Below, one piece after another: positions 1 through 64,000 of a stretch of 64,000 nt of DNA. A model generated the notes under the pieces. It was not told the origin of the DNA and searched no databases. It worked only from the letters and a program-made list of their open reading frames with translations. A program made the translations under genes and the position numbers. Numbering within the stretch: position 1 is the first letter of the stretch; the number at the start of each line of letters is the position of its first letter. Origin of the DNA: an uncultured Bacteroidales bacterium (GTDB taxonomy: Bacteria > Bacteroidota > Bacteroidia > Bacteroidales > Paludibacteraceae). The stretch covers positions 53,674 to 117,673 of the forward strand of contig ONGK01000008.1 in assembly GCA_900317345.1 (NCBI GenBank). Direction: 5' to 3'.

Positions 1-41
1 CCGCAGGACGAACATACATATTGAATTGTCGCCTTTGCCAT
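1..41 (-). CDS. 5' end of a probable RadA-type zinc-ribbon protein (partial)
   Basis: A minus-strand ATG at 39-41 shares its A with the TGA stop of the gene before it (TGATG), which implies translational coupling. The 13 readable codons give MAKATIQYVCSSC followed by a G. A short MAK lead and then the first CxxCG half of a Cys4 zinc finger is how RadA/Sms begins. Only 41 bases are inside the window, so the identity is an inference from this motif; another zinc-ribbon protein would also fit. Confidence 0.45.
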   Translation of the reverse strand, partial: MAKATIQYVCSSC

Positions 42-850
42 CAGAAAGCTATCACATCATTTTCCTCTGCGAGGATGGTGTTATCAAATATCGGCTTTGC
101 TTCCGCGAGGAACAAACTGTGGTCCTCTGTGCGGGAGCTATAATGCCCTAAAATCAGTTTGCCTACCTTCGCTTTCAGCGCGATAGTGGCAGCATCAGCC
201 GCCGTGGAGTGCATCACTGCCTTGCTCCGCTCTGCCATTTCCGTGAGAAACGTGGACTCGTGGTACAGTGTCTCAACGCCCTCAATAATGGGCACGATTT
301 TCTCGCTGTACATCGTGTCAGAGCAGTATGCATAACGCTTGCGCGTCACATGGTCGAACGAACCGTCATCATTCTTCTTGCGCCGTGTTTCTTTGAACAA
401 GAAACCGCAAGTCGGCACGCCATGCTTGAGCGGAATAGTCTCCACGCTCACAGTGCGGTCGCTGAAGATAACTTCATGCTTGCGCGGGTTAATAGGATGG
501 AAGATGATGTCGTACAACCGGTCGGAACAATGATACTCCAATAGCGGTGTGAGCAGTCGCTCCAAGTCCGGATGCGCATAGATGTGCATCGGCTGGGTGC
601 GCTTGAGCATCGCTAAGGTGCTCAGCAGACCGATTAGACCGAAGCAGTGATCGCCGTGCAGATGGGAGATAAAGATGTTATACAACCGCCCGGTACGAAC
701 ACCGAGTTTCTGCATGGTTATCTGTACACCTTCGCCGCAATCCACCAGGAATGACTTATCGGCTATCTCCACCAACTGCCCCGAAGGAGAAGTGGTGCGT
801 GTCGGTTTCGCACTTCCGCAGCCTAATATGGTCACTTTTGCTTCGCTCAT
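41..850 (-). CDS. rnz: Ribonuclease Z
   Basis: A metallo-beta-lactamase-fold endonuclease that matures tRNA 3' ends in the cytoplasm. The N-terminus has the ElaC-type start (VTILGCGSAKPT), and the zinc motif SHLHGDH lies at residues 62-68. Further ligands are expected from the Asp in YCSD and the His in LGHYSSR near the C-terminus. At 269 residues it is shorter than the usual ~300 of bacterial RNase Z, but all the metal-binding motifs are present, so it looks intact. It starts 7 bases after the DUF4954 gene and is coupled to the next gene by TGATG, so the three probably share a transcript. Confidence 0.93.
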   Translation of the reverse strand: MSEAKVTILGCGSAKPTRTTSPSGQLVEIADKSFLVDCGEGVQITMQKLGVRTGRLYNIFISHLHGDHCFGLIGLLSTLAMLKRTQPMHIYAHPDLERLLTPLLEYHCSDRLYDIIFHPINPRKHEVIFSDRTVSVETIPLKHGVPTCGFLFKETRRKKNDDGSFDHVTRKRYAYCSDTMYSEKIVPIIEGVETLYHESTFLTEMAERSKAVMHSTAADAATIALKAKVGKLILGHYSSRTEDHSLFLAEAKPIFDNTILAEENDVIAF

Positions 851-857
851 CTATCCT

Positions 858-2837
858 TTATCCTATCACTTTCAGCCTCTCCAATACGCTATCGCCCAAT
901 GCGGTCTTTTTCTCGATATGCTCAAGCACCGCTTTGACAAATGAATTAGACTCAAAACTACCGCGCACTTCCTCGAAGTCAGCTTCTGCCTGACGACGGT
1001 CTCCGTCCACGCCGAAACCGGTTTGACTGTTGAGGTCGAATTCCTTGCGGGCGTCATCATAGACCATTTTGTCCAGTTTGACCACCGCGTCTTTCCATTC
1101 CTCCACTGTGCGGCGGATCTGCTCAATGGTCACATGCTCCACATCGCAGCCCCATACCTGCTCCAGTTTCTCCAGCGCCCAGGTCCATTCGTACGAGTAG
1201 TAGTTCGCATGTATCTGCTCGAGACGTGCCTGAACGTCATCGAGACCAATACCGCCTTTCTCCACATCATCCAGCAATTGCTTCACCTCGTTGCGGGGAG
1301 CAATCAGACCTGCGAGGTCCACCCAGTCGCCCGAACCGGCAGGACTGTCAGGACGCAAAGCGGCGCGCACATCGTCTATCGTACGCAAATCCTTACCTTC
1401 CAAGCGGCTAATAAGGCTGTTGCCAAGGAACTTCTGAATACCTATCGTATAGAGTTCACGACCGTGACGAAGCGACGAATTGCGAATCTTGCAGTTCTTG
1501 TAGCCGTATACTTCCGTGTTCTCTCCGCTCAGCGCTTGCAGTTCGTTGAGCACCTCTCGGCCACGCCACATCTTCTGTACGGTGTACGGACTAAGCAGGT
1601 TGAAGTTAATCTGGTCCAACTTATGCGGGTCCTTACGGTTGTCGCGTTTCGGCCATTTCTGTGCGTCACGAATCGTACCCACAGTACGCAGATTGGCGCC
1701 CGGAACAAGATAACTCTCCGAATTATTCTCTATTAGATACGAGAACGGCAGTTCCGATGTGTCGGCGTGGTGCGTATGACGGCCCATGACCAGCGAGAAT
1801 GCACCTATCTTACTCGGCCACAGCAGGTAACTGTCACTCGTCGTCTTGGCGCCGCGCTCCGCAATACCCTGGTGAATAGGACCGAGTTTATACATATGAT
1901 TGCTCTGGTTGCTACCCGAACCTGCGTTGAGGAACGAGAACATACCCGCAATGAGCAGCGTGCTCTTATGGTGCGTCACGGTGTACGGACCTGCGAAGAT
2001 AGCACAAGCCTCGCCGTGCATGCCCTGGCAGTTACTGAAGAACAGACTCTCGCCCGCCGAATAGTGTTTGTCAAAGATACAACCCTGACCAACGAAGCAC
2101 TTGTCCACCAGCGTTGAATCGCCGATATACACGCCCGAAGAGATAATAAAATCTGCACATTTCACACCGCTGCCCAAACGCACAGGTGCTGCTTCATTGG
2201 AGTTGATAGTACCGTTCTTCAGGCGGCTCACACCGCTCAACTCCGCGTAGTCACCCACGCGCACATTCTTGATACTGCCGCAGTTGAGAATACGTACATT
2301 ATTGCCAATATAGCCGTGGTCGGATGCCTGCGCCTCAGCATATGCATCGATCTGGCGCTCCAGTTCATGAATCATCGCCGGACGGTGACGGTAGAACGTC
2401 AGAATATAGGCCAGACTGGCGCTCAGCTCATTGAAGATAGGTATCTCGCGACCGCCGCCTTCGTTCATCACCGGCACACGCACACCGTTGCCGAACGTGC
2501 TCTTGCGGTCCACGAGGATAGCATTCACGTTCTCAATGCAGGTGTTGTCGCCGATATGATAATTGGCGATATAGTTGTGGATGTTGTACAGGTGCGCCTC
2601 GTTGCCTACTTCGCAGTTATGCAACGTAGCATTGTAGATGCCCGAATGAATCATCAGTCCACCCGGCAACTCAATCTCACGACTGAAAACGCCTAATCGG
2701 TTATGGCCCGAGAAATTCGTGTTACGCACATATCGCGCGTCGAAATTCTCTGCCACTTCCACCTCGTTCCAGTCATGCGCCGCACATCCCTGTGCCTCCA
2801 TCTGCGCAATCTCTGCGCTTGTTAACTTTCTATACAT
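858..2837 (-). CDS. DUF4954 family protein with left-handed beta-helix repeats
   Basis: A 659-residue protein of a family almost confined to Bacteroidota. Residues ~50-330 carry irregular hexapeptide repeats (patterns such as VGNEAHLYNI, IGDNTCIENV, VGDYAELSGV), which point to a left-handed parallel beta-helix like those of sugar-nucleotidyl and acyl transferases. The C-terminal ~200 residues are mostly helical and charged. The substrate is unknown; the fold suggests a cytoplasmic nucleotidyl- or acyltransferase-like enzyme, but no catalytic residue can be assigned. It sits between dnaN and rnz on the same strand; the 70-base gap to dnaN holds a GACCG hairpin repeat rather than an obvious promoter. 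Confidence 0.85.
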   Translation of the reverse strand: MYRKLTSAEIAQMEAQGCAAHDWNEVEVAENFDARYVRNTNFSGHNRLGVFSREIELPGGLMIHSGIYNATLHNCEVGNEAHLYNIHNYIANYHIGDNTCIENVNAILVDRKSTFGNGVRVPVMNEGGGREIPIFNELSASLAYILTFYRHRPAMIHELERQIDAYAEAQASDHGYIGNNVRILNCGSIKNVRVGDYAELSGVSRLKNGTINSNEAAPVRLGSGVKCADFIISSGVYIGDSTLVDKCFVGQGCIFDKHYSAGESLFFSNCQGMHGEACAIFAGPYTVTHHKSTLLIAGMFSFLNAGSGSNQSNHMYKLGPIHQGIAERGAKTTSDSYLLWPSKIGAFSLVMGRHTHHADTSELPFSYLIENNSESYLVPGANLRTVGTIRDAQKWPKRDNRKDPHKLDQINFNLLSPYTVQKMWRGREVLNELQALSGENTEVYGYKNCKIRNSSLRHGRELYTIGIQKFLGNSLISRLEGKDLRTIDDVRAALRPDSPAGSGDWVDLAGLIAPRNEVKQLLDDVEKGGIGLDDVQARLEQIHANYYSYEWTWALEKLEQVWGCDVEHVTIEQIRRTVEEWKDAVVKLDKMVYDDARKEFDLNSQTGFGVDGDRRQAEADFEEVRGSFESNSFVKAVLEHIEKKTALGDSVLERLKVIG

Positions 2838-2849
2838 TTGTGTCTTTTG

Positions 2850-2907
2850 TCTTTTAGTGAGCGTCGCGAACGGTCTTTTGTCTTTCTACTTTGAGCGAAG
2901 CGGTCTA
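2850..2907 (-). repeat. GACCG-type hairpin repeat between dnaN and the DUF4954 gene
   Basis: Read on the minus strand the gap holds AGACCG-CTTCG-CTCAAA and AGACCG-TTCGCGACG-CTC, separated and followed by AGACAAA words. The pattern GACCG, variable core, CT.AA is the same as in the longer arrays at 29231-29316 and 33566-33640. It lies between two genes of one operon. The function is unknown. Confidence 0.55.
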
Positions 2908-4032
2908 TTAATCATTCAGCAGCATCGGCATCAGCAACATGAGCACATCTTCGTTCTCCTCGTTCTCTGCCGGCAGAATCAGTCCTGCACGTGCCGGGTC
3001 TGCCAGTTTGAGTTGCACATCCGCCGAAGCAATCGACGACAGCAGGTCAATCAGGAACGGAGCCTTGAAACCGATGGCCATCGGCGTGCCGTTGTATGAG
3101 CATGTAATAACCTCTTCTGCGCTGGTCGAGAAGTCGATGTCCTGTGCAGAAATCTTTATCTGGTTCTCGCTCAGCGCCAGACGCAACTGTGCGGTACCGT
3201 TGTTCGCAAATACTGCCACGCGCTTGCAAGCGTTAATCATCGTCTGACGATCTACCGTCACGATGTTCTGGTTACCCTGCGGAATAACGGCATTGTAGTT
3301 CGGGAAACGACCCTCAATCTGACGGCATACCACAATCGTGTTGCCAAACTCAAAGCGTGCGTTCTTTGCGCCGAATGTCACTTTCACGTCCTCATCCTCT
3401 TTGGCCAGCAGGTTCTTGAGCAGACTTGCCGGTTTCTTCGGCAGGATGAAGCTGGCTGCCACGCCCGCTGCAACGCCGCTGTTCGTATAGCGAACCAGAC
3501 GGTGTGCATCAGTAGCCACCATCGTCACTTTATCCTCAGCGATGTCGAAGAAGATACCGTTCATCACAGGACGCAGGTCATCGTCTGCGGTGCAGAAGAT
3601 GGTCTTCTCGATGGCACTCTGCAGGATACCGGCCGGAAGCGTAAGCGTCTTTGCCTCTGCCTCAGCGCCTGGCATCTCCGGATACTCGTTGCCATTCACG
3701 CCTACGAAAGAGTACGTACCGTTCTGGCTTACCATATTCACAGCGAAATTGTTCTCGTCGATGGTGAATGCCAGCGGTTGCTCGCTGAACTCCTTGAGCG
3801 TCTCCAGCAGCAACTTGGCTGCGGATGCTACTTTGCCGGAACCTTCCACACCATCCACCTCCACTGCGGTGCGGATGGTTGTCTCGCCGTCCGAAGCCGT
3901 CAGTCTCAGCTCGTTTCCTACTAAATCAAACAGCACATCATCCAGGATGGGCAACGCATTCTTGTTGGCAATCACGCGGCTTACGGCCTGCAATTGTGAA
4001 AAGAGTTTTGAACTCGATACATTGAATTTCAT
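2908..4032 (-). CDS. dnaN: DNA polymerase III beta subunit (sliding clamp)
   Basis: The ring-shaped processivity clamp of DNA polymerase III. The 374 residues match the family length and show the three repeated clamp domains: MKFNVSSSKLFSQLQ opens domain 1, ATDAHRLVRY marks the end of domain 2, and the C-terminus ends in a clamp-like VLMLLMPMLLND. It is first in its transcription unit: a good promoter lies ~100 bases upstream and the terminator of the fcl operon lies beyond that. No dnaA, recF or DnaA boxes are nearby, so this is not an oriC neighbourhood. Confidence 0.97.
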   Translation of the reverse strand: MKFNVSSSKLFSQLQAVSRVIANKNALPILDDVLFDLVGNELRLTASDGETTIRTAVEVDGVEGSGKVASAAKLLLETLKEFSEQPLAFTIDENNFAVNMVSQNGTYSFVGVNGNEYPEMPGAEAEAKTLTLPAGILQSAIEKTIFCTADDDLRPVMNGIFFDIAEDKVTMVATDAHRLVRYTNSGVAAGVAASFILPKKPASLLKNLLAKEDEDVKVTFGAKNARFEFGNTIVVCRQIEGRFPNYNAVIPQGNQNIVTVDRQTMINACKRVAVFANNGTAQLRLALSENQIKISAQDIDFSTSAEEVITCSYNGTPMAIGFKAPFLIDLLSSIASADVQLKLADPARAGLILPAENEENEDVLMLLMPMLLND

Positions 4033-4128
4033 ATTCGTATAGTTTTTTAGTTATTTGTCTTCGTTTTTTTCGCGTCTTCTTCCTACGTCTCACGCGTACA
4101 CATGAATGCATACAACACATTCAGCCCG

Positions 4129-4159
4129 CAAAATTACAACTTTTTTTTCATATACGCAA
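4129..4159 (-). promoter_or_regulatory. Promoter of dnaN
   Basis: Read on the minus strand: TTG (4157-4159), 20 bases including an A8 run, then TAATTTTG (4129-4136). This matches the Bacteroidota primary-sigma consensus (TTTG, 19-21 bases, TAnnTTTG). The predicted transcript start is near 4122-4125, about 90 bases before the dnaN ATG. Confidence 0.8.
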
Positions 4160-4188
4160 GTTTTTTCTCTAAATATTTCGTTATTTAC

Positions 4189-4213
4189 GAAAAAAAGTGC
4201 CCGAAAGGACACT
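4189..4213 (-). terminator. Terminator of the gmd-fcl operon
   Basis: On the minus strand AGTG-t-CC, loop TTTC, GG-g-CACT (4196-4213) runs into a T7 stretch (4189-4195). It lies 42 bases after the fcl stop and just upstream of the dnaN promoter, separating the two units. Confidence 0.75.
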
Positions 4214-4254
4214 ATTTCTTCTTTCTTGCGCAACAATTCGGTCGAAAAGTCGTC

Positions 4255-5196
4255 TTATCGCTCTGCGCGCATCGGGTTTGTGAGAAAATCCTGATATGCC
4301 ATTCGGATACCGTCTTCCAACTCGGTCTTGTAGGTCCAGCCAAGCGCTTGGGCTTTGCTTACATCGAGCAGTTTGCGGGGCGTTCCGTCAGGACGCGATG
4401 CGTCCCATCGTATCTCGCCTTGGTAGCCTACAACTTTTGCCACAAGTTCCGTCAATTCCCTGATACTCAATTCCTTACCCGTTCCGGCATTCACCGTCTC
4501 GTTGCCCGAATAGTTATTCATCAGAAAAACGCAGAGATTCGCAAGATCATCTACATACAGAAACTCTCGCAGCGGCTTTCCGGTACCCCAACATGTGACG
4601 TACGGCGCGCCGCTCTCTTTCGCTTCATGAAAACGCCGGATGAGTGCTGGCAGCACATGACTGTGCTCTGGGTGGTAGTTGTCGTTTGGTCCGTAGAGGT
4701 TAGTCGGCATGACGGAGATATAATCGGTGCCGTACTGGCGGTTAAGAAACTCGCAGTATTTGAGTCCGCTAATCTTCGCCAGCGCGTACGCCTCATTCGT
4801 CTTCTCCAACTCGCCTGTCAGCAAGCAATTCTCTTTCATCGGCTGCGGAGCGAGACGCGGATAGATGCAACTTGAACCAAGGAACTCCAGTTTCTTACAG
4901 CCGTTTTTCCAGGCTGCGTGAATGACGTTCATCTCAAGAATCATGTTGTCGTACATGAAGTCCGCAAGGGCGTTCTGGTTCGCCACAATTCCACCTACTT
5001 TAGCAGCAGCAAGGAACACATATTCGGGCTTCTCAGCGGCAAAAAACGCCTCTACAGCCTCTTGGCGACACAAGTCCAGTTCCTTGTGCGTACGGGTGAT
5101 GATATTCGTATATCCCTGCCGCTGCAGCTCCCGCACGATGGCGCTTCCCACCATACCTCTGTGTCCCGCTACATATATCTTTGAATTTAAGTTCAT
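4255..5196 (-). CDS. fcl: GDP-L-fucose synthase
   Basis: An NADPH-dependent epimerase/reductase that turns GDP-4-keto-6-deoxymannose into GDP-L-fucose. It has the Rossmann start [15 protein letters not shown], the SSCIYP motif, and the catalytic YALAK (Tyr-x3-Lys). I chose the ATG at 5196 (MNLNSKIYV, 313 residues), which follows GGAAAG. The open frame runs on upstream to a TTG at 5247, but that 17-residue extension is not typical of the family. It follows gmd directly, so the two form the complete GDP-fucose pathway from GDP-mannose and probably feed the glycosyltransferases to the right. Confidence 0.95.
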
Positions 5197-5236
5197 CTTT
5201 CCATCATTGAGCGACTTTGCCGCGCTCATTCCATCA

Positions 5237-6310
5237 TTATTTAACAATGCCTTTCTCCAGATATTCAGCCAGGTTCACATGCTGGCTCCTTACTTTCAGC
5301 ATATCATGCTTCACCATCAGTTCGACCAGTTGCTCAAAACTTGTGCTTTGAGGATTCCACCCTAACTCACGCTTTGCTTTGCTCGGATCACCCAGCAGGT
5401 TCACAACATCCGTCGGCCGATAGAAGTCCGGACTCACAGCTACCACTACCTTTCCGGTCTTCACGTCAATACCTTTCTCGTCAATACCTTTGCCTTCCCA
5501 GCGAAGCTCGATACCCACATGCCGGAAAGCAAGCGTAGCGAACTCGCGTACGGTGTGTTGAACACCGGTAGCAATAACGAAGTCATCCGGCTTCGGCTGT
5601 TGCAGCATAAGCCACATGCACTCCACATAATCTTTGGCGTAACCCCAGTCTCGCAACGAGTCAAGATTACCCAGATACAAACAATCCTGCATACCCTGTG
5701 CAATACGTGCTGCAGCAAGGGTTATCTTACGTGTCACAAAGGTCTCGCCGCGGCGCTCCGACTCATGATTGAATAGGATTCCCGAGCAGCAGAACATACC
5801 GTACGCCTCGCGGTACTCTTTGATAATCCAATAGCCGTATAACTTCGCCACAGCATAAGGACTGTACGGATGAAATGGCGTCGTCTCATTCTGCGGCACT
5901 TCCTCCACTTTACCGTACAACTCACTGGTCGAAGCCTGATAGATACGGCATGTCTGGGTTAGATGGTTTGTACGCACAGCCTCCAGGATACGCAACACAC
6001 CTACGGCATCCACATCTGCTGTGAACTCCGGCGCGTCGAACGACACCTGCACATGACTCTGCGCAGCAAGGTTATAAATCTCATCCGGCTGAACCTGTCC
6101 CACCAGTTTGACCAGCGACATCGAGTCGCTCATATCCGCGTAATGCAAGTGAAAATGCGGTGTACCTTCCAAATGTGCGATACGCTCGCGGTAATCTACG
6201 GAACTGCGGCGAATGATGCCGTGGACCTCATAATCTTTCGACAGCAGGAACTCCGCCAGATACGATCCGTCCTGTCCCGTCACGCCGGTAATCAATGCTC
6301 TTTTTGCCAT
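5237..6310 (-). CDS. gmd: GDP-mannose 4,6-dehydratase
   Basis: An extended short-chain dehydrogenase that converts GDP-D-mannose to GDP-4-keto-6-deoxy-D-mannose. The sequence shows the Rossmann motif [13 protein letters not shown] at the start, NLAAQSHV, the active-site Ser/Thr ([11 protein letters not shown]) and [10 protein letters not shown] with the catalytic Tyr and Lys. At 357 residues it is full length. It is the first gene of the gmd-fcl operon, with a promoter 20-50 bases upstream. Confidence 0.97.
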
Positions 6311-6329
6311 ATAAATCCGAATTAGCGTG

Positions 6330-6361
6330 CAAATTTACTACAAAAAATTGGAATTACCAAA
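6330..6361 (-). promoter_or_regulatory. Promoter of gmd-fcl
   Basis: On the minus strand TTTG (6358-6361), 20 bases, TAAATTTG (6330-6337), with the gmd ATG ~17 bases after the box. The perfect inverted repeat ACCAA-ATAAA-TTGGT (6356-6370) overlaps the -33 element and could bind a regulator. Confidence 0.75.
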
Positions 6362-6570
6362 TAAATTGGTATAAAAATCAAATTATGCTCGCATAAATGA
6401 GAGTTTTTACCGGTTTATTTGGAGTTCGCAAAACTTTGCGAACGTAAATTCGGAGGGAACCCACCCCGTAGGGGAAGGGGCGTGCCGAATTTACAACAAA
6501 TTTTAGTTACTACATATTTTACAAGGCGGAGTCCGAAGTTACAACAAATTTTATGTTTTTCTCATTTTTA
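6362..6570. other. Non-coding gap with nested inverted repeats and a direct repeat
   Basis: No gene is visible in this part of the 397-base gap. It contains a 9-base palindrome (GTTCGCAAA at 6424-6432 with TTTGCGAAC at 6435-6443), then a 10-base inverted repeat (GTAAATTCGG at 6444-6453 with CCGAATTTAC at 6485-6494) enclosing a GC-rich CCCC/GGGG hairpin. The right arm of that repeat opens a 21-base direct repeat (6485-6505 and 6533-6553, one mismatch). This could be the remnant of a small mobile repeat or a structured RNA. Confidence 0.6.
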
Positions 6571-6602
6571 TTTGCATATATCCGAAAAAAGCCGTACCTT
6601 TG
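6571..6602 (+). promoter_or_regulatory. Promoter of the 6708 gene
   Basis: TTTG (6571-6574), 20 bases with an A6 run, then TACCTTTG (6595-6602) followed by CAGC. It is nearly identical over its length to the yceD promoter at 29119-29150. The predicted start is near 6607, leaving a ~100-base leader that contains the 11-base tandem repeat. Confidence 0.8.
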
Positions 6603-6624
6603 CAGCGTCTTTTATGCTTATAAA

Positions 6625-6679
6625 GACGAATTATTGACGAATTATTGACGAATTATTAACGAATTATTAACGAACTATT
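6625..6679 (+). repeat. 11-base tandem repeat, five copies, in a 5' leader
   Basis: Five head-to-tail copies of an 11-base unit: GACGAATTATT three times, AACGAATTATT, AACGAACTATT. They lie in the leader of the 6708 gene, 28 bases before its ATG. Copy number could vary by slippage. Confidence 0.9.
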
Positions 6680-6707
6680 TCTGTAATCACACTATAACCA
6701 CAGTATT

Positions 6708-7085
6708 ATGGCACATGTAGAACCATCACTCGCTTTTGACCACTTTAGTGGCAAATTATCTTCTAAGGAACGCATCGTTATGCGCACTCGCTACGGACGC
6801 ACACATGCGTACGCTTACAATCATCCGTACAAAGGCCCTATCTCGGAGAACCGGAAGCCTATCATAAGTGCTTTCACACAAGCATCAAAGCAATGCAAAC
6901 TTGAGATGGCCGACCCGCAGCGCCTCGCCTATTGGCAGACGCAATATGCGCAGTACACGAAAATGGCAAAACGCCATCCGGCAAAAGCCAACGAACGTTT
7001 CATCGGCACCAAGACGGACAAGTACTATGTCTCTCTCCGAGGCTTCATCATCGCCTCCCTCTCCGTCCAACTGAGAACAGCGTAA
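6708..7085 (+). CDS. Small basic protein of an undescribed family (copy 1)
   Basis: A 125-residue basic protein without signal peptide or membrane segment; I do not recognise a named domain. It resembles the 31432 protein most clearly at the C-terminus (SLRGFIIASL here, SFRGYIIARV there) and at the N-terminus (F-x3-SGKL here, I-x3-RGTL there), and more weakly the 29327 protein. It has its own strong promoter and repeat-bearing leader, and is a single-gene unit between gmd and a glycosyltransferase with its own promoter. The two relatives lie in the phage-like island, so this copy may have come from such an element. Confidence 0.75.
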   Translation: MAHVEPSLAFDHFSGKLSSKERIVMRTRYGRTHAYAYNHPYKGPISENRKPIISAFTQASKQCKLEMADPQRLAYWQTQYAQYTKMAKRHPAKANERFIGTKTDKYYVSLRGFIIASLSVQLRTA

Positions 7086-7130
7086 TACCCTGCCTCCTTC
7101 GACGCTCAGCGCATATTTTTTCCATTTTTA

Positions 7131-7161
7131 TTTGCATATTTCCCCAAAAGTTGTACCTTTG
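7131..7161 (+). promoter_or_regulatory. Promoter of the 7170 glycosyltransferase, giving an almost leaderless mRNA
   Basis: TTTG (7131-7134), 19 bases, TACCTTTG (7154-7161). The ATG is at 7170, only 8 bases after the box, so the transcript should start within about 5 bases of the start codon. There is no room for a Shine-Dalgarno sequence. Confidence 0.75.
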
Positions 7162-7169
7162 CTGACAAT

Positions 7170-8141
7170 ATGAAAACTACTAAGGATAGAATTCTCATTT
7201 CCACAATCATCCCCTCATATAATCGTGCAGAGACAGTTGGGGATACCATTAATAGCATCCTTGCCCAGCAAGTGGACGCTGATATTGAAATTATCATTGG
7301 GGATGATTGTTCTACAGATAATGTCCGCGATATATTACTTGCTTTCGAAGAAAAATATCCAAACATTATACATCTCATTTTCCATGAAAACAATATCGGT
7401 TTAGGCGCGAATTGGGCGACATGCGTAAAAGCGTGTCAAGGGAAATACATATGCAATTGCGATAATGATGATTATTGGCACAAGCCTAACAAGTTACAAT
7501 TGCAGTTAGATTTTATGGAATCCCACCCACAAAGTAATATCTGTGTTACTAATCATCGCACTCACAATAGGAAGACGGGCGAGATAAAAGAATGTCTGGC
7601 TATGATTAACCACGCAGATATTCAGCGGGACATGTGGGATAATGGACATTTCTGCAATGCCACTATAATGTATAGAACTGATTTCTTGAAAGCACATCTC
7701 GACTTGAACGAATTTATCAATCGACACCTATCATTGCAGGACTGGCCCACGTGGGTCATTCTAACAGCATACACAGATATAGATGTCATTCCTGTATCCA
7801 CTGCCACTTGTGGAGTAGAAACAACATCCATTACCCGCCCAGCATCCGTAGAGCAACTTGCAAGACGCTATGAAAAAGACAAAGAGGTGTGCAGATATTT
7901 AGGAGAATTATTCCCTAAGAAGTTTCCTTTTACAGATAGTGATTGGAATAGGTTCGTTGCAGGTAGACTGATAGCAGAAGCGTATGAGACAAATGATTTT
8001 CAGAGTGCAAAATATTATAGCCAGCAACACCCGACTGGGATATCTAAACTAAAAGCATCTTGTGCACACTACAAATGGACGTTCAATCTATTCATTAAAT
8101 TACATCTACTGCATAGGGCACTGACAAGTAGATTCTCATAG
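7170..8141 (+). CDS. Glycosyltransferase family 2
   Basis: A GT-A-fold sugar transferase of 323 residues, cytoplasmic or membrane-associated. The N-terminus reads ISTIIPSYNRAETVGDTI, with GDDCSTDN in the nucleotide-binding region and DNDDYW as the DxD-type metal site near residue 95. It is a paralogue of the 12717 enzyme: both have xIGxDCSTD, xGDDYW or NDDYW, and KLQxQLD. The sugar donor cannot be read from sequence. It is the only transferase of this locus on the plus strand with its own promoter, and converges on the 8162 gene. Confidence 0.88.
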   Translation: MKTTKDRILISTIIPSYNRAETVGDTINSILAQQVDADIEIIIGDDCSTDNVRDILLAFEEKYPNIIHLIFHENNIGLGANWATCVKACQGKYICNCDNDDYWHKPNKLQLQLDFMESHPQSNICVTNHRTHNRKTGEIKECLAMINHADIQRDMWDNGHFCNATIMYRTDFLKAHLDLNEFINRHLSLQDWPTWVILTAYTDIDVIPVSTATCGVETTSITRPASVEQLARRYEKDKEVCRYLGELFPKKFPFTDSDWNRFVAGRLIAEAYETNDFQSAKYYSQQHPTGISKLKASCAHYKWTFNLFIKLHLLHRALTSRFS

Positions 8142-8161
8142 CAAGCACCTTACAAAAAAAA

Positions 8162-9136
8162 CTACACGATATATTTTAACACTTTGTCTATGCCACGCAC
8201 CAAGATATTGTCGTGGTATTTTTGTGTCCATCTCAAATAGGCATGAACTAGTTTCATACACCATGAGCGAGGGTCTTCCACGCCTAGATAGGTGAGCATC
8301 GGTTCTTCCCAGATATCTATCTTTGCATAATGTTTCGGACCATTTTTTTGAATTAGTTTCTTGCATTCATCAAGCAGAATAGGCATTGTTTCTGTATCCA
8401 CTAATTCGAATATATCAACATCTTTCCATAGCCATTGTGGCAGCAATTCCCCATCACCATTCTCTTCTTCCGTTTGCATTGTAGTGTGATAATATCTACT
8501 CAATTGGACGATTGAACGATGATTTTTGTCATAATCAATCATTCCGTAATAATGATTCTTGATATAGGTCCATTTGACGTTATAGGAGCCAAAATGCAAT
8601 ATCGGAAAATCATTAATGTGGCGTTCTAATCCTCCATAATGATATGGAAGGCAATGTGTGTGCATATCACGATTTTGATTATCAAATGGTGTAAAATCAT
8701 CATCATGAAATATTCGGTACATATTTGCATCATGGGTCGCAATATAATGATTGTTGAAAGGCAGAATGTTCGCCCACTCCATAACAAACATATCTGTAGG
8801 TTTGGAAGATAAAATCATTTGTGCATCTTTCGTTTCCAACCAATTAGCCGGCAATATCTCATCTATCGCTAAATATATAAGAATTTTATCTCCCTCTATC
8901 TGGCGTGCTCTATTTAAAGCCATGACACACCTACGAGTCTCACTATACGACATATCCTGATCATCTATCAGAATAACCTTATCATATGTTGCACATATTT
9001 CACGAGTTTCATCAGTGGACATCTGGTCCACGATAATTATATAATCCGCCCATCGAGAATTTGCCTCGCAAAAAGCACGCGTTACCCAGCCATAGTTTCT
9101 GGTAGCAGAAAGACATATTAACAAGGGTCTATTCAT
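8162..9136 (-). CDS. Glycosyltransferase family 2-like protein
   Basis: A 324-residue protein whose first ~100 residues look like a GT-A domain: ICLSATRNYGWV, VDQMSTDET for the uridine site and YLAIDEI in place of the usual DxD. Many His and Tyr residues follow (~140-220), as in GT2 members with atypical acceptor domains. It is the last gene of the minus-strand polysaccharide operon, 12 bases after the sulfatase-like gene. Donor and acceptor are unknown, and the DxD is weak, so activity is less certain than for its neighbours. Confidence 0.75.
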   Translation of the reverse strand: MNRPLLICLSATRNYGWVTRAFCEANSRWADYIIIVDQMSTDETREICATYDKVILIDDQDMSYSETRRCVMALNRARQIEGDKILIYLAIDEILPANWLETKDAQMILSSKPTDMFVMEWANILPFNNHYIATHDANMYRIFHDDDFTPFDNQNRDMHTHCLPYHYGGLERHINDFPILHFGSYNVKWTYIKNHYYGMIDYDKNHRSIVQLSRYYHTTMQTEEENGDGELLPQWLWKDVDIFELVDTETMPILLDECKKLIQKNGPKHYAKIDIWEEPMLTYLGVEDPRSWCMKLVHAYLRWTQKYHDNILVRGIDKVLKYIV

Positions 9137-9148
9137 ATGACATTCCTT

Positions 9149-10870
9149 CTATTGTTCTGTTGCAAAATAATTCGCCTTTATTATTTGTTCAGAGATATCG
9201 TATGCCTTTTCTTCGTCCATGGATCTGATATCCGTTGAATCCAGTAAATTTTTACCGACCCCTCGCCAATAATGCCTTCCATATCCCATCACATTAAGCA
9301 ATGTAGGATAAATATCCATCTGGTAACATGTATCCGCATAGACTATTGAGTGCGTAAAGGTCGGTGAAACAATGAGGACTGGTACAAAGTTATTCTCAAT
9401 TGAATATGAGATTCCTTTTTGCCGACAAAGTGTTGCATATTGTTTTCGCTTGTCATCAGGGAATACGGTATGGTCACCTGTTATCAAAACTGTAGTGCTT
9501 TTTGCCTCTGTAGAATCTGCAAATATTCTATCCAACAATAGTCCTATTCCTATGTCTGTCAAATGCAAGCATCCTAAATAATCATGTATAACAGACGGCA
9601 GTTCGTCTGGAATAGGGATATTAACCGATACACCATGACTAAAAGGAGCATGAGATGTCATTGTGATTATTTGAACCATATCGTATCCTTCATCCAGTAG
9701 TTCAACTGCCTTGGAAAATAGAATCGCATCTTCCATAGATGTGACAATAGTTGTGTCATACCCGTATGCAGGACTCATATACACTTGATTCCAAACATCA
9801 ATTGCATGCGGTAGCAATACCGCCGAGTGTCCTTTGGGATAAGATGGGAAAATGTTCAAGGGGTATCGAAAACAGACAGCATCTTCCTTTATTGGCAAAA
9901 GTCCTGTATTGACAATCAATTGCCCATCTGCTGATCCCCCAGCCCGCGTCTGAGATTTACAATAAGGGGCATAAAAAGAACTACTTTGCAGAAGATGATA
10001 CACATTGGGCATTACCTCGGGCTGTATTGCCCATGATTCTAGGGACTCCACTAGTATGATTATTTGTTTGCCCCCATTCCATTGACATGTATCTTTATTG
10101 AGTAGAGGCTGAATATACTGCATATCTTGCTCAGTTATCACATACTTGTGTTTCTGGTCATTATAGAGAGAATGGGCATCCGTCAAAATAAATCCAATAT
10201 AGTGCAGTATAGAGAAATCGTATTCAAGCGATACACCCATTCCCACAGATCGAGCATATCTGGAAAAAGGAAGGAAATATGCTTTGGCGGCCGGTAGTTT
10301 ATATATCTTTGAATCCATATCAACACCACATCGCGTTACGTACATATAATTAGATAATATAATTACTATGCCGCACATAAGATAACTGCATGCTGCAGTA
10401 ATTAATCCACTTTTCCGGTGGCGTCTCGGAGGATTAGGAATAAAATATACCAGCAATGCCAACGCCACTGAGAGCAAGAAATACAAAATATCTTTACTAT
10501 CTATGAATAATCTAACTGCGCCCCAAAATCCATCCATATTTCTCGCCATGGACAAAGCAAAAACATCCAAAAAAGCACCATACGAGCGGAAATACACACA
10601 ATTGGCGAGAAACCATACATTAAGGATTAATGAATACAGAACAATGCTCCACTTGTACTTTAAGAAAAAAATAAGAGAAGCAAATAACGCAGATATAAAG
10701 ATTTTAGGTAAATAAAAACTCCAAAAAGATAAGGGGGTATTCCATAAAGAAGAAAACAATATAGAATGGAAACAACTATAATGCAGCCACACATTCTCTA
10801 TGAATAACATTACAACAAATATCAAATAGAGAAACCATTCTATATGTTTTAATCCCCTCACGTCAGTCAT
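9149..10870 (-). CDS. Membrane sulfatase-fold enzyme, LtaS / phosphoglycerol transferase-like
   Basis: Five hydrophobic segments in residues ~10-180 anchor a periplasmic alkaline-phosphatase/sulfatase-fold domain. Expected metal and nucleophile sites are present: Glu275 in IILVESLES, a Thr in [11 protein letters not shown] near 308, and [10 protein letters not shown] near the C-terminus. That layout is known from lipoteichoic acid synthases and from enzymes that put phosphoglycerol or phosphoethanolamine on surface glycans. In a Gram-negative polysaccharide locus the likely job is to decorate the exported glycan, but the donor is not determined. Its start overlaps the aminotransferase gene by 8 bases, so it is co-translated. 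Confidence 0.85.
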
Positions 10871-12332
10871 TGAATTTATTGATTTGTGTCACCACATACT
10901 TCACCTGCTCGTGCGTCATGCAGGGCGAGATGGGAAGCGATAGTTCGGAAGTAGCAAGAGATTCCGTTATCGGCAGACGCAACTGCGGGTTATTCCACGG
11001 CGCATGCGCATAGCACTCCTGCTGATGAGGCGGTATAGGATAGTGGATAACCGTCCCTACTCCATTCGCTGCCAAGTATGCCTGCAGCGCATCGCGTTTC
11101 CCATCCTTAACCAGCACCGGGAAAAGATGATAGACATTGCTCGTATCCGGCAGGCGCGCAGGCAACTCTATCAACGGGTTAGCGATATGGTCATAATAGT
11201 ATGCCGCCACCTCCTGACGACGCTTGATATCCTCATCAAGATATTTGAGTTTGACATCCAGTATAGCTGCTTGCAACTCATCCAGACGGCTGTTACGACC
11301 AGCATAGCGGAACACATATTTCTGCTGCGAGCCATAGTTAGCCAAGGCACGGATAGCAGTTGCCAGTTCGGCATCGTTGGTGGTCACAGCTCCGGCATCG
11401 CCCAGTGCGCCGAGGTTCTTGCCCGGATAGAAGGAGTGTCCGGCCGCGTCACCAATAGAGCCGGTACGTTTGCCTTTCCACATACATCCATGGGCTTGGG
11501 CGTTATCCTCAATTAGTTTGAGGTTGTACCGATTGCATAAGTCCGCTATCTTCTCTGTCATGGCACAACGGCCATAGAGATGCACGATACAGATAGCCTT
11601 TGTTCGCGGTGTGATTGCAGCCTCGATGTGCAAGTCATCCATCTCCAGTGTCTCACGGCGCGGCTCGACTAACACCGGTGTGAGTCCGTTCTCCGTAATC
11701 GCCAGAATGGTGGCGATGAAGGTATTCGCCGGCACAATCACTTCATCTCCCGGTTGCATGACACCTAACTCGATATAGGCCCGGAAAATCCAAATGAGTG
11801 CATCCAAACCATTGGCACAGCCGATACAATGCTCAGTGCCGATATAGTTGGCATAATGACATTCAAAAGTTTCATTCTCTTTGCCTTGCAGATACCATCC
11901 GCTATCTATCACGCGGCGCGCCGCCTCGTGAATCTCTGCGGCGTGCATCGCCGTGACATCATGCAATGATAAAAATCCAATCATGGCATTCTCGCCGATA
12001 GTGACGCCGCAGAGGATGGTACTGCCGGCACCGATGCTGGCCCCCCGCTTGACGACAGTGGGCGTGAGTTGCCATGCCGCGTTTTTGGCATGCGGATAGC
12101 GGTCATTGGTGAAGGACACGTTAGAGCCGACGAATACATCGTCTTCCAGCGTGACGCCATCCCATATCTGCACACCATTCTTGATGGTGACATTATTACC
12201 GATAACCGCCTTGTTTTCGATGAAGCAATGGCTGCAGATATTGCAGTTCTCTCCTATCTTTGCGTTCGGTAATACGACGCAGAACTGCCAGATGTTTGTT
12301 GATTCAGGCACTCTAGCCTGACAATCGCTCAA
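10863..12332 (-). CDS. Fused hexapeptide acetyltransferase and sugar aminotransferase
   Basis: Residues 1-~117 form a left-handed beta-helix acetyltransferase of the WbpD/FdtC type ([28 protein letters not shown]). Residues ~117-489 are a complete DegT/DnrJ/EryC1/StrS PLP aminotransferase, with the Schiff-base lysine at 305 in [13 protein letters not shown]. The beta-helix lacks its usual last coil and the tail typical of free acetyltransferases, and the join falls at an internal Met (codon at 11984) where a free aminotransferase would start. With the overlapping FdtA-like gene upstream this gives ketoisomerase, aminotransferase and acetylase for a dTDP-3-acetamido-3,6-dideoxyhexose (Fuc3NAc or Qui3NAc type). 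The supply enzymes RmlA and RmlB are not in the window. Confidence 0.9.
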
Positions 12333-12739
12333 TGGATGTTGTTTACAAACTCATTATAATCACGGATATAGTCGTCAGGATTGTAGGGCTCAGAAGCAAG
12401 GCAGAGAAGGACTGTGCCACCGGAAAAGTTCTCCAAGTCACGCCACAAGCCTGCGGGGATGTACAGCCCTTTCCATGGTCTGTCCAGATGGAAAGTCTGT
12501 TTGTTCGTTCCGTCATCCACAATCACATCGACCGAGCCACTGGTGGCAATCAGCAACTGCTGCAGCTGCTTATGTGCATGGGCACCACGCGCCACCTCCG
12601 GCACCATATACAGATAGTAGATACGCTTGATATCAAATGGAATGTCCGTTTGGCCTTCCACAACGGACAAATAGCCACGGTTATCCGAATACTTGCGGAT
12701 ATCCATCAGATGGCAATCATGTATGGTTGAATGTTTCAT
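12329..12739 (-). CDS. fdtA: dTDP-4-keto-6-deoxyhexose 3,4-ketoisomerase, FdtA/QdtA-like
   Basis: A 136-residue single-domain cupin of the WxcM/FdtA family. The metal-free active-site region is visible in [12 protein letters not shown] (two His) and in [10 protein letters not shown] near the N-terminus. The family moves the keto group of dTDP-4-keto-6-deoxyglucose from C4 to C3, ready for the aminotransferase. Its stop overlaps the start of the fused aminotransferase gene by 4 bases, so the two steps are coupled. FdtA and QdtA differ in product stereochemistry, which cannot be told from sequence by eye. Confidence 0.87.
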
Positions 12740-13721
12740 ATTGTTTATAACGATATTCTTTTATATAATGCGCTGCAATGAAATGCAGCCATGTACGGGT
12801 ATATATCCTTGCTTTGCGCAGTTTGTCGCTTTGCTCGATGAGCGGTGAATGGTGCGCGATGAGTGCTTTTGCACTCTTGTAATCGAGATGATGCAGGTAC
12901 AGCAGGAACTCTTTGTAGAACATATATTCCTGCAACTGTGCCTCTGCGACACATGCATCTGCGGGGAACAGTTCATTGAGGTATCTGCGGATATCCGCCA
13001 AGCCGCGATGGTAGGACAGATAGTTCGGATGAGCAGGTGTAACAAAAGTAGCCGATTCCTTGTACACCCGATAGACAACGCATAAGTCTGGTATATGCCC
13101 CCATCTCGCATACTGCGCAAGGACAGCTTGCATCGGATAGTCCTCTACTGGGAATCCGCGGCGCACAAACTCATCGAAATCGACATGCTGCAACAGGTCG
13201 CGGCGGATGAGCAACGACAGCGGCACAGCATAAACCCCTCCTGCATAAGAAGGGGAGAAATAGAAGGACTTGATATCGCCGTCCTCAATAGGCCGCAGCG
13301 GCGCAATGCCTGGCACCATCTCATTGCGCTGCACATAATACCGATAACCCGATGTGGAGACCACACCTATCTCCGGATGCGCCGAGAAATAGTCCAGTTG
13401 TTTCTGCAGTTTCTTTGGGTCGCACCAGTAATCATCTCCAGCACAAATAGCTACAAAATCACCCGTGCATGCCGCCATTGTTCGCGCGAAGTTGGCCACT
13501 ATACCCAAGTTATGTGAATTCGACAGTAACTTGATTGTAGTATAACGCGCTTCGTATTCCTCGCAGATAGCATGCGTATCATCGGTGCTACAGTCTTCGC
13601 CTATCACCACCTCGCGGGAAAAATCCCCTTGCTGTGCAACAATACTATCCAACGTCTGCCGGATGGTGGCTTGCTGATTATAGGTGATAACAACTACAGA
13701 TATGTTGGGTTGTTTGCTCAT
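12717..13721 (-). CDS. Glycosyltransferase family 2
   Basis: A GT-A-fold transferase of 334 residues: ISVVVITYNQQATIRQTLDS at the start, GEDCSTDDT, and the metal motif AGDDYW near residue 95. It is a paralogue of the 7170 protein. The 3' end overlaps fdtA by 23 bases and the start overlaps the deacetylase stop by 4 bases, both signs of one tightly packed operon. Substrates are unknown. Confidence 0.88.
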   Translation of the reverse strand: MSKQPNISVVVITYNQQATIRQTLDSIVAQQGDFSREVVIGEDCSTDDTHAICEEYEARYTTIKLLSNSHNLGIVANFARTMAACTGDFVAICAGDDYWCDPKKLQKQLDYFSAHPEIGVVSTSGYRYYVQRNEMVPGIAPLRPIEDGDIKSFYFSPSYAGGVYAVPLSLLIRRDLLQHVDFDEFVRRGFPVEDYPMQAVLAQYARWGHIPDLCVVYRVYKESATFVTPAHPNYLSYHRGLADIRRYLNELFPADACVAEAQLQEYMFYKEFLLYLHHLDYKSAKALIAHHSPLIEQSDKLRKARIYTRTWLHFIAAHYIKEYRYKQYETFNHT

Positions 13722-14503
13722 CTTCCTTCACAATCTTTATAGCGCAGGCGCTTCCCTTGCGTGAAACGAGCGACGAAAGTTTCCGACACATTGACACGCG
13801 GCAGGAAATATTTGCCGGTGAACCATACAGCTCGAAACGTTCCTTCAATGGCGCTGAATGCCATAGAGAAACCTATCTTGCGTATCTGACGGCGGTTGGC
13901 ATTGGATACTTCAACGATACGCCCATAAGGGAAGGCAAAAATTTCCACCGCCTTATCGAAAGTGCTCTCAAGCCATTGTTTCTCTTCCTTACATTGCCGT
14001 GTCATCTCCTCTGCCGATAGGATGCGGAAGCGTGTATGCTCCAGTCCATGGCAACCGAGCGTGCAAAGCGGGTTCTGCGCCAATGCCTTCAGGTGCGGCA
14101 TCGTGATAAAAGAGGGTTGGTCCACCAGCGCCTTCGTCACAAACAGCGTGAACGGGATATTAAGGCGCTGCAGGACGGGGTATGCCTCCGTATAGACCGT
14201 ATCGTATATATCATCAAAGCTCAGATAGAAATGTTTGGGTTGCCACTGCCGCGTCTCTATCATCTGTACCAATTCATCATAGGCCATTGCATGCCATCCC
14301 TCGTCAATGAGATACTGCATCAGCCGCTCAAAAGATGCCGCAGTCATCTCAAAGGCGCTCTTACACTCCGCTTGTGTCGGTTTGAAGCCATGCACCATCA
14401 GCACCATCGGCGACTGCATGCCATATAGACGCCAGAGCAAGCGCATCCAGCATTTATAGAGTCTGTTATGTTCGCGAATCAACCGCAGTGTCGGGTTAAG
14501 CAT
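13718..14503 (-). CDS. Polysaccharide deacetylase (NodB-like)
   Basis: A carbohydrate esterase family 4-type protein of 261 residues. The metal-binding motifs are visible: SFDD (motif 1, with the catalytic Asp) and GCHGLEH (motif 2, His-x3-His), then FAFPYGR. The N-terminus has MVLMVHGF. There is no clear signal peptide, although the first 35 residues are basic and amphipathic. The family removes N- or O-acetyl groups from glycans; here it could act on an intermediate of the polymer made by the locus. It overlaps the next upstream transferase by 25 bases. Confidence 0.87.
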   Translation of the reverse strand: MLNPTLRLIREHNRLYKCWMRLLWRLYGMQSPMVLMVHGFKPTQAECKSAFEMTAASFERLMQYLIDEGWHAMAYDELVQMIETRQWQPKHFYLSFDDIYDTVYTEAYPVLQRLNIPFTLFVTKALVDQPSFITMPHLKALAQNPLCTLGCHGLEHTRFRILSAEEMTRQCKEEKQWLESTFDKAVEIFAFPYGRIVEVSNANRRQIRKIGFSMAFSAIEGTFRAVWFTGKYFLPRVNVSETFVARFTQGKRLRYKDCEGR

Positions 14504-15384
14504 AGACTAAAAAATCGTATTGTTCCTTGTTTTTGTTTGAGAGCAAAGTAACGCTTCAAGTCCTTTGGAGATAAGATATACTCCATCCATTTTTTACACA
14601 GCACAGCAAATTGCACCAATACATACCACCACATCGCACCATTCATATGAAACTGCTGCTCGCGATATTGCGCATAAGCATCCGCGATGCCATTATTGTA
14701 GCAATGCAAGGCTATGCCCTTTTTCGTACCATGCGTGGCTACCAATTGCATGTGCTCCATTCGGGCATAAGGTGTCCAGCCAATCAGAGCTTGCTCTGCA
14801 TGCAGTTTTCGAACGAGCCCGAGATCTCCGTCACCTACGAGATACGACCCTATCAAATCGGGATTGAAACCGCCTATTTGCTCAAACACATCTTTGCGAA
14901 CAGACATTAGACCGCCGTTCAAATAATAAGCCGTGCTGTAGCTTATCGTATCGCCATAGTTCAGTTCTCCCAAGAGATATTTATAGGGACTTATCCATTC
15001 TGGTTCTACTCCATCCCAAAGAATATCAATCTTGCATGCCACTGCCACACATTCCGCCTTTTGCCGATATACCGACAAGATGGCTTGCAGACATTCGGGA
15101 TTAAAGAGACCGTCATTATCGGCAAAGACCAGATACTCGCCTCTGGCTTGCCTTGCTCCGGCATGACGAGCCGCCGTAGCACCCGGTTTCGGCTCGTAGA
15201 TATAGTGGACATTCGGCTTATCTGCTATCAGCTGCTCCACCATCGAGCACGTCTCATCCGTAGAGCCATTGTCCACCACTATCACCTCATACTCCTCTGT
15301 TGGAAGAGTCTGCTCGAACCATGTAGGCAACGATTTGCGCAACATGTCGCATCCATTATATGTAGGTATGATAACAGAAATCAT
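14479..15384 (-). CDS. Glycosyltransferase family 2
   Basis: A 301-residue enzyme when started at the ATG at 15384 (MISVIIPTYNG, the usual GT2 beginning); an in-frame ATG six codons upstream (15402) is possible. It carries VVDNGSTDET and a FADNDG metal-binding site, then the helix-rich C-terminal half with GDGDLGLVRKL, matching the galactosyltransferase-like ED/DD segment. It is part of the minus-strand operon. Donor unknown. Confidence 0.87.
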   Translation of the reverse strand: MISVIIPTYNGCDMLRKSLPTWFEQTLPTEEYEVIVVDNGSTDETCSMVEQLIADKPNVHYIYEPKPGATAARHAGARQARGEYLVFADNDGLFNPECLQAILSVYRQKAECVAVACKIDILWDGVEPEWISPYKYLLGELNYGDTISYSTAYYLNGGLMSVRKDVFEQIGGFNPDLIGSYLVGDGDLGLVRKLHAEQALIGWTPYARMEHMQLVATHGTKKGIALHCYNNGIADAYAQYREQQFHMNGAMWWYVLVQFAVLCKKWMEYILSPKDLKRYFALKQKQGTIRFFSLCLTRHCG

Positions 15385-15407
15385 TAGTTTTGCCAACCTC
15401 AACTATA

Positions 15408-16175
15408 CTATTGGAATTTTATATACTTTTGCCAAAATTCCGGTTCATATCGTGTAAAACCATGAGTACCCATGGGTAATTTATGCAGTAATGAATATAA
15501 ATAACTTGGGGAAAGTTCAAATGAAAACTCAGCAGCTTCTATAGGAGATGGTATATAGAGTTCTAACTTGGTTCCCCGCAATTTCAAACAATAAAATATA
15601 TCCTCAGCATCCTCGTTCTTTGCCACCCAATCAAGGAACCTCTCACGCTTCTCGAAATGACGCCAAATCGAGTGAACATATGGATTCTTCTCAAACAATC
15701 TTATAAATGTATTTACTTTTCGCAAAGACAAACCGCCATTACCAACAGCCCATAATTTGGCTCCATCCTCGTGTGATAAATGATGTTCGAACCAAGGAGC
15801 ACCAATATAATCATATTTTTGAGAGCACCACCAATCTAACTTATCTTCAAAGACAAATGCATCAAGTTGATATATTAAGATATAATCAAACTTACTAAAC
15901 CCTGCATAAAATTTCTCACTTAGCATTAACTTATTATAACCTCGCAACGATGTAAAGAAATCCTTGTCAAAACATATTATTTCAAAATTTATATTCTTTT
16001 CGTCCAAATAAGGCTTGTACCAACTTAAATCAAATCCTTCATATGTAACAAAATAAAATGCACGTTTATGAAGAATAGTAATTGCCTGCAGAAATGACAA
16101 TTGTTCCATTGTATCCGGTATCGGTTTATACACCGGCATTACGATAGCCACATTTGATGTCTGTCCTATTTGCAT
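15408..16175 (-). CDS. DUF5672 family glycosyltransferase-like protein
   Basis: The ATG at 16175 overlaps the TAA of the upstream gene (TAATG), which fixes the start and gives 255 residues; the open frame runs 30 codons further but would lie inside that gene. Hallmarks of DUF5672 are YILIYQLDAFVF, YDYIGAPWF and VGNGGLSLRKV. LDAFVF is in the position of a DxD-type site. The family occurs in polysaccharide loci and is thought to be GT-A-like; no substrate is established. Confidence 0.85.
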   Translation of the reverse strand: MQIGQTSNVAIVMPVYKPIPDTMEQLSFLQAITILHKRAFYFVTYEGFDLSWYKPYLDEKNINFEIICFDKDFFTSLRGYNKLMLSEKFYAGFSKFDYILIYQLDAFVFEDKLDWWCSQKYDYIGAPWFEHHLSHEDGAKLWAVGNGGLSLRKVNTFIRLFEKNPYVHSIWRHFEKRERFLDWVAKNEDAEDIFYCLKLRGTKLELYIPSPIEAAEFSFELSPSYLYSLLHKLPMGTHGFTRYEPEFWQKYIKFQ

Positions 16176-17098
16176 TAATAAATTGGGCGTTTTTTTAAAT
16201 AAAAATGATAATACCAACTTAATAACATCCGCACATTCAGTCTGCCTTCTTTTTGATATTTCCATTGTTCACAACGTGAAGGTTGCTTCCCTGCTACAAT
16301 ATCATGAACGTCCGCACATAATCGAACCTTAAAATCTTCATACCAACTTTTTACGTCCTCCTGCTTTTTCCGTAATGCAGCTTTATCAGACCACAAGTTC
16401 TCCACGATTCTCCGCGCCTCCTCCCAGTTACGACAAACAATAAATGGGTGATTACCATATATGTATTTGTAATAATCTTCATGCATATACTTAACCATAA
16501 CAGGAATACATCCCCATTCTAACACTTCCATCACCCGTATGGTATCTGCATGAATTGACCCGAAAGGAACAGGTGCAAATGCGGTTTCTAAATATATCTG
16601 CTGTACCTCTCTGTTTGTCAGTTTCATTGAATTCCATTGTGGGGACACACTACAGAAACCCGGAGTGAGTGACTGAAAAGTTTCATACATCGGTTTTCTA
16701 TATCCTTTAATCTGTCCAATGAAAGACCACATATATTTGTCATGATTACCTATTTCATGGTATTTATTTGCAAGTCCTGTCTTCCACCCTAAAGGTATAG
16801 CATAGCATCGAGGGTGCCAAACAAAGGGATGATAATATGAGCGTAGCACCACATTACTCTTCTTAAGGAAGTTATAATTATACTTGAGATTTTCATTAGA
16901 TAAATGAACCAACACATCATCCGGAAGAATACTATCAGGATGTATCCCTCTGCGATTTGACGAAAACACAAGGACTCGTTGGTTTGCATCTATAGTCGAT
17001 ACATCCTTGAGCAAGAAATTATATATATAGTCTCGCTCAAATTCTGTCTGAAGTCCCGGATTTGTCAATGTAATTATCTTCATTTTGTTCTTATGCAC
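16175..17098 (-). CDS. Exostosin-like glycosyltransferase
   Basis: A 307-residue protein (302 if the ATG at 17083 is used, MKIITLTNPG). The second half has the exostosin/GT47 signature DTIRVMEVLEWGCIPVMV followed by WEEARRIVENL. This family uses inverting transfer in a GT-B fold; bacterial members build capsule and O-antigen side chains. It is coupled to the DUF5672 gene by TAATG. Confidence 0.82.
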   Translation of the reverse strand: MHKNKMKIITLTNPGLQTEFERDYIYNFLLKDVSTIDANQRVLVFSSNRRGIHPDSILPDDVLVHLSNENLKYNYNFLKKSNVVLRSYYHPFVWHPRCYAIPLGWKTGLANKYHEIGNHDKYMWSFIGQIKGYRKPMYETFQSLTPGFCSVSPQWNSMKLTNREVQQIYLETAFAPVPFGSIHADTIRVMEVLEWGCIPVMVKYMHEDYYKYIYGNHPFIVCRNWEEARRIVENLWSDKAALRKKQEDVKSWYEDFKVRLCADVHDIVAGKQPSRCEQWKYQKEGRLNVRMLLSWYYHFYLKKRPIY

Positions 17099-17109
17099 TT
17101 TATGGGCTA

Positions 17110-18075
17110 TTATCCAAATACTACAAATTTAATGTATGCCTTTCGTTTTTTATGCCCCAAATGAAATAGGACATCTACATTATGCAATAATTTCCTTCTG
17201 CATATAGATAAAAACGAATCATGCTGTTCCTTTGTCATTCTTTCTGCATATTTTCCGTACAACTGAAAGCACCAAGTTCCTACTTGCTGTATTGCTTTAC
17301 ATACATCAGGTGCTTCGGCTCGTAACTCGTCTGCTATACGGAATAGCTCTCGCGGAACAACAAAACAACTCTCGTAAGCATTTATGGCAGAAGGGGATTG
17401 AAGCATTTGTTCTCCGATAGACTGCGAATTGCAGCGATAAAAATAATATGGCTTGTCACTGACTTGAAGCTTCTGCGCATGAACTAGTGCATTGTAGGTA
17501 TATGGCACATCTTCCGACATATTTACGGGAAGTGAATAAATGCCTTTTTTATCCAAGAACTCTTTACGGAAGATTTGCCGCCACACAGGCGAGATAGCAT
17601 AAAGATGGCTGATGCCATACTGACGCATGAACTCAATCCCAGACATTCTCAATGTTGCAGGAATTACGTCTCTTTCGTCCGGCTTTACAACGGCATCATT
17701 CACCACGTTCTGATGGCCAAAGACCAACACATCCAATGTCCCTTTTTCGCAAATGTCTAATACCTCACTCAAGCAGTTAGGAGCAATCATATCGTCTGAA
17801 TCGACATTCCAGATATATGTTCCTCGCGCTACACTTCTACCGGTATTTCGGGCTGCACCCAATTTCTTGTTAACATCATGCTCCACCAGCACTAAATTGG
17901 AGTGCTTTTTCTGATATTCCAGTACAATCTCGCGAGATTTATCCGGAGAAGCATCATTCACACAAATGACTTCATACTCCGTCTCCGGAATGTCTTGTTT
18001 ATACACACTATCCAAACATTGGGCAATATATTGCTCAACATTATAAAATGGTATGATGATGGATAGGCGTATCAT
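17110..18075 (-). CDS. Glycosyltransferase family 2
   Basis: A typical GT2 of 321 residues: LSIIIPFYNVEQYIAQCLDS, VNDASPDKS, LGAARNTG and the metal motif VDSDD. The C-terminal ~120 residues resemble the helical tail of capsular transferases of the WcaA/EpsJ type. Its start overlaps the 18072 gene by 4 bases. Donor unknown. Confidence 0.9.
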   Translation of the reverse strand: MIRLSIIIPFYNVEQYIAQCLDSVYKQDIPETEYEVICVNDASPDKSREIVLEYQKKHSNLVLVEHDVNKKLGAARNTGRSVARGTYIWNVDSDDMIAPNCLSEVLDICEKGTLDVLVFGHQNVVNDAVVKPDERDVIPATLRMSGIEFMRQYGISHLYAISPVWRQIFRKEFLDKKGIYSLPVNMSEDVPYTYNALVHAQKLQVSDKPYYFYRCNSQSIGEQMLQSPSAINAYESCFVVPRELFRIADELRAEAPDVCKAIQQVGTWCFQLYGKYAERMTKEQHDSFLSICRRKLLHNVDVLFHLGHKKRKAYIKFVVFG

Positions 18076-19109
18076 TTCAATACATTCATCTGGACATGTA
18101 AATTTTCTATGGTATAAATCTTACTCATCTGCAACGATGCTTTTTTCATATCTGCCAATAAAGTCGGATTAGTCCATAAGGATTCAATGGCATCCACATA
18201 ATCTTTAATATCATGACAGAAAATCGCATTCTTGTCGGAACAATAATCTCGAATTGAGCCGATATCACTAACCACAACAGCCAAAGCCATAGCCATAGTA
18301 ATCGTAATCACATTACTGCCCACCGTATCTTCCATCACATTCAACGACACGTCTGACTTCCGCAGTAAAGAACGCAACTGGTATTCAGGAATATAGCCAT
18401 ATGTTTCTACATTGTCATACTTATTTAGAAAGGACACATCCGCATATCCGGCGCAGACAACAAACCTGATATGGGGCAGTAATGAAATAATTTGCTCAAT
18501 TGTCTTATAGTCTCTCTGCATATTTCCCCACATGACAACCGTGAAAGGATGCTCATTTTTTATTGGATAGAAATATTCAGAATCTACAGGATGGAACAGA
18601 GTATGAACTGGCACTTGTCCTTTTGTCTTATTAACAATGAAATTTGTCAGACTGCTGCCCAATGTTAAATACGCATCTACCAACTTACCCCATTTGATAT
18701 AATCAGAATCTCGGAATACCGACTCTAAACCAGATGGCGTTATATGAACTAAACCATATATTCTGACATTAGGATTTGTATTCCTTACAGCTTGTGCTAC
18801 ATGATCTTGGCGCATATCAGGATGCAAGTACTCCATCAGATATACTTTATCTTCATCTTGTAACTTTCTTAACATTTCACCAAGCAAGACTTTATATTTC
18901 CATTGGTGATAATGTCTATCAATGTAATTAATTATCTTGTTTAGCGTTCTCCATCCTGCATACTTGCGCTTTGAGGAAGCATACTCATTGATAACCTTAT
19001 ATTGGTCAGAGTATTGTCTGCTTAAAAGATAACATATATGCTGAAAACCAGCATGGTTTCCACGCAAATTATTCCATGTATAGCATACAAGATAATTCAT
19101 ATTATTCAA
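18072..19109 (-). CDS. GT-B-fold glycosyltransferase (GT4-like)
   Basis: A 345-residue protein with the two-Rossmann layout of GT4. The C-terminal half has VVMWGNMQRDYKTIEQI, YGYIPEYQLRSLLRKSDVSLNV and GSNVITITMAMALAVVVSD, which stand for the donor-binding and E-x7-E regions. The second Glu of that motif is replaced here, so it is a divergent member. The family is retaining and acts at the cytoplasmic membrane face. Confidence 0.82.
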   Translation of the reverse strand: MNNMNYLVCYTWNNLRGNHAGFQHICYLLSRQYSDQYKVINEYASSKRKYAGWRTLNKIINYIDRHYHQWKYKVLLGEMLRKLQDEDKVYLMEYLHPDMRQDHVAQAVRNTNPNVRIYGLVHITPSGLESVFRDSDYIKWGKLVDAYLTLGSSLTNFIVNKTKGQVPVHTLFHPVDSEYFYPIKNEHPFTVVMWGNMQRDYKTIEQIISLLPHIRFVVCAGYADVSFLNKYDNVETYGYIPEYQLRSLLRKSDVSLNVMEDTVGSNVITITMAMALAVVVSDIGSIRDYCSDKNAIFCHDIKDYVDAIESLWTNPTLLADMKKASLQMSKIYTIENLHVQMNVLK

Positions 19110-19311
19110 ATATAGGACGATAGCTATTCTTGTACGTAAAATTATTTCTACGTGTCCCTATTACTTTTGCAGACTCCACAGCTGCGAATAAAGTTCCCAT
19201 TCCCAATGTAACACTTGGTATAATCATAGATCGCAAAGCAACCCAGCAATTATCTTCTATTATTGTATCACCTCTTTGGTTGAGTGATTGTCGTCATGGG
19301 GTTTATGCTCA
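19102..19311 (-). pseudogene. Remnant of a hexapeptide O-acetyltransferase
   Basis: In the 207-base gap, the minus strand reads SLNQRGDTIIEDNCWVAL then IIPSVTLGMGTLFAAVES, ending at a TAA at 19102-19104. This is the C-terminal part of a WcaF/WbbJ-type acetyltransferase (usual form: IgdnvWIGarsiILPGVtIGeGavvaA). Upstream the reading continues in another frame as SINP (compare the family's DFHSINP), so there is a frameshift near 19295, and the 5' part is missing where the 19317 gene ends. Not translatable as one protein. Confidence 0.7.
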
Positions 19312-19316
19312 TTATG

Positions 19317-20270
19317 TTAAACTTCATTTAACCCTTTTATCAGTGCTTTAAAGTTGCTCCAGTTCGGATGTAAAAGGAGTCTTCCTAAACGATACGATTT
19401 TGAATTACGGATTTGTAATTCTTTTTTGTATAACATTTCATTTATGTCTTGCTTTACAATGCTGTCTATGTAAAATTTGTTCTTCTTCCTCACTTGTTCT
19501 TCTGTGTATAAAACAAAAAATGCTCTTAAATCTTCGATGAGTTCATCTTCTTTCCTTCCACGTCGCAAAAAAGCATCGCGTCTGGCGACTAGATTCCAAT
19601 ACCACAAAGGGACTTTATTGTCTACGCCACAGCTAATTGCATTGGGATGACCTGTAACAACATACTTGTAAGTAAATTCATCTAGCACATAAAATTTTCC
19701 CACCTCTTCCATTTTGAAATATAGATCTTGATCTACTCCTCCTTTTAGATGTGGATTGATACCTTGTGTCTTTTTATAATAGATATTCTTATATGCTGCA
19801 AAATTTAAGGCTCCATGTAATCGATGGTCTAAATACGTTTCTCCTTTTTTGAATTTCGGAGTATGCCCATATCTCAAAATATTGAAATTATTATCACAGA
19901 ATAATGGTTTAGAATATATAATTGCCACCTCGGGATTAGCAACATGAATATGTGCTTCTAACTCTAGTGCATCTTTCGTTAATGCATCATCTGGGTCTAA
20001 GAAGCCACATATCTCCCCTTGAGCCAACTCTGCACAACGGCGTTTGGTATAGCCGCAGCCCATATTGCGTTCGTTATTGTAGATATGGATGCGCTCGTCC
20101 TTCTCCAAGTCCTTGTACAATTCTTGCGAATTATCGGTCGAGGCATCATCCACCAGCACAATCTCCCAATGGGTATAGGTCTGCTGTCTAACGGATTCGA
20201 TTGCATCCATCAGGTACTTGCCATTATTATAGTTGGCTATCAAAACTGAGAAAAGAGGTTGCTGCTTCAT
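19317..20270 (-). CDS. Glycosyltransferase family 2
   Basis: A 317-residue GT2: FSVLIANYNNGKYLMDAIES, VDDASTDNS, MGCGYTKRRC and FLDPDDAL as metal site. The C-terminal ~60 residues are basic and end in SYRLGRLLLHP, a tail common in Bacteroides transferases. It is the first transferase after the ABC exporter; the 120-base gap to wzt holds no clear promoter or hairpin. Confidence 0.9.
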   Translation of the reverse strand: MKQQPLFSVLIANYNNGKYLMDAIESVRQQTYTHWEIVLVDDASTDNSQELYKDLEKDERIHIYNNERNMGCGYTKRRCAELAQGEICGFLDPDDALTKDALELEAHIHVANPEVAIIYSKPLFCDNNFNILRYGHTPKFKKGETYLDHRLHGALNFAAYKNIYYKKTQGINPHLKGGVDQDLYFKMEEVGKFYVLDEFTYKYVVTGHPNAISCGVDNKVPLWYWNLVARRDAFLRRGRKEDELIEDLRAFFVLYTEEQVRKKNKFYIDSIVKQDINEMLYKKELQIRNSKSYRLGRLLLHPNWSNFKALIKGLNEV

Positions 20271-20390
20271 GTTAAAACCAATAGAAGGTTGTTAAGAATT
20301 CTATATCGGGAGAACAGGTAACAATGTATTGTTTATATTATGCGCCACCATAATTACAGATAGTACCATGTCGTTGTATTGCTTCATATA

Positions 20391-21698
20391 TTAATCAACA
20401 ATCTGCATACTCAATGACTGCGTATTTAAATAATAACCATATTCCGGACACCAGGCGGCATAAGAAACCATTGGATTACGAGTCATTAGATTCACATTGA
20501 GTTGAAACACATTATCCAATCCATCATAGTTCTCCACCATATTGGCATAATCTTTGATTCCTATATCGAATTGGACAGAGTACTTCCCTTTAACCAAATA
20601 ATGATTACTTAAACACAAATGAACTTTGAAAGTTTCTTGCGCGTCTGGTGCTTGCATAAGTGGTGTGATATAAGTTGCAAAACGCTTCTCCTGAGAATCT
20701 CGGAGAATGACAGCGCACTGGAAGTCCTTCACATTTATGTTATTGCGTTTGATGGTTATTTCAAACTCAAGAGGTTCATCTGATGCTATGCTATCTGGAT
20801 TGTTTAATAGTTCAAACTCTACAAATTCCATTTTTCGGCGGAACAAGTCTTTCTCTATATGACAATAGTTTTTGCCATCCACTATGACATGTTTTCCGCT
20901 ATATTTTCTATTACTCAATAGATAAGTGTCCACCGCTTCATTCGCCGTCCCAATAAATTCAATTTCTCCATTCTTCAAAACAATACCTGACTTACACAAG
21001 TTTCGCACGGAATCCATATTATGACTGACAAACAGCACTGTTCTTCCTTGGCCTTGGGAGACGTCTTTCATCTTGCCGATGGCTTTCTTCTGGAACTCAG
21101 CATCGCCGACGGCGAGGACTTCATCCACCACCAAGATTTCGGGTTCGAGGAACGCTGCTACGGCAAAACCCAAACGAACCGTCATGCCGCTCGAATAGCG
21201 TTTGACAGGTGTGTCTATATATCGCTCACAGCCGCTAAAATCGATTATCTCGTCCAGTTTGGATTGTATCTCTTGTCGCGTCATACCGAGGATGGCGCCA
21301 TTCATGAAGATATTCTCGCGTCCTGTCATCTCGCCATGAAAACCCGTTCCTACCTCCAGCAGCGAACCTATACGTCCATGCGCACGGATAGTGCCCGTCG
21401 TAGGACCTGTAACACGGCTGAGCAGCTTGAGCAGCGTTGATTTGCCGGCGCCGTTCTTGCCGATGATACCCACCACATCGCCCTGCTCCACTTTGAAGTT
21501 GATATCCCGCAATGCCCATACATAATCGGACGTACCCTTGGTGGCGCGGTCGTTGGTCTCGCCGATCTTGAGATATGGGTCATCCTGTCGCAGGATTTTG
21601 GTTATCCAGAAACGGCGGAGATCATGCGCGAGGGTTTGCGTTGACACCAATCCTAAGCGGTATTGCTTGCTAATATTTTCGAACTCGATGGCTGTCAT
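20391..21698 (-). CDS. wzt: Polysaccharide ABC exporter ATP-binding protein with C-terminal sugar-binding domain
   Basis: A 435-residue Wzt. Residues ~1-245 are the ATPase: Walker A GKNGAGKST (80-88), signature YSSGMTVRLGFAVAA, Walker B ILVVDEVLAVGD and the H-loop in VSHN. Residues ~255-435 form the immunoglobulin-like domain that, in O9a-type systems, recognises the capped glycan end before export. Having this domain implies that chain length is set by a terminal modification rather than by Wzz. Partners are the two permeases at 22215 and 23069. Confidence 0.93.
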   Translation of the reverse strand: MTAIEFENISKQYRLGLVSTQTLAHDLRRFWITKILRQDDPYLKIGETNDRATKGTSDYVWALRDINFKVEQGDVVGIIGKNGAGKSTLLKLLSRVTGPTTGTIRAHGRIGSLLEVGTGFHGEMTGRENIFMNGAILGMTRQEIQSKLDEIIDFSGCERYIDTPVKRYSSGMTVRLGFAVAAFLEPEILVVDEVLAVGDAEFQKKAIGKMKDVSQGQGRTVLFVSHNMDSVRNLCKSGIVLKNGEIEFIGTANEAVDTYLLSNRKYSGKHVIVDGKNYCHIEKDLFRRKMEFVEFELLNNPDSIASDEPLEFEITIKRNNINVKDFQCAVILRDSQEKRFATYITPLMQAPDAQETFKVHLCLSNHYLVKGKYSVQFDIGIKDYANMVENYDGLDNVFQLNVNLMTRNPMVSYAAWCPEYGYYLNTQSLSMQIVD

Positions 21699-21739
21699 CT
21701 TTTCTACGGAAAAGTGTATAACTGCTATGCAGTGTTTGA

Positions 21740-21752
21740 GCGGCTTTGCCGC
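21740..21752. repeat. Short intergenic hairpin GCGGC-TTT-GCCGC
   Basis: A perfect 5-base stem with a TTT loop between the 21767 gene and wzt. It is similar in build to the hairpins on the other side of the 21767 gene (22164-22194). No T-run follows on the minus strand, so it is not a standard terminator. Confidence 0.7.
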
Positions 21753-21766
21753 GTGTATAGCTCAAT

Positions 21767-22138
21767 TTATTTCGCGTTATTTTTTATATATGATTGACGT
21801 AATGCGTGCAGTTCAAAAGAAATACGCCTTATTGGCCCACATAAAGTATCATATTGCAACTGGTTAATATATCCCATATCCAGTGCTATTTGTAGTTGTG
21901 CCACTACTTCCATTAATGAGCCATAAGAAATTTCTATGAAATGTGCTTTATCTTTATTTGATCTACGAGATGTTCCTTCAGCAATATTAGATACAACAGA
22001 AACCACAGCACGGTGGATTTGGTCCGTTAAAGCATAACGCTCCTCCGAAGGGAAGTATTGTGTAATAGCATACACGTCTTTTACTAACCTACGTGCATCC
22101 ATATATACTTCTAATTTTTCAAACCCAAATGTATTCAT
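21767..22138 (-). CDS. Four-helix bundle protein of the 23S rRNA IVS-encoded family
   Basis: A 123-residue, all-helical protein: FEKLEVYMDARRLVKDVY at the start, SNIAEGTSRRSNKD in the middle and a helical end. It matches the 23S-rRNA intervening-sequence protein (S23) family. Members occur in rRNA insertions and also as free genes in Bacteroidota, often inside polysaccharide or mobile loci; the role is not known. Here it is wedged between wzm and wzt, with small hairpins on both flanks, so it may have inserted into an existing exporter operon. Confidence 0.9.
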   Translation of the reverse strand: MNTFGFEKLEVYMDARRLVKDVYAITQYFPSEERYALTDQIHRAVVSVVSNIAEGTSRRSNKDKAHFIEISYGSLMEVVAQLQIALDMGYINQLQYDTLCGPIRRISFELHALRQSYIKNNAK

Positions 22139-22163
22139 AATATAAATGTTCTTAACTATTAAC

Positions 22164-22194
22164 GCCGCTTGCGGCTCTAACGTGCCTTTGGCAC
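22164..22194. repeat. Two tandem short hairpins
   Basis: GCCGC-TT-GCGGC (22164-22175) and GTGCC-TTT-GGCAC (22182-22194), joined by TCTAAC, fill the gap between wzm and the 21767 gene. Each is a perfect 5-base stem; the two differ in sequence but share layout with the GACCG-type arrays elsewhere in the window. Confidence 0.75.
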
Positions 22195-22214
22195 TATAAA
22201 CTTATTTAGTTAAC

Positions 22215-23072
22215 CTAAATATTATCTATGAAATATTTTTGCTTTCTGTTAAACATAGCTATGCCGAGGAGGAGCAGGAGGAGCATAAAACCAATGCTGT
22301 AAGCCAATGCGGACCAGGAGAACTCACTGGCTCCGAAAGCGCCGTATTTGAAGGTCTCGATGAGTGCCGTCATGGGATTGAGTTGCATGATGGTATGCAG
22401 CGTCGGGTTGGTAACATAACTCAGCGGATAGACTATCGGCGTGGCGTACATCCATAGGGAGACAAACACTCCAAAGAAATTGGTCAGGTCGCGGTACTTG
22501 GTTGTCAGCGACGATATGATAAGCCCCAAGCCCATGGCGATGCCCTGTATAGTCAGCAGCACTACGGGGAAAAGGAGCAAATACCATGTAGGGCGCAGGT
22601 GCACACCTTTGAGCACAAAGAGCAGATATACAAGGATGAACATCGCCAGTTGCAGCGAGAAACGAAAGAGGCGCGAGATGACCACCGAGACCGGCGAGAC
22701 CAGTCTGGGGAAATAGACCTTTCCGTACAAATTCGCATTTTTCTGGAACGTAGCCGACACATCCGTCAGGCACATGGAGAAATACTCCCATAGGCATATA
22801 CCGCTCAGGTAAAAGACCGGTTGCGGGATGTCGTCCGTCGGTATGCCGGCAATGCGGCCGAAGACGATGATATACATCACCATCGAGAAAAGCGGCGAGA
22901 TGAAATACCAGCCCATACCGAAAATGGTCTGCTTGAACTGCACGGTGATGTCCCGCTTGACGAAGAGCCAGATGAGGTATTTCTTCTGCCATAACTCACG
23001 CAAACCGAGACCTTGCGCCGTTGACTGCGGCGTTATTACGGTTGTCCAATATGTCGGATTGCTCTGCGTCAT
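22215..23072 (-). CDS. wzm: Polysaccharide ABC exporter permease (second copy)
   Basis: An ABC-2 type integral membrane permease, 285 residues and about six helices. The start at 23072 overlaps the stop of the next permease by ATGA; the open frame extends further but would lie inside that gene. Family features: LFVKRDITVQFKQTIFGMGW before helix 1, NLYGKVYFPRLVSPVS in the cytoplasmic coupling helix region, and TKYRDLTNFFG. It is clearly related to the neighbouring permease but not identical, so the exporter may be a heterodimer. Confidence 0.92.
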   Translation of the reverse strand: MTQSNPTYWTTVITPQSTAQGLGLRELWQKKYLIWLFVKRDITVQFKQTIFGMGWYFISPLFSMVMYIIVFGRIAGIPTDDIPQPVFYLSGICLWEYFSMCLTDVSATFQKNANLYGKVYFPRLVSPVSVVISRLFRFSLQLAMFILVYLLFVLKGVHLRPTWYLLLFPVVLLTIQGIAMGLGLIISSLTTKYRDLTNFFGVFVSLWMYATPIVYPLSYVTNPTLHTIMQLNPMTALIETFKYGAFGASEFSWSALAYSIGFMLLLLLLGIAMFNRKQKYFIDNI

Positions 23073-23917
23073 ACGGTGTCCATGAAGCTTTTTTGAACCT
23101 TGTTGAATAGCATCAGTCCGATGACCAGCAAGACCAGCGTGCACAAGGCGCTATAGCCCAGCCAGAGCCATGAGAACTGGCCTTGCCCGAGCAGCGAATA
23201 CTTGATAGCCTCCATAACGGGCGTGACGGGGTTGAGCGACATAGCCAAGTGCAGTTTTGGGTTGGTGACCATACTCAGCGGATAGATAACCGGCGTGACA
23301 TACACCCAGAGGGAGATGATTTTTGTGAGCATCACCTGCAGATCACGGTACTTGGTGGTCATGGACGAAAAAATCATGCCAAAGCCCATCGCCATCAGCG
23401 CCAGAAGCACTATCAACAGAGGAAAAAGCACGACATGCCAGTGTAGCGTCAGTTCGGTGCCCGTAGCCACATAGTAGATATAAAAAACCGCGAAGATAGC
23501 CAACTGTATAGCCAACGACAGAAGGTTCGTCGTCACAGCCACCAGCGGCATAATAATTCGCGGGAAATAGACCTTGCCGAAGATATCGGCATTGGTAACA
23601 AACGAATTGGAGGTAGCGCTCACACAGCCGGCGAAATAGCCCCACACCGATATACCCAGCAGGTAAAACAAGATTGCCGGCACGCCGTCTGTAGGAATAT
23701 TGGCGATGCCGCCAAAGACCGTGACATACACCAGTACCGACAGGACCGGTGTGATGATGAACCACAATGGTCCGAGCACCGTTTGCTTATACGCTGTACG
23801 GAAATTGCGGTCCACAAAGAGGACAAACATATCGCGGTAACGCCATATCTCTCTCCAATCCAGCGCCAGAAGCCGATCCTTCGGCGTAATGGTAATATCT
23901 ACGGAGTGAGGGCTCAT
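23069..23917 (-). CDS. wzm: Polysaccharide ABC exporter permease (first copy)
   Basis: A second ABC-2 permease of 282 residues. The start at 23917 overlaps the stop of the MMPL gene by ATGA. It has LFVDRNFRTAYKQTVLGPLW, NADIFGKVYFPRIIMPL and TTKYRDLQVMLTKI at the same positions as the 22215 permease. Wzm proteins usually work as homodimers with two Wzt; two permeases with one ATPase suggests either a heterodimer or two alternative pores. Confidence 0.92.
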   Translation of the reverse strand: MSPHSVDITITPKDRLLALDWREIWRYRDMFVLFVDRNFRTAYKQTVLGPLWFIITPVLSVLVYVTVFGGIANIPTDGVPAILFYLLGISVWGYFAGCVSATSNSFVTNADIFGKVYFPRIIMPLVAVTTNLLSLAIQLAIFAVFYIYYVATGTELTLHWHVVLFPLLIVLLALMAMGFGMIFSSMTTKYRDLQVMLTKIISLWVYVTPVIYPLSMVTNPKLHLAMSLNPVTPVMEAIKYSLLGQGQFSWLWLGYSALCTLVLLVIGLMLFNKVQKSFMDTV

Positions 23918-26900
23918 TTGGCATCGACCTCCGAGCCGGTGAAGCGGTTTTTCTTGCCGTACACCACCCAGCGGTCCAGTGCCATCAGAACAGCCGGCAC
24001 CACGGTGAGCGTAAGCACGATAGCCATAAAGGCACCTACAGCGATGCAACCCACGATATTGGAAATCATCAGGTCATCAACGAAGAGTGCCATCGCTCCT
24101 GGACCGATTACCATAATCAGACCGGACGTCAAGATGGTTCGTATCGAGCCCCTATATGCGGCACAAACGGCGTCCACAGGCAACATGGTTTTGCGCGACT
24201 CGCGGTAGTAGTTGGCGAAGAGAATACCATAATCAATCGTAGCTCCCATCAGTATGGCCTGTGCGATGAGGTACGCCAGATAGAGCATCTGACCCGTGAC
24301 AAGACCTGCCACCACCACGTTCACATAAACCGCCGACATGACGGTTACCACCAGGATAGTAGGCACAATGACCGACCTGAACGTGATAGCCACGATGAGG
24401 AAGATAGAGAGAATGGTTAGCAGAGTGACGACATTCATCTCATGGTCAAAACCGCCTCGCATCTCGGAGTACATAACCGACTCGCCCACATAATAGTGCT
24501 CATGGCTCATTCGTGCGTCCGCCAGAGCCACCAGCGTATCCACAAAGGCGTATGTCTCCGGGGACTCTGCAGGCAAGGAGGATAGTACAACCAGCAGCGA
24601 GTGCTTATCTTTGCGAAGCATACCCAACCCTTCTTTCATCTGCGCCTTGATAGAGGTCGTCTGCGAGCGTAACGTGTCGGGCAGTATATCCGCCAGACGC
24701 GGGTCATAAACGAGCGTGTCGCATATATAGGTCAGCAGCGGTTCAAAGCCCATACGGAGTGTATCATTGCTATGAACCGAGCCGTAGTAGTCGTACAGCA
24801 GGGACATCTGCCCCGGTGTGACAGGCGCTGACTTCACGTCTGACAGCTTCATCAGCCGTGCCAGCTTGGCAGCCATCTGCTCAGCCGTATAGGTCTTGCC
24901 GCCGAACATAAGTTCGGTGAACAGCTCTGCCTGCATATCGGCTCTGCTTGGTCCTTTGTGTTTCTGCGCCGTGGTTTCCTCTTTCTTCATCGGCATGGCG
25001 GCACGTGTGGTGTCCGTGCTGTGCAGCGACTGCTGCATCTCGGCTATCTGACGTGCCATGGCCTCAGCATCTATCTCCGATGGCGGCGTCACCTTCTGCG
25101 GCTTCGCCGGCTGTTTCGGTTTGGACATCGCCAGCAGTTCGTCATCCGTGAAATCCTCTATTCCGAAAGCATGCAACAGCATGTTGAGGTCCGAAGGAGT
25201 GAGCGACGCGTTCTTGTCCGCCAGGTCCATGAGGTATGTTCGCTGGGAGAGGAGCGTACGCTGCTCTTCGGATATCATACCCACCAGTCCGGGACGCTTG
25301 AAGAGGTCGTCCACCAGGAGATGTACGTACTGCAGCGGGCTCATCTTCTTCACATGTCCCGGTGCGTAGCCATAGACGAGTTGCGTCTGGATAGGCGTCG
25401 AGCCGATAAAAGTGGACATCTCGCGTACCGACATAGGCAGACGTATCGCCGTGGTGTCGGTCAGCTTCTTCATCTCCACAGATGTAGCGGTGGGTTGCAG
25501 CGCGTTCAGCCGCTCGATGAAGGGCACGATGGCTATTCTGTCGATATTGACCGTCGGAGCGGAGAGCGTGTCTGTCAGCGTTACCGGCGAGGTGCTGTGG
25601 GTAATCGGAGCTATCGTCTCTCTCGGTATCACAGGCAGCGTGTCATCCGGTCCTGTTACGGGCTCAGGAGTCGTAGTCTTCTCAACGGTAGCAGGTTCGT
25701 GATGAGCAGGCGCAGGTTCGTCACCCGGCACGTCCAGCATGGACTGCAGGTTGGATATCTGCTGCTTCATGTCGCTATCCAGATAGGAGGAGAACAAGGG
25801 GTTGGTAGCTACGTGCGTATGCAGGAACCGCGCCACCTCGGGGAATGAGAGTCTCTGCTCGCCCGGCTCTTTGGAGCGCATATAAAAGAGCAGCTGCACC
25901 AGTTCTGGATTGATGGCATCGAGCGCCTCCGAGGGCACGTTGGCTCCTTCGGGCATGTAATCCTTGAAGTCCGTCAGCAATGACCGCACATGAACCGTCA
26001 TCTCGGCCGGCGTGAGCGGCTTGGACATGAGCGTCGGGTATGAGATAACCGCCTGGATGCCCGGTTGGGCGATGAGGCTGTCAACAAGTCCGAACACCGA
26101 GTCCTCATCCTGCGTGTCGTACACCAGAACGAAGGGGTTGGGCGACGGGAATATCTTCTCTATCTTCGACTCCGCCTCGGCAGAGAAGAAGATGGTGGTT
26201 CGGGTGCTCAGATACCACGAACCGAAGAACAGCACCACTGCGCCGATGGCCATTACGAGTTTATGGCGCGCCACGAACCGAGCCAGTCCGTCGGTAGGCG
26301 GAACGTAAGCTTTCTTCGCCGATTTGTTGATGGTTCGGCGGAAGAGGAGCATAAGAGCCGGCATGGCGGAGAAAGTGCAGATAAGCGAGCACACAACGCC
26401 TTTAGCCAGCACAACACCCATATCGGCACCAATCTTAAGGCGCATGAAGCAGAGCATCAGCAGTCCCACAACCGTGGTCAAGGCCGACGAGAGGATGGAC
26501 GGAGCAGCTTTGCGTATCGCCGTGTTGGCAGCAATACCGGCCGTCTGGCGGTCCGTATGCTCGTCCTGTTCTTGCCTGTAGCGGTTAAGCAGAACGATGC
26601 AGTAGTCGAGCGAGAGGACGGCCTGGAGAATAGAACCGATGAAGTTCGTCGTGATGGACACAGAGGGCAGGAAATAATTCGTGCCCATATTGAGCAGAAT
26701 AGCCAGGCCCGCAGTGATAAGGATTACGATGGGCTCGAACCACGATTGCGCCATGACGAAGAGCACCAGCATAATCATCACCGCCGCAATGATAATCACC
26801 GATAGCGGCGGAGTGGCGCCATCCTGACTGGTCTCCACCACGCAGTTTCCACCGAAGCGAGTGCTTATTTGCTTGCCCAGCACTTTCTGGTCCACCGACT

Positions 26901-27234
26901 TGGGCACATCGAGGTCAAAGACGGTATAGGCGCTATCGGCGCTGTAGCGGTACGAGACGCCTTTCACATCCGGGTAACCCTGCAAAAGGGTACGTATACC
27001 CGGCACCTCGTTCGGCCGCATACCTTCGAACATCACATGCACGTCGGTACCGGACATCTGCGCCATCGAGCCGAATTCAGAGGTGAGGATATCCAGACCG
27101 CTCTTCATCTGAGAGTCGTCGGGCAGATATTTGGTCATATCCGCATTGACGTTCACATGGAACATCAGAATACCACTCACAACGGCCAGAGCGACCGTTA
27201 TTGCAAAAAATATGTAATGGAAACTGCGTTTCAA
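23914..27234 (-). CDS. RND/MMPL-family transporter
   Basis: An 1106-residue inner-membrane protein with one N-terminal helix and two blocks of five or six helices (about residues 145-320 and 930-1090), each after a periplasmic domain, as in MMPL/SSD exporters of lipids and hopanoids. The first block contains SLDYCIVLLNRYRQEQ and the second ATIDYGILFANYYRES, the Asp-bearing helix-4 signature for proton coupling. The periplasmic part is unusually long (~550 residues) and includes a Pro/Thr-rich linker near 500-570. It precedes the exporter permeases with a 4-base overlap. Substrate unknown; lipid export is the likely family role. Confidence 0.88.
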   Translation of the reverse strand: MKRSFHYIFFAITVALAVVSGILMFHVNVNADMTKYLPDDSQMKSGLDILTSEFGSMAQMSGTDVHVMFEGMRPNEVPGIRTLLQGYPDVKGVSYRYSADSAYTVFDLDVPKSVDQKVLGKQISTRFGGNCVVETSQDGATPPLSVIIIAAVMIMLVLFVMAQSWFEPIVILITAGLAILLNMGTNYFLPSVSITTNFIGSILQAVLSLDYCIVLLNRYRQEQDEHTDRQTAGIAANTAIRKAAPSILSSALTTVVGLLMLCFMRLKIGADMGVVLAKGVVCSLICTFSAMPALMLLFRRTINKSAKKAYVPPTDGLARFVARHKLVMAIGAVVLFFGSWYLSTRTTIFFSAEAESKIEKIFPSPNPFVLVYDTQDEDSVFGLVDSLIAQPGIQAVISYPTLMSKPLTPAEMTVHVRSLLTDFKDYMPEGANVPSEALDAINPELVQLLFYMRSKEPGEQRLSFPEVARFLHTHVATNPLFSSYLDSDMKQQISNLQSMLDVPGDEPAPAHHEPATVEKTTTPEPVTGPDDTLPVIPRETIAPITHSTSPVTLTDTLSAPTVNIDRIAIVPFIERLNALQPTATSVEMKKLTDTTAIRLPMSVREMSTFIGSTPIQTQLVYGYAPGHVKKMSPLQYVHLLVDDLFKRPGLVGMISEEQRTLLSQRTYLMDLADKNASLTPSDLNMLLHAFGIEDFTDDELLAMSKPKQPAKPQKVTPPSEIDAEAMARQIAEMQQSLHSTDTTRAAMPMKKEETTAQKHKGPSRADMQAELFTELMFGGKTYTAEQMAAKLARLMKLSDVKSAPVTPGQMSLLYDYYGSVHSNDTLRMGFEPLLTYICDTLVYDPRLADILPDTLRSQTTSIKAQMKEGLGMLRKDKHSLLVVLSSLPAESPETYAFVDTLVALADARMSHEHYYVGESVMYSEMRGGFDHEMNVVTLLTILSIFLIVAITFRSVIVPTILVVTVMSAVYVNVVVAGLVTGQMLYLAYLIAQAILMGATIDYGILFANYYRESRKTMLPVDAVCAAYRGSIRTILTSGLIMVIGPGAMALFVDDLMISNIVGCIAVGAFMAIVLTLTVVPAVLMALDRWVVYGKKNRFTGSEVDAK

Positions 27235-27262
27235 AGGGTTCTAGGGTTTAATAGTTCATGAG

Positions 27263-28249
27263 TTAAAAGGCACCCATATGGAGCATGTTCACTTCTTTGG
27301 GCGTGAGGAAACGCCATTTGCCGCGACCTACGTTCTTCTTGGTCAGGCCGGCAAAAGAGACGCGGTCGAGGTTGACCACTTTATAGCCCACTTTCTCAAA
27401 GATACGACGAACGACGCGGTTCTGACCCGAATGAATCTCGAGCCCTATATGGCGTCTGTCGGCTTTGGGGAACTCAAGGGCATCGGGGATGACGCGCTCT
27501 TCGTCCAGGATGACTCCGGCGCGAACAATCGCTTCGTCCACTTCGTCCAGCTCGCGGTCAAGCGTAACAGCGTATATCTTCTTCTTGTGGAACTTCGGGT
27601 GCGTCAGCTTCGCAGCCAGGTCGCCGTCATTGGTGAGCAGCAGCACACCGGTGGTGTTCCTATCCAGACGTCCTACGGGGTAAATACGCTCCGGGCAGGC
27701 GTTACGAACGATATCGATCACCGTGTGGCGTTCCTGCGGGTCATCGGTTGTGGTAACGGTGTTCTTGGGTTTGTTCAGCAGGATATATACCTTCCGCTCA
27801 CGGCGTACAGGCTGGTTATGGAATCGTATATCGTCCGTAGGCAGCACTTTTGCTCCGAGGCTGTCAACTGTCTCGCCGTTAACGGTGATGACGCCGGCCT
27901 GAATAAAGTCATCGGCCTCTCGGCGCGAGCATATACCGGCGTTAGCCAGATATTTATTGAGGCGAACGGGTTTGGTCAGATCCTCGTGCTGCTCACGGTA
28001 TACTTGCTGCTTATGACCGGAATAGACTCCGGCATTGCGTTTAGGTTTGCCGCCAAACGGACGTTGGGGGCGCTGCGGGCGGTTCTCGCCGTCACGAGTG
28101 AAATGCGGACGGGATTCTCCGTCACGGGTGAAGTGCGGACGACTCTCGCCGTCACGGGTGAAGCGAGGACGAGCTACTTGCTCTGCGCTCTCGCGGTGGA
28201 AACGTGGCCTGGGCCGACGTGCTCCTTCATTGTTGGAATTGTCGTACAT
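27263..28249 (-). CDS. rluB: Ribosomal large-subunit pseudouridine synthase (RluB/RsuA type)
   Basis: A 328-residue enzyme that isomerises a uridine in the 23S rRNA peptidyl-transferase region. Residues ~1-85 are a basic, disordered head; then an S4 RNA-binding domain (LNKYLANAGICSRREADD) and the catalytic domain with GRLDRNTTGVLLLTNDG (catalytic Asp). The head has a 10-residue repeat (RPHFTRDGES) from a 30-base DNA repeat. The repeat number is likely to vary between strains. Confidence 0.93.
   Translation of the reverse strand: MYDNSNNEGARRPRPRFHRESAEQVARPRFTRDGESRPHFTRDGESRPHFTRDGENRPQRPQRPFGGKPKRNAGVYSGHKQQVYREQHEDLTKPVRLNKYLANAGICSRREADDFIQAGVITVNGETVDSLGAKVLPTDDIRFHNQPVRRERKVYILLNKPKNTVTTTDDPQERHTVIDIVRNACPERIYPVGRLDRNTTGVLLLTNDGDLAAKLTHPKFHKKKIYAVTLDRELDEVDEAIVRAGVILDEERVIPDALEFPKADRRHIGLEIHSGQNRVVRRIFEKVGYKVVNLDRVSFAGLTKKNVGRGKWRFLTPKEVNMLHMGAF
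28083..28172 (-). repeat. 30-base tandem repeat inside rluB
   Basis: Three copies with period 30 (GTCACG recurs at 28091, 28121 and 28151) encode the RPHFTRDGES repeat of the RluB N-terminus. Copies differ at a few positions, so they are not a very recent duplication. Confidence 0.85.
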
Positions 28250-28374
28250 TAATTTTGAATTTTAAATTTTAAATCTTAAATTTCCAAAGTGGCCCTCTCG
28301 GGTCACGTGCGTACTCACGTACGCGTATAAAAAATAGTAAGGTTAAAGAGGTCGAAGTCGCGGGAGAGAATAAT

Positions 28375-28416
28375 CTCTAACCTCTAACTTCTAACCTCTA
28401 ACCTCTAATCTTTAAC
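28375..28416. repeat. Heptamer microsatellite (CTCTAAC)6
   Basis: Six head-to-tail 7-base units (CTCTAAC, CTCTAAC, TTCTAAC, CTCTAAC, CTCTAAT, CTTTAAC) right after the rpmF stop. The remainder of the 172-base gap to rluB is a second AT-rich heptamer stretch (28258-28289) and a CACGTGCGTACTCACGTACGCG palindromic patch. Confidence 0.85.
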
Positions 28417-28421
28417 CCCTA

Positions 28422-28604
28422 TCAAGCCTCTGCCTGCTCGATAGCCAGTTTACCACGATAGTAACCGCAGCTCGGGCATACGGTGTGGTAGATGTGCAGT
28501 GCGCCACAGTTCGGGCACGTAGCGAGTGTCGGAGCCTTGACTACGTCATGCGTACGGCGTTTCGCTTGTCTGGTGTGGCTTTGTCTTCTTTTAGGATGTG
28601 CCAT
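28422..28604 (-). CDS. rpmF: 50S ribosomal protein L32
   Basis: A 60-residue ribosomal protein with the usual basic N-terminus (MAHPKRRQSHTRQAKRR) and a Cys4 zinc ribbon (CPNC and CPSC). It follows yceD, the conserved yceD-rpmF order of many bacteria, and probably shares its promoter. Confidence 0.98.
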   Translation of the reverse strand: MAHPKRRQSHTRQAKRRTHDVVKAPTLATCPNCGALHIYHTVCPSCGYYRGKLAIEQAEA

Positions 28605-28614
28605 AATATTTTAC

Positions 28615-28655
28615 AATTTTAAATCTTAAACTTCTTAAACTCTTAAACTTCTTAT
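28615..28655. repeat. AT-rich heptamer-like repeat upstream of rpmF
   Basis: The yceD-rpmF gap is made of TCTTAAA / CTTCTTAAAC words with a 7-9-base period. No hairpin or second promoter is seen, so rpmF is most likely read from the yceD promoter. Confidence 0.6.
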
Positions 28656-28660
28656 ATCTA

Positions 28661-29101
28661 TCAATCGTCTTCGGGTTCCGTGTCGTCACAAAGGTGATTA
28701 TGGAGGAGAAGTTCCATTTGCTTATTGCACTCACCCGGTTGGTGACTGTGTACGAGCGGAATATTGATACTTACTATTTCATAGGCGAGCCAGGAGAGGT
28801 CCAGTTGGCTTTGACCATTGGTCTCTTCATCTTCAGAGAAAATCTCTTGCTCGTCATGGATGTCAAGGGGCATGGGCTCGAGGCACCTATCGCACACAAC
28901 AAAGACAGTTCCGTGAACCGCGATGCTGAGCTGATAGTCCTCCTCCCGGAGATTAAGCGCCGCAGTTGCAGAGATGTGTCCGTTCAGTATTTCGGTCTTC
29001 TCCAGCGATGCGAAAAATTCGTCATTCAGCTGAATATCAAACGAATGCATGCCTATCGGAAGGCTCCGCAAGTCGATGATAATATGTCTCTGCTCGCTCA
29101 T
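28661..29101 (-). CDS. yceD: YceD / DUF177 family protein
   Basis: A 146-residue protein of the DUF177 family, needed in other organisms for normal 23S rRNA levels. It shows VVCDRC with a third Cys later (ECNKQM), and a strongly acidic end (DDTEPEDD). The ATG at 29101 is the right start: the -7 box of its promoter is at 29119-29126, so the longer open frame up to 29149 begins upstream of the transcript. The mRNA leader is then only about 12 bases. Confidence 0.9.
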   Translation of the reverse strand: MSEQRHIIIDLRSLPIGMHSFDIQLNDEFFASLEKTEILNGHISATAALNLREEDYQLSIAVHGTVFVVCDRCLEPMPLDIHDEQEIFSEDEETNGQSQLDLSWLAYEIVSINIPLVHSHQPGECNKQMELLLHNHLCDDTEPEDD

Positions 29102-29118
29102 GGGCACAAAATCGGCTG

Positions 29119-29150
29119 CAAAGGTACTGCTTTTTTTTGACATATGCAAA
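29119..29150 (-). promoter_or_regulatory. Promoter of yceD-rpmF
   Basis: On the minus strand TTTG (29147-29150), 20 bases with an A8 run, TACCTTTG (29119-29126), then CAGC. Over about 40 bases it is almost the same as the promoter of the 6708 gene. Confidence 0.85.
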
Positions 29151-29200
29151 TAAAAATGAGAAAAATCACAAAATTAATCGTTCGAACGAATGTAAGATAA

Positions 29201-29228
29201 GAAAAATCGCCCACGTGAGCGATTTTTC
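29201..29228 (-). terminator. Terminator-like palindrome at the end of the island operon
   Basis: A perfect 10-base stem GAAAAATCGC / GCGATTTTTC around CCACGTGA. On either strand the stem is followed by a T5C run, so it may be bidirectional. It lies ~100 bases after the stop of the 29327 gene and upstream of the yceD promoter. Confidence 0.75.
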
Positions 29229-29230
29229 CA

Positions 29231-29316
29231 AGTCCTACAGGCCATAGGCCGGTCTTACAGCGCAGCGGTCTTACAGGCGGCTACGACGCCGGTCCAACAG
29301 CCTTTAGGCGGTCATG
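29231..29316 (-). repeat. GACCG hairpin-repeat array, left copy
   Basis: On the minus strand four units of the form GACCG, core, CTGTWR: cores CCTAAAGG, GCGTCGTAGCCGC, CTGCG and GCCTATGGC. Three of the four cores are themselves self-complementary. The same unit (GACCG, core, CTGAAA) occurs on the plus strand at 33566-33640, so the two arrays are in opposite orientation around the 4-kb block between them. Confidence 0.7.
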
Positions 29317-29326
29317 GCAATCAGTT

Positions 29327-29707
29327 TTACTGATTGTCATATTCCGGACCACACACCTTCCACAGGTACGCTTTCATGGTTTTCTTGCCATTGGCAGCGT
29401 CCCTCTGTGCGAGGAAGTCAACTTGGTCTTGAGTGATGGCCATGAGGTCCTCCTTACGCGCTTTCACCAACGCAGCTACTGCGCGGAAGCGGTTGCGAGC
29501 CTGGAGCTCCTTGGTGCTCAGCGGCGTGGTGCGCTTGAACACGTCCTCTGCTTTCACGTAGAGACGTGTGCAGTTCGGGTTCTGCGTCGCTGCCTCGCGG
29601 TGCGTACCAATGAGGTAGGTTCCGTGGCTGTGACCATCTTTCTTGGTCGGTTTGGTAAGAGCACCCTTCACGTACTCAATACCGGCTGCATACTTTACAA
29701 CTCCCAT
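29327..29707 (-). CDS. Small basic protein of an undescribed family (copy 2)
   Basis: A 126-residue basic protein; I do not recognise a named domain. It aligns by eye with the 31432 protein: AGIEYVKGALTK against GGISNVRGTLAK near the N-terminus, and FKRTTPLSTKELQARNRFRAVAALV against ERRTALTPNEARCRVLFGKALAVV in the middle. No signal peptide or membrane helix. It is the last gene of the island operon; its stop lies in the loop of a CAATCAG/CTGATTG hairpin (29319-29336). Confidence 0.7.
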   Translation of the reverse strand: MGVVKYAAGIEYVKGALTKPTKKDGHSHGTYLIGTHREAATQNPNCTRLYVKAEDVFKRTTPLSTKELQARNRFRAVAALVKARKEDLMAITQDQVDFLAQRDAANGKKTMKAYLWKVCGPEYDNQ

Positions 29708-29776
29708 AATAGTAAGTATTTAGAGTGAGTAAGTAGATTAGGCTCATTCTTTTGGCAGGCGAGCCCTTTACCTGTT

Positions 29777-30010
29777 TTAGCGCTTCTTGACCCCTTGGTA
29801 CTCCTCTACCGTTTTGGTGGAGATGGACGTGGTGGTCTTGCTCTGCGTCGAGTCGTTCTGCTGAACGTAAGTTGCGGTAGTGGTGATGGTTCTCCAAGCC
29901 TTGCAAGAGCTACAAGCGAAGGCACATACGCCACAAACGACACACATCGTAAGAGCCATCATGAGGCCTCTAAAAATCTCTAATTTCGATAAGCATTTCT
30001 TCTTCATCAT
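29777..30010 (-). CDS. Small lipoprotein-like protein, possible outer spanin
   Basis: A 77-residue protein with a Lys-rich start, a hydrophobic stretch rich in Met, Val and Cys, and a lipobox-like AFACSS. The remaining part is Thr/Ser/Gln rich and likely extended. The chosen start (MMKKKC) overlaps the DUF5675 gene by 41 bases; an in-frame ATG at 29962 would avoid this and leave only the hydrophobic part. Position after a holin-like and a DUF5675 gene suggests a lysis role, but this is inference from order. Confidence 0.6.
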   Translation of the reverse strand: MMKKKCLSKLEIFRGLMMALTMCVVCGVCAFACSSCKAWRTITTTATYVQQNDSTQSKTTTSISTKTVEEYQGVKKR

Positions 30011-30332
30011 ACCATTTTTTACGTTGGTTAAACAATACTTTGAGGTTTTCGAGTGCAAGGTAGGAGACTAACACACAACCTTGCGAGTGTTCGGGCTTGG
30101 TTCCCATGTGGATGCGTATTCCCTCTCGTTCGGGCACCTCGTCAATGAGCGGCATGAGCTTTTTGAAGCGAGGCGACCATGTAAGCCGGAGCGGGTATTT
30201 TCCGGCAGGGATGAGGAAGTCGGCATTCTCTATGGTGTCCGCTACGAATTCCCCCTGTTCGAGCGGGAGCACCATTGTGCCGAATACGCCATTACTCTTC
30301 CGGCGGTTTCTTTTCAGTGTTATGGTTAACAT
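29970..30332 (-). CDS. DUF5675 family protein
   Basis: A 120-residue protein with family features: a polar start MLTITLKRN, FLIPAGKYPLRLTWSPRF in the middle, then GIRIHMGTKPEHSQGCVLVS. The pattern of a conserved His followed by SxGCxLV resembles the active site of L,D-transpeptidase-like folds, and members lie next to phage lysis genes in Bacteroidota. The start at 30332 overlaps the holin-like gene by 41 bases; the longer open frame to 30482 reads as low-complexity Ser/Arg and is not family-like. Confidence 0.8.
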   Translation of the reverse strand: MLTITLKRNRRKSNGVFGTMVLPLEQGEFVADTIENADFLIPAGKYPLRLTWSPRFKKLMPLIDEVPEREGIRIHMGTKPEHSQGCVLVSYLALENLKVLFNQRKKWYDEEEMLIEIRDF

Positions 30333-30534
30333 AGTTGCGCAGTTTTTGACGATAGGTGTAATCGATGCCGAACAGCGCTCCGGCGAAAGTTGCGACCTCA
30401 CCAAACGCGATGAGGAGCGACTCATGGATTTGCCCTTCGGGGTCGATGAACGTCCCGCAGAAGAGCAGCACCATACCGCCAATGGAGAGGACGGCTGCCG
30501 TGATGAGCTGTATGTTCAGATTAATTTTTGACAT
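30292..30534 (-). CDS. Small holin-like membrane protein
   Basis: An 80-residue protein with two hydrophobic segments (about residues 9-30 and 40-57), a short polar loop between them and a charged C-terminus (RQKLRNYVNHNTEKKPPEE). This is the layout of class II holins. It is the first gene after the promoter at 30709-30740 and overlaps the DUF5675 gene. No sequence family can be named by eye. Confidence 0.7.
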   Translation of the reverse strand: MSKINLNIQLITAAVLSIGGMVLLFCGTFIDPEGQIHESLLIAFGEVATFAGALFGIDYTYRQKLRNYVNHNTEKKPPEE

Positions 30535-30703
30535 AATTCAAAACTTTGTTTTGTTTTTCTTTCATTGGGGCCCCCGAAACAATCGTATTTTATTAAGAAA
30601 ATACAGATTTTTTGGGGAGAGGAGAATTCGAGACAATTATACGAGTTGCGGGGCAACGTAATAATCGTGTCTTTAGACTAAGAAGTCATTGATCTCCGAA
30701 TTC
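30535..30703 (-). other. Folded 5' leader of the holin-like/DUF5675 operon
   Basis: About 170 bases lie between the predicted transcript start (~30703) and the first ATG. The first 80 can close into one element: GAATTCG (30624-30630) with CGAATTC (30697-30703), around a 42-base hairpin 30631-30672 whose stem steps are AGACA/TGTCT, ATTATtAC/GTaTAAT and GTTGC/GCAAC. A second hairpin (GTATTTT-loop-AAAATAC) and a GGGGGCCCC palindrome follow before the ATG. Likely a structured regulatory leader. Confidence 0.6.
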
Positions 30704-30708
30704 GACGA

Positions 30709-30740
30709 CAAAGGTAGACAAAAAAATCGAAGCCGCCAAA
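30709..30740 (-). promoter_or_regulatory. Promoter of the holin-like/DUF5675 operon
   Basis: On the minus strand TTTG (30737-30740), 20 bases, CTACCTTTG with the box at 30709-30716. The -33 element lies inside the stem of the preceding terminator, so terminator and promoter are compressed into ~40 bases. Confidence 0.75.
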
Positions 30741-30750
30741 TTTAGCGGCT
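30722..30750 (-). terminator. Terminator after the 30778 gene
   Basis: On the minus strand AGCCGCTAAATTTGGCGGCT (30731-30750) folds on itself and is followed by TCGA and a T6-T7 run (30721-30727). It lies 27 bases after the stop of the 30778 gene. Confidence 0.8.
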
Positions 30751-30777
30751 CCGAGATGGAACAAAAGTGCCAAAACG

Positions 30778-31026
30778 CTATTCTAAGCACTTCCAGAAGT
30801 GTGCGGAGTGGATATAATTGCAGAAACTCTCTGCATCCTTTCGCGGCATAAAACCGTCCTTTTCTGCTTTTTGAAAGAAGCTCTTTGTCCTATACCGGCG
30901 GCGCTTGTTCATCGCTATCCACGCTTCCCAAAGCGCCTCAAACGCATCGTAGATACTATCGTAATGCATGAAGGACTGGAGTTCATCACGGATGTCCGTG
31001 AGATATATCACTTTGTCATCGTTCAT
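30778..31026 (-). CDS. Small hypothetical protein
   Basis: An 82-residue, aromatic-rich, helical-looking protein (IYDAFEALWEAWIAMNKRRR in the middle). No motif I recognise. Its start overlaps the stop of the 31023 gene by ATGA, so it is the co-translated second gene of a pair, and it ends before a good terminator. Confidence 0.65.
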   Translation of the reverse strand: MNDDKVIYLTDIRDELQSFMHYDSIYDAFEALWEAWIAMNKRRRYRTKSFFQKAEKDGFMPRKDAESFCNYIHSAHFWKCLE

Positions 31027-31373
31027 AACTTGTACTCTTGTTTGAGTTTTAACACCTGTTCTGCATTAACGATGGCATCGCTTGGCGCCCACGGAGTTTG
31101 CACCATGCCTTCAGTAGCTTCTTCGAGGGCTTCATCCAACTCCCCCACGCTAACTTGAATGTCAACGATGTGCAGTTTCATTCGCGCGAGTTCTGCGCAC
31201 TTAAGGATGAAGCGGAGGTGTCCATCGGGGGGCACCGACCACTTGGAGCGCTGACCGAAAAAACGGACCTTGCCATCCTTATGGGGCGCTCTGCGGATGT
31301 AATAACCGTAATCTCTGTCCAGCATTCCCGTCAGCGCTTCACATGCTTTTGTTAATATAATTTCCATAATCAT
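31023..31373 (-). CDS. Small hypothetical protein
   Basis: A 116-residue protein (an ATG two codons in, at 31367, is equally possible). It has a mixed helix/strand look: YGYYIRRAPHKDGKVRFFGQ, then LRFILKCAELARMKLHIVDI. No named family recognised. Overlaps the 30778 gene by 4 bases. The 58-base gap to the 31432 gene contains the direct repeat TACTTGTTACGTACTTGTTACCTACTTG on the plus strand, in three TACTTGTTA copies. Confidence 0.65.
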   Translation of the reverse strand: MIMEIILTKACEALTGMLDRDYGYYIRRAPHKDGKVRFFGQRSKWSVPPDGHLRFILKCAELARMKLHIVDIQVSVGELDEALEEATEGMVQTPWAPSDAIVNAEQVLKLKQEYKL

Positions 31374-31431
31374 TACCTACTTGTTACGTACTTGTTACCT
31401 ACTTGTTACGTATACACTTTTGCTTTTCGCA

Positions 31432-31794
31432 CTACTCCTTAGAAGCCAAATCGGCATAGACGCGTGCAATTATATAGCCACGGAAAGATTTGTACTGCTT
31501 GCCGTTAAACTTGTACTTATCGCGCTTTGCCTCTTTGGCGAACTGCTGTTTACGTTCCTCGGAGAGCGCGTTAACCACCGCTAAAGCCTTACCGAACAGA
31601 ACTCTACAACGCGCTTCATTGGGCGTCAATGCTGTCCGGCGTTCGCCATACTCGCGGATGTGTATTCGCTGTTTGCCGTTTCTAACAGACGCGACGATGC
31701 TTCGCGTAATTTTCTTACCGTGGTCATAATAGACCTGTTTTGCAAGAGTTCCGCGGACGTTGCTAATTCCGCCGTCAAAATCACATTTTGCCAT
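31432..31794 (-). CDS. Small basic protein of an undescribed family (copy 3)
   Basis: A 120-residue, strongly basic protein. It links the two other members in the window: its N-terminal and middle parts match the 29327 protein, and its C-terminal SFRGYIIARV matches SLRGFIIASL of the 6708 protein. No signal or membrane segment. The start at 31794 follows the 31802 gene by 7 bases, so they are likely co-transcribed. The basic charge and lack of membrane features fit a nucleic-acid-binding or structural role, which is not proven. Confidence 0.72.
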   Translation of the reverse strand: MAKCDFDGGISNVRGTLAKQVYYDHGKKITRSIVASVRNGKQRIHIREYGERRTALTPNEARCRVLFGKALAVVNALSEERKQQFAKEAKRDKYKFNGKQYKSFRGYIIARVYADLASKE

Positions 31795-31801
31795 AATTCT
31801 T

Positions 31802-32164
31802 TTAATTTAGGGGTTTTACATCGGTCATTTCAAATAGTTTGGCTTCACCGGCGGTATAGGTGCCGTATGAACCTTGGTACTTGGCGATGACCATTTTTGT
31901 TGATTTGATAAGGTCATTAAGACCTTGTTTGCCGTTCCAGTTGGTCGGATGAGGCTGGCAGTTATTCACTGCGAAATAGGGATTTTCGTCTATCTTTTCT
32001 CCTCTCCGTTTCTGTTCGCGGAGGATGTAGTAGATTTGACGCTGACGCTGGAGTGTTAGACTATTCCACAACGAACGCGTGGCCGCCACCCGGTCGGCAT
32101 ACTTCGGGTCGATGGGCACTAACACGTCATTCAATAGACAATCCCATGAGTTGTTAATTGACAT
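31802..32164 (-). CDS. Hypothetical protein of phage-like type
   Basis: A 120-residue protein: a helical middle (TLQRQRQIYYILREQKRRG) then NPYFAVNNC and PHPTNWNG. The combination of a helix and an NPxFA...PxNWNG segment is seen in small genes of Bacteroidota phages and islands, without known function. It is the first gene after the 57-base hairpin array, so that array lies in its upstream region. Confidence 0.65.
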   Translation of the reverse strand: MSINNSWDCLLNDVLVPIDPKYADRVAATRSLWNSLTLQRQRQIYYILREQKRRGEKIDENPYFAVNNCQPHPTNWNGKQGLNDLIKSTKMVIAKYQGSYGTYTAGEAKLFEMTDVKPLN

Positions 32165-32276
32165 AAAAATCCTTTCTCTTAATTCTCTTTCTCCCCCACA
32201 CTATACGGTAGAGGAGAGGGAGATTTTTCTTTATTAATTTTCTTTGGTTACTTTCTTTTATTACCTTTCTTTTGTG

Positions 32277-32502
32277 GGTTACCATGTACCAATTTTGCGT
32301 AAAAAACAAGTATTTTTGGTACATGCTATACCTGGTTACCATGTACCAATTTCTCCTAAAAAACCAGTATTTTGGTACATGCTATACTTGGTTACCATGT
32401 ACCAATTTTGCGTAAGAAACAAGTATTTTTGGTACATGCTATACTTGGTTGCCATGTACCAATTTTGCATAAAAAACAAGTATTTTTGGTACATGCTTAC
32501 CT
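32277..32502. repeat. 57-base tandem hairpin array, four copies
   Basis: Unit starts are 32277, 32334, 32390 and 32447 (spacing 57, 56, 57). Each unit holds the inverted repeat CATGTACCAA / TTGGTACATG around a ~23-base loop with the core TTTTGCRTAAAAAA (unit 2 varies in the loop: TTCTCCTAAAAAAC). Stem arms are unchanged in all four copies while the loop varies, so the stem is what is kept. There are no spacers, so it is not a CRISPR array. Confidence 0.9.
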
Positions 32503-32507
32503 GTGCA

Positions 32508-32553
32508 GCTTGTATTTATTTTGGTTTGATTTTGCATAAAAAAGATACAAGCT
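32508..32553. repeat. Fifth, divergent hairpin with a different stem but the same loop core
   Basis: AGCTTGTAT (32508-32516) pairs with ATACAAGCT (32545-32553). The loop contains TTTTGCATAAAAAA, the same core as in the 57-base units, but the stem sequence is unrelated. This suggests the core and the fold matter together. Confidence 0.7.
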
Positions 32554-32607
32554 AGATAAAAAAGACACAGGCTATACATCCTCGCGTTCGGCAAAAGGGT
32601 TGGCATG

Positions 32608-32880
32608 CTATTCGGTCAGTTTGAGGGCACGTTTGTATGACCAGAGGGTGTCGATGCGCATGGAGCGCCAGGCTTTTTTGTCGATGTCGTAGAAGGCGAC
32701 GGTTTGTCGGTTGTACGCGACTTGCTGAGCGGGTGTCCGTGTGCCTTTGGGCGTGTCGGATTCGGGCACCAGGTCGGGGCAAGTAGTGCCTCGTGCGGCT
32801 CGGAGTGTGCCGTCTTTCTTGACGAACTGGAAAATGACAATACCTTCGTGCAAGGCAGTTTTTAAATCGTCTACATTCAT
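32608..32880 (-). CDS. WYL_2-like (Sm-like SH3 beta-barrel) protein
   Basis: A 90-residue protein: VIFQFVKKDGTLRAARGTT in the first half and VAFYDIDKKAWRSMRIDTLW near the end. This pattern is that of the small WYL_2 / DUF2693 proteins with an SH3-like barrel found in phages and islands of Bacteroidota. WYL-type barrels bind nucleic acid or nucleotide ligands in other proteins; the role of this stand-alone form is unknown. Overlaps the HNH gene by 4 bases. Confidence 0.72.
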   Translation of the reverse strand: MNVDDLKTALHEGIVIFQFVKKDGTLRAARGTTCPDLVPESDTPKGTRTPAQQVAYNRQTVAFYDIDKKAWRSMRIDTLWSYKRALKLTE

Positions 32881-33341
32881 AGTTGCTTGATTTTAGAGGG
32901 GTTAACAAATTCGTAATGGTTCATGATGGCACGGAGTTCATCGTAGGGGATGAGTTTGGGGTCACGACCGATAGCACGCAGAGCGCGCAGGATTTTAGCG
33001 CGCCGGTAGTTCTCGGCGGGTGTGACCCATTCGAGGTTGGCGGCCGAGTAGTCGAGCACGTTGCCGTTGAGATGGTCGCACTGATAGCCATCCGGTCGTG
33101 GTCCATGGAACGTGGCGCACATGAGCGAGTGGCAGAGTTTGCTGCCGAAATTGCGCATAATCGGATAAGCCCCACCATGCGTACAAGCTGATGTTTGCAT
33201 AGCCGGATTGTAAGTATGCTTTAATCGCTTCCCGTACCGATTGACGAAATAGCCATCGGGATGGGCAAAGAGGATTTTGCCGTCAATGAGTTCCGGCGGC
33301 ACTTGTTTGCAGCCGTCTGGGATGATAGGATTAGCGCACAT
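32877..33341 (-). CDS. HNH endonuclease
   Basis: A 154-residue nuclease. The HNH core is CDHLNGNVLDYSAANLEWVT (His as general base, Asn and the late Asn), with extra Cys and His in the preceding segment (SACTHGG, CHSLMCATFHG) that may bind zinc. The ATG at 33341 was chosen; the longer frame reads into the membrane-protein gene upstream and looks random. The type is that of phage and homing-like HNH enzymes. It forms an overlapping trio with 33331 and 32608. Confidence 0.85.
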   Translation of the reverse strand: MCANPIIPDGCKQVPPELIDGKILFAHPDGYFVNRYGKRLKHTYNPAMQTSACTHGGAYPIMRNFGSKLCHSLMCATFHGPRPDGYQCDHLNGNVLDYSAANLEWVTPAENYRRAKILRALRAIGRDPKLIPYDELRAIMNHYEFVNPSKIKQL

Positions 33342-33543
33342 AGCAGTCAGGGATTTGGAGTCCGAAGATGACGGACAGGATGAAACAAAGTGCGGCGAGC
33401 ACCGCGAGGATGATGACATGCTGGTAGCAGCACCAGTTGAGGGGCATGCTTTTGCGCATGAGTTCAAAGAAACCCAAAAGGGACCAAGCTCCAAGGAGGA
33501 AGAACAAGGTGATAAAAATTGAAGATAAGAATGTATAAATCAT
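33331..33543 (-). CDS. Small membrane protein
   Basis: A 70-residue protein with two hydrophobic helices (about residues 3-28 and 42-62) separated by MRKSMPLNWCCYQH. No known family. It is the first gene of the trio with the HNH and WYL_2-like genes and overlaps the former by 11 bases. Its leader contains the GACCG hairpin array. Confidence 0.65.
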   Translation of the reverse strand: MIYTFLSSIFITLFFLLGAWSLLGFFELMRKSMPLNWCCYQHVIILAVLAALCFILSVIFGLQIPDCYVR

Positions 33544-33547
33544 AATG

Positions 33548-33640
33548 CTCGGCGTTTGCCGAGCAGACCGCTTCGCTGAAAGACCGCTTTGCTGAAAGAC
33601 CGTTCCACTGAAAGACCGTCCTGCGGACTGAAAGACTGCT
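33548..33640 (+). repeat. GACCG hairpin-repeat array, right copy
   Basis: A perfect hairpin CTCGGC-GTTT-GCCGAG (33548-33563) is followed by units GACCG-CTTCG-CTGAAA (33566), GACCG-CTTTG-CTGAAA (33582), GACCG-TTCCA-CTGAAA (33598), GACCG-TCCTGCGGA-CTGAAA (33614) and a decayed GACTG (33634), mostly with period 16. It lies in the leader of the 33331 gene and is in opposite orientation to the array at 29231-29316. Confidence 0.8.
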
Positions 33641-33730
33641 GCTCGAACCCCTACGCCGTGAGGGGAAAAGTTAGTGTTTAGGTGCCTGCATGGAGCAAAA
33701 GCACCACCCCTCGATTTTCGAAAGGCGGTG

Positions 33731-33738
33731 CAAAGGTA
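33731..33738 (-). promoter_or_regulatory. Possible promoter (-7 box only) of the 33331 operon
   Basis: CAAAGGTA on the plus strand is TACCTTTG on the minus strand, followed by CACC. At the expected -33 position there is TAA rather than TTG, so this is a half match. It lies right after the terminator of the 33817 gene, ~190 bases before the 33543 ATG. Confidence 0.45.
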
Positions 33739-33743
33739 GGCAT

Positions 33744-33771
33744 AAAAAAAGCACCCCGTTAGCGGGATGCT
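33744..33771 (-). terminator. Terminator after the 33817 gene
   Basis: On the minus strand AGCA-t-CCCG, loop CTAA, CGGG-g-TGCT then T7. It lies ~45 bases after the stop. Confidence 0.8.
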
Positions 33772-33807
33772 AAAACTCTGCGAATTCTGCTAAAACTCTG
33801 CGAATTC
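33768..33807 (-). repeat. 20-base tandem duplication derived from the 33817 gene end
   Basis: TGCTAAAACTCTGCGAATTC occurs twice in a row (33768-33787, 33788-33807), and a close third copy (CTAAAACTCTGCGGAAATTC) is the last codons and stop region of the 33817 gene (33821-33840). The gene's 3' end thus seems to have been copied outward. Confidence 0.8.
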
Positions 33808-33816
33808 TGCGATTAT

Positions 33817-34263
33817 TCAGCTAAAACTCTGCGGAAATTCTGCGTCATTCTGCGTCCATCTTGTGGCGCGTGCTTTACAAAAATCACTTGCAGAGAGTTT
33901 ATATGTAGATTGGTAATCATTGAATGCCTTGGCTCTTTTTTCGTCCGAAGAGTACTGATCAATATCGATACAGCCGATGTGCTGCAGGCGGTATAAAGCT
34001 CGGCAGAAATCAATTTTGGTTGTGGATTGATTAAGTTCGGCAGCGATTCTATCACGGATGTTTTGCTCCGAGAACTTCGGAGAGACGCAAAAGAACTTAG
34101 GCGTTGTAGCGGAAGGAGTGTTTTCGGGAGTGACGTCTTCTATGTCGTCGGACTCGCATGCACGGATAACCTCGGCGAGGTCTTTACCTCGCGCGTCGAT
34201 ATTGTACTCTTTACTATTGTCGTGATAATTGACGTTAGAGTTTATGAAAGTTGGTTTGCTCAT
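33817..34263 (-). CDS. Hypothetical protein with an NVxYxDNS motif
   Basis: A 148-residue protein from the ATG at 34263 (MSKPTFINSNV); an in-frame ATG at 34344 would add 27 Cys-rich residues that coincide with a palindrome and are less likely. The N-terminus has NVNYHDNSKEYNI, which matches NVTYIDNSTNYNI at the end of the adjacent S subunit. The rest is helical and charged, with FCRALYRLQHIGCIDIDQY. No named family. Its promoter is 200 bases upstream behind a folded leader. Confidence 0.65.
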   Translation of the reverse strand: MSKPTFINSNVNYHDNSKEYNIDARGKDLAEVIRACESDDIEDVTPENTPSATTPKFFCVSPKFSEQNIRDRIAAELNQSTTKIDFCRALYRLQHIGCIDIDQYSSDEKRAKAFNDYQSTYKLSASDFCKARATRWTQNDAEFPQSFS

Positions 34264-34288
34264 AGTTTGCTTAAAAAAGCACGGGTAC

Positions 34289-34401
34289 GTGGGGCGACAA
34301 GCAAAGTCGGCAAACTCACAGTGACGCCCCACATATCCATGCAAAACACGAACGTTGGGGCATATCTCTTTTCACTGTATTAAGTTTGCCGACTTGCTTG
34401 T
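34289..34401 (-). other. Nested palindrome with two alternative pairings in the leader of the 33817 gene
   Basis: Outer arms 34297-34316 and 34382-34401 pair over 20 bases with one bulge. Inside them 34318-34323 pairs with 34373-34378 (ACAGTG/CACTGT) and 34326-34331 with 34356-34361 (GCCCCA/TGGGGC). A competing pair exists: 34289-34296 (GTGGGGCG) with 34325-34332 (CGCCCCAC), perfect over 8 bases. The element lies between the promoter and the ATG, so it could be a switch; it could also be a decayed mobile repeat. Confidence 0.65.
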
Positions 34402-34468
34402 AAAGGGAAATGCCTTAGAAATCAATATGTCATCCCATTTAACGTCTCAGATCTGACGAAAGCGAGCG

Positions 34469-34499
34469 CAAAATTACTGCTTTTTTATGAAATACGCAA
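34469..34499 (-). promoter_or_regulatory. Promoter of the 33817 gene
   Basis: On the minus strand TTG (34497-34499), 20 bases with an A6 run, TAATTTTG (34469-34476). This is almost the same as the dnaN promoter. It begins 10 bases after the S-subunit stop. Confidence 0.75.
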
Positions 34500-34508
34500 G
34501 AGTTTGCG

Positions 34509-35708
34509 TTATTTTTTTATGTTATAGTTGGTACTATTGTCGATATAGGTGACGTTTCCGCCAACGATTTGAACAGGTTGAGATTGCTGGGCTTCCATTG
34601 CTCGACGCATTTTAATCATCTCTTTCTTCATCTCTACTAACTCGTCCACAACCTCATTTGGTTTGCTCGGCTCAATGTTTTTAGAGAAGGGAAGGGATTT
34701 GATATAGTCCTCCATGAATTTCCAATCGGGCTCGCCGGAGGGGGTTACAGGGAGTTTGATGCGAGACTTCTTCATTGCTTCTAAATCCCATTTTCTTCCA
34801 TAACAAAATCTATATTGCTCTTTCTCAATAAGCGTGCATATAAATATAGCGATATACCTATTGAGATTGAATTTCGGATACAATACATTAACATCATCGG
34901 TAGCCCAAAACTCCTTATCTTGATAGAAAGCATATCCGATTGAACCATTGTATGAAACCGTGATAGTATTAGCCTCGTGTAATTGTGAATCATTACCTAT
35001 ATACGATGATAATCCGTTATTAGAGTCTATAGCACCTATATAAGGGATATTACCATCTATCATATCAGCTTGTGTGAGGCGTTTACCTTTTCTAATGTCA
35101 AAAATGCTCTCGTAAACAAACCATTTCCAATCTTGCGTATTGAGTTTCATATTTTCGTGTTTTTGTGGGGTGGTGTCGTATTTTTGGAGCCAAACTTTTT
35201 GGGCTTTCTTGGGGAGTTGTGGGATGATTTGGTCTTTGACGAAATCTTCCATAAATTTCCAATCGGGGGTGTAGCCTCCGTTATCAAGTTTAATTGCAGG
35301 TAGTTGTATTTTTGTGTTTGCGACAACCTCCTTCTTATACTTACGACCAAAAGAGTAGCGGAATCTCTCCAAATCTAATACGGACACTAAAAAAGCGGCA
35401 TTATAAGGATTAAGATGTTCGTTATATCCTACAATTAAGGTAGTAGAGCCAATAAAATCTACAGGTTGATATAGACTATATCCCACAGAGCCTTGACCAT
35501 CTCCAATAAAGACAATACAATTACCACGAGAGACCAAGTTCTCTACGCGTTTTACATAGCGCATAACGCCATTATCGGACTTTTTAGCTCCAATATATGC
35601 GATTTCATCTCCGTCCTCTAATAATTCAGTAGCATTCGAGCACTTGCATTTCTGAGGAGGAAATAAATCTCCCACTCTAAACCACTGCCAATTACGTCTA
35701 TCTATCAT
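34509..35708 (-). CDS. Restriction-modification specificity (S) subunit
   Basis: A 399-residue DNA-recognition subunit with two target-recognition domains. The first starts NWQWFRVGDLF with YIGAKKSDNGV, the second DWKWFVYESIF with YIGAIDSNNGL; each ends with an IQLPAIK or IKLPVTPSG segment and a PDWKFMEDxxK helix as spacer. The C-terminus has a coiled-coil-like MKKEMIKMRRAMEAQQ and ends with the motif NVTYIDNSTNYNI. Two TRDs imply a bipartite target. It overlaps the methylase gene by 4 bases. Confidence 0.88.
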   Translation of the reverse strand: MIDRRNWQWFRVGDLFPPQKCKCSNATELLEDGDEIAYIGAKKSDNGVMRYVKRVENLVSRGNCIVFIGDGQGSVGYSLYQPVDFIGSTTLIVGYNEHLNPYNAAFLVSVLDLERFRYSFGRKYKKEVVANTKIQLPAIKLDNGGYTPDWKFMEDFVKDQIIPQLPKKAQKVWLQKYDTTPQKHENMKLNTQDWKWFVYESIFDIRKGKRLTQADMIDGNIPYIGAIDSNNGLSSYIGNDSQLHEANTITVSYNGSIGYAFYQDKEFWATDDVNVLYPKFNLNRYIAIFICTLIEKEQYRFCYGRKWDLEAMKKSRIKLPVTPSGEPDWKFMEDYIKSLPFSKNIEPSKPNEVVDELVEMKKEMIKMRRAMEAQQSQPVQIVGGNVTYIDNSTNYNIKK

Positions 35709-37453
35709 AACTCTTGCTCATTTTGAATTAAGAATGCAGCGTAATCCCGCAAGGTATTTATAAAATCACCCTCACATAAGTTACTATAGTCCGTTTCCAT
35801 ATATGCCTCTGCGCACCACTCGTCATCGGCACTTACTCTTTTTGTGATGGATTTGCCAATTTTAGTCTCTCGGTGGTCATAAAGTGAAAGCCATTCTTTT
35901 TCTATCTCATCCCACTTGTTCTTAATATCAACCCTGCCTACACCTTTGCGCTTCTCAAAGCCATCATCCTTAAAATAACCGAAGAAGGTTTCTTTGTCTT
36001 CGCTATGAGGACGCCCCAAATCAAATACCATACAGCAAGCAACCGCGCTTGCTCCCGGGTAGAACATTTCCGCAGGGAAAGAGAAGACAGCATCCAATGT
36101 ATGTTTGTCTAATAGTTGCTCCTTAAAATCGGCTATTATTCCATTGGTAGTAATCGCACAGGACATAGGAAGCAATGTAACTAAACGTCCTTTGCCTACA
36201 GTATCCGCAATGTACTTAACGAAGTAGAGCCCTTTCGATGGGTCAGTAGTAGCTTTGCCATATTTCTTCGCGAAAGATTCAGGGACTTGACTCTTTGATG
36301 CATTATAAGGCGGATTCATCAGTACTATATCTGCCTTTGAATCTTCTATCCATTTCTTTACGTCAAAACAGGAAGCGCAACGGATATTTGAGTTTCCATC
36401 ACCGTGTATGAGCATGTTTGTAGTAGAAAGTCCAAACACGTCCGGATCTTTCTCTATACCATAAATTTGATGCTTTTTAATTTCGGTGCGCTCTTTGTCC
36501 GTTTCACATTGATTAAGCGCCGTTGTCATAGCTTGTACCAAGAAAGTACCTGAACCGCAAGTGGGGTCTAATATGTGTGAGGTTTTACATACTCGTGCTA
36601 CCTTGCTCATGAAATGCGCTATATGGTTCGGAGTAAATGCCTGATTTTTATCCTCGCGCGCTACATATTTATTAAATGTAGTAAAGAAATAACTTAATAT
36701 ATCGTGCCCCTCACTTGTAGCAGCGTTGATATATGGTATGATTTTTTCTTGGATGTAATCAAGTAACTGTACAAAATTATCAGGATTGAGGTTTTCTACA
36801 TCATGATCTTCAAGAACCTTAGTTTGCAGAATAGCTATTTTTGTAGCCTTATCTGAACTATCGTCCTTAATCATTTTTCCAAGTATCTCTTTTATACCGC
36901 CTATTATAGAGCCCGTCGAATTTCCTTTATATGTAAGTCCATTTTTTAGAGCAAGCAAACACGTACCTACAAATTGACTGCGAATTTTCTCCTTTATTCC
37001 ATTATCATGTAGTTTGCGGTTTAGTTCGGCTGTGTTTTCAAGCACGGCAGATTTGTCATTGATATTCTGCGGTTTGAAGTACTCAGCGTATTCTGCTATA
37101 GTTTTGAGTTTTTTATCACTCAGAAGTTCAGCTTCTTTGCCTTTGGCTATTTGCCACACTTGAATTTTGTCGTTCGAGGTATTTGCCAAGATAGCTACAA
37201 TATTGTCGGCAATGTTGTATTCTCGCTCAAGAGCAACGTATGCAAATAGTTGCGCCTTATCTTCTTCCTTAAAGCGTTGCTTCGTCTCAATAAGGACAGC
37301 GGTTTTGCTCTCCTTATCGTAAAAGCGTATATCCAATTTGAAGTGTCCAGAAAGGGGACGCTCCAAAACTTGTGCGTAACTAAATTCTCCGTTTTCGATG
37401 TTGGAAGTGAGGAAGTCAAGTCCAACAGTCCGTATCATTGTAATTCTATCCAT
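35705..37453 (-). CDS. Fused restriction nuclease and N6-adenine DNA methylase
   Basis: A 582-residue protein from the ATG at 37453; the longer frame runs through the preceding lipoprotein gene and reads as Ser/Arg low complexity. N-terminal part (to ~150): LDIRFYDK and LIETKQRF form a PD-(D/E)xK-type site as in HsdR N-terminal domains. Middle and C-terminal parts: HsdM-like helical domain, then motif I DPTCGSGTF and motif IV NPPY. Carrying nuclease and methylase in one chain with a separate S subunit is the BcgI-like (type IIB/IIG) layout; no translocase HsdR is nearby. Confidence 0.87.
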   Translation of the reverse strand: MDRITMIRTVGLDFLTSNIENGEFSYAQVLERPLSGHFKLDIRFYDKESKTAVLIETKQRFKEEDKAQLFAYVALEREYNIADNIVAILANTSNDKIQVWQIAKGKEAELLSDKKLKTIAEYAEYFKPQNINDKSAVLENTAELNRKLHDNGIKEKIRSQFVGTCLLALKNGLTYKGNSTGSIIGGIKEILGKMIKDDSSDKATKIAILQTKVLEDHDVENLNPDNFVQLLDYIQEKIIPYINAATSEGHDILSYFFTTFNKYVAREDKNQAFTPNHIAHFMSKVARVCKTSHILDPTCGSGTFLVQAMTTALNQCETDKERTEIKKHQIYGIEKDPDVFGLSTTNMLIHGDGNSNIRCASCFDVKKWIEDSKADIVLMNPPYNASKSQVPESFAKKYGKATTDPSKGLYFVKYIADTVGKGRLVTLLPMSCAITTNGIIADFKEQLLDKHTLDAVFSFPAEMFYPGASAVACCMVFDLGRPHSEDKETFFGYFKDDGFEKRKGVGRVDIKNKWDEIEKEWLSLYDHRETKIGKSITKRVSADDEWCAEAYMETDYSNLCEGDFINTLRDYAAFLIQNEQEL

Positions 37454-37457
37454 GGTA

Positions 37458-37835
37458 TTATTTATTTTCGGGAATAGAATGGTTCCAGCAGCCGTGGTAG
37501 TCGAGGCAGCGGATGAGTTGGATAGCATCGGGGTAGCCGAGTTCGGCGGCATGGAGGAGCATGATATCGCCCTCCTCGACCGAGACGGTATGCAAGCTAT
37601 CGGGCCAACCGGGTTGCTGCGCAAGACGCGCTGCCGCACCGGTGACATACAGGCCTTTTGGGTCGTCGTCCTTATAGGCGACGGCGGCATAATAGCTGAG
37701 CGAGTCATGATTATGGAAAAGTGCGCAGCTGACCGGCACGGGTTGCGGCTCCGCCGACGTATCAACTTTTTTGTTTCCACACGTGCACGCAGCAAGCGTG
37801 CATGTAATTACAATAAGGAAAAGAGATGCTCTCAT
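37458..37835 (-). CDS. Putative lipoprotein
   Basis: A 125-residue protein with a signal peptide and lipobox (TLAAC, Cys at ~17), so likely anchored in a membrane facing the periplasm or surface. The C-terminal half (GDIMLLHAAELGYPDAIQLIRCLDYHG) looks like a single ankyrin-type repeat. It ends 4 bases before the nuclease-methylase start and may be co-transcribed with it, though a role in restriction is not expected. Confidence 0.72.
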   Translation of the reverse strand: MRASLFLIVITCTLAACTCGNKKVDTSAEPQPVPVSCALFHNHDSLSYYAAVAYKDDDPKGLYVTGAAARLAQQPGWPDSLHTVSVEEGDIMLLHAAELGYPDAIQLIRCLDYHGCWNHSIPENK

Positions 37836-37868
37836 ATGACGCTGATGTATTGTAAATGTGCGTCTATA

Positions 37869-37899
37869 TTGCGCATATCAAAAAAAAATCGTACCTTTG
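37869..37899 (+). promoter_or_regulatory. Orphan promoter, plus strand
   Basis: TTG (37869-37871), 20 bases with an A9 run, TACCTTTG (37892-37899) then CACC. It is a full match to the consensus of this genome, but all genes nearby are on the minus strand. Confidence 0.8.
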
Positions 37900-37905
37900 C
37901 ACCCG

Positions 37906-37990
37906 CAAAGGTTTTTCAAGGGTTAAGGCCTAAGTGAAAAATTGTAAATTTAGTAATTAAACTATGCGTATAAAACGCACGTTTTTTTTT
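37906..37990 (+). ncRNA. Candidate small RNA
   Basis: Downstream of the orphan promoter are about 85 bases that end in TGCGT-ATAAA-ACGCA, CG and a T9 run (37965-37990), a modest terminator-like hairpin. The only open frame begins at the ATG inside that hairpin (37964) and encodes 22 unremarkable residues. The product would therefore be a short non-coding transcript; this is an inference from promoter plus terminator. Confidence 0.5.
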
Positions 37991-38001
37991 AGTCAGGGCA
38001 T

Positions 38002-38030
38002 AAAAAAAACGCAGCCCCGAAGGACTGCGT
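38002..38030 (-). terminator. Terminator of the steroid-reductase operon and ybaK remnant
   Basis: On the minus strand ACGCAG-t-CC, loop TTCG, GG-g-CTGCGT (38009-38030) followed by T7. The UUCG loop is a stable tetraloop. It lies 11 bases after the ancestral ybaK stop. Confidence 0.85.
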
Positions 38031-38040
38031 AATCCAGAAC

Positions 38041-38533
38041 TTATTCGCAGGTATGGAGATACTCGACTGGGTTGCCAACAGCGGCGAGGTATTGGCGGAA
38101 CGCCTGCTGGGAGATAACGACCGTGCCTCTGCAGTCATTGGGGTGGAAAGAGAGGGAGGGTGCATCCTTGAGACGGAAAAGGACTGACCGAACCGGGTTC
38201 AAGCCCCAGATAGCGCATCATCCGTTCGGGCGAAGCAAACGATAGTTTGCCGGGAGCTTTCTTGCCCTGCGAGACGAGAATATCCTTGAGCCAGTGCTCG
38301 ATATCATGGATGGCGAGATCGTCATCGCAAGGGAAACAAATGAGGTAATGCTGGTCCCCTTTATGATTGCGCATGAAGATGTTTTTGCAATGAACAGAGC
38401 CATCGTCATGCCACCACCGCTTGGCCTCCTCAATCGTTTTTCCCTCCGGGTGATTATAAGTAGTGAAAGGGATATGATGGTCCTGTAGATAGCGGAGCAC
38501 ATTCTCCTGGCGATCAGAAATGATTTCAAACAT
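38041..38533 (-). pseudogene. Broken ybaK / prolyl-tRNA editing family gene
   Basis: From the ATG at 38533 the reading is normal for the ProX/YbaK editing fold: MFEIISDRQENVLRYLQDHH, HCKNIFMRNHKG, then LGLEPGSVSPF. After that codon the frame is lost and stops at 38135. The family's C-terminus continues in the +1 frame as LSFHPNDCRGTVVIS and ends at a TAA at 38041-38043. The GLINDTE-like segment normally between them is missing, so a deletion of about a dozen codons with a frame change has occurred. The truncated product is unlikely to work; a sequencing error alone would not explain the missing segment. Confidence 0.8.
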
Positions 38534-38537
38534 ATAA

Positions 38538-39338
38538 TTATTCGTCCAAGTCGGAGGCTTTGCCTTGGTACTGCGGGTTGCGCTTCTCGATGAAAGCTTT
38601 GATACCTTCCTTATAATCTTCTCCGCGATAGACTTTTGTGCGGTAGGCGTTGATACGCTCGAAACTCTCGCTGGACATAGTTGACGCCGCCCGACTGAGG
38701 ATGCGGAACTGGCGTTTGATGGCGGAAACACTCCGTATAGAATTGCGTCTGAGCGGCGCGCAGAACTTCTCTTCCAGCAGCGCGGGCAGGTCTGCTTCCG
38801 GAGCGATATGGTTGACCAGACCGACGTTGAGGGCATCTTCTGCGGTAATAGGATTAGCGGTGAAGAACATCTCCCGTGCTTTGTTGATGCCGAGTTGGTT
38901 GATGAAGTGCATGATACCCGAAGCGTTGTAAGGGATGCCTATTTTCGCGGGTGTGATGGCAAAGGTAGCGGTGTCGGACGCTACAATCATGTCACAACTC
39001 AAACAGAGGTCACATGCGCCTCCCCACACGGTGCCGTTAGCGCACGCAATCACCGGAATAGGGATATCTTGCACTTTGCGAAGCAACTGCTCCATCGGCA
39101 CTTCGTACGCCAATGGGTCGGAGCCATCTATCGGCAGTTCGTGTATATTATGTCCGGCAGACCATACTCCGCGTCGGCACTCGGCCGAGATGATGATACC
39201 CACGCACTCTTCGGCGTAGGCTTTGTCGATGGCTGCAATCAGTTCGCAGCACATCTGCTCGCTCAAACAATTGAGATGCTCCGCATCCTGCATGGTGATG
39301 AAGGCAATGCGGTCATCCATTCTCAAATCAACAATCAT
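38538..39338 (-). CDS. Enoyl-CoA hydratase/isomerase-family protein, methylmalonyl-CoA decarboxylase-like
   Basis: A 266-residue crotonase-fold enzyme. The oxyanion-hole segments are WSAGHNIHELP and NGTVWGGACDLCLSCDM; the latter is closest in form to ScpB-type methylmalonyl-CoA decarboxylases, which make propionyl-CoA. A C-terminal EGIKAFIEKRNPQYQGK is typical of crotonases. It lies 59 bases after the SDR gene with no clear promoter, so it is probably read with the reductase operon, but a role in steroid metabolism is only a guess. Confidence 0.85.
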   Translation of the reverse strand: MIVDLRMDDRIAFITMQDAEHLNCLSEQMCCELIAAIDKAYAEECVGIIISAECRRGVWSAGHNIHELPIDGSDPLAYEVPMEQLLRKVQDIPIPVIACANGTVWGGACDLCLSCDMIVASDTATFAITPAKIGIPYNASGIMHFINQLGINKAREMFFTANPITAEDALNVGLVNHIAPEADLPALLEEKFCAPLRRNSIRSVSAIKRQFRILSRAASTMSSESFERINAYRTKVYRGEDYKEGIKAFIEKRNPQYQGKASDLDE

Positions 39339-39397
39339 TTCTCTATCAAATTTTTAAACAAAGCGTACACACTCCAAGGACAGGAGGGAAGTAAGGG

Positions 39398-40189
39398 TTA
39401 GTGCATGAAGGGCGTGAGCTTCTTCTGAGCGAAGAGGAGAAGCCAATCAGGTGTATGCTTGAGAAGCGGCGTAGAGAGCCAGTTGATGACTCCCGGCGTG
39501 TCGGCTTTCTTACCCTTAAACATCTTTTTGAGGGCGCGTTTGACGAGTTTCTCAGGCGGTATAGAGACCGTGAGTGCTACCGCCAGCTTGCGCAAGTTAG
39601 GCGCGAGTCCGAAGAGACCGGTATCGACCGCTCCGGGTGCCATAACGGTGATATGCACGTTATAGGGCTTGAGTTCATACCAAAGCGACTTGGAGAAGTT
39701 ATAGATGAAGGCCTTGGACGCATTATAGGTCTGAATACCGGGCATCGCCATCCATGCGGACATACTGCTCATATTGAGGATATATCCGTTTCGGCGCTCT
39801 TTCATATCGGCTGCGAAGAGACGTGTGAGTTTGGCAACCGTCATCACATGGAGCTGGAGCATGAGTTCGATACGCCGTATATCGGTGCTGCAGTAGTCAT
39901 TGAAGAAGAAGACGCCTGCGTTATTGATGAGGATATCGACCTGAAGATTGTTCTCTTTACACCACGCGTAGAGGTTCTCCGCAGCATCGTTGAGGCTGAG
40001 GTCAGCGAAATGCGCGATAGTCTTCACGCCGTATTTCTCTGCGAGGTCTGCTGCCACTTCGTCCAGCTCTTTCTGCTGATTGCTGACGAGCAGCAGGTCG
40101 CAATGATAATCACGTGCAAGCTGGGTGGCGTACTGAAGGCCGATACCCGATGAGGCACCGGTTACCAGAGCGAGCATCTTATTTTCCAT
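39398..40189 (-). CDS. Short-chain dehydrogenase, candidate 3-beta-hydroxysteroid dehydrogenase
   Basis: A classical SDR of 263 residues from the ATG at 40189. It has TGASSGIG for NAD(P), NNAG, and the catalytic Ser (MSSMSAW), Tyr and Lys (YNASK). A hydrophobic tail (TPDWLLLFAQKKLTPF) could hold it at the membrane. It overlaps the old-yellow-enzyme gene by 11 bases. Together with that gene and the 5-alpha-reductase homologue it matches the known gut-Bacteroidota set in which the SDR acts on the 3-oxo group of reduced bile acids; the substrate is inferred from context. Confidence 0.85.
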   Translation of the reverse strand: MENKMLALVTGASSGIGLQYATQLARDYHCDLLLVSNQQKELDEVAADLAEKYGVKTIAHFADLSLNDAAENLYAWCKENNLQVDILINNAGVFFFNDYCSTDIRRIELMLQLHVMTVAKLTRLFAADMKERRNGYILNMSSMSAWMAMPGIQTYNASKAFIYNFSKSLWYELKPYNVHITVMAPGAVDTGLFGLAPNLRKLAVALTVSIPPEKLVKRALKKMFKGKKADTPGVINWLSTPLLKHTPDWLLLFAQKKLTPFMH

Positions 40190-41498
40190 GTTTTTGTTCC
40201 TCCACAGACTTCTTCGCATTCGCCTCCAGGTCGGCTATCTCGCGCTGGATACGCGGAGCGATGGGTTCGCCATCCCGCAATACACACTCGTGGCACTTCA
40301 TCTCCTTGCTATACATACGTCCGACGCAGTAGTTAGAGCGTCCGCAACCGGCATGGTAGTGAGGATTATCCTGGATATGCTTGACGAAATCGGGGTCCTT
40401 GATGAGCACATGGGCAATCTGGAAGAGCTCGAAGCCTTCGTCCATGATCTGCTGGCAGTTATCGCCGGACTGCACGCCACCGACGTAGATGAGCGGAATA
40501 TTCGAATCCTTGAATGCCTCCTGGAAAATCTTCGCCTTATCCATGAAATAGAGCTCCTTGAACGGCTGTGTAGGCAGCATGAGTTGGTGCACACCCGGTA
40601 TGTTAAGCGCAGCCTTGAGCCACCAGAAGGACTTCATGTTCATATAGTGGGCGAGGGTCTTATAAGGCATCGCTCCACCGAGGATAGTCATCGGCGAGCG
40701 ACTGACAGTACCGCCGGAGAGGACGATGCCGTGCACATGATGCTTGGCAATCTCCTTAGCCACCTTGATACCTTCTTCTATATCCGAACCATGCCAGCAG
40801 TCATCCCACATATTAGTCTTGACGACGACTGCCATATCGTTACCGGCATGCGCCATAACCTCATCGAGCACCTCATTGAGGAACCGTACGCGATTCTCAA
40901 ACGAACCTCCGTATTGGTCATGCCGATGGTTGGTACGCGGGCTGATGAACTGGGAGATGAGGTATGCGTGTCCGGCATGTATCTCGACACAGTCGAAGCC
41001 ACACTCGCGTGCCCAATCGACAGCTTCGCCGAACTTCTTAACCATATCGTGTATCTCATTGACTTTGAGGCGACGATGGATAGTAGGGCTATAGAGGTTG
41101 AACCATGTGTCGGCGCTGACAGGCATACAGTGGCATGTATAGAAATGCGTCATGTTGCCGCAGTGACCGAGTTGGATAGACGCTTTCGCGCCCTCCGCAT
41201 GGATAGCATCGGTCAGTTTTTTCATATCCGGAATGATATCCGGGCGGACGTATAACTGTCCATCGAAAGAGACGCCACTGAGGTCCACAGCGCAGTACGC
41301 AACAGTGGTCATACCTACTCCGCCGCGTGCGACAGAGACATGATAGTCCTGCAGTTCCTGCGTGGGTTTGTTAGCACGCGCCATGTTTTCGAAAGCGGCG
41401 CTACGTATGATGCGATTCCGCAGCGTGATAGGTCCTAACTGGTAGGGGGTGAAGAGTTTCGGCTTATTCGCCGAAACAGTCGTTTTCTTTGTTGCCAT
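40179..41498 (-). CDS. NADH:flavin oxidoreductase (old yellow enzyme type), candidate 5-beta-reductase
   Basis: A 439-residue FMN TIM-barrel enzyme. Family marks: LFTPYQLGPITLRNRIIRSA at the start, the active-site HAGHAYLISQFISPRTN, DQYGGSFENRVRF, and a C-terminal cluster of four Cys within CGRSNYC...CHEC, reminiscent of the iron-sulfur site of dienoyl-CoA-reductase relatives. It reduces activated C=C bonds; in this gene order the delta4 bond of 3-oxo steroids or bile acids is the likely substrate. Its ATG overlaps the upstream stop as TAATG. Confidence 0.88.
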   Translation of the reverse strand: MATKKTTVSANKPKLFTPYQLGPITLRNRIIRSAAFENMARANKPTQELQDYHVSVARGGVGMTTVAYCAVDLSGVSFDGQLYVRPDIIPDMKKLTDAIHAEGAKASIQLGHCGNMTHFYTCHCMPVSADTWFNLYSPTIHRRLKVNEIHDMVKKFGEAVDWARECGFDCVEIHAGHAYLISQFISPRTNHRHDQYGGSFENRVRFLNEVLDEVMAHAGNDMAVVVKTNMWDDCWHGSDIEEGIKVAKEIAKHHVHGIVLSGGTVSRSPMTILGGAMPYKTLAHYMNMKSFWWLKAALNIPGVHQLMLPTQPFKELYFMDKAKIFQEAFKDSNIPLIYVGGVQSGDNCQQIMDEGFELFQIAHVLIKDPDFVKHIQDNPHYHAGCGRSNYCVGRMYSKEMKCHECVLRDGEPIAPRIQREIADLEANAKKSVEEQKHGK

Positions 41499-42307
41499 TA
41501 GTATATAAACGGTATAATTCTTTTCAGTTTCTTGCGGTCGAATTCATCGGGGAACTCCTCCTCGTATTTCTTATAGATAGCATGGCTGCGGGGAACAAGG
41601 TTGCAGCAGCTGAACCAGAAGAAGAGCAGTCCGGCGAGCGACCATGTGAGTATAGCCCATCCGAGCCACTCGGTTATCTCGCCCAGATAATTGGCACTGG
41701 TGACATATTTGTACATACCTTTCTTAGGCAAGTAATGGTTGGTGTCGCCCGGTTTGCGCAGATGGCGGATAACATGGTCGGAGTGCATATTGATGCACCA
41801 GCCGGCAAAGAAGATGATGGAGCCGACGATGAACTGCGGCGAGGTAATCCATGCCGAGGTGTACAATTGTGGATAATACTGCGGGGCGAGATGGAAGAGC
41901 CAGTAGCCCTGGATATATCCGTTGATGAGGTTCCACGCCACGGAGAGGAGCATGATAATCAGCGGCATCTTGCTATTACCCTTCAGGAGGAAGGGGAAGA
42001 TAAACGAGCGCTGGAAATAATGGAACTCAAAGAAGAGGAAGAAGAGCCAGTACGGCGCATTCTTGGTCACTCCTCCGTAGAGCGGGAAAGACTTGAAATA
42101 GAGATAGAGCATCACGAGGAAAACAGGGCACTCCATGAGCAGCCATCCCACTTTGTTACTGATAGCCGGTCCCCACTTCTCCGTACGCATCTTGCCATAA
42201 CCGGCATCGACGAAATAGAGGGACACGAACACAACCAGACCTACAAGAAACATGACATACAGCAGGTCGTAAAAGAAATCAATCGAATAAATGTTTTCTA
42301 TCGGCAT
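41498..42307 (-). CDS. Steroid 5-alpha-reductase-like membrane protein
   Basis: A 269-residue integral membrane protein with six or seven helices. The C-terminus carries the hallmark of the SRD5A family: NYLGEITEWLGWA followed by a HAIYKKYEEEFPDEFDRKKL-type segment and IIPFIY. That region binds NADPH in the human enzyme. It is first in the operon, followed by the flavin reductase and SDR. The likely reaction is 5-alpha reduction of 3-oxo-delta4 bile acids or steroids; fatty-chain enoyl reduction is the other known role of this superfamily. Confidence 0.9.
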   Translation of the reverse strand: MPIENIYSIDFFYDLLYVMFLVGLVVFVSLYFVDAGYGKMRTEKWGPAISNKVGWLLMECPVFLVMLYLYFKSFPLYGGVTKNAPYWLFFLFFEFHYFQRSFIFPFLLKGNSKMPLIIMLLSVAWNLINGYIQGYWLFHLAPQYYPQLYTSAWITSPQFIVGSIIFFAGWCINMHSDHVIRHLRKPGDTNHYLPKKGMYKYVTSANYLGEITEWLGWAILTWSLAGLLFFWFSCCNLVPRSHAIYKKYEEEFPDEFDRKKLKRIIPFIY

Positions 42308-42361
42308 AATTGTTTGTTATTTAGTTTCAACTCAACGAGTCATCAGGCACAAATTGCTCTG

Positions 42362-42392
42362 CAAAGGTACGAATAAATATTCGTATACACAA
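42362..42392 (-). promoter_or_regulatory. Promoter of the steroid-reductase operon with an internal palindrome
   Basis: On the minus strand TTG (42390-42392), 20 bases, TACCTTTG (42362-42369). Between the boxes lies a perfect inverted repeat TACGAATA-AA-TATTCGTA (42368-42385), which overlaps the -7 box by two bases. An operator there would block RNA polymerase. The predicted transcript start is ~48 bases before the ATG. Confidence 0.8.
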
Positions 42393-42398
42393 AAAATC

Positions 42399-43328
42399 TT
42401 AATAATCGGCAACTTTTTCTTGCTTTTGGCACACAAATAAGCCAAGGATGATTAATCCCATAGCCATCCATTTGACGAGCGGCATATGTTCTCCAAAGAA
42501 GAGGAGCATCCAAAAGGCGGTGAAAGCCGGCCGTATATTATTGAAGGCATTGGCCTGCGTGACACCAATCTTGCGCAAAGCGAAGCAGAAGAGGATGAAG
42601 GCCGTCACACTGGCGAAGATACTCAGATAACCTACGCACCCTAACGCAATATAAAATTGCGATTTGTCAATTGTCAATTGTAAATTGTAAATTGCTTGCG
42701 GTCCTTCTCGCCAGAACCAGACAGGAATGAAGAAGAAGAGGCTGACAAGCTGGGTATAGAAGACGAAGGAGAGGGAGGTATAGCGTGCGGGGGCTTTGCG
42801 CATCATGATGGAGTCGATGACAGCCGATGAGACCGCAGCAAAAGCAAGCAATATACCCCAATGATTACCGATGGCAAAGCTCCGGCTGCCGGCGAGCGTC
42901 AGTGCAAAGACGCCGGCTGTAGATATGAGTATACCGAGGATGTTATACTTCGTGACCCGTTCGCGCAGGAGTATAGCGGCGAAGATAGGGCTGATGAGCG
43001 GCGAGGTGGAGAGGAGCGTCTCGGCGATAGTAGGACTGTTGAGCGCATCGTACGTATAGGTCTCGAGCATGTAATAGAGGAACGGCTGGCAGAACCCGGC
43101 GACAAGGAACAAGGGCACATCGCGCCATTGGAGGCGCTGCAGGCCGAACAGCGAGTGGTTACGGCGGACCATACCGACGATGAACATCAGCAACACCGCC
43201 GGCACAAAACGCATCACAATAAGCGTGAAAGGCGGCAGCACCGCCAGGGCATACTTGACAGCAATACCGCTCACCGACCAGATGAGCATCGCCGCGATAA
43301 TGGCTATATGGGGAATAAACCGTTTCAT
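42399..43328 (-). CDS. EamA / drug-metabolite transporter family permease
   Basis: A 309-residue permease with ten predicted helices in two EamA repeats (ETLLSTSPLISPIFAAILL marks the end of the first, RPAFTAFWMLLFFGEHMP the second). The loop between helices 7 and 8 contains IYNLQLTIDKS, encoded by a heptamer microsatellite (42664-42694), an odd insertion in a conserved fold. Export of a small metabolite is likely; the substrate is unknown. Last gene of the GH3-HAD-PlsC run, overlapping PlsC by 4 bases. Confidence 0.88.
   Translation of the reverse strand: MKRFIPHIAIIAAMLIWSVSGIAVKYALAVLPPFTLIVMRFVPAVLLMFIVGMVRRNHSLFGLQRLQWRDVPLFLVAGFCQPFLYYMLETYTYDALNSPTIAETLLSTSPLISPIFAAILLRERVTKYNILGILISTAGVFALTLAGSRSFAIGNHWGILLAFAAVSSAVIDSIMMRKAPARYTSLSFVFYTQLVSLFFFIPVWFWREGPQAIYNLQLTIDKSQFYIALGCVGYLSIFASVTAFILFCFALRKIGVTQANAFNNIRPAFTAFWMLLFFGEHMPLVKWMAMGLIILGLFVCQKQEKVADY
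42664..42694 (-). repeat. Heptamer microsatellite inside the EamA gene
   Basis: Four 7-base units (plus strand TTGTCAA, TTGTCAA, TTGTAAA, TTGTAAA, then TTG). The same unit in the other phase (CAATTTA) makes the repeat at 44215-44242 in the intergenic region upstream of plsC. Here it is translated in frame. Confidence 0.85.
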
Positions 43329-44209
43329 TCAAGCGCAGCCGGCCAGGTGTTATGGGTAATACCGGCAAGGCGGCAAATGGTCTCGTGCGTGAGGCGTCTC
43401 AGGCGCTCGGTTTCGGCAGCCCTAGGCTGAGTAGTATCCGGATATATAGGTTTGCCGATGATGACCTGCGTGAGCGGTTCGTCTTTGGGTCCAAACCATC
43501 GCCAGATACCTGTTCTCGGGCGATAAGTGACAGCAAACGGAATGATAGGCTTGTTATACTTGTATGCCATGGTGAACGCGCCTTTCTGGAAGGGTCGCAG
43601 CGGCTTATACCAATCCCAGCGCTTGGCCTCGGGAAAGATATGGAACCAATAGCCGCGTTGGTTATATTCATCAAAAGCAGCATTGAAAGCCTTCATGGCG
43701 CTGAGTCCTTCTTCGGGTTCGGGGATAGGTATTCCGCCGATGATGCGCAGGAAAATCTGGTCCTTGGTTCGGAAATTCGGCGCGAACATCGGTATGCGTG
43801 TACGCGGCGCGGCATGGAAAGTGGTAAGGACCGATGCGCAATCGTGCCGATAGCAGTGATTGGAGATGGTGATGGCTCCTCGGCTGAGGTCGAACTGCTT
43901 CATCCATCGGCGCACGCCGCAGGACGAACGACGCCAGGTGTCTTCTCCCTCGATTTTCCATCGCAGCCCGTATTTGAGGCGCAAGACCCATCCGAAGATA
44001 CGCAGCACTATCGCGTAACCGCAGAAGACACGACATCTGTTGGCGAGCGACTCGTCGAAATAGGGGTAGTTAGCATCCACGGGTCCGAATTCACGGTCAT
44101 AGACTGGTTTATACAGACCTACATAGGGGTCGTCTTCTGGGTAGTCTATCGTCACTGGCGGCACATATGTCTCCTCCGTGACTTTCAAGTCTTTATATCG
44201 TTTGTTCAT
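43325..44209 (-). CDS. PlsC-type acyltransferase
   Basis: A 294-residue 1-acylglycerol-phosphate acyltransferase-like protein. It has the HX4D motif in SNHCYRHDCAS, a downstream RRWxxx-type region, IFPEAKR as the phosphate-binding block and KPIIPFAV. The first ~65 residues are acidic and Pro/Tyr-rich, longer than usual. The acceptor may be a lysophospholipid or a surface lipid. It lies in an operon with HAD and GH3-like genes. Confidence 0.87.
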   Translation of the reverse strand: MNKRYKDLKVTEETYVPPVTIDYPEDDPYVGLYKPVYDREFGPVDANYPYFDESLANRCRVFCGYAIVLRIFGWVLRLKYGLRWKIEGEDTWRRSSCGVRRWMKQFDLSRGAITISNHCYRHDCASVLTTFHAAPRTRIPMFAPNFRTKDQIFLRIIGGIPIPEPEEGLSAMKAFNAAFDEYNQRGYWFHIFPEAKRWDWYKPLRPFQKGAFTMAYKYNKPIIPFAVTYRPRTGIWRWFGPKDEPLTQVIIGKPIYPDTTQPRAAETERLRRLTHETICRLAGITHNTWPAALE

Positions 44210-44214
44210 CTATT

Positions 44215-44242
44215 GAATTTACAATTTACAATTTACAATTTA
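44215..44242. repeat. Heptamer microsatellite (AATTTAC)4 upstream of plsC
   Basis: GAATTTA then CAATTTA three times, in the 46-base gap between the HAD and PlsC genes. Same unit as inside the EamA gene. Confidence 0.85.
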
Positions 44243-44255
44243 CCATCTCCAATTT

Positions 44256-44930
44256 TCAATCTCCCATCAGCAGGAACTGCGCTCCAACGGCACGTGCACT
44301 GGCTCCGTCTTTCTCGTCACGGTCGCCGACAAAGAGCGTTGTTTTCGGGTCCGCGTGCAGCATATCAAGCACCTTCTGTGCACAGGGTTTAGACGGCTTG
44401 AGAGCACCGAGTTCCGGGGCGGAGACGAGTAACGCAAACTGCGCCTTATCGATGCCCAGAGCAGCCAGTTTCTCCTCGACGCTGCCGTAGTCGGAGTATA
44501 TAGCCATCTTCAGTCCGCGAGCCCTGCATTCATCAAGCAGAGCGAGGGCTTCAGGTCGGGCTTTGTGATGGCGTGCGATGAGGCGGACCATGGCGGGTAT
44601 ATAGACCATATGATACCATTTCGCTGCCACTTTGGGTCCCCACCAGTGTCCTCTTGCCATGGCGGCAAAAAAAGCATCAAAGAACTCCTGCTCGGTTGCG
44701 AACTGGACCTGGTGCGCTTCGCGTCTCGCCAACCGTTCGGACATGAGCAAGGGCAGGCACCACCAAAGCCGACGCACCATCCGATGCGCCAGTCCTTTCT
44801 TGTTATACAGCGTTCCATCCAGGTCAAAAACGACCGTTTGGATGTCATCACTTATCTTTGTCTGCTGATTTCTCCGCGCGTTTCTTGGCTCTTGTGGCGC
44901 GTCTTTGGGCTCTTTCTTTACGTCTTTCAT
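44256..44930 (-). CDS. HAD-superfamily hydrolase
   Basis: A 224-residue phosphatase-like protein: motif I VVFDLDGTLYN (nucleophile Asp), motif II in IYSDYG, motif III Lys in LGALKPSKP, and motif IV VGDRDEKD. The only good start, ATG at 44930, makes an 83-base overlap with the end of the GH3-like gene; the first 30 residues are a charged tail from that overlap (KKEPKDAPQEPRNARRNQQ). No ATG, GTG or TTG lies closer to the domain. Substrate unknown. Confidence 0.87.
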   Translation of the reverse strand: MKDVKKEPKDAPQEPRNARRNQQTKISDDIQTVVFDLDGTLYNKKGLAHRMVRRLWWCLPLLMSERLARREAHQVQFATEQEFFDAFFAAMARGHWWGPKVAAKWYHMVYIPAMVRLIARHHKARPEALALLDECRARGLKMAIYSDYGSVEEKLAALGIDKAQFALLVSAPELGALKPSKPCAQKVLDMLHADPKTTLFVGDRDEKDGASARAVGAQFLLMGD

Positions 44931-46722
44931 CTATCTTGTTAGCACCTTTGATTACACTCTCGCTGAACCGGTCGAAGCGGCTCTCCCAGCGTTGCAGCAT
45001 ATTAAACTTGGTTCGCCGTTTCTCATCTTGCATGAGCAAGTTGAATTTGAATTGTCCGTCGCGGAACCCATCCTTCAGGCACGCCGCCTTGAAACGCGCG
45101 TACGCATTAGAAAGGAGTATATGCGTCTCCGGTTCGTGCAAGCGGAAGGACTGGCGTTTGGATTCGTATTCGAGGTTGATATGCTGCAGTTTCTCATCCA
45201 CCACTTTGGTAAAGGCCTCTGCCTGTTCCTGGGTTATCGACTCATCTTCGAACTCATAGTAGAAATGATATTTCGACTCTTCGACGTCCGCAAATCCGAC
45301 GAAGAACTTGGTCTTGGTACCAGTCTCCTGTTCTGCTTCGTGTACGGCTTCCATGAACTGCGGTTCATAGAGTTTCTCTCCGGTGAGCGAAACGATGCCA
45401 TTCACTTTGGAGACCATATGTACGGTGGGGGTATTCTTGAAGAACCCGCCGACCTGAACCAGGTCGTTCATGTTATAGCGGAACAAGCCCGAATAAGTTG
45501 TCACATAGGCGCAGTAACGCTTACCCAGCTCCAGTTCGTCGATTTGGAGGAAATGCTTGCGCGGACTCTCGAGCTCGCTCTCCTCCACAAACTCATAGTA
45601 GTGGAACTGCGGGAAGAGAACCGACTCGTTCGTATCATCAAGCGAGAAACCGAAGCGGCATTCCGTGGCGATATATCCCAACTCCTGATAGAAGGTCTTA
45701 TCCCAGTTAAACTGGTCCATGTACTTATCCATGTAAATCTTCGTATTACCACATTTCCAAGTACTTAGATATTGCAGCCATGGCCAGAAGTCCTTCGGGT
45801 AGAGATGTCCCGTTTCGGCGAGTATTTTTCGCAACTCGGCAGCCCGTTCCGGTTTCGGGGACATGTATGCATCCAGTTCGTCGCGAATGTCGTAGGGGAT
45901 TTCGAAATCCTCGCTCAGCGTGCCTTTCTCGATATCCGTTATCATCACCTCCGTGTTCTCATTGAGCGCACGCAGCAATTCGAGAATTGTGGAAGGGTTG
46001 GCGGTGGCCCAAAGGGTGACGTCTCGATGCTGGAGGGCGAGACGCATGAGGGTATAGTTTCGTGCTCCGTAGTCAGGTATGGACATGACGCAAGCGGGCA
46101 CCGTATAATGCTTCTTGATGATGGGCGGTATGTCACGCACGAGTACGCCGCTCACGGCTCCGTAGAGAGTGCCATCCGGCGCATACCCTTCGCACTCCTT
46201 GCCGACCGTAGTAAAGATATGTCCGCCGAAGATACGGCTGCGGTGCTTCACAAAGTTCCAGGTCCAAATATGGCTCATCTTGCCATAGACATCCTTGAGG
46301 TACTTGTGGGTCATCGGAATCCATTTCGGTGCGCTGGTCGTTCCCGAAGTGGTGGCATACATGTCCGGTTTGCCCGGAAAAAGAACGTTCTCCTCACCGT
46401 TCTTATGCCGCTCGACGTACGGACGGAGTGTCTCGAAACTGTTATTCACCGGCACGTAGAGGCGGTAGAGACGGAAGAGATCCTCAGCTGTCGTAGCAGA
46501 GAGGATGCGGTCGAAATGGTGCTCTTTGCCGTAGACGGTATCTCGCGAGATGGTGAGAATATCGCGGAGCGTTTTCTCCGCCGTATGGCGCGGTTTGCGG
46601 CTCCAGAAACGCAGACGGATGGTCTGCATTCCGCCGACGATCATCAGCATGATATTGATAATCCAAGGGTACGGCAGCGCCCGTCCTTCATTGTCCAAAT
46701 AGGGTTTTATTTTGCTACTCAT
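44848..46722 (-). CDS. GH3-like acyl-adenylating enzyme
   Basis: A 624-residue member of the GH3 auxin-responsive family. The ATP/AMP site is visible: YATTSGTTSAPKWIPMT near residue 125 and later YVTTYSGLFRYNMNDLVQV and VSLTGEKLYEP. Plant GH3 proteins join amino acids to acyl acids; the role of the Bacteroidota form is unknown, but ligation of a carboxylic acid to an amine is implied. The C-terminal ~40 residues are Lys/Arg/Glu-rich and overlap the HAD gene. It starts the operon under the promoter at 46748-46778. Confidence 0.9.
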   Translation of the reverse strand: MSSKIKPYLDNEGRALPYPWIINIMLMIVGGMQTIRLRFWSRKPRHTAEKTLRDILTISRDTVYGKEHHFDRILSATTAEDLFRLYRLYVPVNNSFETLRPYVERHKNGEENVLFPGKPDMYATTSGTTSAPKWIPMTHKYLKDVYGKMSHIWTWNFVKHRSRIFGGHIFTTVGKECEGYAPDGTLYGAVSGVLVRDIPPIIKKHYTVPACVMSIPDYGARNYTLMRLALQHRDVTLWATANPSTILELLRALNENTEVMITDIEKGTLSEDFEIPYDIRDELDAYMSPKPERAAELRKILAETGHLYPKDFWPWLQYLSTWKCGNTKIYMDKYMDQFNWDKTFYQELGYIATECRFGFSLDDTNESVLFPQFHYYEFVEESELESPRKHFLQIDELELGKRYCAYVTTYSGLFRYNMNDLVQVGGFFKNTPTVHMVSKVNGIVSLTGEKLYEPQFMEAVHEAEQETGTKTKFFVGFADVEESKYHFYYEFEDESITQEQAEAFTKVVDEKLQHINLEYESKRQSFRLHEPETHILLSNAYARFKAACLKDGFRDGQFKFNLLMQDEKRRTKFNMLQRWESRFDRFSESVIKGANKIDERRKERAQRRATRAKKRAEKSADKDK

Positions 46723-46747
46723 AAGCGTTTACACACAAATTGCGGCG

Positions 46748-46778
46748 CAAAGGTACAACATTTTTTGCACCCGTGCAA
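46748..46778 (-). promoter_or_regulatory. Promoter of the GH3-HAD-plsC-eamA operon
   Basis: On the minus strand TTG (46776-46778), 20 bases, TACCTTTG (46748-46755), with the ATG 26 bases after the box. The inverted repeat TTGCAC-GGGTGCAA lies at the -33 end. Confidence 0.82.
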
Positions 46779-46807
46779 GAAAAAAACGTATTTTTTTTGC
46801 TAAAAAG

Positions 46808-46839
46808 TTTGCAAATTTAAAAAATTTGTTGTACCTTTG
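46808..46839 (+). promoter_or_regulatory. Promoter of the mlaE operon
   Basis: TTTG (46808-46811), 20 bases, TACCTTTG (46832-46839) then CACG. The -33 element is 30 bases from that of the divergent GH3 promoter, so the two are back to back. The ATG at 46837 lies within the box and cannot be the start; GGAG at 46855-46858 precedes the ATG at 46864. Confidence 0.85.
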
Positions 46840-46863
46840 CACGCTATTTTAAAATGGAGTACT

Positions 46864-47601
46864 ATGCATATATTACAACATACAGGTGAATACTTCCTGC
46901 TGATGGGTAAGGTATTGCGGTTGCCGGACCGGCAACGCATGTTTTGGCGACAATATAGCCGAGAGTTGGAGAAACAAGGGTTGCAGTCGCTTCCTATCGT
47001 GCTGCTGATTTCCGTTTTTATCGGGGCTATCTTGACCATTCAGGCCAAGACGAACACGGAGAACCCGCTGCTGCCGACCTATATCACGGGTCTGCTGACG
47101 CGTGACACGCTGCTGCTGGAGTTCTCAAGTACCATATTGTGCCTTATTTTGGCGGGAAAGGTAGGTTCGAACATCGCCTCGGAGATAGGTACGATGCGTA
47201 TCACCGAGCAAATCGATGCCATGGAGATAATGGGCGTGAACAGCGCTAACTATCTCATTTTGCCGAAGATAGTTGCCTTCATGAGTATGATGCCGTTCCT
47301 TTTTATCATCTCAACGGCAGCCGGACTGATTGGCGGATGGGGCGTAGGTGCGTTCACAGACATCATCACTATCCATGATTACCTGCTGGGCGTGCAGTAC
47401 GCGTTCAATCCCTATTTTGTATGGTATGCCATCATCAAAGCGCTGGTGTTCGCCTTTGTGATAACAAGCATGGCGAGTTATTATGGCTATTACGCCAGAG
47501 GCGGTGCGCTTGATGTCGGTCGGGCAAGCACAAATGCGGTGGTAAACAGCAATATTATGATTTTGTTTCTTGATTTGATTTTGAGTAAGTTGCTACTATG
47601 A
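46864..47601 (+). CDS. mlaE: MlaE-family lipid transport permease
   Basis: A 245-residue inner-membrane permease of the Mla retrograde phospholipid transport system. About five helices; the family block GSNIASEIGTMRITEQIDAMEIMGVNSANYL spans the cytoplasmic loop, and YYGYYARGGALDVGRASTNAVVNS closes the protein. It overlaps mlaF by 4 bases. The MCE-domain partner MlaD is not in the window. Confidence 0.95.
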   Translation: MHILQHTGEYFLLMGKVLRLPDRQRMFWRQYSRELEKQGLQSLPIVLLISVFIGAILTIQAKTNTENPLLPTYITGLLTRDTLLLEFSSTILCLILAGKVGSNIASEIGTMRITEQIDAMEIMGVNSANYLILPKIVAFMSMMPFLFIISTAAGLIGGWGVGAFTDIITIHDYLLGVQYAFNPYFVWYAIIKALVFAFVITSMASYYGYYARGGALDVGRASTNAVVNSNIMILFLDLILSKLLL

Positions 47602-48362
47602 TACAGGTTCAAGATATTGTAAAATCGTTTGAGGGAAATGTGGTGCTGAACCACGTGAGTACCGAGATGCGGGACGGCGAGGTAAACATGATTATCGGAC
47701 AGTCCGGTTCCGGCAAAACGGTGCTGATGAAATGCATGATTGGCTTGCATCCTCTGGACAGCGGACAGATACTTTACGACGGACGCGATTTGGCAGAGAT
47801 GCAGAGCAATGACATCCGTTTGCTGCACCGCGAGGTGGGAATGCTTTTTCAAGGCAGCGCGCTATTCGATAGCATGACCGTTATGGAAAATGTGCTATTC
47901 CCGATGGAGATGTTCAGTCCAAAGAGCCGTGAAGAGATGCGGGAGCGTGCGGAGTTCTGTCTGCGCCGCGTGGAGATGCCGGAACGTGTGTGGCACCTGA
48001 TGCCGAGCGAGATTTCCGGCGGCCAGCAGAAACGTGTGGCGATTGCCCGTGCCATTGTGCTGGAACCCAAATACCTATTCTGCGACGAACCGAACTCCGG
48101 TCTGGACCCGAAGACAAGTCTGGTCATCGATGCGCTGATACAGGACATCACGCGGGAATATAACATCTGCACCATTGTTAACAGCCATGATATGAACTCT
48201 ATCATGGAAATCGGCGATAACATTTTGTTCCTGAAGAACGGCAAGAAAGAATGGCAAGGCAACCGGCACGAGATTATGGATAGCGACAACGAGGCGTTGA
48301 ATGAGTTCGTGTTCGCCAGTGAGTTATTTAAGAGGATTAAGAGTTCGAGCAAGAGTAAATAA
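47598..48362 (+). CDS. mlaF: Lipid-transport ABC ATP-binding protein
   Basis: A 254-residue ATPase of the Mla exporter/importer: Walker A GQSGSGKTVLMK, signature EISGGQQKRVAIARA, Walker B YLFCDEPNSGLDP and H-loop VNSHDMNS. It is the partner of the mlaE permease and is translated with it. Confidence 0.95.
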   Translation: MIQVQDIVKSFEGNVVLNHVSTEMRDGEVNMIIGQSGSGKTVLMKCMIGLHPLDSGQILYDGRDLAEMQSNDIRLLHREVGMLFQGSALFDSMTVMENVLFPMEMFSPKSREEMRERAEFCLRRVEMPERVWHLMPSEISGGQQKRVAIARAIVLEPKYLFCDEPNSGLDPKTSLVIDALIQDITREYNICTIVNSHDMNSIMEIGDNILFLKNGKKEWQGNRHEIMDSDNEALNEFVFASELFKRIKSSSKSK

Positions 48363-48365
48363 AGG

Positions 48366-49979
48366 ATGAAGAGAATTTGGGGCATAGTGATTTTATGCGC
48401 CGTCGTTATGGGAGCGGCGGCAATTCCTGCTCGTCCGGGTTGGCGCACATACACGCAACCTGACGGCAGTTCGATTGAGGTGCAGATTATTGGCGATGAG
48501 TTCTACCATTATACCGTGAACCGCGACGGACAGCGAATAGAGATGAACCAGGAGGGCTGGTACGAAGTTGTGGGGAACGAACCTACTCCGGATGAGTTTG
48601 CTGCGCTCCGTACGCAATCCAAGAAGATGCGCAGTCCGCGGAAAACATTGGGTGTCACTCCGAATTTGGCACCACGCGGCATCGTGATTATGATTAACTT
48701 TGCAGACAAGTCTTTTCTGCCCGCTCACACGCAGGCCGTAGTGGACTCGCTGTGCAACGCCGAGGACTGCAAGGTGAACAAGATAGGCAATGTGCATTTC
48801 CCGTCTGCCGGGCAGTATTTCTTGGATCAATCCAACGGCAAATACCATCCCATTTTTGATGTTTACGGTCCGGTCACGCTGAGCCATAACATGGTCTACT
48901 ACGGAGCGAACGACCGACAAGGCAATGACTTGCGAGTAGGAGTTGCCGTAGTGGAAGCATGCAAAATGGTGGAGGACATAGCGGATTTCACCCAGTATGA
49001 CTCCGACCATGACGGCAAGGTAGATTTCGTGTATGTAATGTACGCCGGCGAAAGCGAGAACGCGACAGGCATCCCCAGTCAAATATGGCCACACTCCTAT
49101 TCAATCGATGAGGAGTTTGAATATCGAGATCCCTATTTCCTGGAGGTATATCCGACCAGAGCGGATTGCATGGTGGACGGCAAGCAAATCAACACCTACG
49201 CCTGTTCTTCCGAATTGGACGACGACGAACTGGACGGGATTGGCACGTTGTGCCACGAGTTCAGCCATGTGCTGGGTCTGCCCGATTTATACGATACCAA
49301 TTATAGCACCAATTACCAAAAAGAATTAACGCCCAATGACTGGGACGTGATGGACCGTGGTTCGTATAACGGAAAGGGGCATTGCCCGCCGAACTACAGC
49401 CCGTGGGAGAAATTCTTTTTCGGCTGGCATAACCCAATTAACCTTGGTGACAAAGGACGGACGCTCGAATTGAAAGCCAACGGTACGGACGGATACCAGG
49501 CCTATCAGCTCAACGCCATCGGTGCGCAGTATACAGCAACAACCCCCGGTCTGTGCTACTATTTCGAGAACCGGCAGAAAACGGGATGGGACCGATTCCT
49601 GCCTGCAGCCGGATTGGTAATTTGGAGAGTGGACTATGACGAATTGAGGTGGAAGAACAATACGCCAAACAATACCGCCAATGACCCTCACTATACCGTC
49701 GTTTGCTCAAACGGCACGAAAGTCGGTTCATCGAACGGGCGAGGCAATGTGTTCCCATACAGCACTTCAAGCAAGACTATCGATTCATGGGAAGAAGTGG
49801 CAAGCAAACCGCTGAAGAACATCCGTCAGAGTGGCGGCATCGTTACGCTCGATTACATCCGCGCAGGTAAACCGGCATTGAAACTGATGGATAAAGGAAC
49901 TGTAGTCATCATCCGAAATGGCTTTATGTACGACATAAGCGGGCGTTTAATAGGACAAGTGGAAAATGAAAATAATTAG
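48366..49979 (+). CDS. M6-family metalloprotease, secreted
   Basis: A 537-residue protein with a signal peptide ([16 protein letters not shown]). The zinc motif is [15 protein letters not shown], with the M6 form HExxHxxGxxD. The upstream part has [18 protein letters not shown], typical of the family. The end ([18 protein letters not shown]) looks like a short form of the C-terminal tail of type IX-secreted proteins. It probably degrades proteins outside the cell, and sits in the operon without obvious link to lipid transport. Confidence 0.9.
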
Positions 49980-50727
49980 TTATAACCTCAATGGAATTCG
50001 CTCAGCAATAAACAAAGGACTGCTTGAATGGCTGGCGACGGAAAATCCGGATGTATTTTGCATCCAGGAGAGTAAAGCACAGCCGGACCAGATCGATGTG
50101 ATGGCGATGCAGGAACTGGGCTACCGCAGTTATATTCATTCTGCGGAGAAAAAAGGTTACTCAGGCGTGTGCATCTTCACCAAAAGCGAGCCGGACAAAG
50201 TGGTGGCAGGTATGGGGAATCCCAAATACGACCGCGAAGGACGCGTGCTTCGTGTCGATTTCGGCGACCTGACCATTGTGAATGCCTATATCCCCAGCGG
50301 TACGACGGGCGATGTGCGTCAGGAATTCAAGATGGAGTTCCTGGAGGATTTCTTGGTATGGGTGAACGAGTTGCGTAAAGAGCGCCCGAACATCGTAATT
50401 TGCGGAGATTATAACATCTGCCATAAACCCATTGACATTAACCACCCGGAGCGGCAGATCGGAGTGTCAGGATTCCTGCCCGAAGAGCGCGAATGGATGG
50501 ACCGCTGGGAAGCAAGTGGGTTGGTGGATAGTTTCCGTGTATTCGACCAGAGCGCCGAGCGGTACAGCTGGTGGAGTTGGCGTGCTGGAGCAAGAGCCAG
50601 AAACGTAGGCTGGCGCATCGATTACCTATGGGTAAGCGAGAGTTTGAGAAACCGACTGCAGGACGGAAAGATTTTAACAGAGGCAGTACATAGCGATCAT
50701 TGCCCCGTGATGGTAGAAATAGACTAA
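49966..50727 (+). CDS. xth: Exodeoxyribonuclease III / AP endonuclease
   Basis: A 253-residue DNA repair nuclease: [18 protein letters not shown] at the start, [11 protein letters not shown] (metal Glu), [12 protein letters not shown], and [16 protein letters not shown] and [10 protein letters not shown] at the end with the catalytic His. Full length. Its start overlaps the M6 gene by 14 bases. Confidence 0.96.
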
Positions 50728-50728
50728 T

Positions 50729-51472
50729 ATGGATAAACTCAGGACAGAACATCTGGTAAAACGCTACGGTAAACGCACCGTAGTGGACGACGTGTCTATC
50801 GAACTGAAGCAAGGCGAGATAGTAGGTCTGCTGGGGCCAAACGGAGCCGGCAAGACCACCACATTCTATATGACGACGGGTTTGGTGGCTGCCAATAACG
50901 GTAAGATATACCTTAATGATCAGGACATCACCTCCTACCCCATGTACAAGCGCGCGAAGATGGGTATCGGTTACCTTCCGCAAGAGGCCAGTGTCTTCCG
51001 TAAAATGACGGTAGAAGATAACATCCGATCGGTGCTGGAGTTGACAGATTTCGACGAAGCATACCAGAAAGAGAAACTGGAGCAACTCATCAAAGAGTTT
51101 AACTTGGCGCATGTACGCAAAAACTTAGGCGACCGCCTCAGTGGCGGCGAGCGCAGACGTACAGAGATTGCACGGTGCTTGGCTATCGAGCCGAAATTCG
51201 TTATGCTGGATGAGCCTTTCGCCGGCGTGGACCCGATTGCCGTGCAGGAGATTCAAGATGTCGTTTGGCGGCTTAAGGATAAGAACATCGGCATTCTCAT
51301 CACCGATCATAATGTGGATGAGACACTCATGATTACCGACCGCGCGTACCTGCTTTTCGAAGGCAAGATTCTATTCCACGGTACGCCGGAAGAGTTGGCA
51401 GCAAACCCAGTGGTACGGCAGAACTATTTAGGTCGAGATTTTGAGTTAAAACACAAGACGAGAGTGGATTAA
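50729..51472 (+). CDS. lptB: LPS transport ATP-binding protein
   Basis: A 247-residue ATPase that powers LPS extraction from the inner membrane with LptFG. Walker [19 protein letters not shown], the family-specific [20 protein letters not shown], signature [16 protein letters not shown], and [11 protein letters not shown] in the form [11 protein letters not shown]. It begins one base after the xth stop, and the genes that follow are LPS-related. Confidence 0.96.
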
Positions 51473-51477
51473 TGGTT

Positions 51478-52458
51478 ATGGGTTACAGATTACAGGTTAT
51501 AGGGTTTATTCTTTGCGCAGCCTTCCTCTTCGGTTGTCAGAATGCGCCGGACGTTCAAGTGGCGACACAGGAATGCGCAGCCATGCCTGCAGGCCGAGCG
51601 AGTGCGTGTGCATGTTCGCTGGACGGCAAAGGCTATGTATTCGCCGGACGCGAGGGAGGGCGATATAAGAATGACCTATGGCAATACGACCCATTGACAG
51701 ACAGCTGGACAGACTTGGGGGCATCGCCCATGAAACCGCGCGTGAATGCCACCATTGTGGCTGCAGACGGTTTGCTCTATATGGGTTTGGGCTATGCCGG
51801 AAACGGCATCTATCGAGATAGTTCGTGTTTGCAAGACTGGTGGAGTTATGCTCCGTTAACAGGAGAGTGGACGCGGATGGCAGATTATCCAAACGGCAAC
51901 ACCGTGGCTTGTGTTGCCTATGCGATGGGCGAGAAGATCTATGCTCTCTATGGGTTCGGGAGTAAGCAGACCCGACAGATTTGCATTTATTCGCCCGCAA
52001 AGAACACTTGGCAGGAATTACCGGACAATTCTAACCGTCCCCGGCAGCGTTTTGGAGAACGTGCGGCACTTCACGACGGCATGTTATATTTCGGAACCGG
52101 GTACACGACCGATGGCAGCATGCGCGACTGGTATGCAGCGGACATCGAGCAAGACCGTTGGACGTCACGCAAGTCTATTCCCGGCAAAGGGCGTGAGTTT
52201 ACAGCATGCGCTAATACGAAACAATATGTCTATCTATTTGGCGGACGGTATTTCAGCGGAGAGATGACAGGAGGAGAAGTATTCGAGAGCTATATGCGCT
52301 ACGCGCCGGACAAAGACCAATGGGAATGGTGCGGCAAGATGCCATGCGGCAGAGCTGAGAACCAGATAGCATTCAGTATTAACGGCAAGGTCTATTTCGG
52401 TCTGGGCGAGAACGAAAAGGGCGACGCAGTTAACAAATTATACTGCATTGAAGAATAA
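51478..52458 (+). CDS. Kelch-repeat lipoprotein
   Basis: A 326-residue protein with signal peptide and lipobox (FLFGC) and about five kelch motifs (for example YVFAGREGGRYKNDLWQYD, YALYGFGSKQTRQICIYSP, YLFGGRYFSGEMTGG), giving a beta-propeller. Lipid anchoring puts it in the outer membrane. Propellers of this type act as scaffolds or sugar-binding modules; the partner is unknown. An in-frame ATG at 51472 is possible, overlapping the lptB stop. Confidence 0.85.
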   Translation: MGYRLQVIGFILCAAFLFGCQNAPDVQVATQECAAMPAGRASACACSLDGKGYVFAGREGGRYKNDLWQYDPLTDSWTDLGASPMKPRVNATIVAADGLLYMGLGYAGNGIYRDSSCLQDWWSYAPLTGEWTRMADYPNGNTVACVAYAMGEKIYALYGFGSKQTRQICIYSPAKNTWQELPDNSNRPRQRFGERAALHDGMLYFGTGYTTDGSMRDWYAADIEQDRWTSRKSIPGKGREFTACANTKQYVYLFGGRYFSGEMTGGEVFESYMRYAPDKDQWEWCGKMPCGRAENQIAFSINGKVYFGLGENEKGDAVNKLYCIEE

Positions 52459-53881
52459 AATCGGACATATTGCTATACTCTTGCTTGTTGCCATAAATGC
52501 ACAAGCCTGGGGCTGGTGGCCGCTACCAATGGCAGAGCCGGACCATAACCGCGACACGCTGTGGTATGTAGGCGGTGTGAGCGCTGTCAGCTCATCTGGC
52601 ACTCAGGCTCCGTCGCTGCTATGGCACAACACAGACGGCGAAATCAGCGACCTTCCGCATGGCGGAAACATACAATTGGGTATCATCAAGCCCGCTACTC
52701 GCCCCAACAGGTGGTTCGACTACGATTTCGGGGCTGTATTGAGCGGACGTATTGCCGGTTCGCAACTATCGGCGACGCCGAAGGAGATAAAAGGTACCGG
52801 TTATTTCAGTCAACTCTACGCCCATGTGCGACTGTATATTGTTGATATCACGGCCGGTATCAAGCCTATGCGTTTAGGCCCAGGCGATAGTGAACTGAGC
52901 AGTGGACACCTATTATTTTCTCCTAATGCCCACCCTATTCCGCGCATCAGTATAGGCTTTGAACGCTGGACTCCGATACCCGGTTTATTCGGATATGTAG
53001 AGGTACGAGGCGGTTTGATGCATGGATGGTTAGCCGACAATTCGGAAATAGCCCAAGGCACCTTGTTGCACTATAAATTCATCGGAGGCCAATTGGGCGG
53101 AAAACTGCCTGTGAATGTGTCGTATGAATTTCATCATGTTGCTCAATGGGGCGGTTATTCCACGGTTTATGGCGATTTAGGCAACGATTGGAATGCCTAC
53201 TGGAATGCCTTTATGGTCCGCTCCGGCGGCACGATGGCCAATGACCAGATTAACGCACAAGGTAATCATATCGGATTCCAGCAGTTAGCGCTGGATGTGA
53301 AAGGCGAAGGGTGGAAAGTGAGTGCATACTGGCAATGCCTGAGCGAGGATGGTCCGATACATTTCATGTGCTACGGCCGAAACATGAAGGATGGTTTATG
53401 GGGCGTAAATATGACACAAACACATTGGCCTTTTATCAGCGGGTTTACATATGAGTTCCTTCAGACAACCGACCAAGCAGGTCCATGGCATGACCGCGAC
53501 GGAGTGGTATATGGTGGAGCGGACGGTTACTACGGGAATGGTATCTATACGCAAGGTTGGAGTTATTTCGGGCGCATCATCGGTTCGCCCTTATTAAGTC
53601 TAAGTAACAATCGTGTAATGGCTCATCATGTGGGTGTGAAAGGCGATATTTTCGGTTTTCGGTACCGCATGATGGTTAACCATGCAGACAATTACGGCCG
53701 ATATGGCGCACCGAAACGAACGCGTAATACGGCATTTTTGCTAGAAGTAAAGAAAGTGGTACCGCAAGCATGGAACTTGGAATTCGGAGTATCGTTAGCC
53801 GGCGATTTCGGAGACCAGTACGGTAACTGCTTCGGCGCAATGGTAACTATTCGTAAACAAGGAATTATTACATCATGGTAA
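52448..53881 (+). CDS. Wzi-like capsule-assembly outer-membrane protein
   Basis: A 477-residue protein with a signal peptide (IGHIAILLLVAINAQA) and an aromatic-rich beta-strand body ending in a C-terminal strand. It resembles the Bacteroidota Wzi family, in which an 18-strand barrel binds capsule at the cell surface. No ATG exists before the signal peptide; the start is TTG at 52448, overlapping the kelch gene by 11 bases. This would make expression low and dependent on translation of the gene before it. Confidence 0.8.
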   Translation: MKNKIGHIAILLLVAINAQAWGWWPLPMAEPDHNRDTLWYVGGVSAVSSSGTQAPSLLWHNTDGEISDLPHGGNIQLGIIKPATRPNRWFDYDFGAVLSGRIAGSQLSATPKEIKGTGYFSQLYAHVRLYIVDITAGIKPMRLGPGDSELSSGHLLFSPNAHPIPRISIGFERWTPIPGLFGYVEVRGGLMHGWLADNSEIAQGTLLHYKFIGGQLGGKLPVNVSYEFHHVAQWGGYSTVYGDLGNDWNAYWNAFMVRSGGTMANDQINAQGNHIGFQQLALDVKGEGWKVSAYWQCLSEDGPIHFMCYGRNMKDGLWGVNMTQTHWPFISGFTYEFLQTTDQAGPWHDRDGVVYGGADGYYGNGIYTQGWSYFGRIIGSPLLSLSNNRVMAHHVGVKGDIFGFRYRMMVNHADNYGRYGAPKRTRNTAFLLEVKKVVPQAWNLEFGVSLAGDFGDQYGNCFGAMVTIRKQGIITSW

Positions 53882-53883
53882 AT

Positions 53884-54489
53884 ATGAATTTTGTAGAGAC
53901 AAGCAATTCCATTTTCGCGCAAGCTGTTCGGGATTATCACCGGACAGATGATGTGGATACGCCGATTCAAAACCCTTATCCGGCAGGTACGATAGAGCAC
54001 GATCTGTATCTCAAGAACTGGATTGATACCGTACAATGGCATCTGGAGGATATCATTCGTGATCCACAGATTGAGCCGACAGAGGCATTGACCATCAAGC
54101 GGCGAATTGATAAGAGCAATCAAGAGCGAACGGACTTGGTAGAGCGAATAGATAGTTATTTCTGGGAGCAGTACCATCATGTAAAACCGCAAGCGGATGC
54201 ACGTATCAACACGGAAAGCCCGGCATGGGCAATAGACCGTCTCAGTATTCTGCATGTCAAAATATGGCATATGCAAGAACAAGTGGAGCGCACGGATGTG
54301 AGCGCAGAGCAACATGAGAAATGCGTAGCAAAAATGGCGGTGCTGAATGAGCAGTTGAACGATATGACTACTTCTATAGGGCAATTATTGGACGACTACG
54401 CAAGCGGCAAGCGGATTATGAAAGTATATCGCCAGATGAAGATGTACAACGACCCGACGATGAATCCTGTGCTTTACGGCAAAAAATGA
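53884..54489 (+). CDS. DUF4254 family protein
   Basis: A 201-residue all-helical protein of a Bacteroidota family that sits in LPS or cell-envelope sugar loci. Marks are NPYPAGTIEHDLYLKNWIDT and RIDKSNQERTDLVERID, and WAIDRLSILHVKIWHM in the middle. The ATG at 53884 (MNFVETSNS) was chosen as the usual family start over the ATG at 53875. Function unknown; its place before a heptosyltransferase-like gene suggests a part in core assembly. Confidence 0.87.
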   Translation: MNFVETSNSIFAQAVRDYHRTDDVDTPIQNPYPAGTIEHDLYLKNWIDTVQWHLEDIIRDPQIEPTEALTIKRRIDKSNQERTDLVERIDSYFWEQYHHVKPQADARINTESPAWAIDRLSILHVKIWHMQEQVERTDVSAEQHEKCVAKMAVLNEQLNDMTTSIGQLLDDYASGKRIMKVYRQMKMYNDPTMNPVLYGKK

Positions 54490-55430
54490 AACGCCTGCTT
54501 GTCATACGGTTTTCAGCTTTAGGCGATGTGGCGATGCTGGTGCCTGTAGTGCGTGCAACGGCAGAGGAGCATCCGGAATTGGAGATAACAGTATTGTCAC
54601 AATCACGCATGGCGGATTTATTTGCAGGCATGCCTGCGAATGTGCAGTTTATGGGTGTGGACCTTCAAAAGATGTCTCTGCAAGATATAGTTAAGGCCTT
54701 GGGAGCATATGATTTTGTGGCAGACATGCACGGCGTTTGGCGTTCCTGGTATATCGATTTGCGTATGTGGCTGCGGGGCGCGAAAGTGCGAACAATTCGA
54801 AAAGGACGCTTTGCGCGTTTTTTATTCACGCACGGCTTGAGACATAATCCGCTTCAGCATAGCACGACATTGTACTATAGGGTGCTGTATTGTCTAGGAT
54901 TAGTCCGAGTTGCCTCCGAGATGAGTCCGATAAGAGTCCGACCCGATTCCGAGAAAAATGGTATAGGCATTGCGCCCTTTGCAGCACATAAAGGTAAGCT
55001 GTATCCATTGGAGCGGATGGAACAAGTGGTAGCAGCGCTGAGTGCAAAAGGCGAGAGCGTTGTGTTGTTTGGCAGTAAGACAGAGTCGGAAATACTGGAG
55101 CAATGGGCGAAGAAGTATAAGGGCGTTACGTCCATCGCGGGTAAGACGAATTTGGGCGATGAATTGGAGCGGATGAGCAAACTTCGCGTGATGGTGAGCA
55201 TGGATAGCGCAAATATGCATCTGGCTTCGCTGGTCGGAACACGGGTTGTTTCTATATGGGGAGCCACACACCCGGATGCCGGTTTCTTAGGAATCGGGCA
55301 GAGCGAGAACGACTGCGTACAGAGAGACTTGAAATGCAGACCATGTTCTATTTACGGCAAGCGTAAGTGCAAGTATGGCGATTACCGTTGCCTGGATATA
55401 AAGTCGGAAGAAATCGTGGCGAAAATATGA
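54486..55430 (+). CDS. Glycosyltransferase family 9 (heptosyltransferase-like)
   Basis: A 314-residue GT-B enzyme: LLVIRFSALGDVAMLVPVVRA is the hallmark start of WaaC/WaaF relatives, with GIAPFAAHKGKLYPLERM in the middle and SMDSANMHLASLVGTRVVSIWGATHP near the end. It adds a heptose-like sugar to the LPS core from the cytoplasmic side. Overlaps DUF4254 and the kinase fusion by 4 bases each. Confidence 0.93.
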   Translation: MKRLLVIRFSALGDVAMLVPVVRATAEEHPELEITVLSQSRMADLFAGMPANVQFMGVDLQKMSLQDIVKALGAYDFVADMHGVWRSWYIDLRMWLRGAKVRTIRKGRFARFLFTHGLRHNPLQHSTTLYYRVLYCLGLVRVASEMSPIRVRPDSEKNGIGIAPFAAHKGKLYPLERMEQVVAALSAKGESVVLFGSKTESEILEQWAKKYKGVTSIAGKTNLGDELERMSKLRVMVSMDSANMHLASLVGTRVVSIWGATHPDAGFLGIGQSENDCVQRDLKCRPCSIYGKRKCKYGDYRCLDIKSEEIVAKI

Positions 55431-56959
55431 AGATTGTTATCCATCCGAAATATGAGTTTTTGCGTACGTGGTTGGAGCAGTTACCGGCGACGTTTGAGCA
55501 ACAAGGCGAAGTGATTTACGAAGAACGAAATCAGATTCGTCGGATGACAGCGGATGGTCTGCAAGTGGTCGTGAAACGGTTTCATACGCCAAACATTATT
55601 AACCGAATTGCATATACATTGCTTCGCAAGCCTAAGGCAAGACGAGCCTATGAGAATGCGTTGGAACTGAAAAAAAGAGGCATATGCACACCTGAACCGA
55701 TTGGCTATTTGCTATGCGGGAACGGGTTACTGAAAGAATCGTATTTGGTTACTTTGCAGAGTGACTTGACGCACACATTCTATGATTTCCGAGACGGAAA
55801 GATAGCCGGCAAAGAAGATTTGATTGAGGCTTTTGCGCAATATGCCGCTTCGCTGCATAACCATGGCGTATTGCATAAAGATTTCTCGCCTGGGAATATC
55901 CTATACGGGCAAAAAGAAGGCACATGGCAATTCGAGTTGGTGGACATCAACCGTATGCGATTTGGGTATGTATCGCCTAAAGAAGGCTGTTACAATCTTT
56001 GCCGGTTATGGGGAAAGAGTGATTTCTTTGAAACGCTGTGCCCTGTATATGCGAAGGCAAGAGGCATCGATGAGGCGCAGTGCCTGGCATGGATACAAGA
56101 GGGTCGAAAACGATTTTGGGCACACCATGCGCACGAGCATTTCGTAACCGATGACACTTTCTCTGTTGGGATTATCATCTCTGCTTACAACAAACCGGAA
56201 TGGCTGGAAAAGGTATTCTGGGGTTTGATGGTACAAACACATCCGGCGGATGAGATTATTGTGGCAGATGACGGTTCAGACGAACGGACAGCGGCGCTGG
56301 TGAAACGCTACGCGGACAAGTTGCCGCTGCAGCATGTATGGCAGGAGGATAAAGGATTTCGCAAGACGGAGATTTTGAACAAAGCGGTGCTGGAAGCGAA
56401 AAGCGAGTATCTGATTTTCATGGATCAGGACGTAGTGCCCCGTAGAGACTTCGTTAGTCAGCACTACCGTCATGCAGTCAAAGGACGCTTTATCTCCGGT
56501 GGAGCAGTCATGTTATCAAAAGAACTGAGCGAAGTGCTGACAAAAGAAGATATCCAAACGGGCAAAGCATTTGATATAACGTGGCTGACGCAACATGGGA
56601 TGGCCTGGAACTGGAAGATGAGCAAACTATGGCGCAATGCGTTCCTTTGCCGAATGATGAACATATTAACTCCGACCAAGGCATCATGGAATGGCAATAA
56701 CGCCTCGACATGGCGGGAGTATATTATTCGCGCTAACGGATTTGACTCGCGTATGCGTTACGGCGCGGAGGATAGAGAGTTTGGGCAACGGTTGGAAAAT
56801 GCAGGAATACGCGGTATTCAGTTACGTTACGGCACGCCGTTATTGCACTTATATCACGAACGTCCATACCGCAATGAGGAAGACTGGAACAAGAACAAAG
56901 CCATCTGGCGTGAGACGAAGCAACAACAACTGACGAAAACAGCATACGGCATCCAATGA
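55427..56959 (+). CDS. Fusion of a LPS-core kinase-like domain and a family 2 glycosyltransferase
   Basis: A 510-residue bifunctional protein. Residues ~1-245 form a Kdo/WaaP/InaA-type kinase fold: VVVKRF (ATP Lys), LHNHGVLHKDFSPGNILY as catalytic loop with HKD and Asn, and LVDINRM in place of DFG. Residues ~250-510 form a GT2: IIISAYNKPEWLEKVF, ADDGSDERT, MDQDVVPRRD and YGAEDREFGQRL. The GT half is paralogous to the next two genes. The start at 55427 overlaps the GT9 stop (ATGA). It probably phosphorylates and glycosylates the same core region. Confidence 0.88.
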   Translation: MKIVIHPKYEFLRTWLEQLPATFEQQGEVIYEERNQIRRMTADGLQVVVKRFHTPNIINRIAYTLLRKPKARRAYENALELKKRGICTPEPIGYLLCGNGLLKESYLVTLQSDLTHTFYDFRDGKIAGKEDLIEAFAQYAASLHNHGVLHKDFSPGNILYGQKEGTWQFELVDINRMRFGYVSPKEGCYNLCRLWGKSDFFETLCPVYAKARGIDEAQCLAWIQEGRKRFWAHHAHEHFVTDDTFSVGIIISAYNKPEWLEKVFWGLMVQTHPADEIIVADDGSDERTAALVKRYADKLPLQHVWQEDKGFRKTEILNKAVLEAKSEYLIFMDQDVVPRRDFVSQHYRHAVKGRFISGGAVMLSKELSEVLTKEDIQTGKAFDITWLTQHGMAWNWKMSKLWRNAFLCRMMNILTPTKASWNGNNASTWREYIIRANGFDSRMRYGAEDREFGQRLENAGIRGIQLRYGTPLLHLYHERPYRNEEDWNKNKAIWRETKQQQLTKTAYGIQ

Positions 56960-57726
56960 AAGCAACACTCATCATATCAGTCTATAAGGACACGCGCGCA
57001 TTGAGAGCCGTGTTAGACAGCCTTAAACGTCAGACGGAACAGGATATTGAACTTATCATCTCCGAAGACGGCGAAGATGCACAAATGGCAGCTTTTATCA
57101 AGAGTTACAGTTTCACGTGGCCGATGCAACACCTTACACAACCGGACGAAGGATGGAGAAAGGAACGAGCATTGAACCGTGCTGTAGTGGCGGCGAAAAA
57201 CGACTGGTTGATCTTCATTGACGGCGACTGCGTGTTACATCCACGGTTCATAGAGTGGCATGTACGACTTCAACAGCGCGGTGTGATGTTGGCCGGAAAG
57301 CGTGTAAAATTAAATCCTGCGTTGAGCGAACGATGCATGCAAGACAAGAAAATATGTTTATGGCCGTATTTGGTTTGGCATCGCGGCTGCCGCTATGTAG
57401 AAGAGGCATTTTACTGCGGCTTAGCAAAGTGGTTAAGACGGTCCGTCAAACATTTGCTAGGCAGCAATATGTCCATGTCACGCGCGGATTTAATGGCTAT
57501 TAATGGATTTGACGAGAACTATACGTTGCCGGCAACGGGAGAAGATTATGATATCGAATGGCGGATGATTGCCTGCGGTGCGAAGATTGTGTCACTTCGC
57601 AATCTCGCCGTACAATACCATTTGTATCATAAAGAGAACTGGCATGAACAAGAAGAGAATATGCGGTATTGCTGCGAACAGCAAGCAAAAAACGAATATA
57701 TCTGTAAAAATGGGATAAACAAATGA
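56956..57726 (+). CDS. Glycosyltransferase family 2 (core sugar transferase)
   Basis: A 256-residue GT2 with a galactosyltransferase-type C-terminal motif: ISVYKDTRALRAVLDSLK, SEDGEDAQM, FIDGDCVLHP and GEDYDIEWRM. It shares the WRKERALNRAV segment with the neighbouring transferases, so the three arose by duplication. Overlaps both neighbours by 4 bases. Donor unknown. Confidence 0.9.
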   Translation: MKATLIISVYKDTRALRAVLDSLKRQTEQDIELIISEDGEDAQMAAFIKSYSFTWPMQHLTQPDEGWRKERALNRAVVAAKNDWLIFIDGDCVLHPRFIEWHVRLQQRGVMLAGKRVKLNPALSERCMQDKKICLWPYLVWHRGCRYVEEAFYCGLAKWLRRSVKHLLGSNMSMSRADLMAINGFDENYTLPATGEDYDIEWRMIACGAKIVSLRNLAVQYHLYHKENWHEQEENMRYCCEQQAKNEYICKNGINK

Positions 57727-58547
57727 AACCGGACATCAGCATAATCATCGGTTTTTACAACAAGATAGATTTGTTGGAGAAAATACTGGAAGCCCTGCGG
57801 TTGCAGCGCTTGCAGAATTTTGAAGTGGTCATTGCTGATGACGGTTCGAATGAAGAGGTCGTTGAGCGCATCCAGGCATTGCAAGCTGTTTCTCCTTTCC
57901 CGATACAACATGTATGGCATGAAGACAAAGGCTGGCGCAAAAACCGTATTCTAAACAAAGCGGTGGTAACGGCACAAGGCGACTACCTGATATTCATTGA
58001 CGGCGACTGCATCCCAGACCCGCATTTCGTAGAAGACCACTATACGGAGCGGAAGAAACGCACAGTGGTAAGCGGTCGGCGTATACTAATGGGTTCACGC
58101 GCAACAGCATATCTGCTCAGTTGTCCATTAACCAAACAGCGCTTCGGATGCGGACTATTCCTGGCACTGCTGTCCGACACTTTACACGGCTACAAAACAC
58201 GTATGGAACATATGATTCGCATACGCAGTGGGTGGATAAGACGGCTGTTTATCAAGGACTATGAGCGGTTCATCTTAGGATGCAATTTCTCGATGTATAA
58301 GGAAGACCTGTTGGCCGTCAACGGATTCGACGAACGGTTTGAGCACCCCGGTTACGGTGAAGACATCGACTTGTGGAACCGTCTAACACGAGCAGGAATC
58401 CGGTCGTTTTCCAGAAAAGGACTGCTGATTCAATACCACTGCTGGCATCCCCGTTTTGACACAAACTACGCGCCCAACAAGCAGTTGCTGGAGGAAAACA
58501 CACAACAGAACGTCACTTTTACGCCTTTCGGCATCGTACGTGCGTGA
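57723..58547 (+). CDS. Glycosyltransferase family 2 (core sugar transferase)
   Basis: A 274-residue GT2: IIIGFYNKIDLLEKILEAL, ADDGSNEEV, GWRKNRILNKAVV, FIDGDCIPDP and YGEDIDLWNRL. Last gene of the plus-strand run. Its 3' end overlaps the convergent O-antigen ligase gene by 29 bases with no terminator between them. Confidence 0.9.
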   Translation: MKPDISIIIGFYNKIDLLEKILEALRLQRLQNFEVVIADDGSNEEVVERIQALQAVSPFPIQHVWHEDKGWRKNRILNKAVVTAQGDYLIFIDGDCIPDPHFVEDHYTERKKRTVVSGRRILMGSRATAYLLSCPLTKQRFGCGLFLALLSDTLHGYKTRMEHMIRIRSGWIRRLFIKDYERFILGCNFSMYKEDLLAVNGFDERFEHPGYGEDIDLWNRLTRAGIRSFSRKGLLIQYHCWHPRFDTNYAPNKQLLEENTQQNVTFTPFGIVRA

Positions 58548-59760
58548 GATGCCATGCAAATAGCATCATTGCGATAAACTGCGGATGAAAATGCAGTCCG
58601 ACAGGTTCTGTCATTGCCTGCAGGAAAAGTGCTACGAGGAAAAGCCATAAGAAAAGGCGATTCTCTCCACTCGGTATCATAGCACCTGTCACAAAAAGCA
58701 TGCAGAGCAGAATAACCCCAATGATGCCTACCGCCAGCCAATACATAAGGAAAGCATTGTGCGGATGATGAGTTTGCATTGTTTTGCCCTGCAGTGCAAA
58801 ATCAGAAATGCCGTAAATAATCGGTTCTATATAGCCGGCATACATAGCAGAGTCAGTATATGCCTCCTCCACAAATTGCTCACTAAGCGTTGAGAACCCA
58901 TATCCGAATATTGGTTTTTTCTCTGCCATACGCACCGAATAACCCCACACTACAAATCGCGGTTCGGATGCGAAGTACTCATGTGACATTCGCGGTCGTT
59001 GGTACATAGTCACCAGAGACAATAGGAGCAGGACTACTGCACAAGCGATGCCTATATAGCGGTTGCGGCTATATAAAAGGTAGGTTATTCCGACACTCAC
59101 AATGATGAGCGATGTGAACATTCCTATTCGGCCGTCAGAGATCCATATTACACCCCACGCCAACACCATTGCTACCGACAGGAGGATTTTCTGCCACCAC
59201 TGCTTCAATGAACGGAAGGTAGCAAATCCCAAGATGAGTGCCGTGTTGACGTACAGGTTCATCACCATGTGGGAATTGATATATTTATTATGCAGACATG
59301 ACATTCGGTCCAAACCCTGCATATATTCAAATTCAGCAGTACCAAAATACAAATAACCGCAATGCACCAACATGAACAACGATGCCGCCAGCATAGTACA
59401 TGTAACATACCACAGGCGTATTTTGTCTGTCGCACCAAGCAGGCCGACGATTCCTACAAACAGGAACCAGTGATGACAACTGAGTTGAGACCAATAATAG
59501 GAGGTTGGCGGTGTCGCATCAAAAAGTTGACGTATCGGCAGCATTGCCCACAGGGCTATCATCACCACATAGACCCATTTGCTTGGTGTCCATTTCCATA
59601 CTTTCCATTGTTGATTAAAGATGAGGTACAGGATATAGCCCGTCAACATCACAATGCAAGCTATGCGCTGGTATGCCGACCAGCCGTATGGTATCGAACT
59701 TATCACCATCAGAAAACCGATGATGGAAATCCATTGGCATATGTCATTTAGTTTTTTCAT
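58519..59760 (-). CDS. waaL: O-antigen ligase-family protein
   Basis: A 413-residue inner-membrane protein with about ten helices and one large periplasmic loop (~270-330). The loop has SVRMAEKKPIFGYGFSTLSEQF and HHPHNAFLMYWLAVGIIG; the GxG-type and HNxxL elements are the hallmark of Wzy_C/WaaL enzymes, which transfer polymer from undecaprenyl to lipid A-core. It may be a ligase or a polymerase. Overlaps the OMP gene by 4 bases. Confidence 0.87.
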   Translation of the reverse strand: MKKLNDICQWISIIGFLMVISSIPYGWSAYQRIACIVMLTGYILYLIFNQQWKVWKWTPSKWVYVVMIALWAMLPIRQLFDATPPTSYYWSQLSCHHWFLFVGIVGLLGATDKIRLWYVTCTMLAASLFMLVHCGYLYFGTAEFEYMQGLDRMSCLHNKYINSHMVMNLYVNTALILGFATFRSLKQWWQKILLSVAMVLAWGVIWISDGRIGMFTSLIIVSVGITYLLYSRNRYIGIACAVVLLLLSLVTMYQRPRMSHEYFASEPRFVVWGYSVRMAEKKPIFGYGFSTLSEQFVEEAYTDSAMYAGYIEPIIYGISDFALQGKTMQTHHPHNAFLMYWLAVGIIGVILLCMLFVTGAMIPSGENRLFLWLFLVALFLQAMTEPVGLHFHPQFIAMMLFAWHLTHVRCRKA

Positions 59761-62180
59761 TCTTTATGAGATTGTAGTCCTACGGACAAGGTTAGCAATA
59801 GGCCGCGCGGTGTGCAGAGGCTGAGTGGATAGCGATGAGTGGTGCCATCAACGCCGGTTGCCCCATCATACCAGAAACAATACTCGTTCAACTCCGTAGC
59901 AAAGTCCCAAATATTATAGCATACAGCCTGCACAGAGAAAGGCACGCCGCGGATGAGTCCGCGGTATTTGAGGCGCAAGTCGAAATTAAAGAACGAGTCC
60001 GTGCGTTTTCCGAAATTGCCGTCCGCGACATTGATACCCCGGCTATAGCCATTCCAGATAATCGCCTGCGAGTGCCCTGCATCATCGGTGTCCAGGTACG
60101 TGCAATACGACGTGAAAGGCGTGCCGTCGCGGAACTTTCCGCTCAAACTCAGTTGCCAGTTCTCCGTGATATTCACGCCCAGTTGCAGGCGGGCAATATA
60201 GGCTCTGTCTTGGTTCAGGCGTCCGAGAGAGCGGATGGACGGATTCGTTTGGCCTTTGTTGGTTTCGACGAGCGGCATATTCGGTGAAGCAGAGGATTCG
60301 GTGAGCATTTGTATATCCTCTGTCTGCACACCATTTCCAAGCGCAGAAGCACCGGAAACGCACTCGCTCTGCCAACTGAACGAGACGAACACCTTCTTGC
60401 CGTGATAAGCATACTTTACCACATTGGAAACAAAAAACGGTGTATTCGTGACGCCCGTTCCTGTCAGCGTTGCCTGTGCTACATCATAATAGCGTTCCTG
60501 CGGTTTCATCCGATATATTTCTCCGACGACTTCATAACTATCGGAGGACTCAGGAGCCAAGCGCACCGACCAAAGATTATAGTATTTCTTGAAACTCGAC
60601 AAGATACTTATCTCATGCCGACCGATGGTAAAGATAATCGGTACATCGACTGCCACGTACTGCGGTTGCCAAAGACCTTTTGTCAATCGATGGTAATGTC
60701 CGCCAGTCGTGGTGAGAAGTACGTTTGTGCCTGCATAATACACTTCGCCGCTCATATAATCATCGCTCAAGAAGCGGACCTGCTCATAGGTATACGGGAT
60801 GCGGTAGTTAGCCACGATGATATCCGCTTTAAACCAACGTACAGGCTCAAAATGAATATCCACTTTGGCTTCCCAAGATGGTTTAAACACCGGCTTTCCG
60901 CGCAGCAGGATTCCATCCATCGTGGCAGACAAGGAACCTCGCAGGCGAAGCCAAGAGAGCACCAGATAGTCGGCTTCTACGGAGAAGGTATTCTCCAGCA
61001 TTCCAGCAGTAAAGGCCCGCGAGTGCCAATAGTAGTCATACAGCGGGACCGGTGACATGTTATGGCCTTGGAAACAGGCGGTATTGGTCCATGTATTCTG
61101 CGCTGGTACGAAAGAGAGCATTGAATTATAACTATCCAGATGCAGCCGCAGCCATGGGAGAATGGTGTAGCGATAGTCCAAAGCCCAGTTCAGTTCATGC
61201 GTGTGCCCGTCCGGATACCACGGGTCAAAGGCTTCTCCGTCCACATCGAGCACATTACGCTCGAACTGCAAGTCACGGTGCCGGTCACGCCGCAAAGCGT
61301 ACGTCAGACCTGTTGTAAGAACGCCATTGCTTCCGAAATCCTTATTCCCGTAGAATGAAAAAGAATGATTGAGTTGCCGTGCCGCCTCGTTTTCATTATA
61401 GCCAAACTCGCTGTAAGCATCAGCACGATAACCAGCACGAATGATATAAAACAATCCATCGAAAACGCTGTTGGGCGCAATTGGCAGTTGTCCATCCAGT
61501 TGCACATGATAATAATCGGCGTCATATGTACCGCAAATACCATTATAATCATAGCGTAACTGACGCCGCATGCCATAATCGGCATAAACATGCTGGGTAT
61601 ACCAACGTCCCTTAGCCGGGATACCGAACGTGACATCTGCATGTCCGGCACCGATGATATGCTTGCGTGAGTTGAGAGGGGCATCGTTGTAGCGTCTCTT
61701 GATTGCGGAGTTGCCTTCCTGTAACTCCTGCAGCCACTTGGCAGATATACTATAACCGCCAACGTTTCCTCCCTGTCCGGAGACACGCACTTCGTACGGC
61801 CGTAGGGTATCTGCCGTCCAATATACTGCTCCGCGATTATAGTCAATCGCCATCGAATGAACGAACATATCCGGTGTATAGAGCGCATCGCCCGCCTCGG
61901 TACGGCTGTCCACACGGAAATTATTGATGTAGTATTTGTTCCATCGGTACGAATTACCATTGATAGAGAATATCAGCGGCTCCGGTGTTGCCCATTCACC
62001 GGTTGTCTCCACTTGATAGACCGATACATCGCTGTTATTATCCAAATAATGACGAAGTTCTCCCCATTGGTACCACTCCCGGAACCATTCGCTACTCACA
62101 GAGTCCACACCCATATTCGTCACCGCAAAGAGAGGTAACGAGAGGCCGAAGGCAAGTATGGCAATGAGAGCGCGTTTCAC
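59757..62180 (-). CDS. Large outer-membrane beta-barrel protein (TonB-receptor-like barrel)
   Basis: An 807-residue protein with a signal peptide (ALIAILAFGLSLPLFA). After ~170 residues there is a long series of amphipathic, aromatic-rich strands (for example DYYHVQLDGQLP, GVLTTGLTYALRR, FFNFDLRLKYRGLIRG) and a terminal strand LLLTLSVGLQ. This suggests a 20-odd-strand barrel like TonB-dependent receptors, but the N-terminal part does not show a clear plug or TonB box. Located between ligase and a smaller OMP; the role may be import or export of a surface glycan or ligand. Confidence 0.75.
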   Translation of the reverse strand: MKRALIAILAFGLSLPLFAVTNMGVDSVSSEWFREWYQWGELRHYLDNNSDVSVYQVETTGEWATPEPLIFSINGNSYRWNKYYINNFRVDSRTEAGDALYTPDMFVHSMAIDYNRGAVYWTADTLRPYEVRVSGQGGNVGGYSISAKWLQELQEGNSAIKRRYNDAPLNSRKHIIGAGHADVTFGIPAKGRWYTQHVYADYGMRRQLRYDYNGICGTYDADYYHVQLDGQLPIAPNSVFDGLFYIIRAGYRADAYSEFGYNENEAARQLNHSFSFYGNKDFGSNGVLTTGLTYALRRDRHRDLQFERNVLDVDGEAFDPWYPDGHTHELNWALDYRYTILPWLRLHLDSYNSMLSFVPAQNTWTNTACFQGHNMSPVPLYDYYWHSRAFTAGMLENTFSVEADYLVLSWLRLRGSLSATMDGILLRGKPVFKPSWEAKVDIHFEPVRWFKADIIVANYRIPYTYEQVRFLSDDYMSGEVYYAGTNVLLTTTGGHYHRLTKGLWQPQYVAVDVPIIFTIGRHEISILSSFKKYYNLWSVRLAPESSDSYEVVGEIYRMKPQERYYDVAQATLTGTGVTNTPFFVSNVVKYAYHGKKVFVSFSWQSECVSGASALGNGVQTEDIQMLTESSASPNMPLVETNKGQTNPSIRSLGRLNQDRAYIARLQLGVNITENWQLSLSGKFRDGTPFTSYCTYLDTDDAGHSQAIIWNGYSRGINVADGNFGKRTDSFFNFDLRLKYRGLIRGVPFSVQAVCYNIWDFATELNEYCFWYDGATGVDGTTHRYPLSLCTPRGLLLTLSVGLQSHKE

Positions 62181-63019
62181 GGGCGAGGTTTGAGAATATT
62201 GATATTATATGCCAATCCGATACGTATCTGGTGGAACGGATAATCTTTAATTCCCCATTGGTACTGGATAAAGGGTTCGAATCCTTTAATATGACCGGCT
62301 GCACGCACTTTGAGAACCATCGGCGCATCGCCATAACGCTCCCATCCGACATAGCCTCCCCACTCTACTTGTGCAGAGAAATGCTCATGGTTCAATTGCG
62401 CTTGCAGACCATACATGACCGCATCGTTCTGACGAGTTTTATCCGTTTGCCAGCAGAGAAAGCCTACCGAACCGGCAAAGCGCATAGATACTTGTTGGGC
62501 CGGTATGGTTTGTCCCATAGTCAAATCAAAGAAATAGCCAGGACTGTCAAAATGACGTTTTCGCGCAGACTGCTCACCACTGGCGGTCTTGACGCCTACG
62601 CGGATTGTCATCTGCGGAATATATTTTGCTTTCTCACCTTTGAACCATTCGTTATGCAGCACCTGAACGTCCGTAGATAGATAAACATCGCCGGCTCCGC
62701 TTCCAGTGCCATCGGCTTGGTTGTACCACTCATACACCGGCATCCAGACGGAGAGGTTTGCCCATCGTGTGAACAGAGGAACTCGCACACGCGCGAATAG
62801 GTCCGCCGTCTTGTCGCCATTATACCCAAAGTAGCCGTCCGCTGCCAGAGACACACGCAGTTGCGAAGAAGTCAGACCATCCGACATATCAATAACCGGC
62901 AACGCGTTAGGCCCGTAAAAAGCCGGCGCCACACCTGTAGGCGTGAACGCGAACGAGAAAGAGGCACTCGCCAGTAGCAAGACCATCAAGATATATTTAT
63001 GCGCGGAAGGTAAAGACAT
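62177..63019 (-). CDS. Outer-membrane beta-barrel protein
   Basis: A 280-residue protein with a signal peptide (YILMVLLLASASFSFA) and an all-beta body with repeated aromatic strands (YVGWERYGDAPMVLKVRAAG, RIGLAYNIN). No named family recognised; size suggests a 10-12-strand barrel. Start overlaps the GtrA gene by 23 bases; an ATG at 62986 would avoid this but trims the signal peptide. Co-translated with the larger OMP (4-base overlap). Confidence 0.75.
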   Translation of the reverse strand: MSLPSAHKYILMVLLLASASFSFAFTPTGVAPAFYGPNALPVIDMSDGLTSSQLRVSLAADGYFGYNGDKTADLFARVRVPLFTRWANLSVWMPVYEWYNQADGTGSGAGDVYLSTDVQVLHNEWFKGEKAKYIPQMTIRVGVKTASGEQSARKRHFDSPGYFFDLTMGQTIPAQQVSMRFAGSVGFLCWQTDKTRQNDAVMYGLQAQLNHEHFSAQVEWGGYVGWERYGDAPMVLKVRAAGHIKGFEPFIQYQWGIKDYPFHQIRIGLAYNINILKPRP

Positions 63020-63392
63020 AATTCATGGTAAAATTCCAAAGGGTGACACAGCCGATGGCAATCAGCTTGCTGAGATAGAAATTAAGATGCAGCCGTTCGT
63101 GCAAGAGGTAAATGATAGTATTGTTGATGCCCAGACCAACAATGGCAATGATCACAAACGAGACATACTCACGTGCCACTGCCTCACTTTGACTCTGGAA
63201 AGTCCACAAGCGATTCCAGATATAATTATTGGTGGCAGCCAAAACGAAGCCCAGCGAATTGCTGAGATATTTATTCCAGCGGAACTTCTCCTTGCAGAGC
63301 CATGTGACCCCAAAATCGACAATCATACCGCTGCAGCCAACGATGCCGAAACGGACAAAACGCATCAATATGGTCCACCAAGCACTATTCAC
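62997..63392 (-). CDS. GtrA-family membrane protein
   Basis: A 131-residue protein with four helices: FVRFGIVGCSGMIVDFGVTWL at the start, LGFVLAATNNYIWNRLWTF and IAIGCVTLWNFTMNYVFTF near the end, all typical of GtrA. The family is thought to flip undecaprenyl-linked sugars. Here it overlaps a large polyprenol-dependent transferase, a usual pairing. Confidence 0.93.
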   Translation of the reverse strand: MNSAWWTILMRFVRFGIVGCSGMIVDFGVTWLCKEKFRWNKYLSNSLGFVLAATNNYIWNRLWTFQSQSEAVAREYVSFVIIAIVGLGINNTIIYLLHERLHLNFYLSKLIAIGCVTLWNFTMNYVFTFRA

Positions 63393-64000
63393 GCAAATCC
63401 TCCTCTGTCAATTGAGGTACAATATATACTTTTCCTTTCCTTCTCACGCAAGCCGGTTTTCCCAGCAGTTCGCGCTCGAGGTGCAAGAGATCGTATTGGG
63501 TGTAACGGTCACCAGCATTTCGCACGAGCACTGCTTCGTCATTATAAAAGAATCTATACAGCGAAGGCGCCTGGAACGATCCATCAAAGACGACAGGCTT
63601 GCCATCCGCTTCTTCGTGCAACTGTTCGTAGAAGGCTTGCTTGTGCGCCAAACCTGTCTGCGCAGGGAGGATATTGAGCATCAGAATAACCCGCGCAACG
63701 AGTATCAAACCTACGCAGGTGCTCAATGCTATTTTCCATCCGCGCTGCCAAACGCTTTTCTCTTCGGTCAGAAGGATGATGGCAGGGATAGAGGAAGCGA
63801 TGGTCCAATGCGGTTCCACATGGCCGCGGAAAGACATCAGCAGAAAGAAGATCTGCATCCCCAGTATTGTGCAAGCGGCAGAGCGGCCGAACGCGTCTCC
63901 ACGGCTTATCTGCCATATGCTCAGCCATATCATGAGTATCCAAACAACGGGATTGAAGACAGCCCATTGGTTGGGTATGAACTCAAAGGTATAGAGCGAC
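63385..64000 (-). CDS. C-terminal part of a polyprenol-phosphate-sugar-dependent glycosyltransferase (GT39/83-like), partial
   Basis: The frame is open to the window edge and covers the last ~204 residues. It has several hydrophobic helices (IPNQWAVFNPVVWILM, ILGMQIFFLLMSF, WKIALSTCVGLILVARVIL) with FRGHVEPHW between them, then a ~90-residue periplasmic tail. This resembles the end of ArnT/PMT-type transferases, which use a lipid-linked sugar. The neighbouring GtrA fits that. Catalytic loops lie outside the window. Confidence 0.78.
   Translation of the reverse strand, partial: SLYTFEFIPNQWAVFNPVVWILMIWLSIWQISRGDAFGRSAACTILGMQIFFLLMSFRGHVEPHWTIASSIPAIILLTEEKSVWQRGWKIALSTCVGLILVARVILMLNILPAQTGLAHKQAFYEQLHEEADGKPVVFDGSFQAPSLYRFFYNDEAVLVRNAGDRYTQYDLLHLERELLGKPACVRRKGKVYIVPQLTEEDLRE

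Follow-up and report, generated by a model that had tools for sequence, protein, structure and literature searches.

The closest described system is the P. merdae/Bacteroides cluster, which encodes an SRD5A-type membrane reductase (5AR), a 5-beta-reductase (5BR) and a 3-beta-hydroxysteroid dehydrogenase (3-beta-HSDH). The 5AR-5BR pair is tied by reviews to the reduction of 3-oxo-delta4-lithocholic acid (3-oxo-delta4-LCA), which P. merdae, O. laneus and B. dorei convert to isoallolithocholic acid (isoalloLCA), and disruption of the P. merdae 5AR is described as stopping allo products (PMC10382948). Reviews describe isoalloLCA as acting on regulatory T cells and Gram-positive pathogens. Its presence in the cow large intestine is reported as well (PMC9750977).

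We analysed a 64,000-nucleotide stretch of an uncultured Bacteroidales genome (the window), in which three minus-strand genes encode, in this order, a 5AR, an old-yellow-enzyme reductase (OYE) and a short-chain dehydrogenase (SDR). We suggest, with a probability of about 0.75, that they make up an operon for steroid A-ring redox chemistry, of the 5AR-5BR kind known from gut Bacteroidota. The initial annotation had matched the locus to the known three-gene set, and this match holds for the first two genes, which agree in order and sequence with those of Parabacteroides, Odoribacter and Bacteroides; the third gene belongs to a different family, here called F3.

Gene order, promoter and conservation of the locus

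The 5AR gene (41498..42307, minus strand, 269 aa) and the OYE gene (40179..41498, minus strand, 439 aa) are joined by TAATG at 41496-41500, where the stop codon of 5AR and the start codon of OYE overlap by one base. The SDR gene (39398..40189, minus strand) starts at 40189 and overlaps the OYE end at 40179 by exactly 11 bases; this is the inner ATG, and an alternative longer start lies at 40219 (39398-40219). A promoter-like site of the Bacteroidota type, TTG-N20-TACCTTTG, was detected upstream (42362..42392, minus strand), and a similar site lies 5' of the 5AR of relatives. The single promoter, the SRD5A-like reductase, OYE and SDR, and both junctions had been described before and are all borne out by the sequence. 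The pattern TTG-N18..22-TAnnTT[T/A]G, searched within 170 bases upstream of 5AR, matched in the window, in L119 and in 11/11 other same-genus loci carrying 5AR, and in 0/12 of the remaining loci from the family or order in that listing. A second match to the pattern, probably by chance, is present in L068. The palindrome TACGAATATTTATTCGTA inside the promoter (42368-42385) was considered as a conserved operator and set aside: it is near-identical in one relative (L060) and missing from the other ten same-genus loci, and the genome holds no other exact copy and two copies with two mismatches.

The window 5AR and OYE are 56% and 51% identical to those of L233, an inferred Parabacteroides locus; the 5AR proteins of L233 and L234 are 96% identical to that of P. 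massiliensis. Of 80 stretches taken around 5AR matches, 50 have an OYE homologue downstream of 5AR on the same strand (one OYE being cut by a contig end, and a few lying 0.2-2.4 kb from 5AR). The same arrangement within 7 kb was found in 127 of 166 stretches, which were likewise chosen around 5AR matches and are not a random sample. The pair was seen in named Parabacteroides, Odoribacter, Bacteroides, Alistipes, Barnesiella and Coprobacter. A 5AR gene with none of the other operon genes downstream occurred in 36/166 stretches, 17 of them forming a 34-41% identical group and others ending at contig ends; some lone 5AR genes are real, for example in L236 (inferred Parabacteroides genus), with 6 kb of downstream sequence. 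The system is common and widespread, and the window operon is a variant of it.

Among 150 genomes of the window's family, 5AR and OYE occur together in 59, 5AR alone in 2, OYE alone in 5 and neither in 84, and the corresponding numbers for 5AR and F3 are 57, 4, 4 and 85; since these genomes are related, Fisher values for the co-occurrence overstate independence. F3 was found in 57 of the 61 genomes with 5AR, versus seven for F2, the SDR family of Parabacteroides and Bacteroides, so F3 and not F2 tracks 5AR in this family. The genes 5AR, OYE and F3 are located apart in some family genomes.

A crotonase-fold gene (38538..39338, minus strand) adjoins the operon and had been put forward as a possible extension of the pathway. 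We rejected it as a pathway gene: it scores 299.2 bits against the methylmalonyl-CoA decarboxylase model NF008506 (curated cut-off, 257), and it is not conserved beside 5AR, an ECH match being present in 1/80 related stretches, at a distance of about 5 kb and on the other strand. It is assigned as a methylmalonyl-CoA decarboxylase and a chance neighbour. It may be co-transcribed with the operon; no terminator-like site is listed on the minus strand between the SDR and crotonase genes, and there is a strong one on that strand at 38030-38009.

Two SDR families behind the reductase pair

Two unrelated SDR families, F2 and F3, follow the 5AR-OYE pair. Both are SDRs (adh_short for the window protein), with about 22% identity between the window F3 and F2 and different closest families. 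F2 follows OYE in 3/3 named Parabacteroides stretches (L139-L141) and occurs without F3 in 17/18 Bacteroides-titled stretches, two of these 17 showing no OYE. Because F2 only is seen in these stretches, the reported 3-beta-HSDH of Parabacteroides and Bacteroides is F2 by position. An F2 orthologue was not found in the window's genome (96% complete; best F2 match, 26% identity), and F2 was detected in 0/13 same-genus genomes at 150 bits, with one weak match of 92 bits (G142).

A four-gene 5AR-OYE-F3-F2 cluster was found in Odoribacter (L145), Coprobacter (L198), Sanguibacteroides (L148) and Barnesiella (L195, L196 and L210). The window shares its 5AR, OYE, F3 order, and the window F3 is 44% identical to that of Odoribacter, but the four-gene cluster has F2, which was found neither in the window operon nor in its genome. 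A Coprobacter-titled stretch (L143) carries F2 without F3. The Alistipes-type 5AR-OYE-F3 cluster resembles the window in having F3 and no F2 in 11/13 Alistipes-titled stretches (8 of the 11 span 7 kb downstream and 3 are too short to exclude F2), but its F3 is 33-38% identical to the window F3 in the four Alistipes-titled loci compared.

The window SDR had been named 3-beta-HSDH and isoalloLCA given as the end product. Neither claim survived as it stood: the SDR is F3 and not an orthologue of the Parabacteroides/Bacteroides SDR, which leaves the name and the predicted product unproven. The operon could still be the known set functionally, with F3 a non-orthologous replacement of F2 that has the same stereochemistry and makes isoalloLCA, a reading that departs from the steroid A-ring proposal in the third gene alone and is compatible with it. 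F3 takes the same operon position as F2, the two are both SDRs, and F3 stands without F2 in 11/13 Alistipes-titled stretches and in the window's genus. The low identity to F2 and the different closest families speak against such a replacement, as does the presence of F3 beside F2 in L145, L198, L195, L196 and L210, since two SDRs adjoining in one cluster argue for different jobs. A review table that has Alistipes under 5-alpha-reductase and not under 3-beta-HSD (PMC12789469) is a slight further point against it; the 3-beta-HSD row of this table is also without B. dorei, though B. dorei makes isoalloLCA (PMC10382948). We regard the replacement as possible but doubtful. Assigning stereochemistry to F3 from the nearest solved structure was dropped, the best matches being generic reductases, and the same was done for F2. 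An assignment of F3 was not found in the literature searched, mainly reviews; primary isoalloLCA papers or their supplements may already assign it.

The two reductases and their substrates

The 5AR protein carries NYLGEITEWLGWA and ends in RIIPFIY. It matches Pfam Steroid_dh (PF02544) at 137.9 bits (cut-off, 22.6; E 3.4e-40) and the steroid 5-alpha-reductase structures 7c83 (PbSRD5A) and 7bw1 (human SRD5A2) at E 2.2e-57 and 3.9e-40. The AF2 model (mean pLDDT 89.7) has the same fold (TM to target, 0.92 for 7c83 and 0.87 for 7bw1). The catalytic residues E59 and Y97 (E54 and Y87 of PbSRD5A) are kept in the window and in 157/157 distinct homologues. The comparison of NADPH contacts covered the ten named for TM5-7 of PbSRD5A (PMC7815742), which has further contacts in its loops (Y32, R34 and Y177): eight of the ten are identical (N173, D177, R184, N206, Y207, E210, N236 and R240 in PbSRD5A numbering), and two differ (T219 to S233; H230 to I244).

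Another difference from these enzymes lies in the catalytic motif QEY, whose Q is reported to be strongly conserved among the SRD5As examined (PMC7815742): the window has M58 instead. The same M is common to all 157 Bacteroidales homologues, Parabacteroides included, so M58 probably does not abolish activity. We read it as a subclade trait and not a defining one, because the genus with genetic 5AR evidence has the same M.

The OYE protein matches Pfam Oxidored_FMN, and its model has a YqjM-like TIM-barrel fold (1z41, TM to target 0.88). Its HxxHxY stretch is kept in 113/113 sequences as H174, H177 and Y179, which we take to be the catalytic active-site residues. It shares the Oxidored_FMN domain and a similar predicted role with the bile acid reductase BaiCD, but falls below the curated BaiCD cut-off (NF041087; 178.1 versus 825 bits), the best stretch covering profile positions 3-255 of 642.

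For the substrates, the direction of the reactions, and the position and face of the SDR reaction, we infer the following scheme. With NADPH, 5AR would act from the alpha face on the double bond between C4 and C5 in 3-oxo-delta4 bile acids or steroids, reducing it to yield the flat 5-alpha (allo) form. OYE, a predicted 5BR, would act on the 5-beta side, reducing the same bond to 5-beta or, working backwards as a delta4-dehydrogenase, converting 3-oxo-5-beta bile acids to 3-oxo-delta4 compounds that feed 5AR. The F3 protein, a predicted hydroxysteroid dehydrogenase tightly linked to 5AR and 5BR, would interconvert a keto and a hydroxy group, most likely at C3, with the hydroxy group on the alpha or the beta face. 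Together the genes probably give bile acids and related steroids a flatter ring shape.

The same chemistry might be directed mainly at ring enones that are not bile acids (plant sterols from the diet, hormones of the host or microbial sterols), a reading that differs in substrate alone. PbSRD5A is reported to reduce progesterone (PMC7815742), and the window's genome (96% complete) has no match to bile salt hydrolase (PF02275), so that the bacterium would need neighbours to supply free bile acids. Many named relatives, however, are gut genera or carry gut-sample titles (some titles give no source), and bile acids are the substrates of the closest cluster studied (PMC10382948); we consider this substrate range unlikely. 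Enoyl-CoA or polyprenol-type reductases of fatty acids or isoprenoids, with no steroid link, are highly improbable: the very-long-chain enoyl-CoA reductase 22of matches the 5AR sequence at E 4.5e-9, far behind the steroid 5-alpha-reductases, which alone pass E 0.001 by the 5AR model.

SDR content and predicted products

Within the steroid A-ring reading, the third enzyme comes from another family than in the sets of Parabacteroides and Bacteroides, and the operon may therefore yield a different end product. We tentatively raise the idea, itself unlikely, that F3 is an unrecognised hydroxysteroid dehydrogenase family, most simply of the 3-alpha type, which, with 5AR and a reversed 5BR, would turn 3-alpha-hydroxy-5-beta bile acids into 3-alpha-hydroxy-5-alpha (allo) ones, so that the product could be predicted from the SDR content. 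According to a review (PMC12916643), P. merdae and B. dorei already convert LCA to isoalloLCA, and their genera show F2 without F3 here; their 3-alpha-HSDH must then sit elsewhere, which counts against a 3-alpha F3.

If F3 is of the 3-alpha type, a single operon carrying both F3 and F2, as in Odoribacter and Barnesiella, would encode the full route from LCA to isoalloLCA. Clusters with F2 alone would then lead to iso-allo products, and those with F3 alone, as in Alistipes and the window's genus, to allo products. F3 is a concrete candidate enzyme family linked to 5AR and 5BR. If SDR content sets the isomer, gene-based predictions that take any 5AR cluster as the mark of an isoalloLCA producer would fail for F3-only clusters, among them those of Alistipes and the window's family.

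Operon layout and predicted reductases

The operon is encoded on the minus strand and comprises an SRD5A-type membrane steroid 5-alpha-reductase (5AR, 41498-42307), an old-yellow-enzyme-type FMN reductase (OYE, predicted 5-beta-reductase, 5BR; 40179-41498) and an SDR (39398-40189, alternatively from 40219); the gene junctions of the initial annotation (TAATG and an 11-base overlap) were confirmed on the window sequence. A promoter-like TTG-N20-TACCTTTG is located at 42362-42392, and this promoter type was detected at all 11 other loci of the genus that carry 5AR, at one further locus (L119) and at none of the 12 more distant loci listed. A perfect 18-base palindrome (42368-42385) sits between the promoter elements; it is near-identical in one relative (L060) among 11 same-genus loci, and no second exact copy was found in the window genome.

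Upstream of the operon and in line with it, 42399-46722 (minus strand) carries genes for a GH3-family protein, HAD phosphatase, acyltransferase and EamA transporter, an order that recurs in stretches L059-L061 and partly in L064 (80 stretches, ~4 kb upstream covered). Two genes at 34509-37795 (minus strand) resemble, by eye, a type I restriction-modification pair (specificity subunit and N6-DNA methylase). A gap separates the SDR from the crotonase-fold gene (38538-39338, minus strand), previously suggested as a pathway extension. This gene scores above the methylmalonyl-CoA decarboxylase cut-off, and an ECH match was detected in one of 80 5AR stretches of unequal reach (L074), on the opposite strand; the crotonase-fold gene was rejected as a member of the 5AR set and is a neighbour.

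The 5AR matches Pfam Steroid_dh (E 3.4e-40), and among solved proteins it comes closest to PbSRD5A, a bacterial steroid 5-alpha-reductase (7c83, E 2.2e-57), and to human SRD5A2 (7bw1, E 3.9e-40), supporting the SRD5A-like assignment made initially. Its AlphaFold model (mean pLDDT 89.7) matched these two solved structures and no others at E <= 0.001 (TM to target 0.92 and 0.87, respectively). The window 5AR retains the catalytic Glu and Tyr reported for both proteins in excerpts of PMC7815742 and PMC7591894. In place of the QEY motif's Gln it has Met, as does every one of the 157 distinct homologues gathered from Bacteroidales, including Parabacteroides. Ten named TM5-7 NADPH contacts, located by eye on the sequence alignment with the solved proteins, comprise eight identical residues, one Thr to Ser and one His to Ile; the variant at this His was the only tested disease-related human variant without significant activity loss, according to an excerpt of PMC7815742.

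The OYE matches Pfam Oxidored_FMN and has a YqjM-like barrel by structure and model comparison; its identity with BaiCD was ruled out by the NCBIfam cut-off (178 vs 825 bits). C385, C391 and C402 of the C-terminal stretch are invariant in 113/113 homologues, and this stretch may resemble the iron-sulphur site found in longer relatives of OYE. Within residues 385-405, position 387 is His in 96 of the 113 homologues and Arg in the window and the other 17.

SDR families downstream of the reductases

Two unrelated SDR families, F2 and F3, were distinguished when 166 stretches around 5AR matches were classified (157 different 5AR proteins; in a few cases a named locus duplicates an unnamed one), with genes called at 150 bits (OYE) or 90 bits (F2, F3) on the 5AR strand within the 7 kb that follow. 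OYE is present in 127 stretches, followed by F3, F2, or F3 and then F2, or standing alone (21); F2 occurs without OYE in 3 stretches and 5AR alone in 36. The window SDR is 44% identical to the Odoribacter F3 and 22% to the F2 of both Parabacteroides and Odoribacter, which by sequence places it in F3. A search of the window genome for F2 gave no orthologue (best match 26%), and an F3 paralogue (41%) is located on a different contig.

Parabacteroides clusters have F2 downstream of OYE, whereas the window operon has F3 instead: F2 without F3 was detected in 3/3 named stretches (L139-L141), and OYE with F2 in five of six further stretches of inferred Parabacteroides genus (neither in L236, 6 kb covered). 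Stretches titled Bacteroides carry F2 without F3 in 17/18, two of these without OYE, and L176 carries both; the Coprobacter-titled L143 has F2 only. F3 and F2 occur together in Odoribacter L145, in contrast to the window, and in Coprobacter L198, Sanguibacteroides L148 and Barnesiella L195, L196 and L210. Stretches titled Alistipes mostly resemble the window, with F3 without F2 in 11/13, 3 of the 11 ending too early to exclude F2; L170 has F3 and F2, and L205 is cut off.

Tandem F3 copies follow OYE in L060, L068, L069 and L120, the second copy being 52-57% identical to the window SDR, and these are possibly a pair of opposite stereochemistry. Directly upstream of 5AR, P. massiliensis L139 encodes a membrane-fusion protein, RND efflux pump and response regulator (1819-7011), and L149, L166 and L212 (two Bacteroides, one Phocaeicola) encode a 447-aa family, the L166 member being a citrate synthase.

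Distribution and probable transfer of the operon

5AR matches were detected in 12/13 genomes of the same genus, 65/150 of the family (61 of the 65 strong), 71/295 of the order and 20/38 of the genus of genome G253, probably Parabacteroides given a 5AR identity of 94% with P. massiliensis. The best 80 matches listed include Parabacteroides, Bacteroides, Odoribacter, Coprobacter, Barnesiella, Alistipes, Phocaeicola and Paludibacteraceae, among others. The sole same-genus genome without 5AR and OYE (G070) retains an F3-type SDR (50% identity).

In the 150 family genomes (author-chosen thresholds: 5AR >= 277 bits, OYE >= 299 bits, F3 E <= 1e-60, F2 >= 150 bits), counts of both, first only, second only and neither were 59/2/5/84 for 5AR-OYE, 57/4/4/85 for 5AR-F3 and 7/54/17/72 for 5AR-F2; because the genomes are kin, the very small Fisher values overstate how independent these counts are. 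Therefore, in this family F3 is part of the 5AR set even when non-adjacent, and F2 is outside it.

On the 5AR tree, G229 and G332, two genomes of another family, nest with starred support within the genus of the window; on the OYE tree they lie among rows of this genus and two other genera of the family. Their placement points to operon transfer between families. Elsewhere the trees conflict with starred support (L076 groups with L070, L072 and L191 by 5AR and with L120 by OYE), so OYE was probably exchanged within operons.

Predicted steroid chemistry and possible product

Excerpts of PMC10382948 report the conversion of 3-oxo-delta4-lithocholic acid (LCA) to isoalloLCA by P. merdae, O. laneus and B. 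dorei, and to 3-oxo-alloLCA by twenty other Bacteroidota strains; 5AR disruption in P. merdae abolishes allo products, and the 5AR cluster also encodes a predicted 3-beta-HSDH as well as an NADH:flavin oxidoreductase for which 5-beta-reductase activity is hypothesised. Bacteroidota may use 5BR in reverse, starting from 5-beta bile acids (PMC9645264, in excerpt). A review table (PMC12789469) lists Alistipes for 5-alpha-reductase, with Alistipes and B. dorei both absent from 3-beta-HSD. Together with F2 without F3 in Parabacteroides and Bacteroides, these review statements fit F2 as the putative 3-beta-HSDH and assign no reaction to F3.

The reported conversion of LCA itself to isoalloLCA by P. 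merdae and B. dorei (PMC12916643, in excerpt) speaks against a simple rule in which SDR content dictates the product, so F2-type genera must draw 3-alpha activity from another gene. The isoallo product initially proposed for the window operon is unsupported, its SDR being F3 with no F2 found in operon or genome, and an allo or 3-oxo-allo product is at least as likely. The best reading is a 5AR-5BR steroid A-ring operon in a variant carrying F3; F3 may be a further steroid dehydrogenase family, and the SDR content of the cluster may help to set the product.
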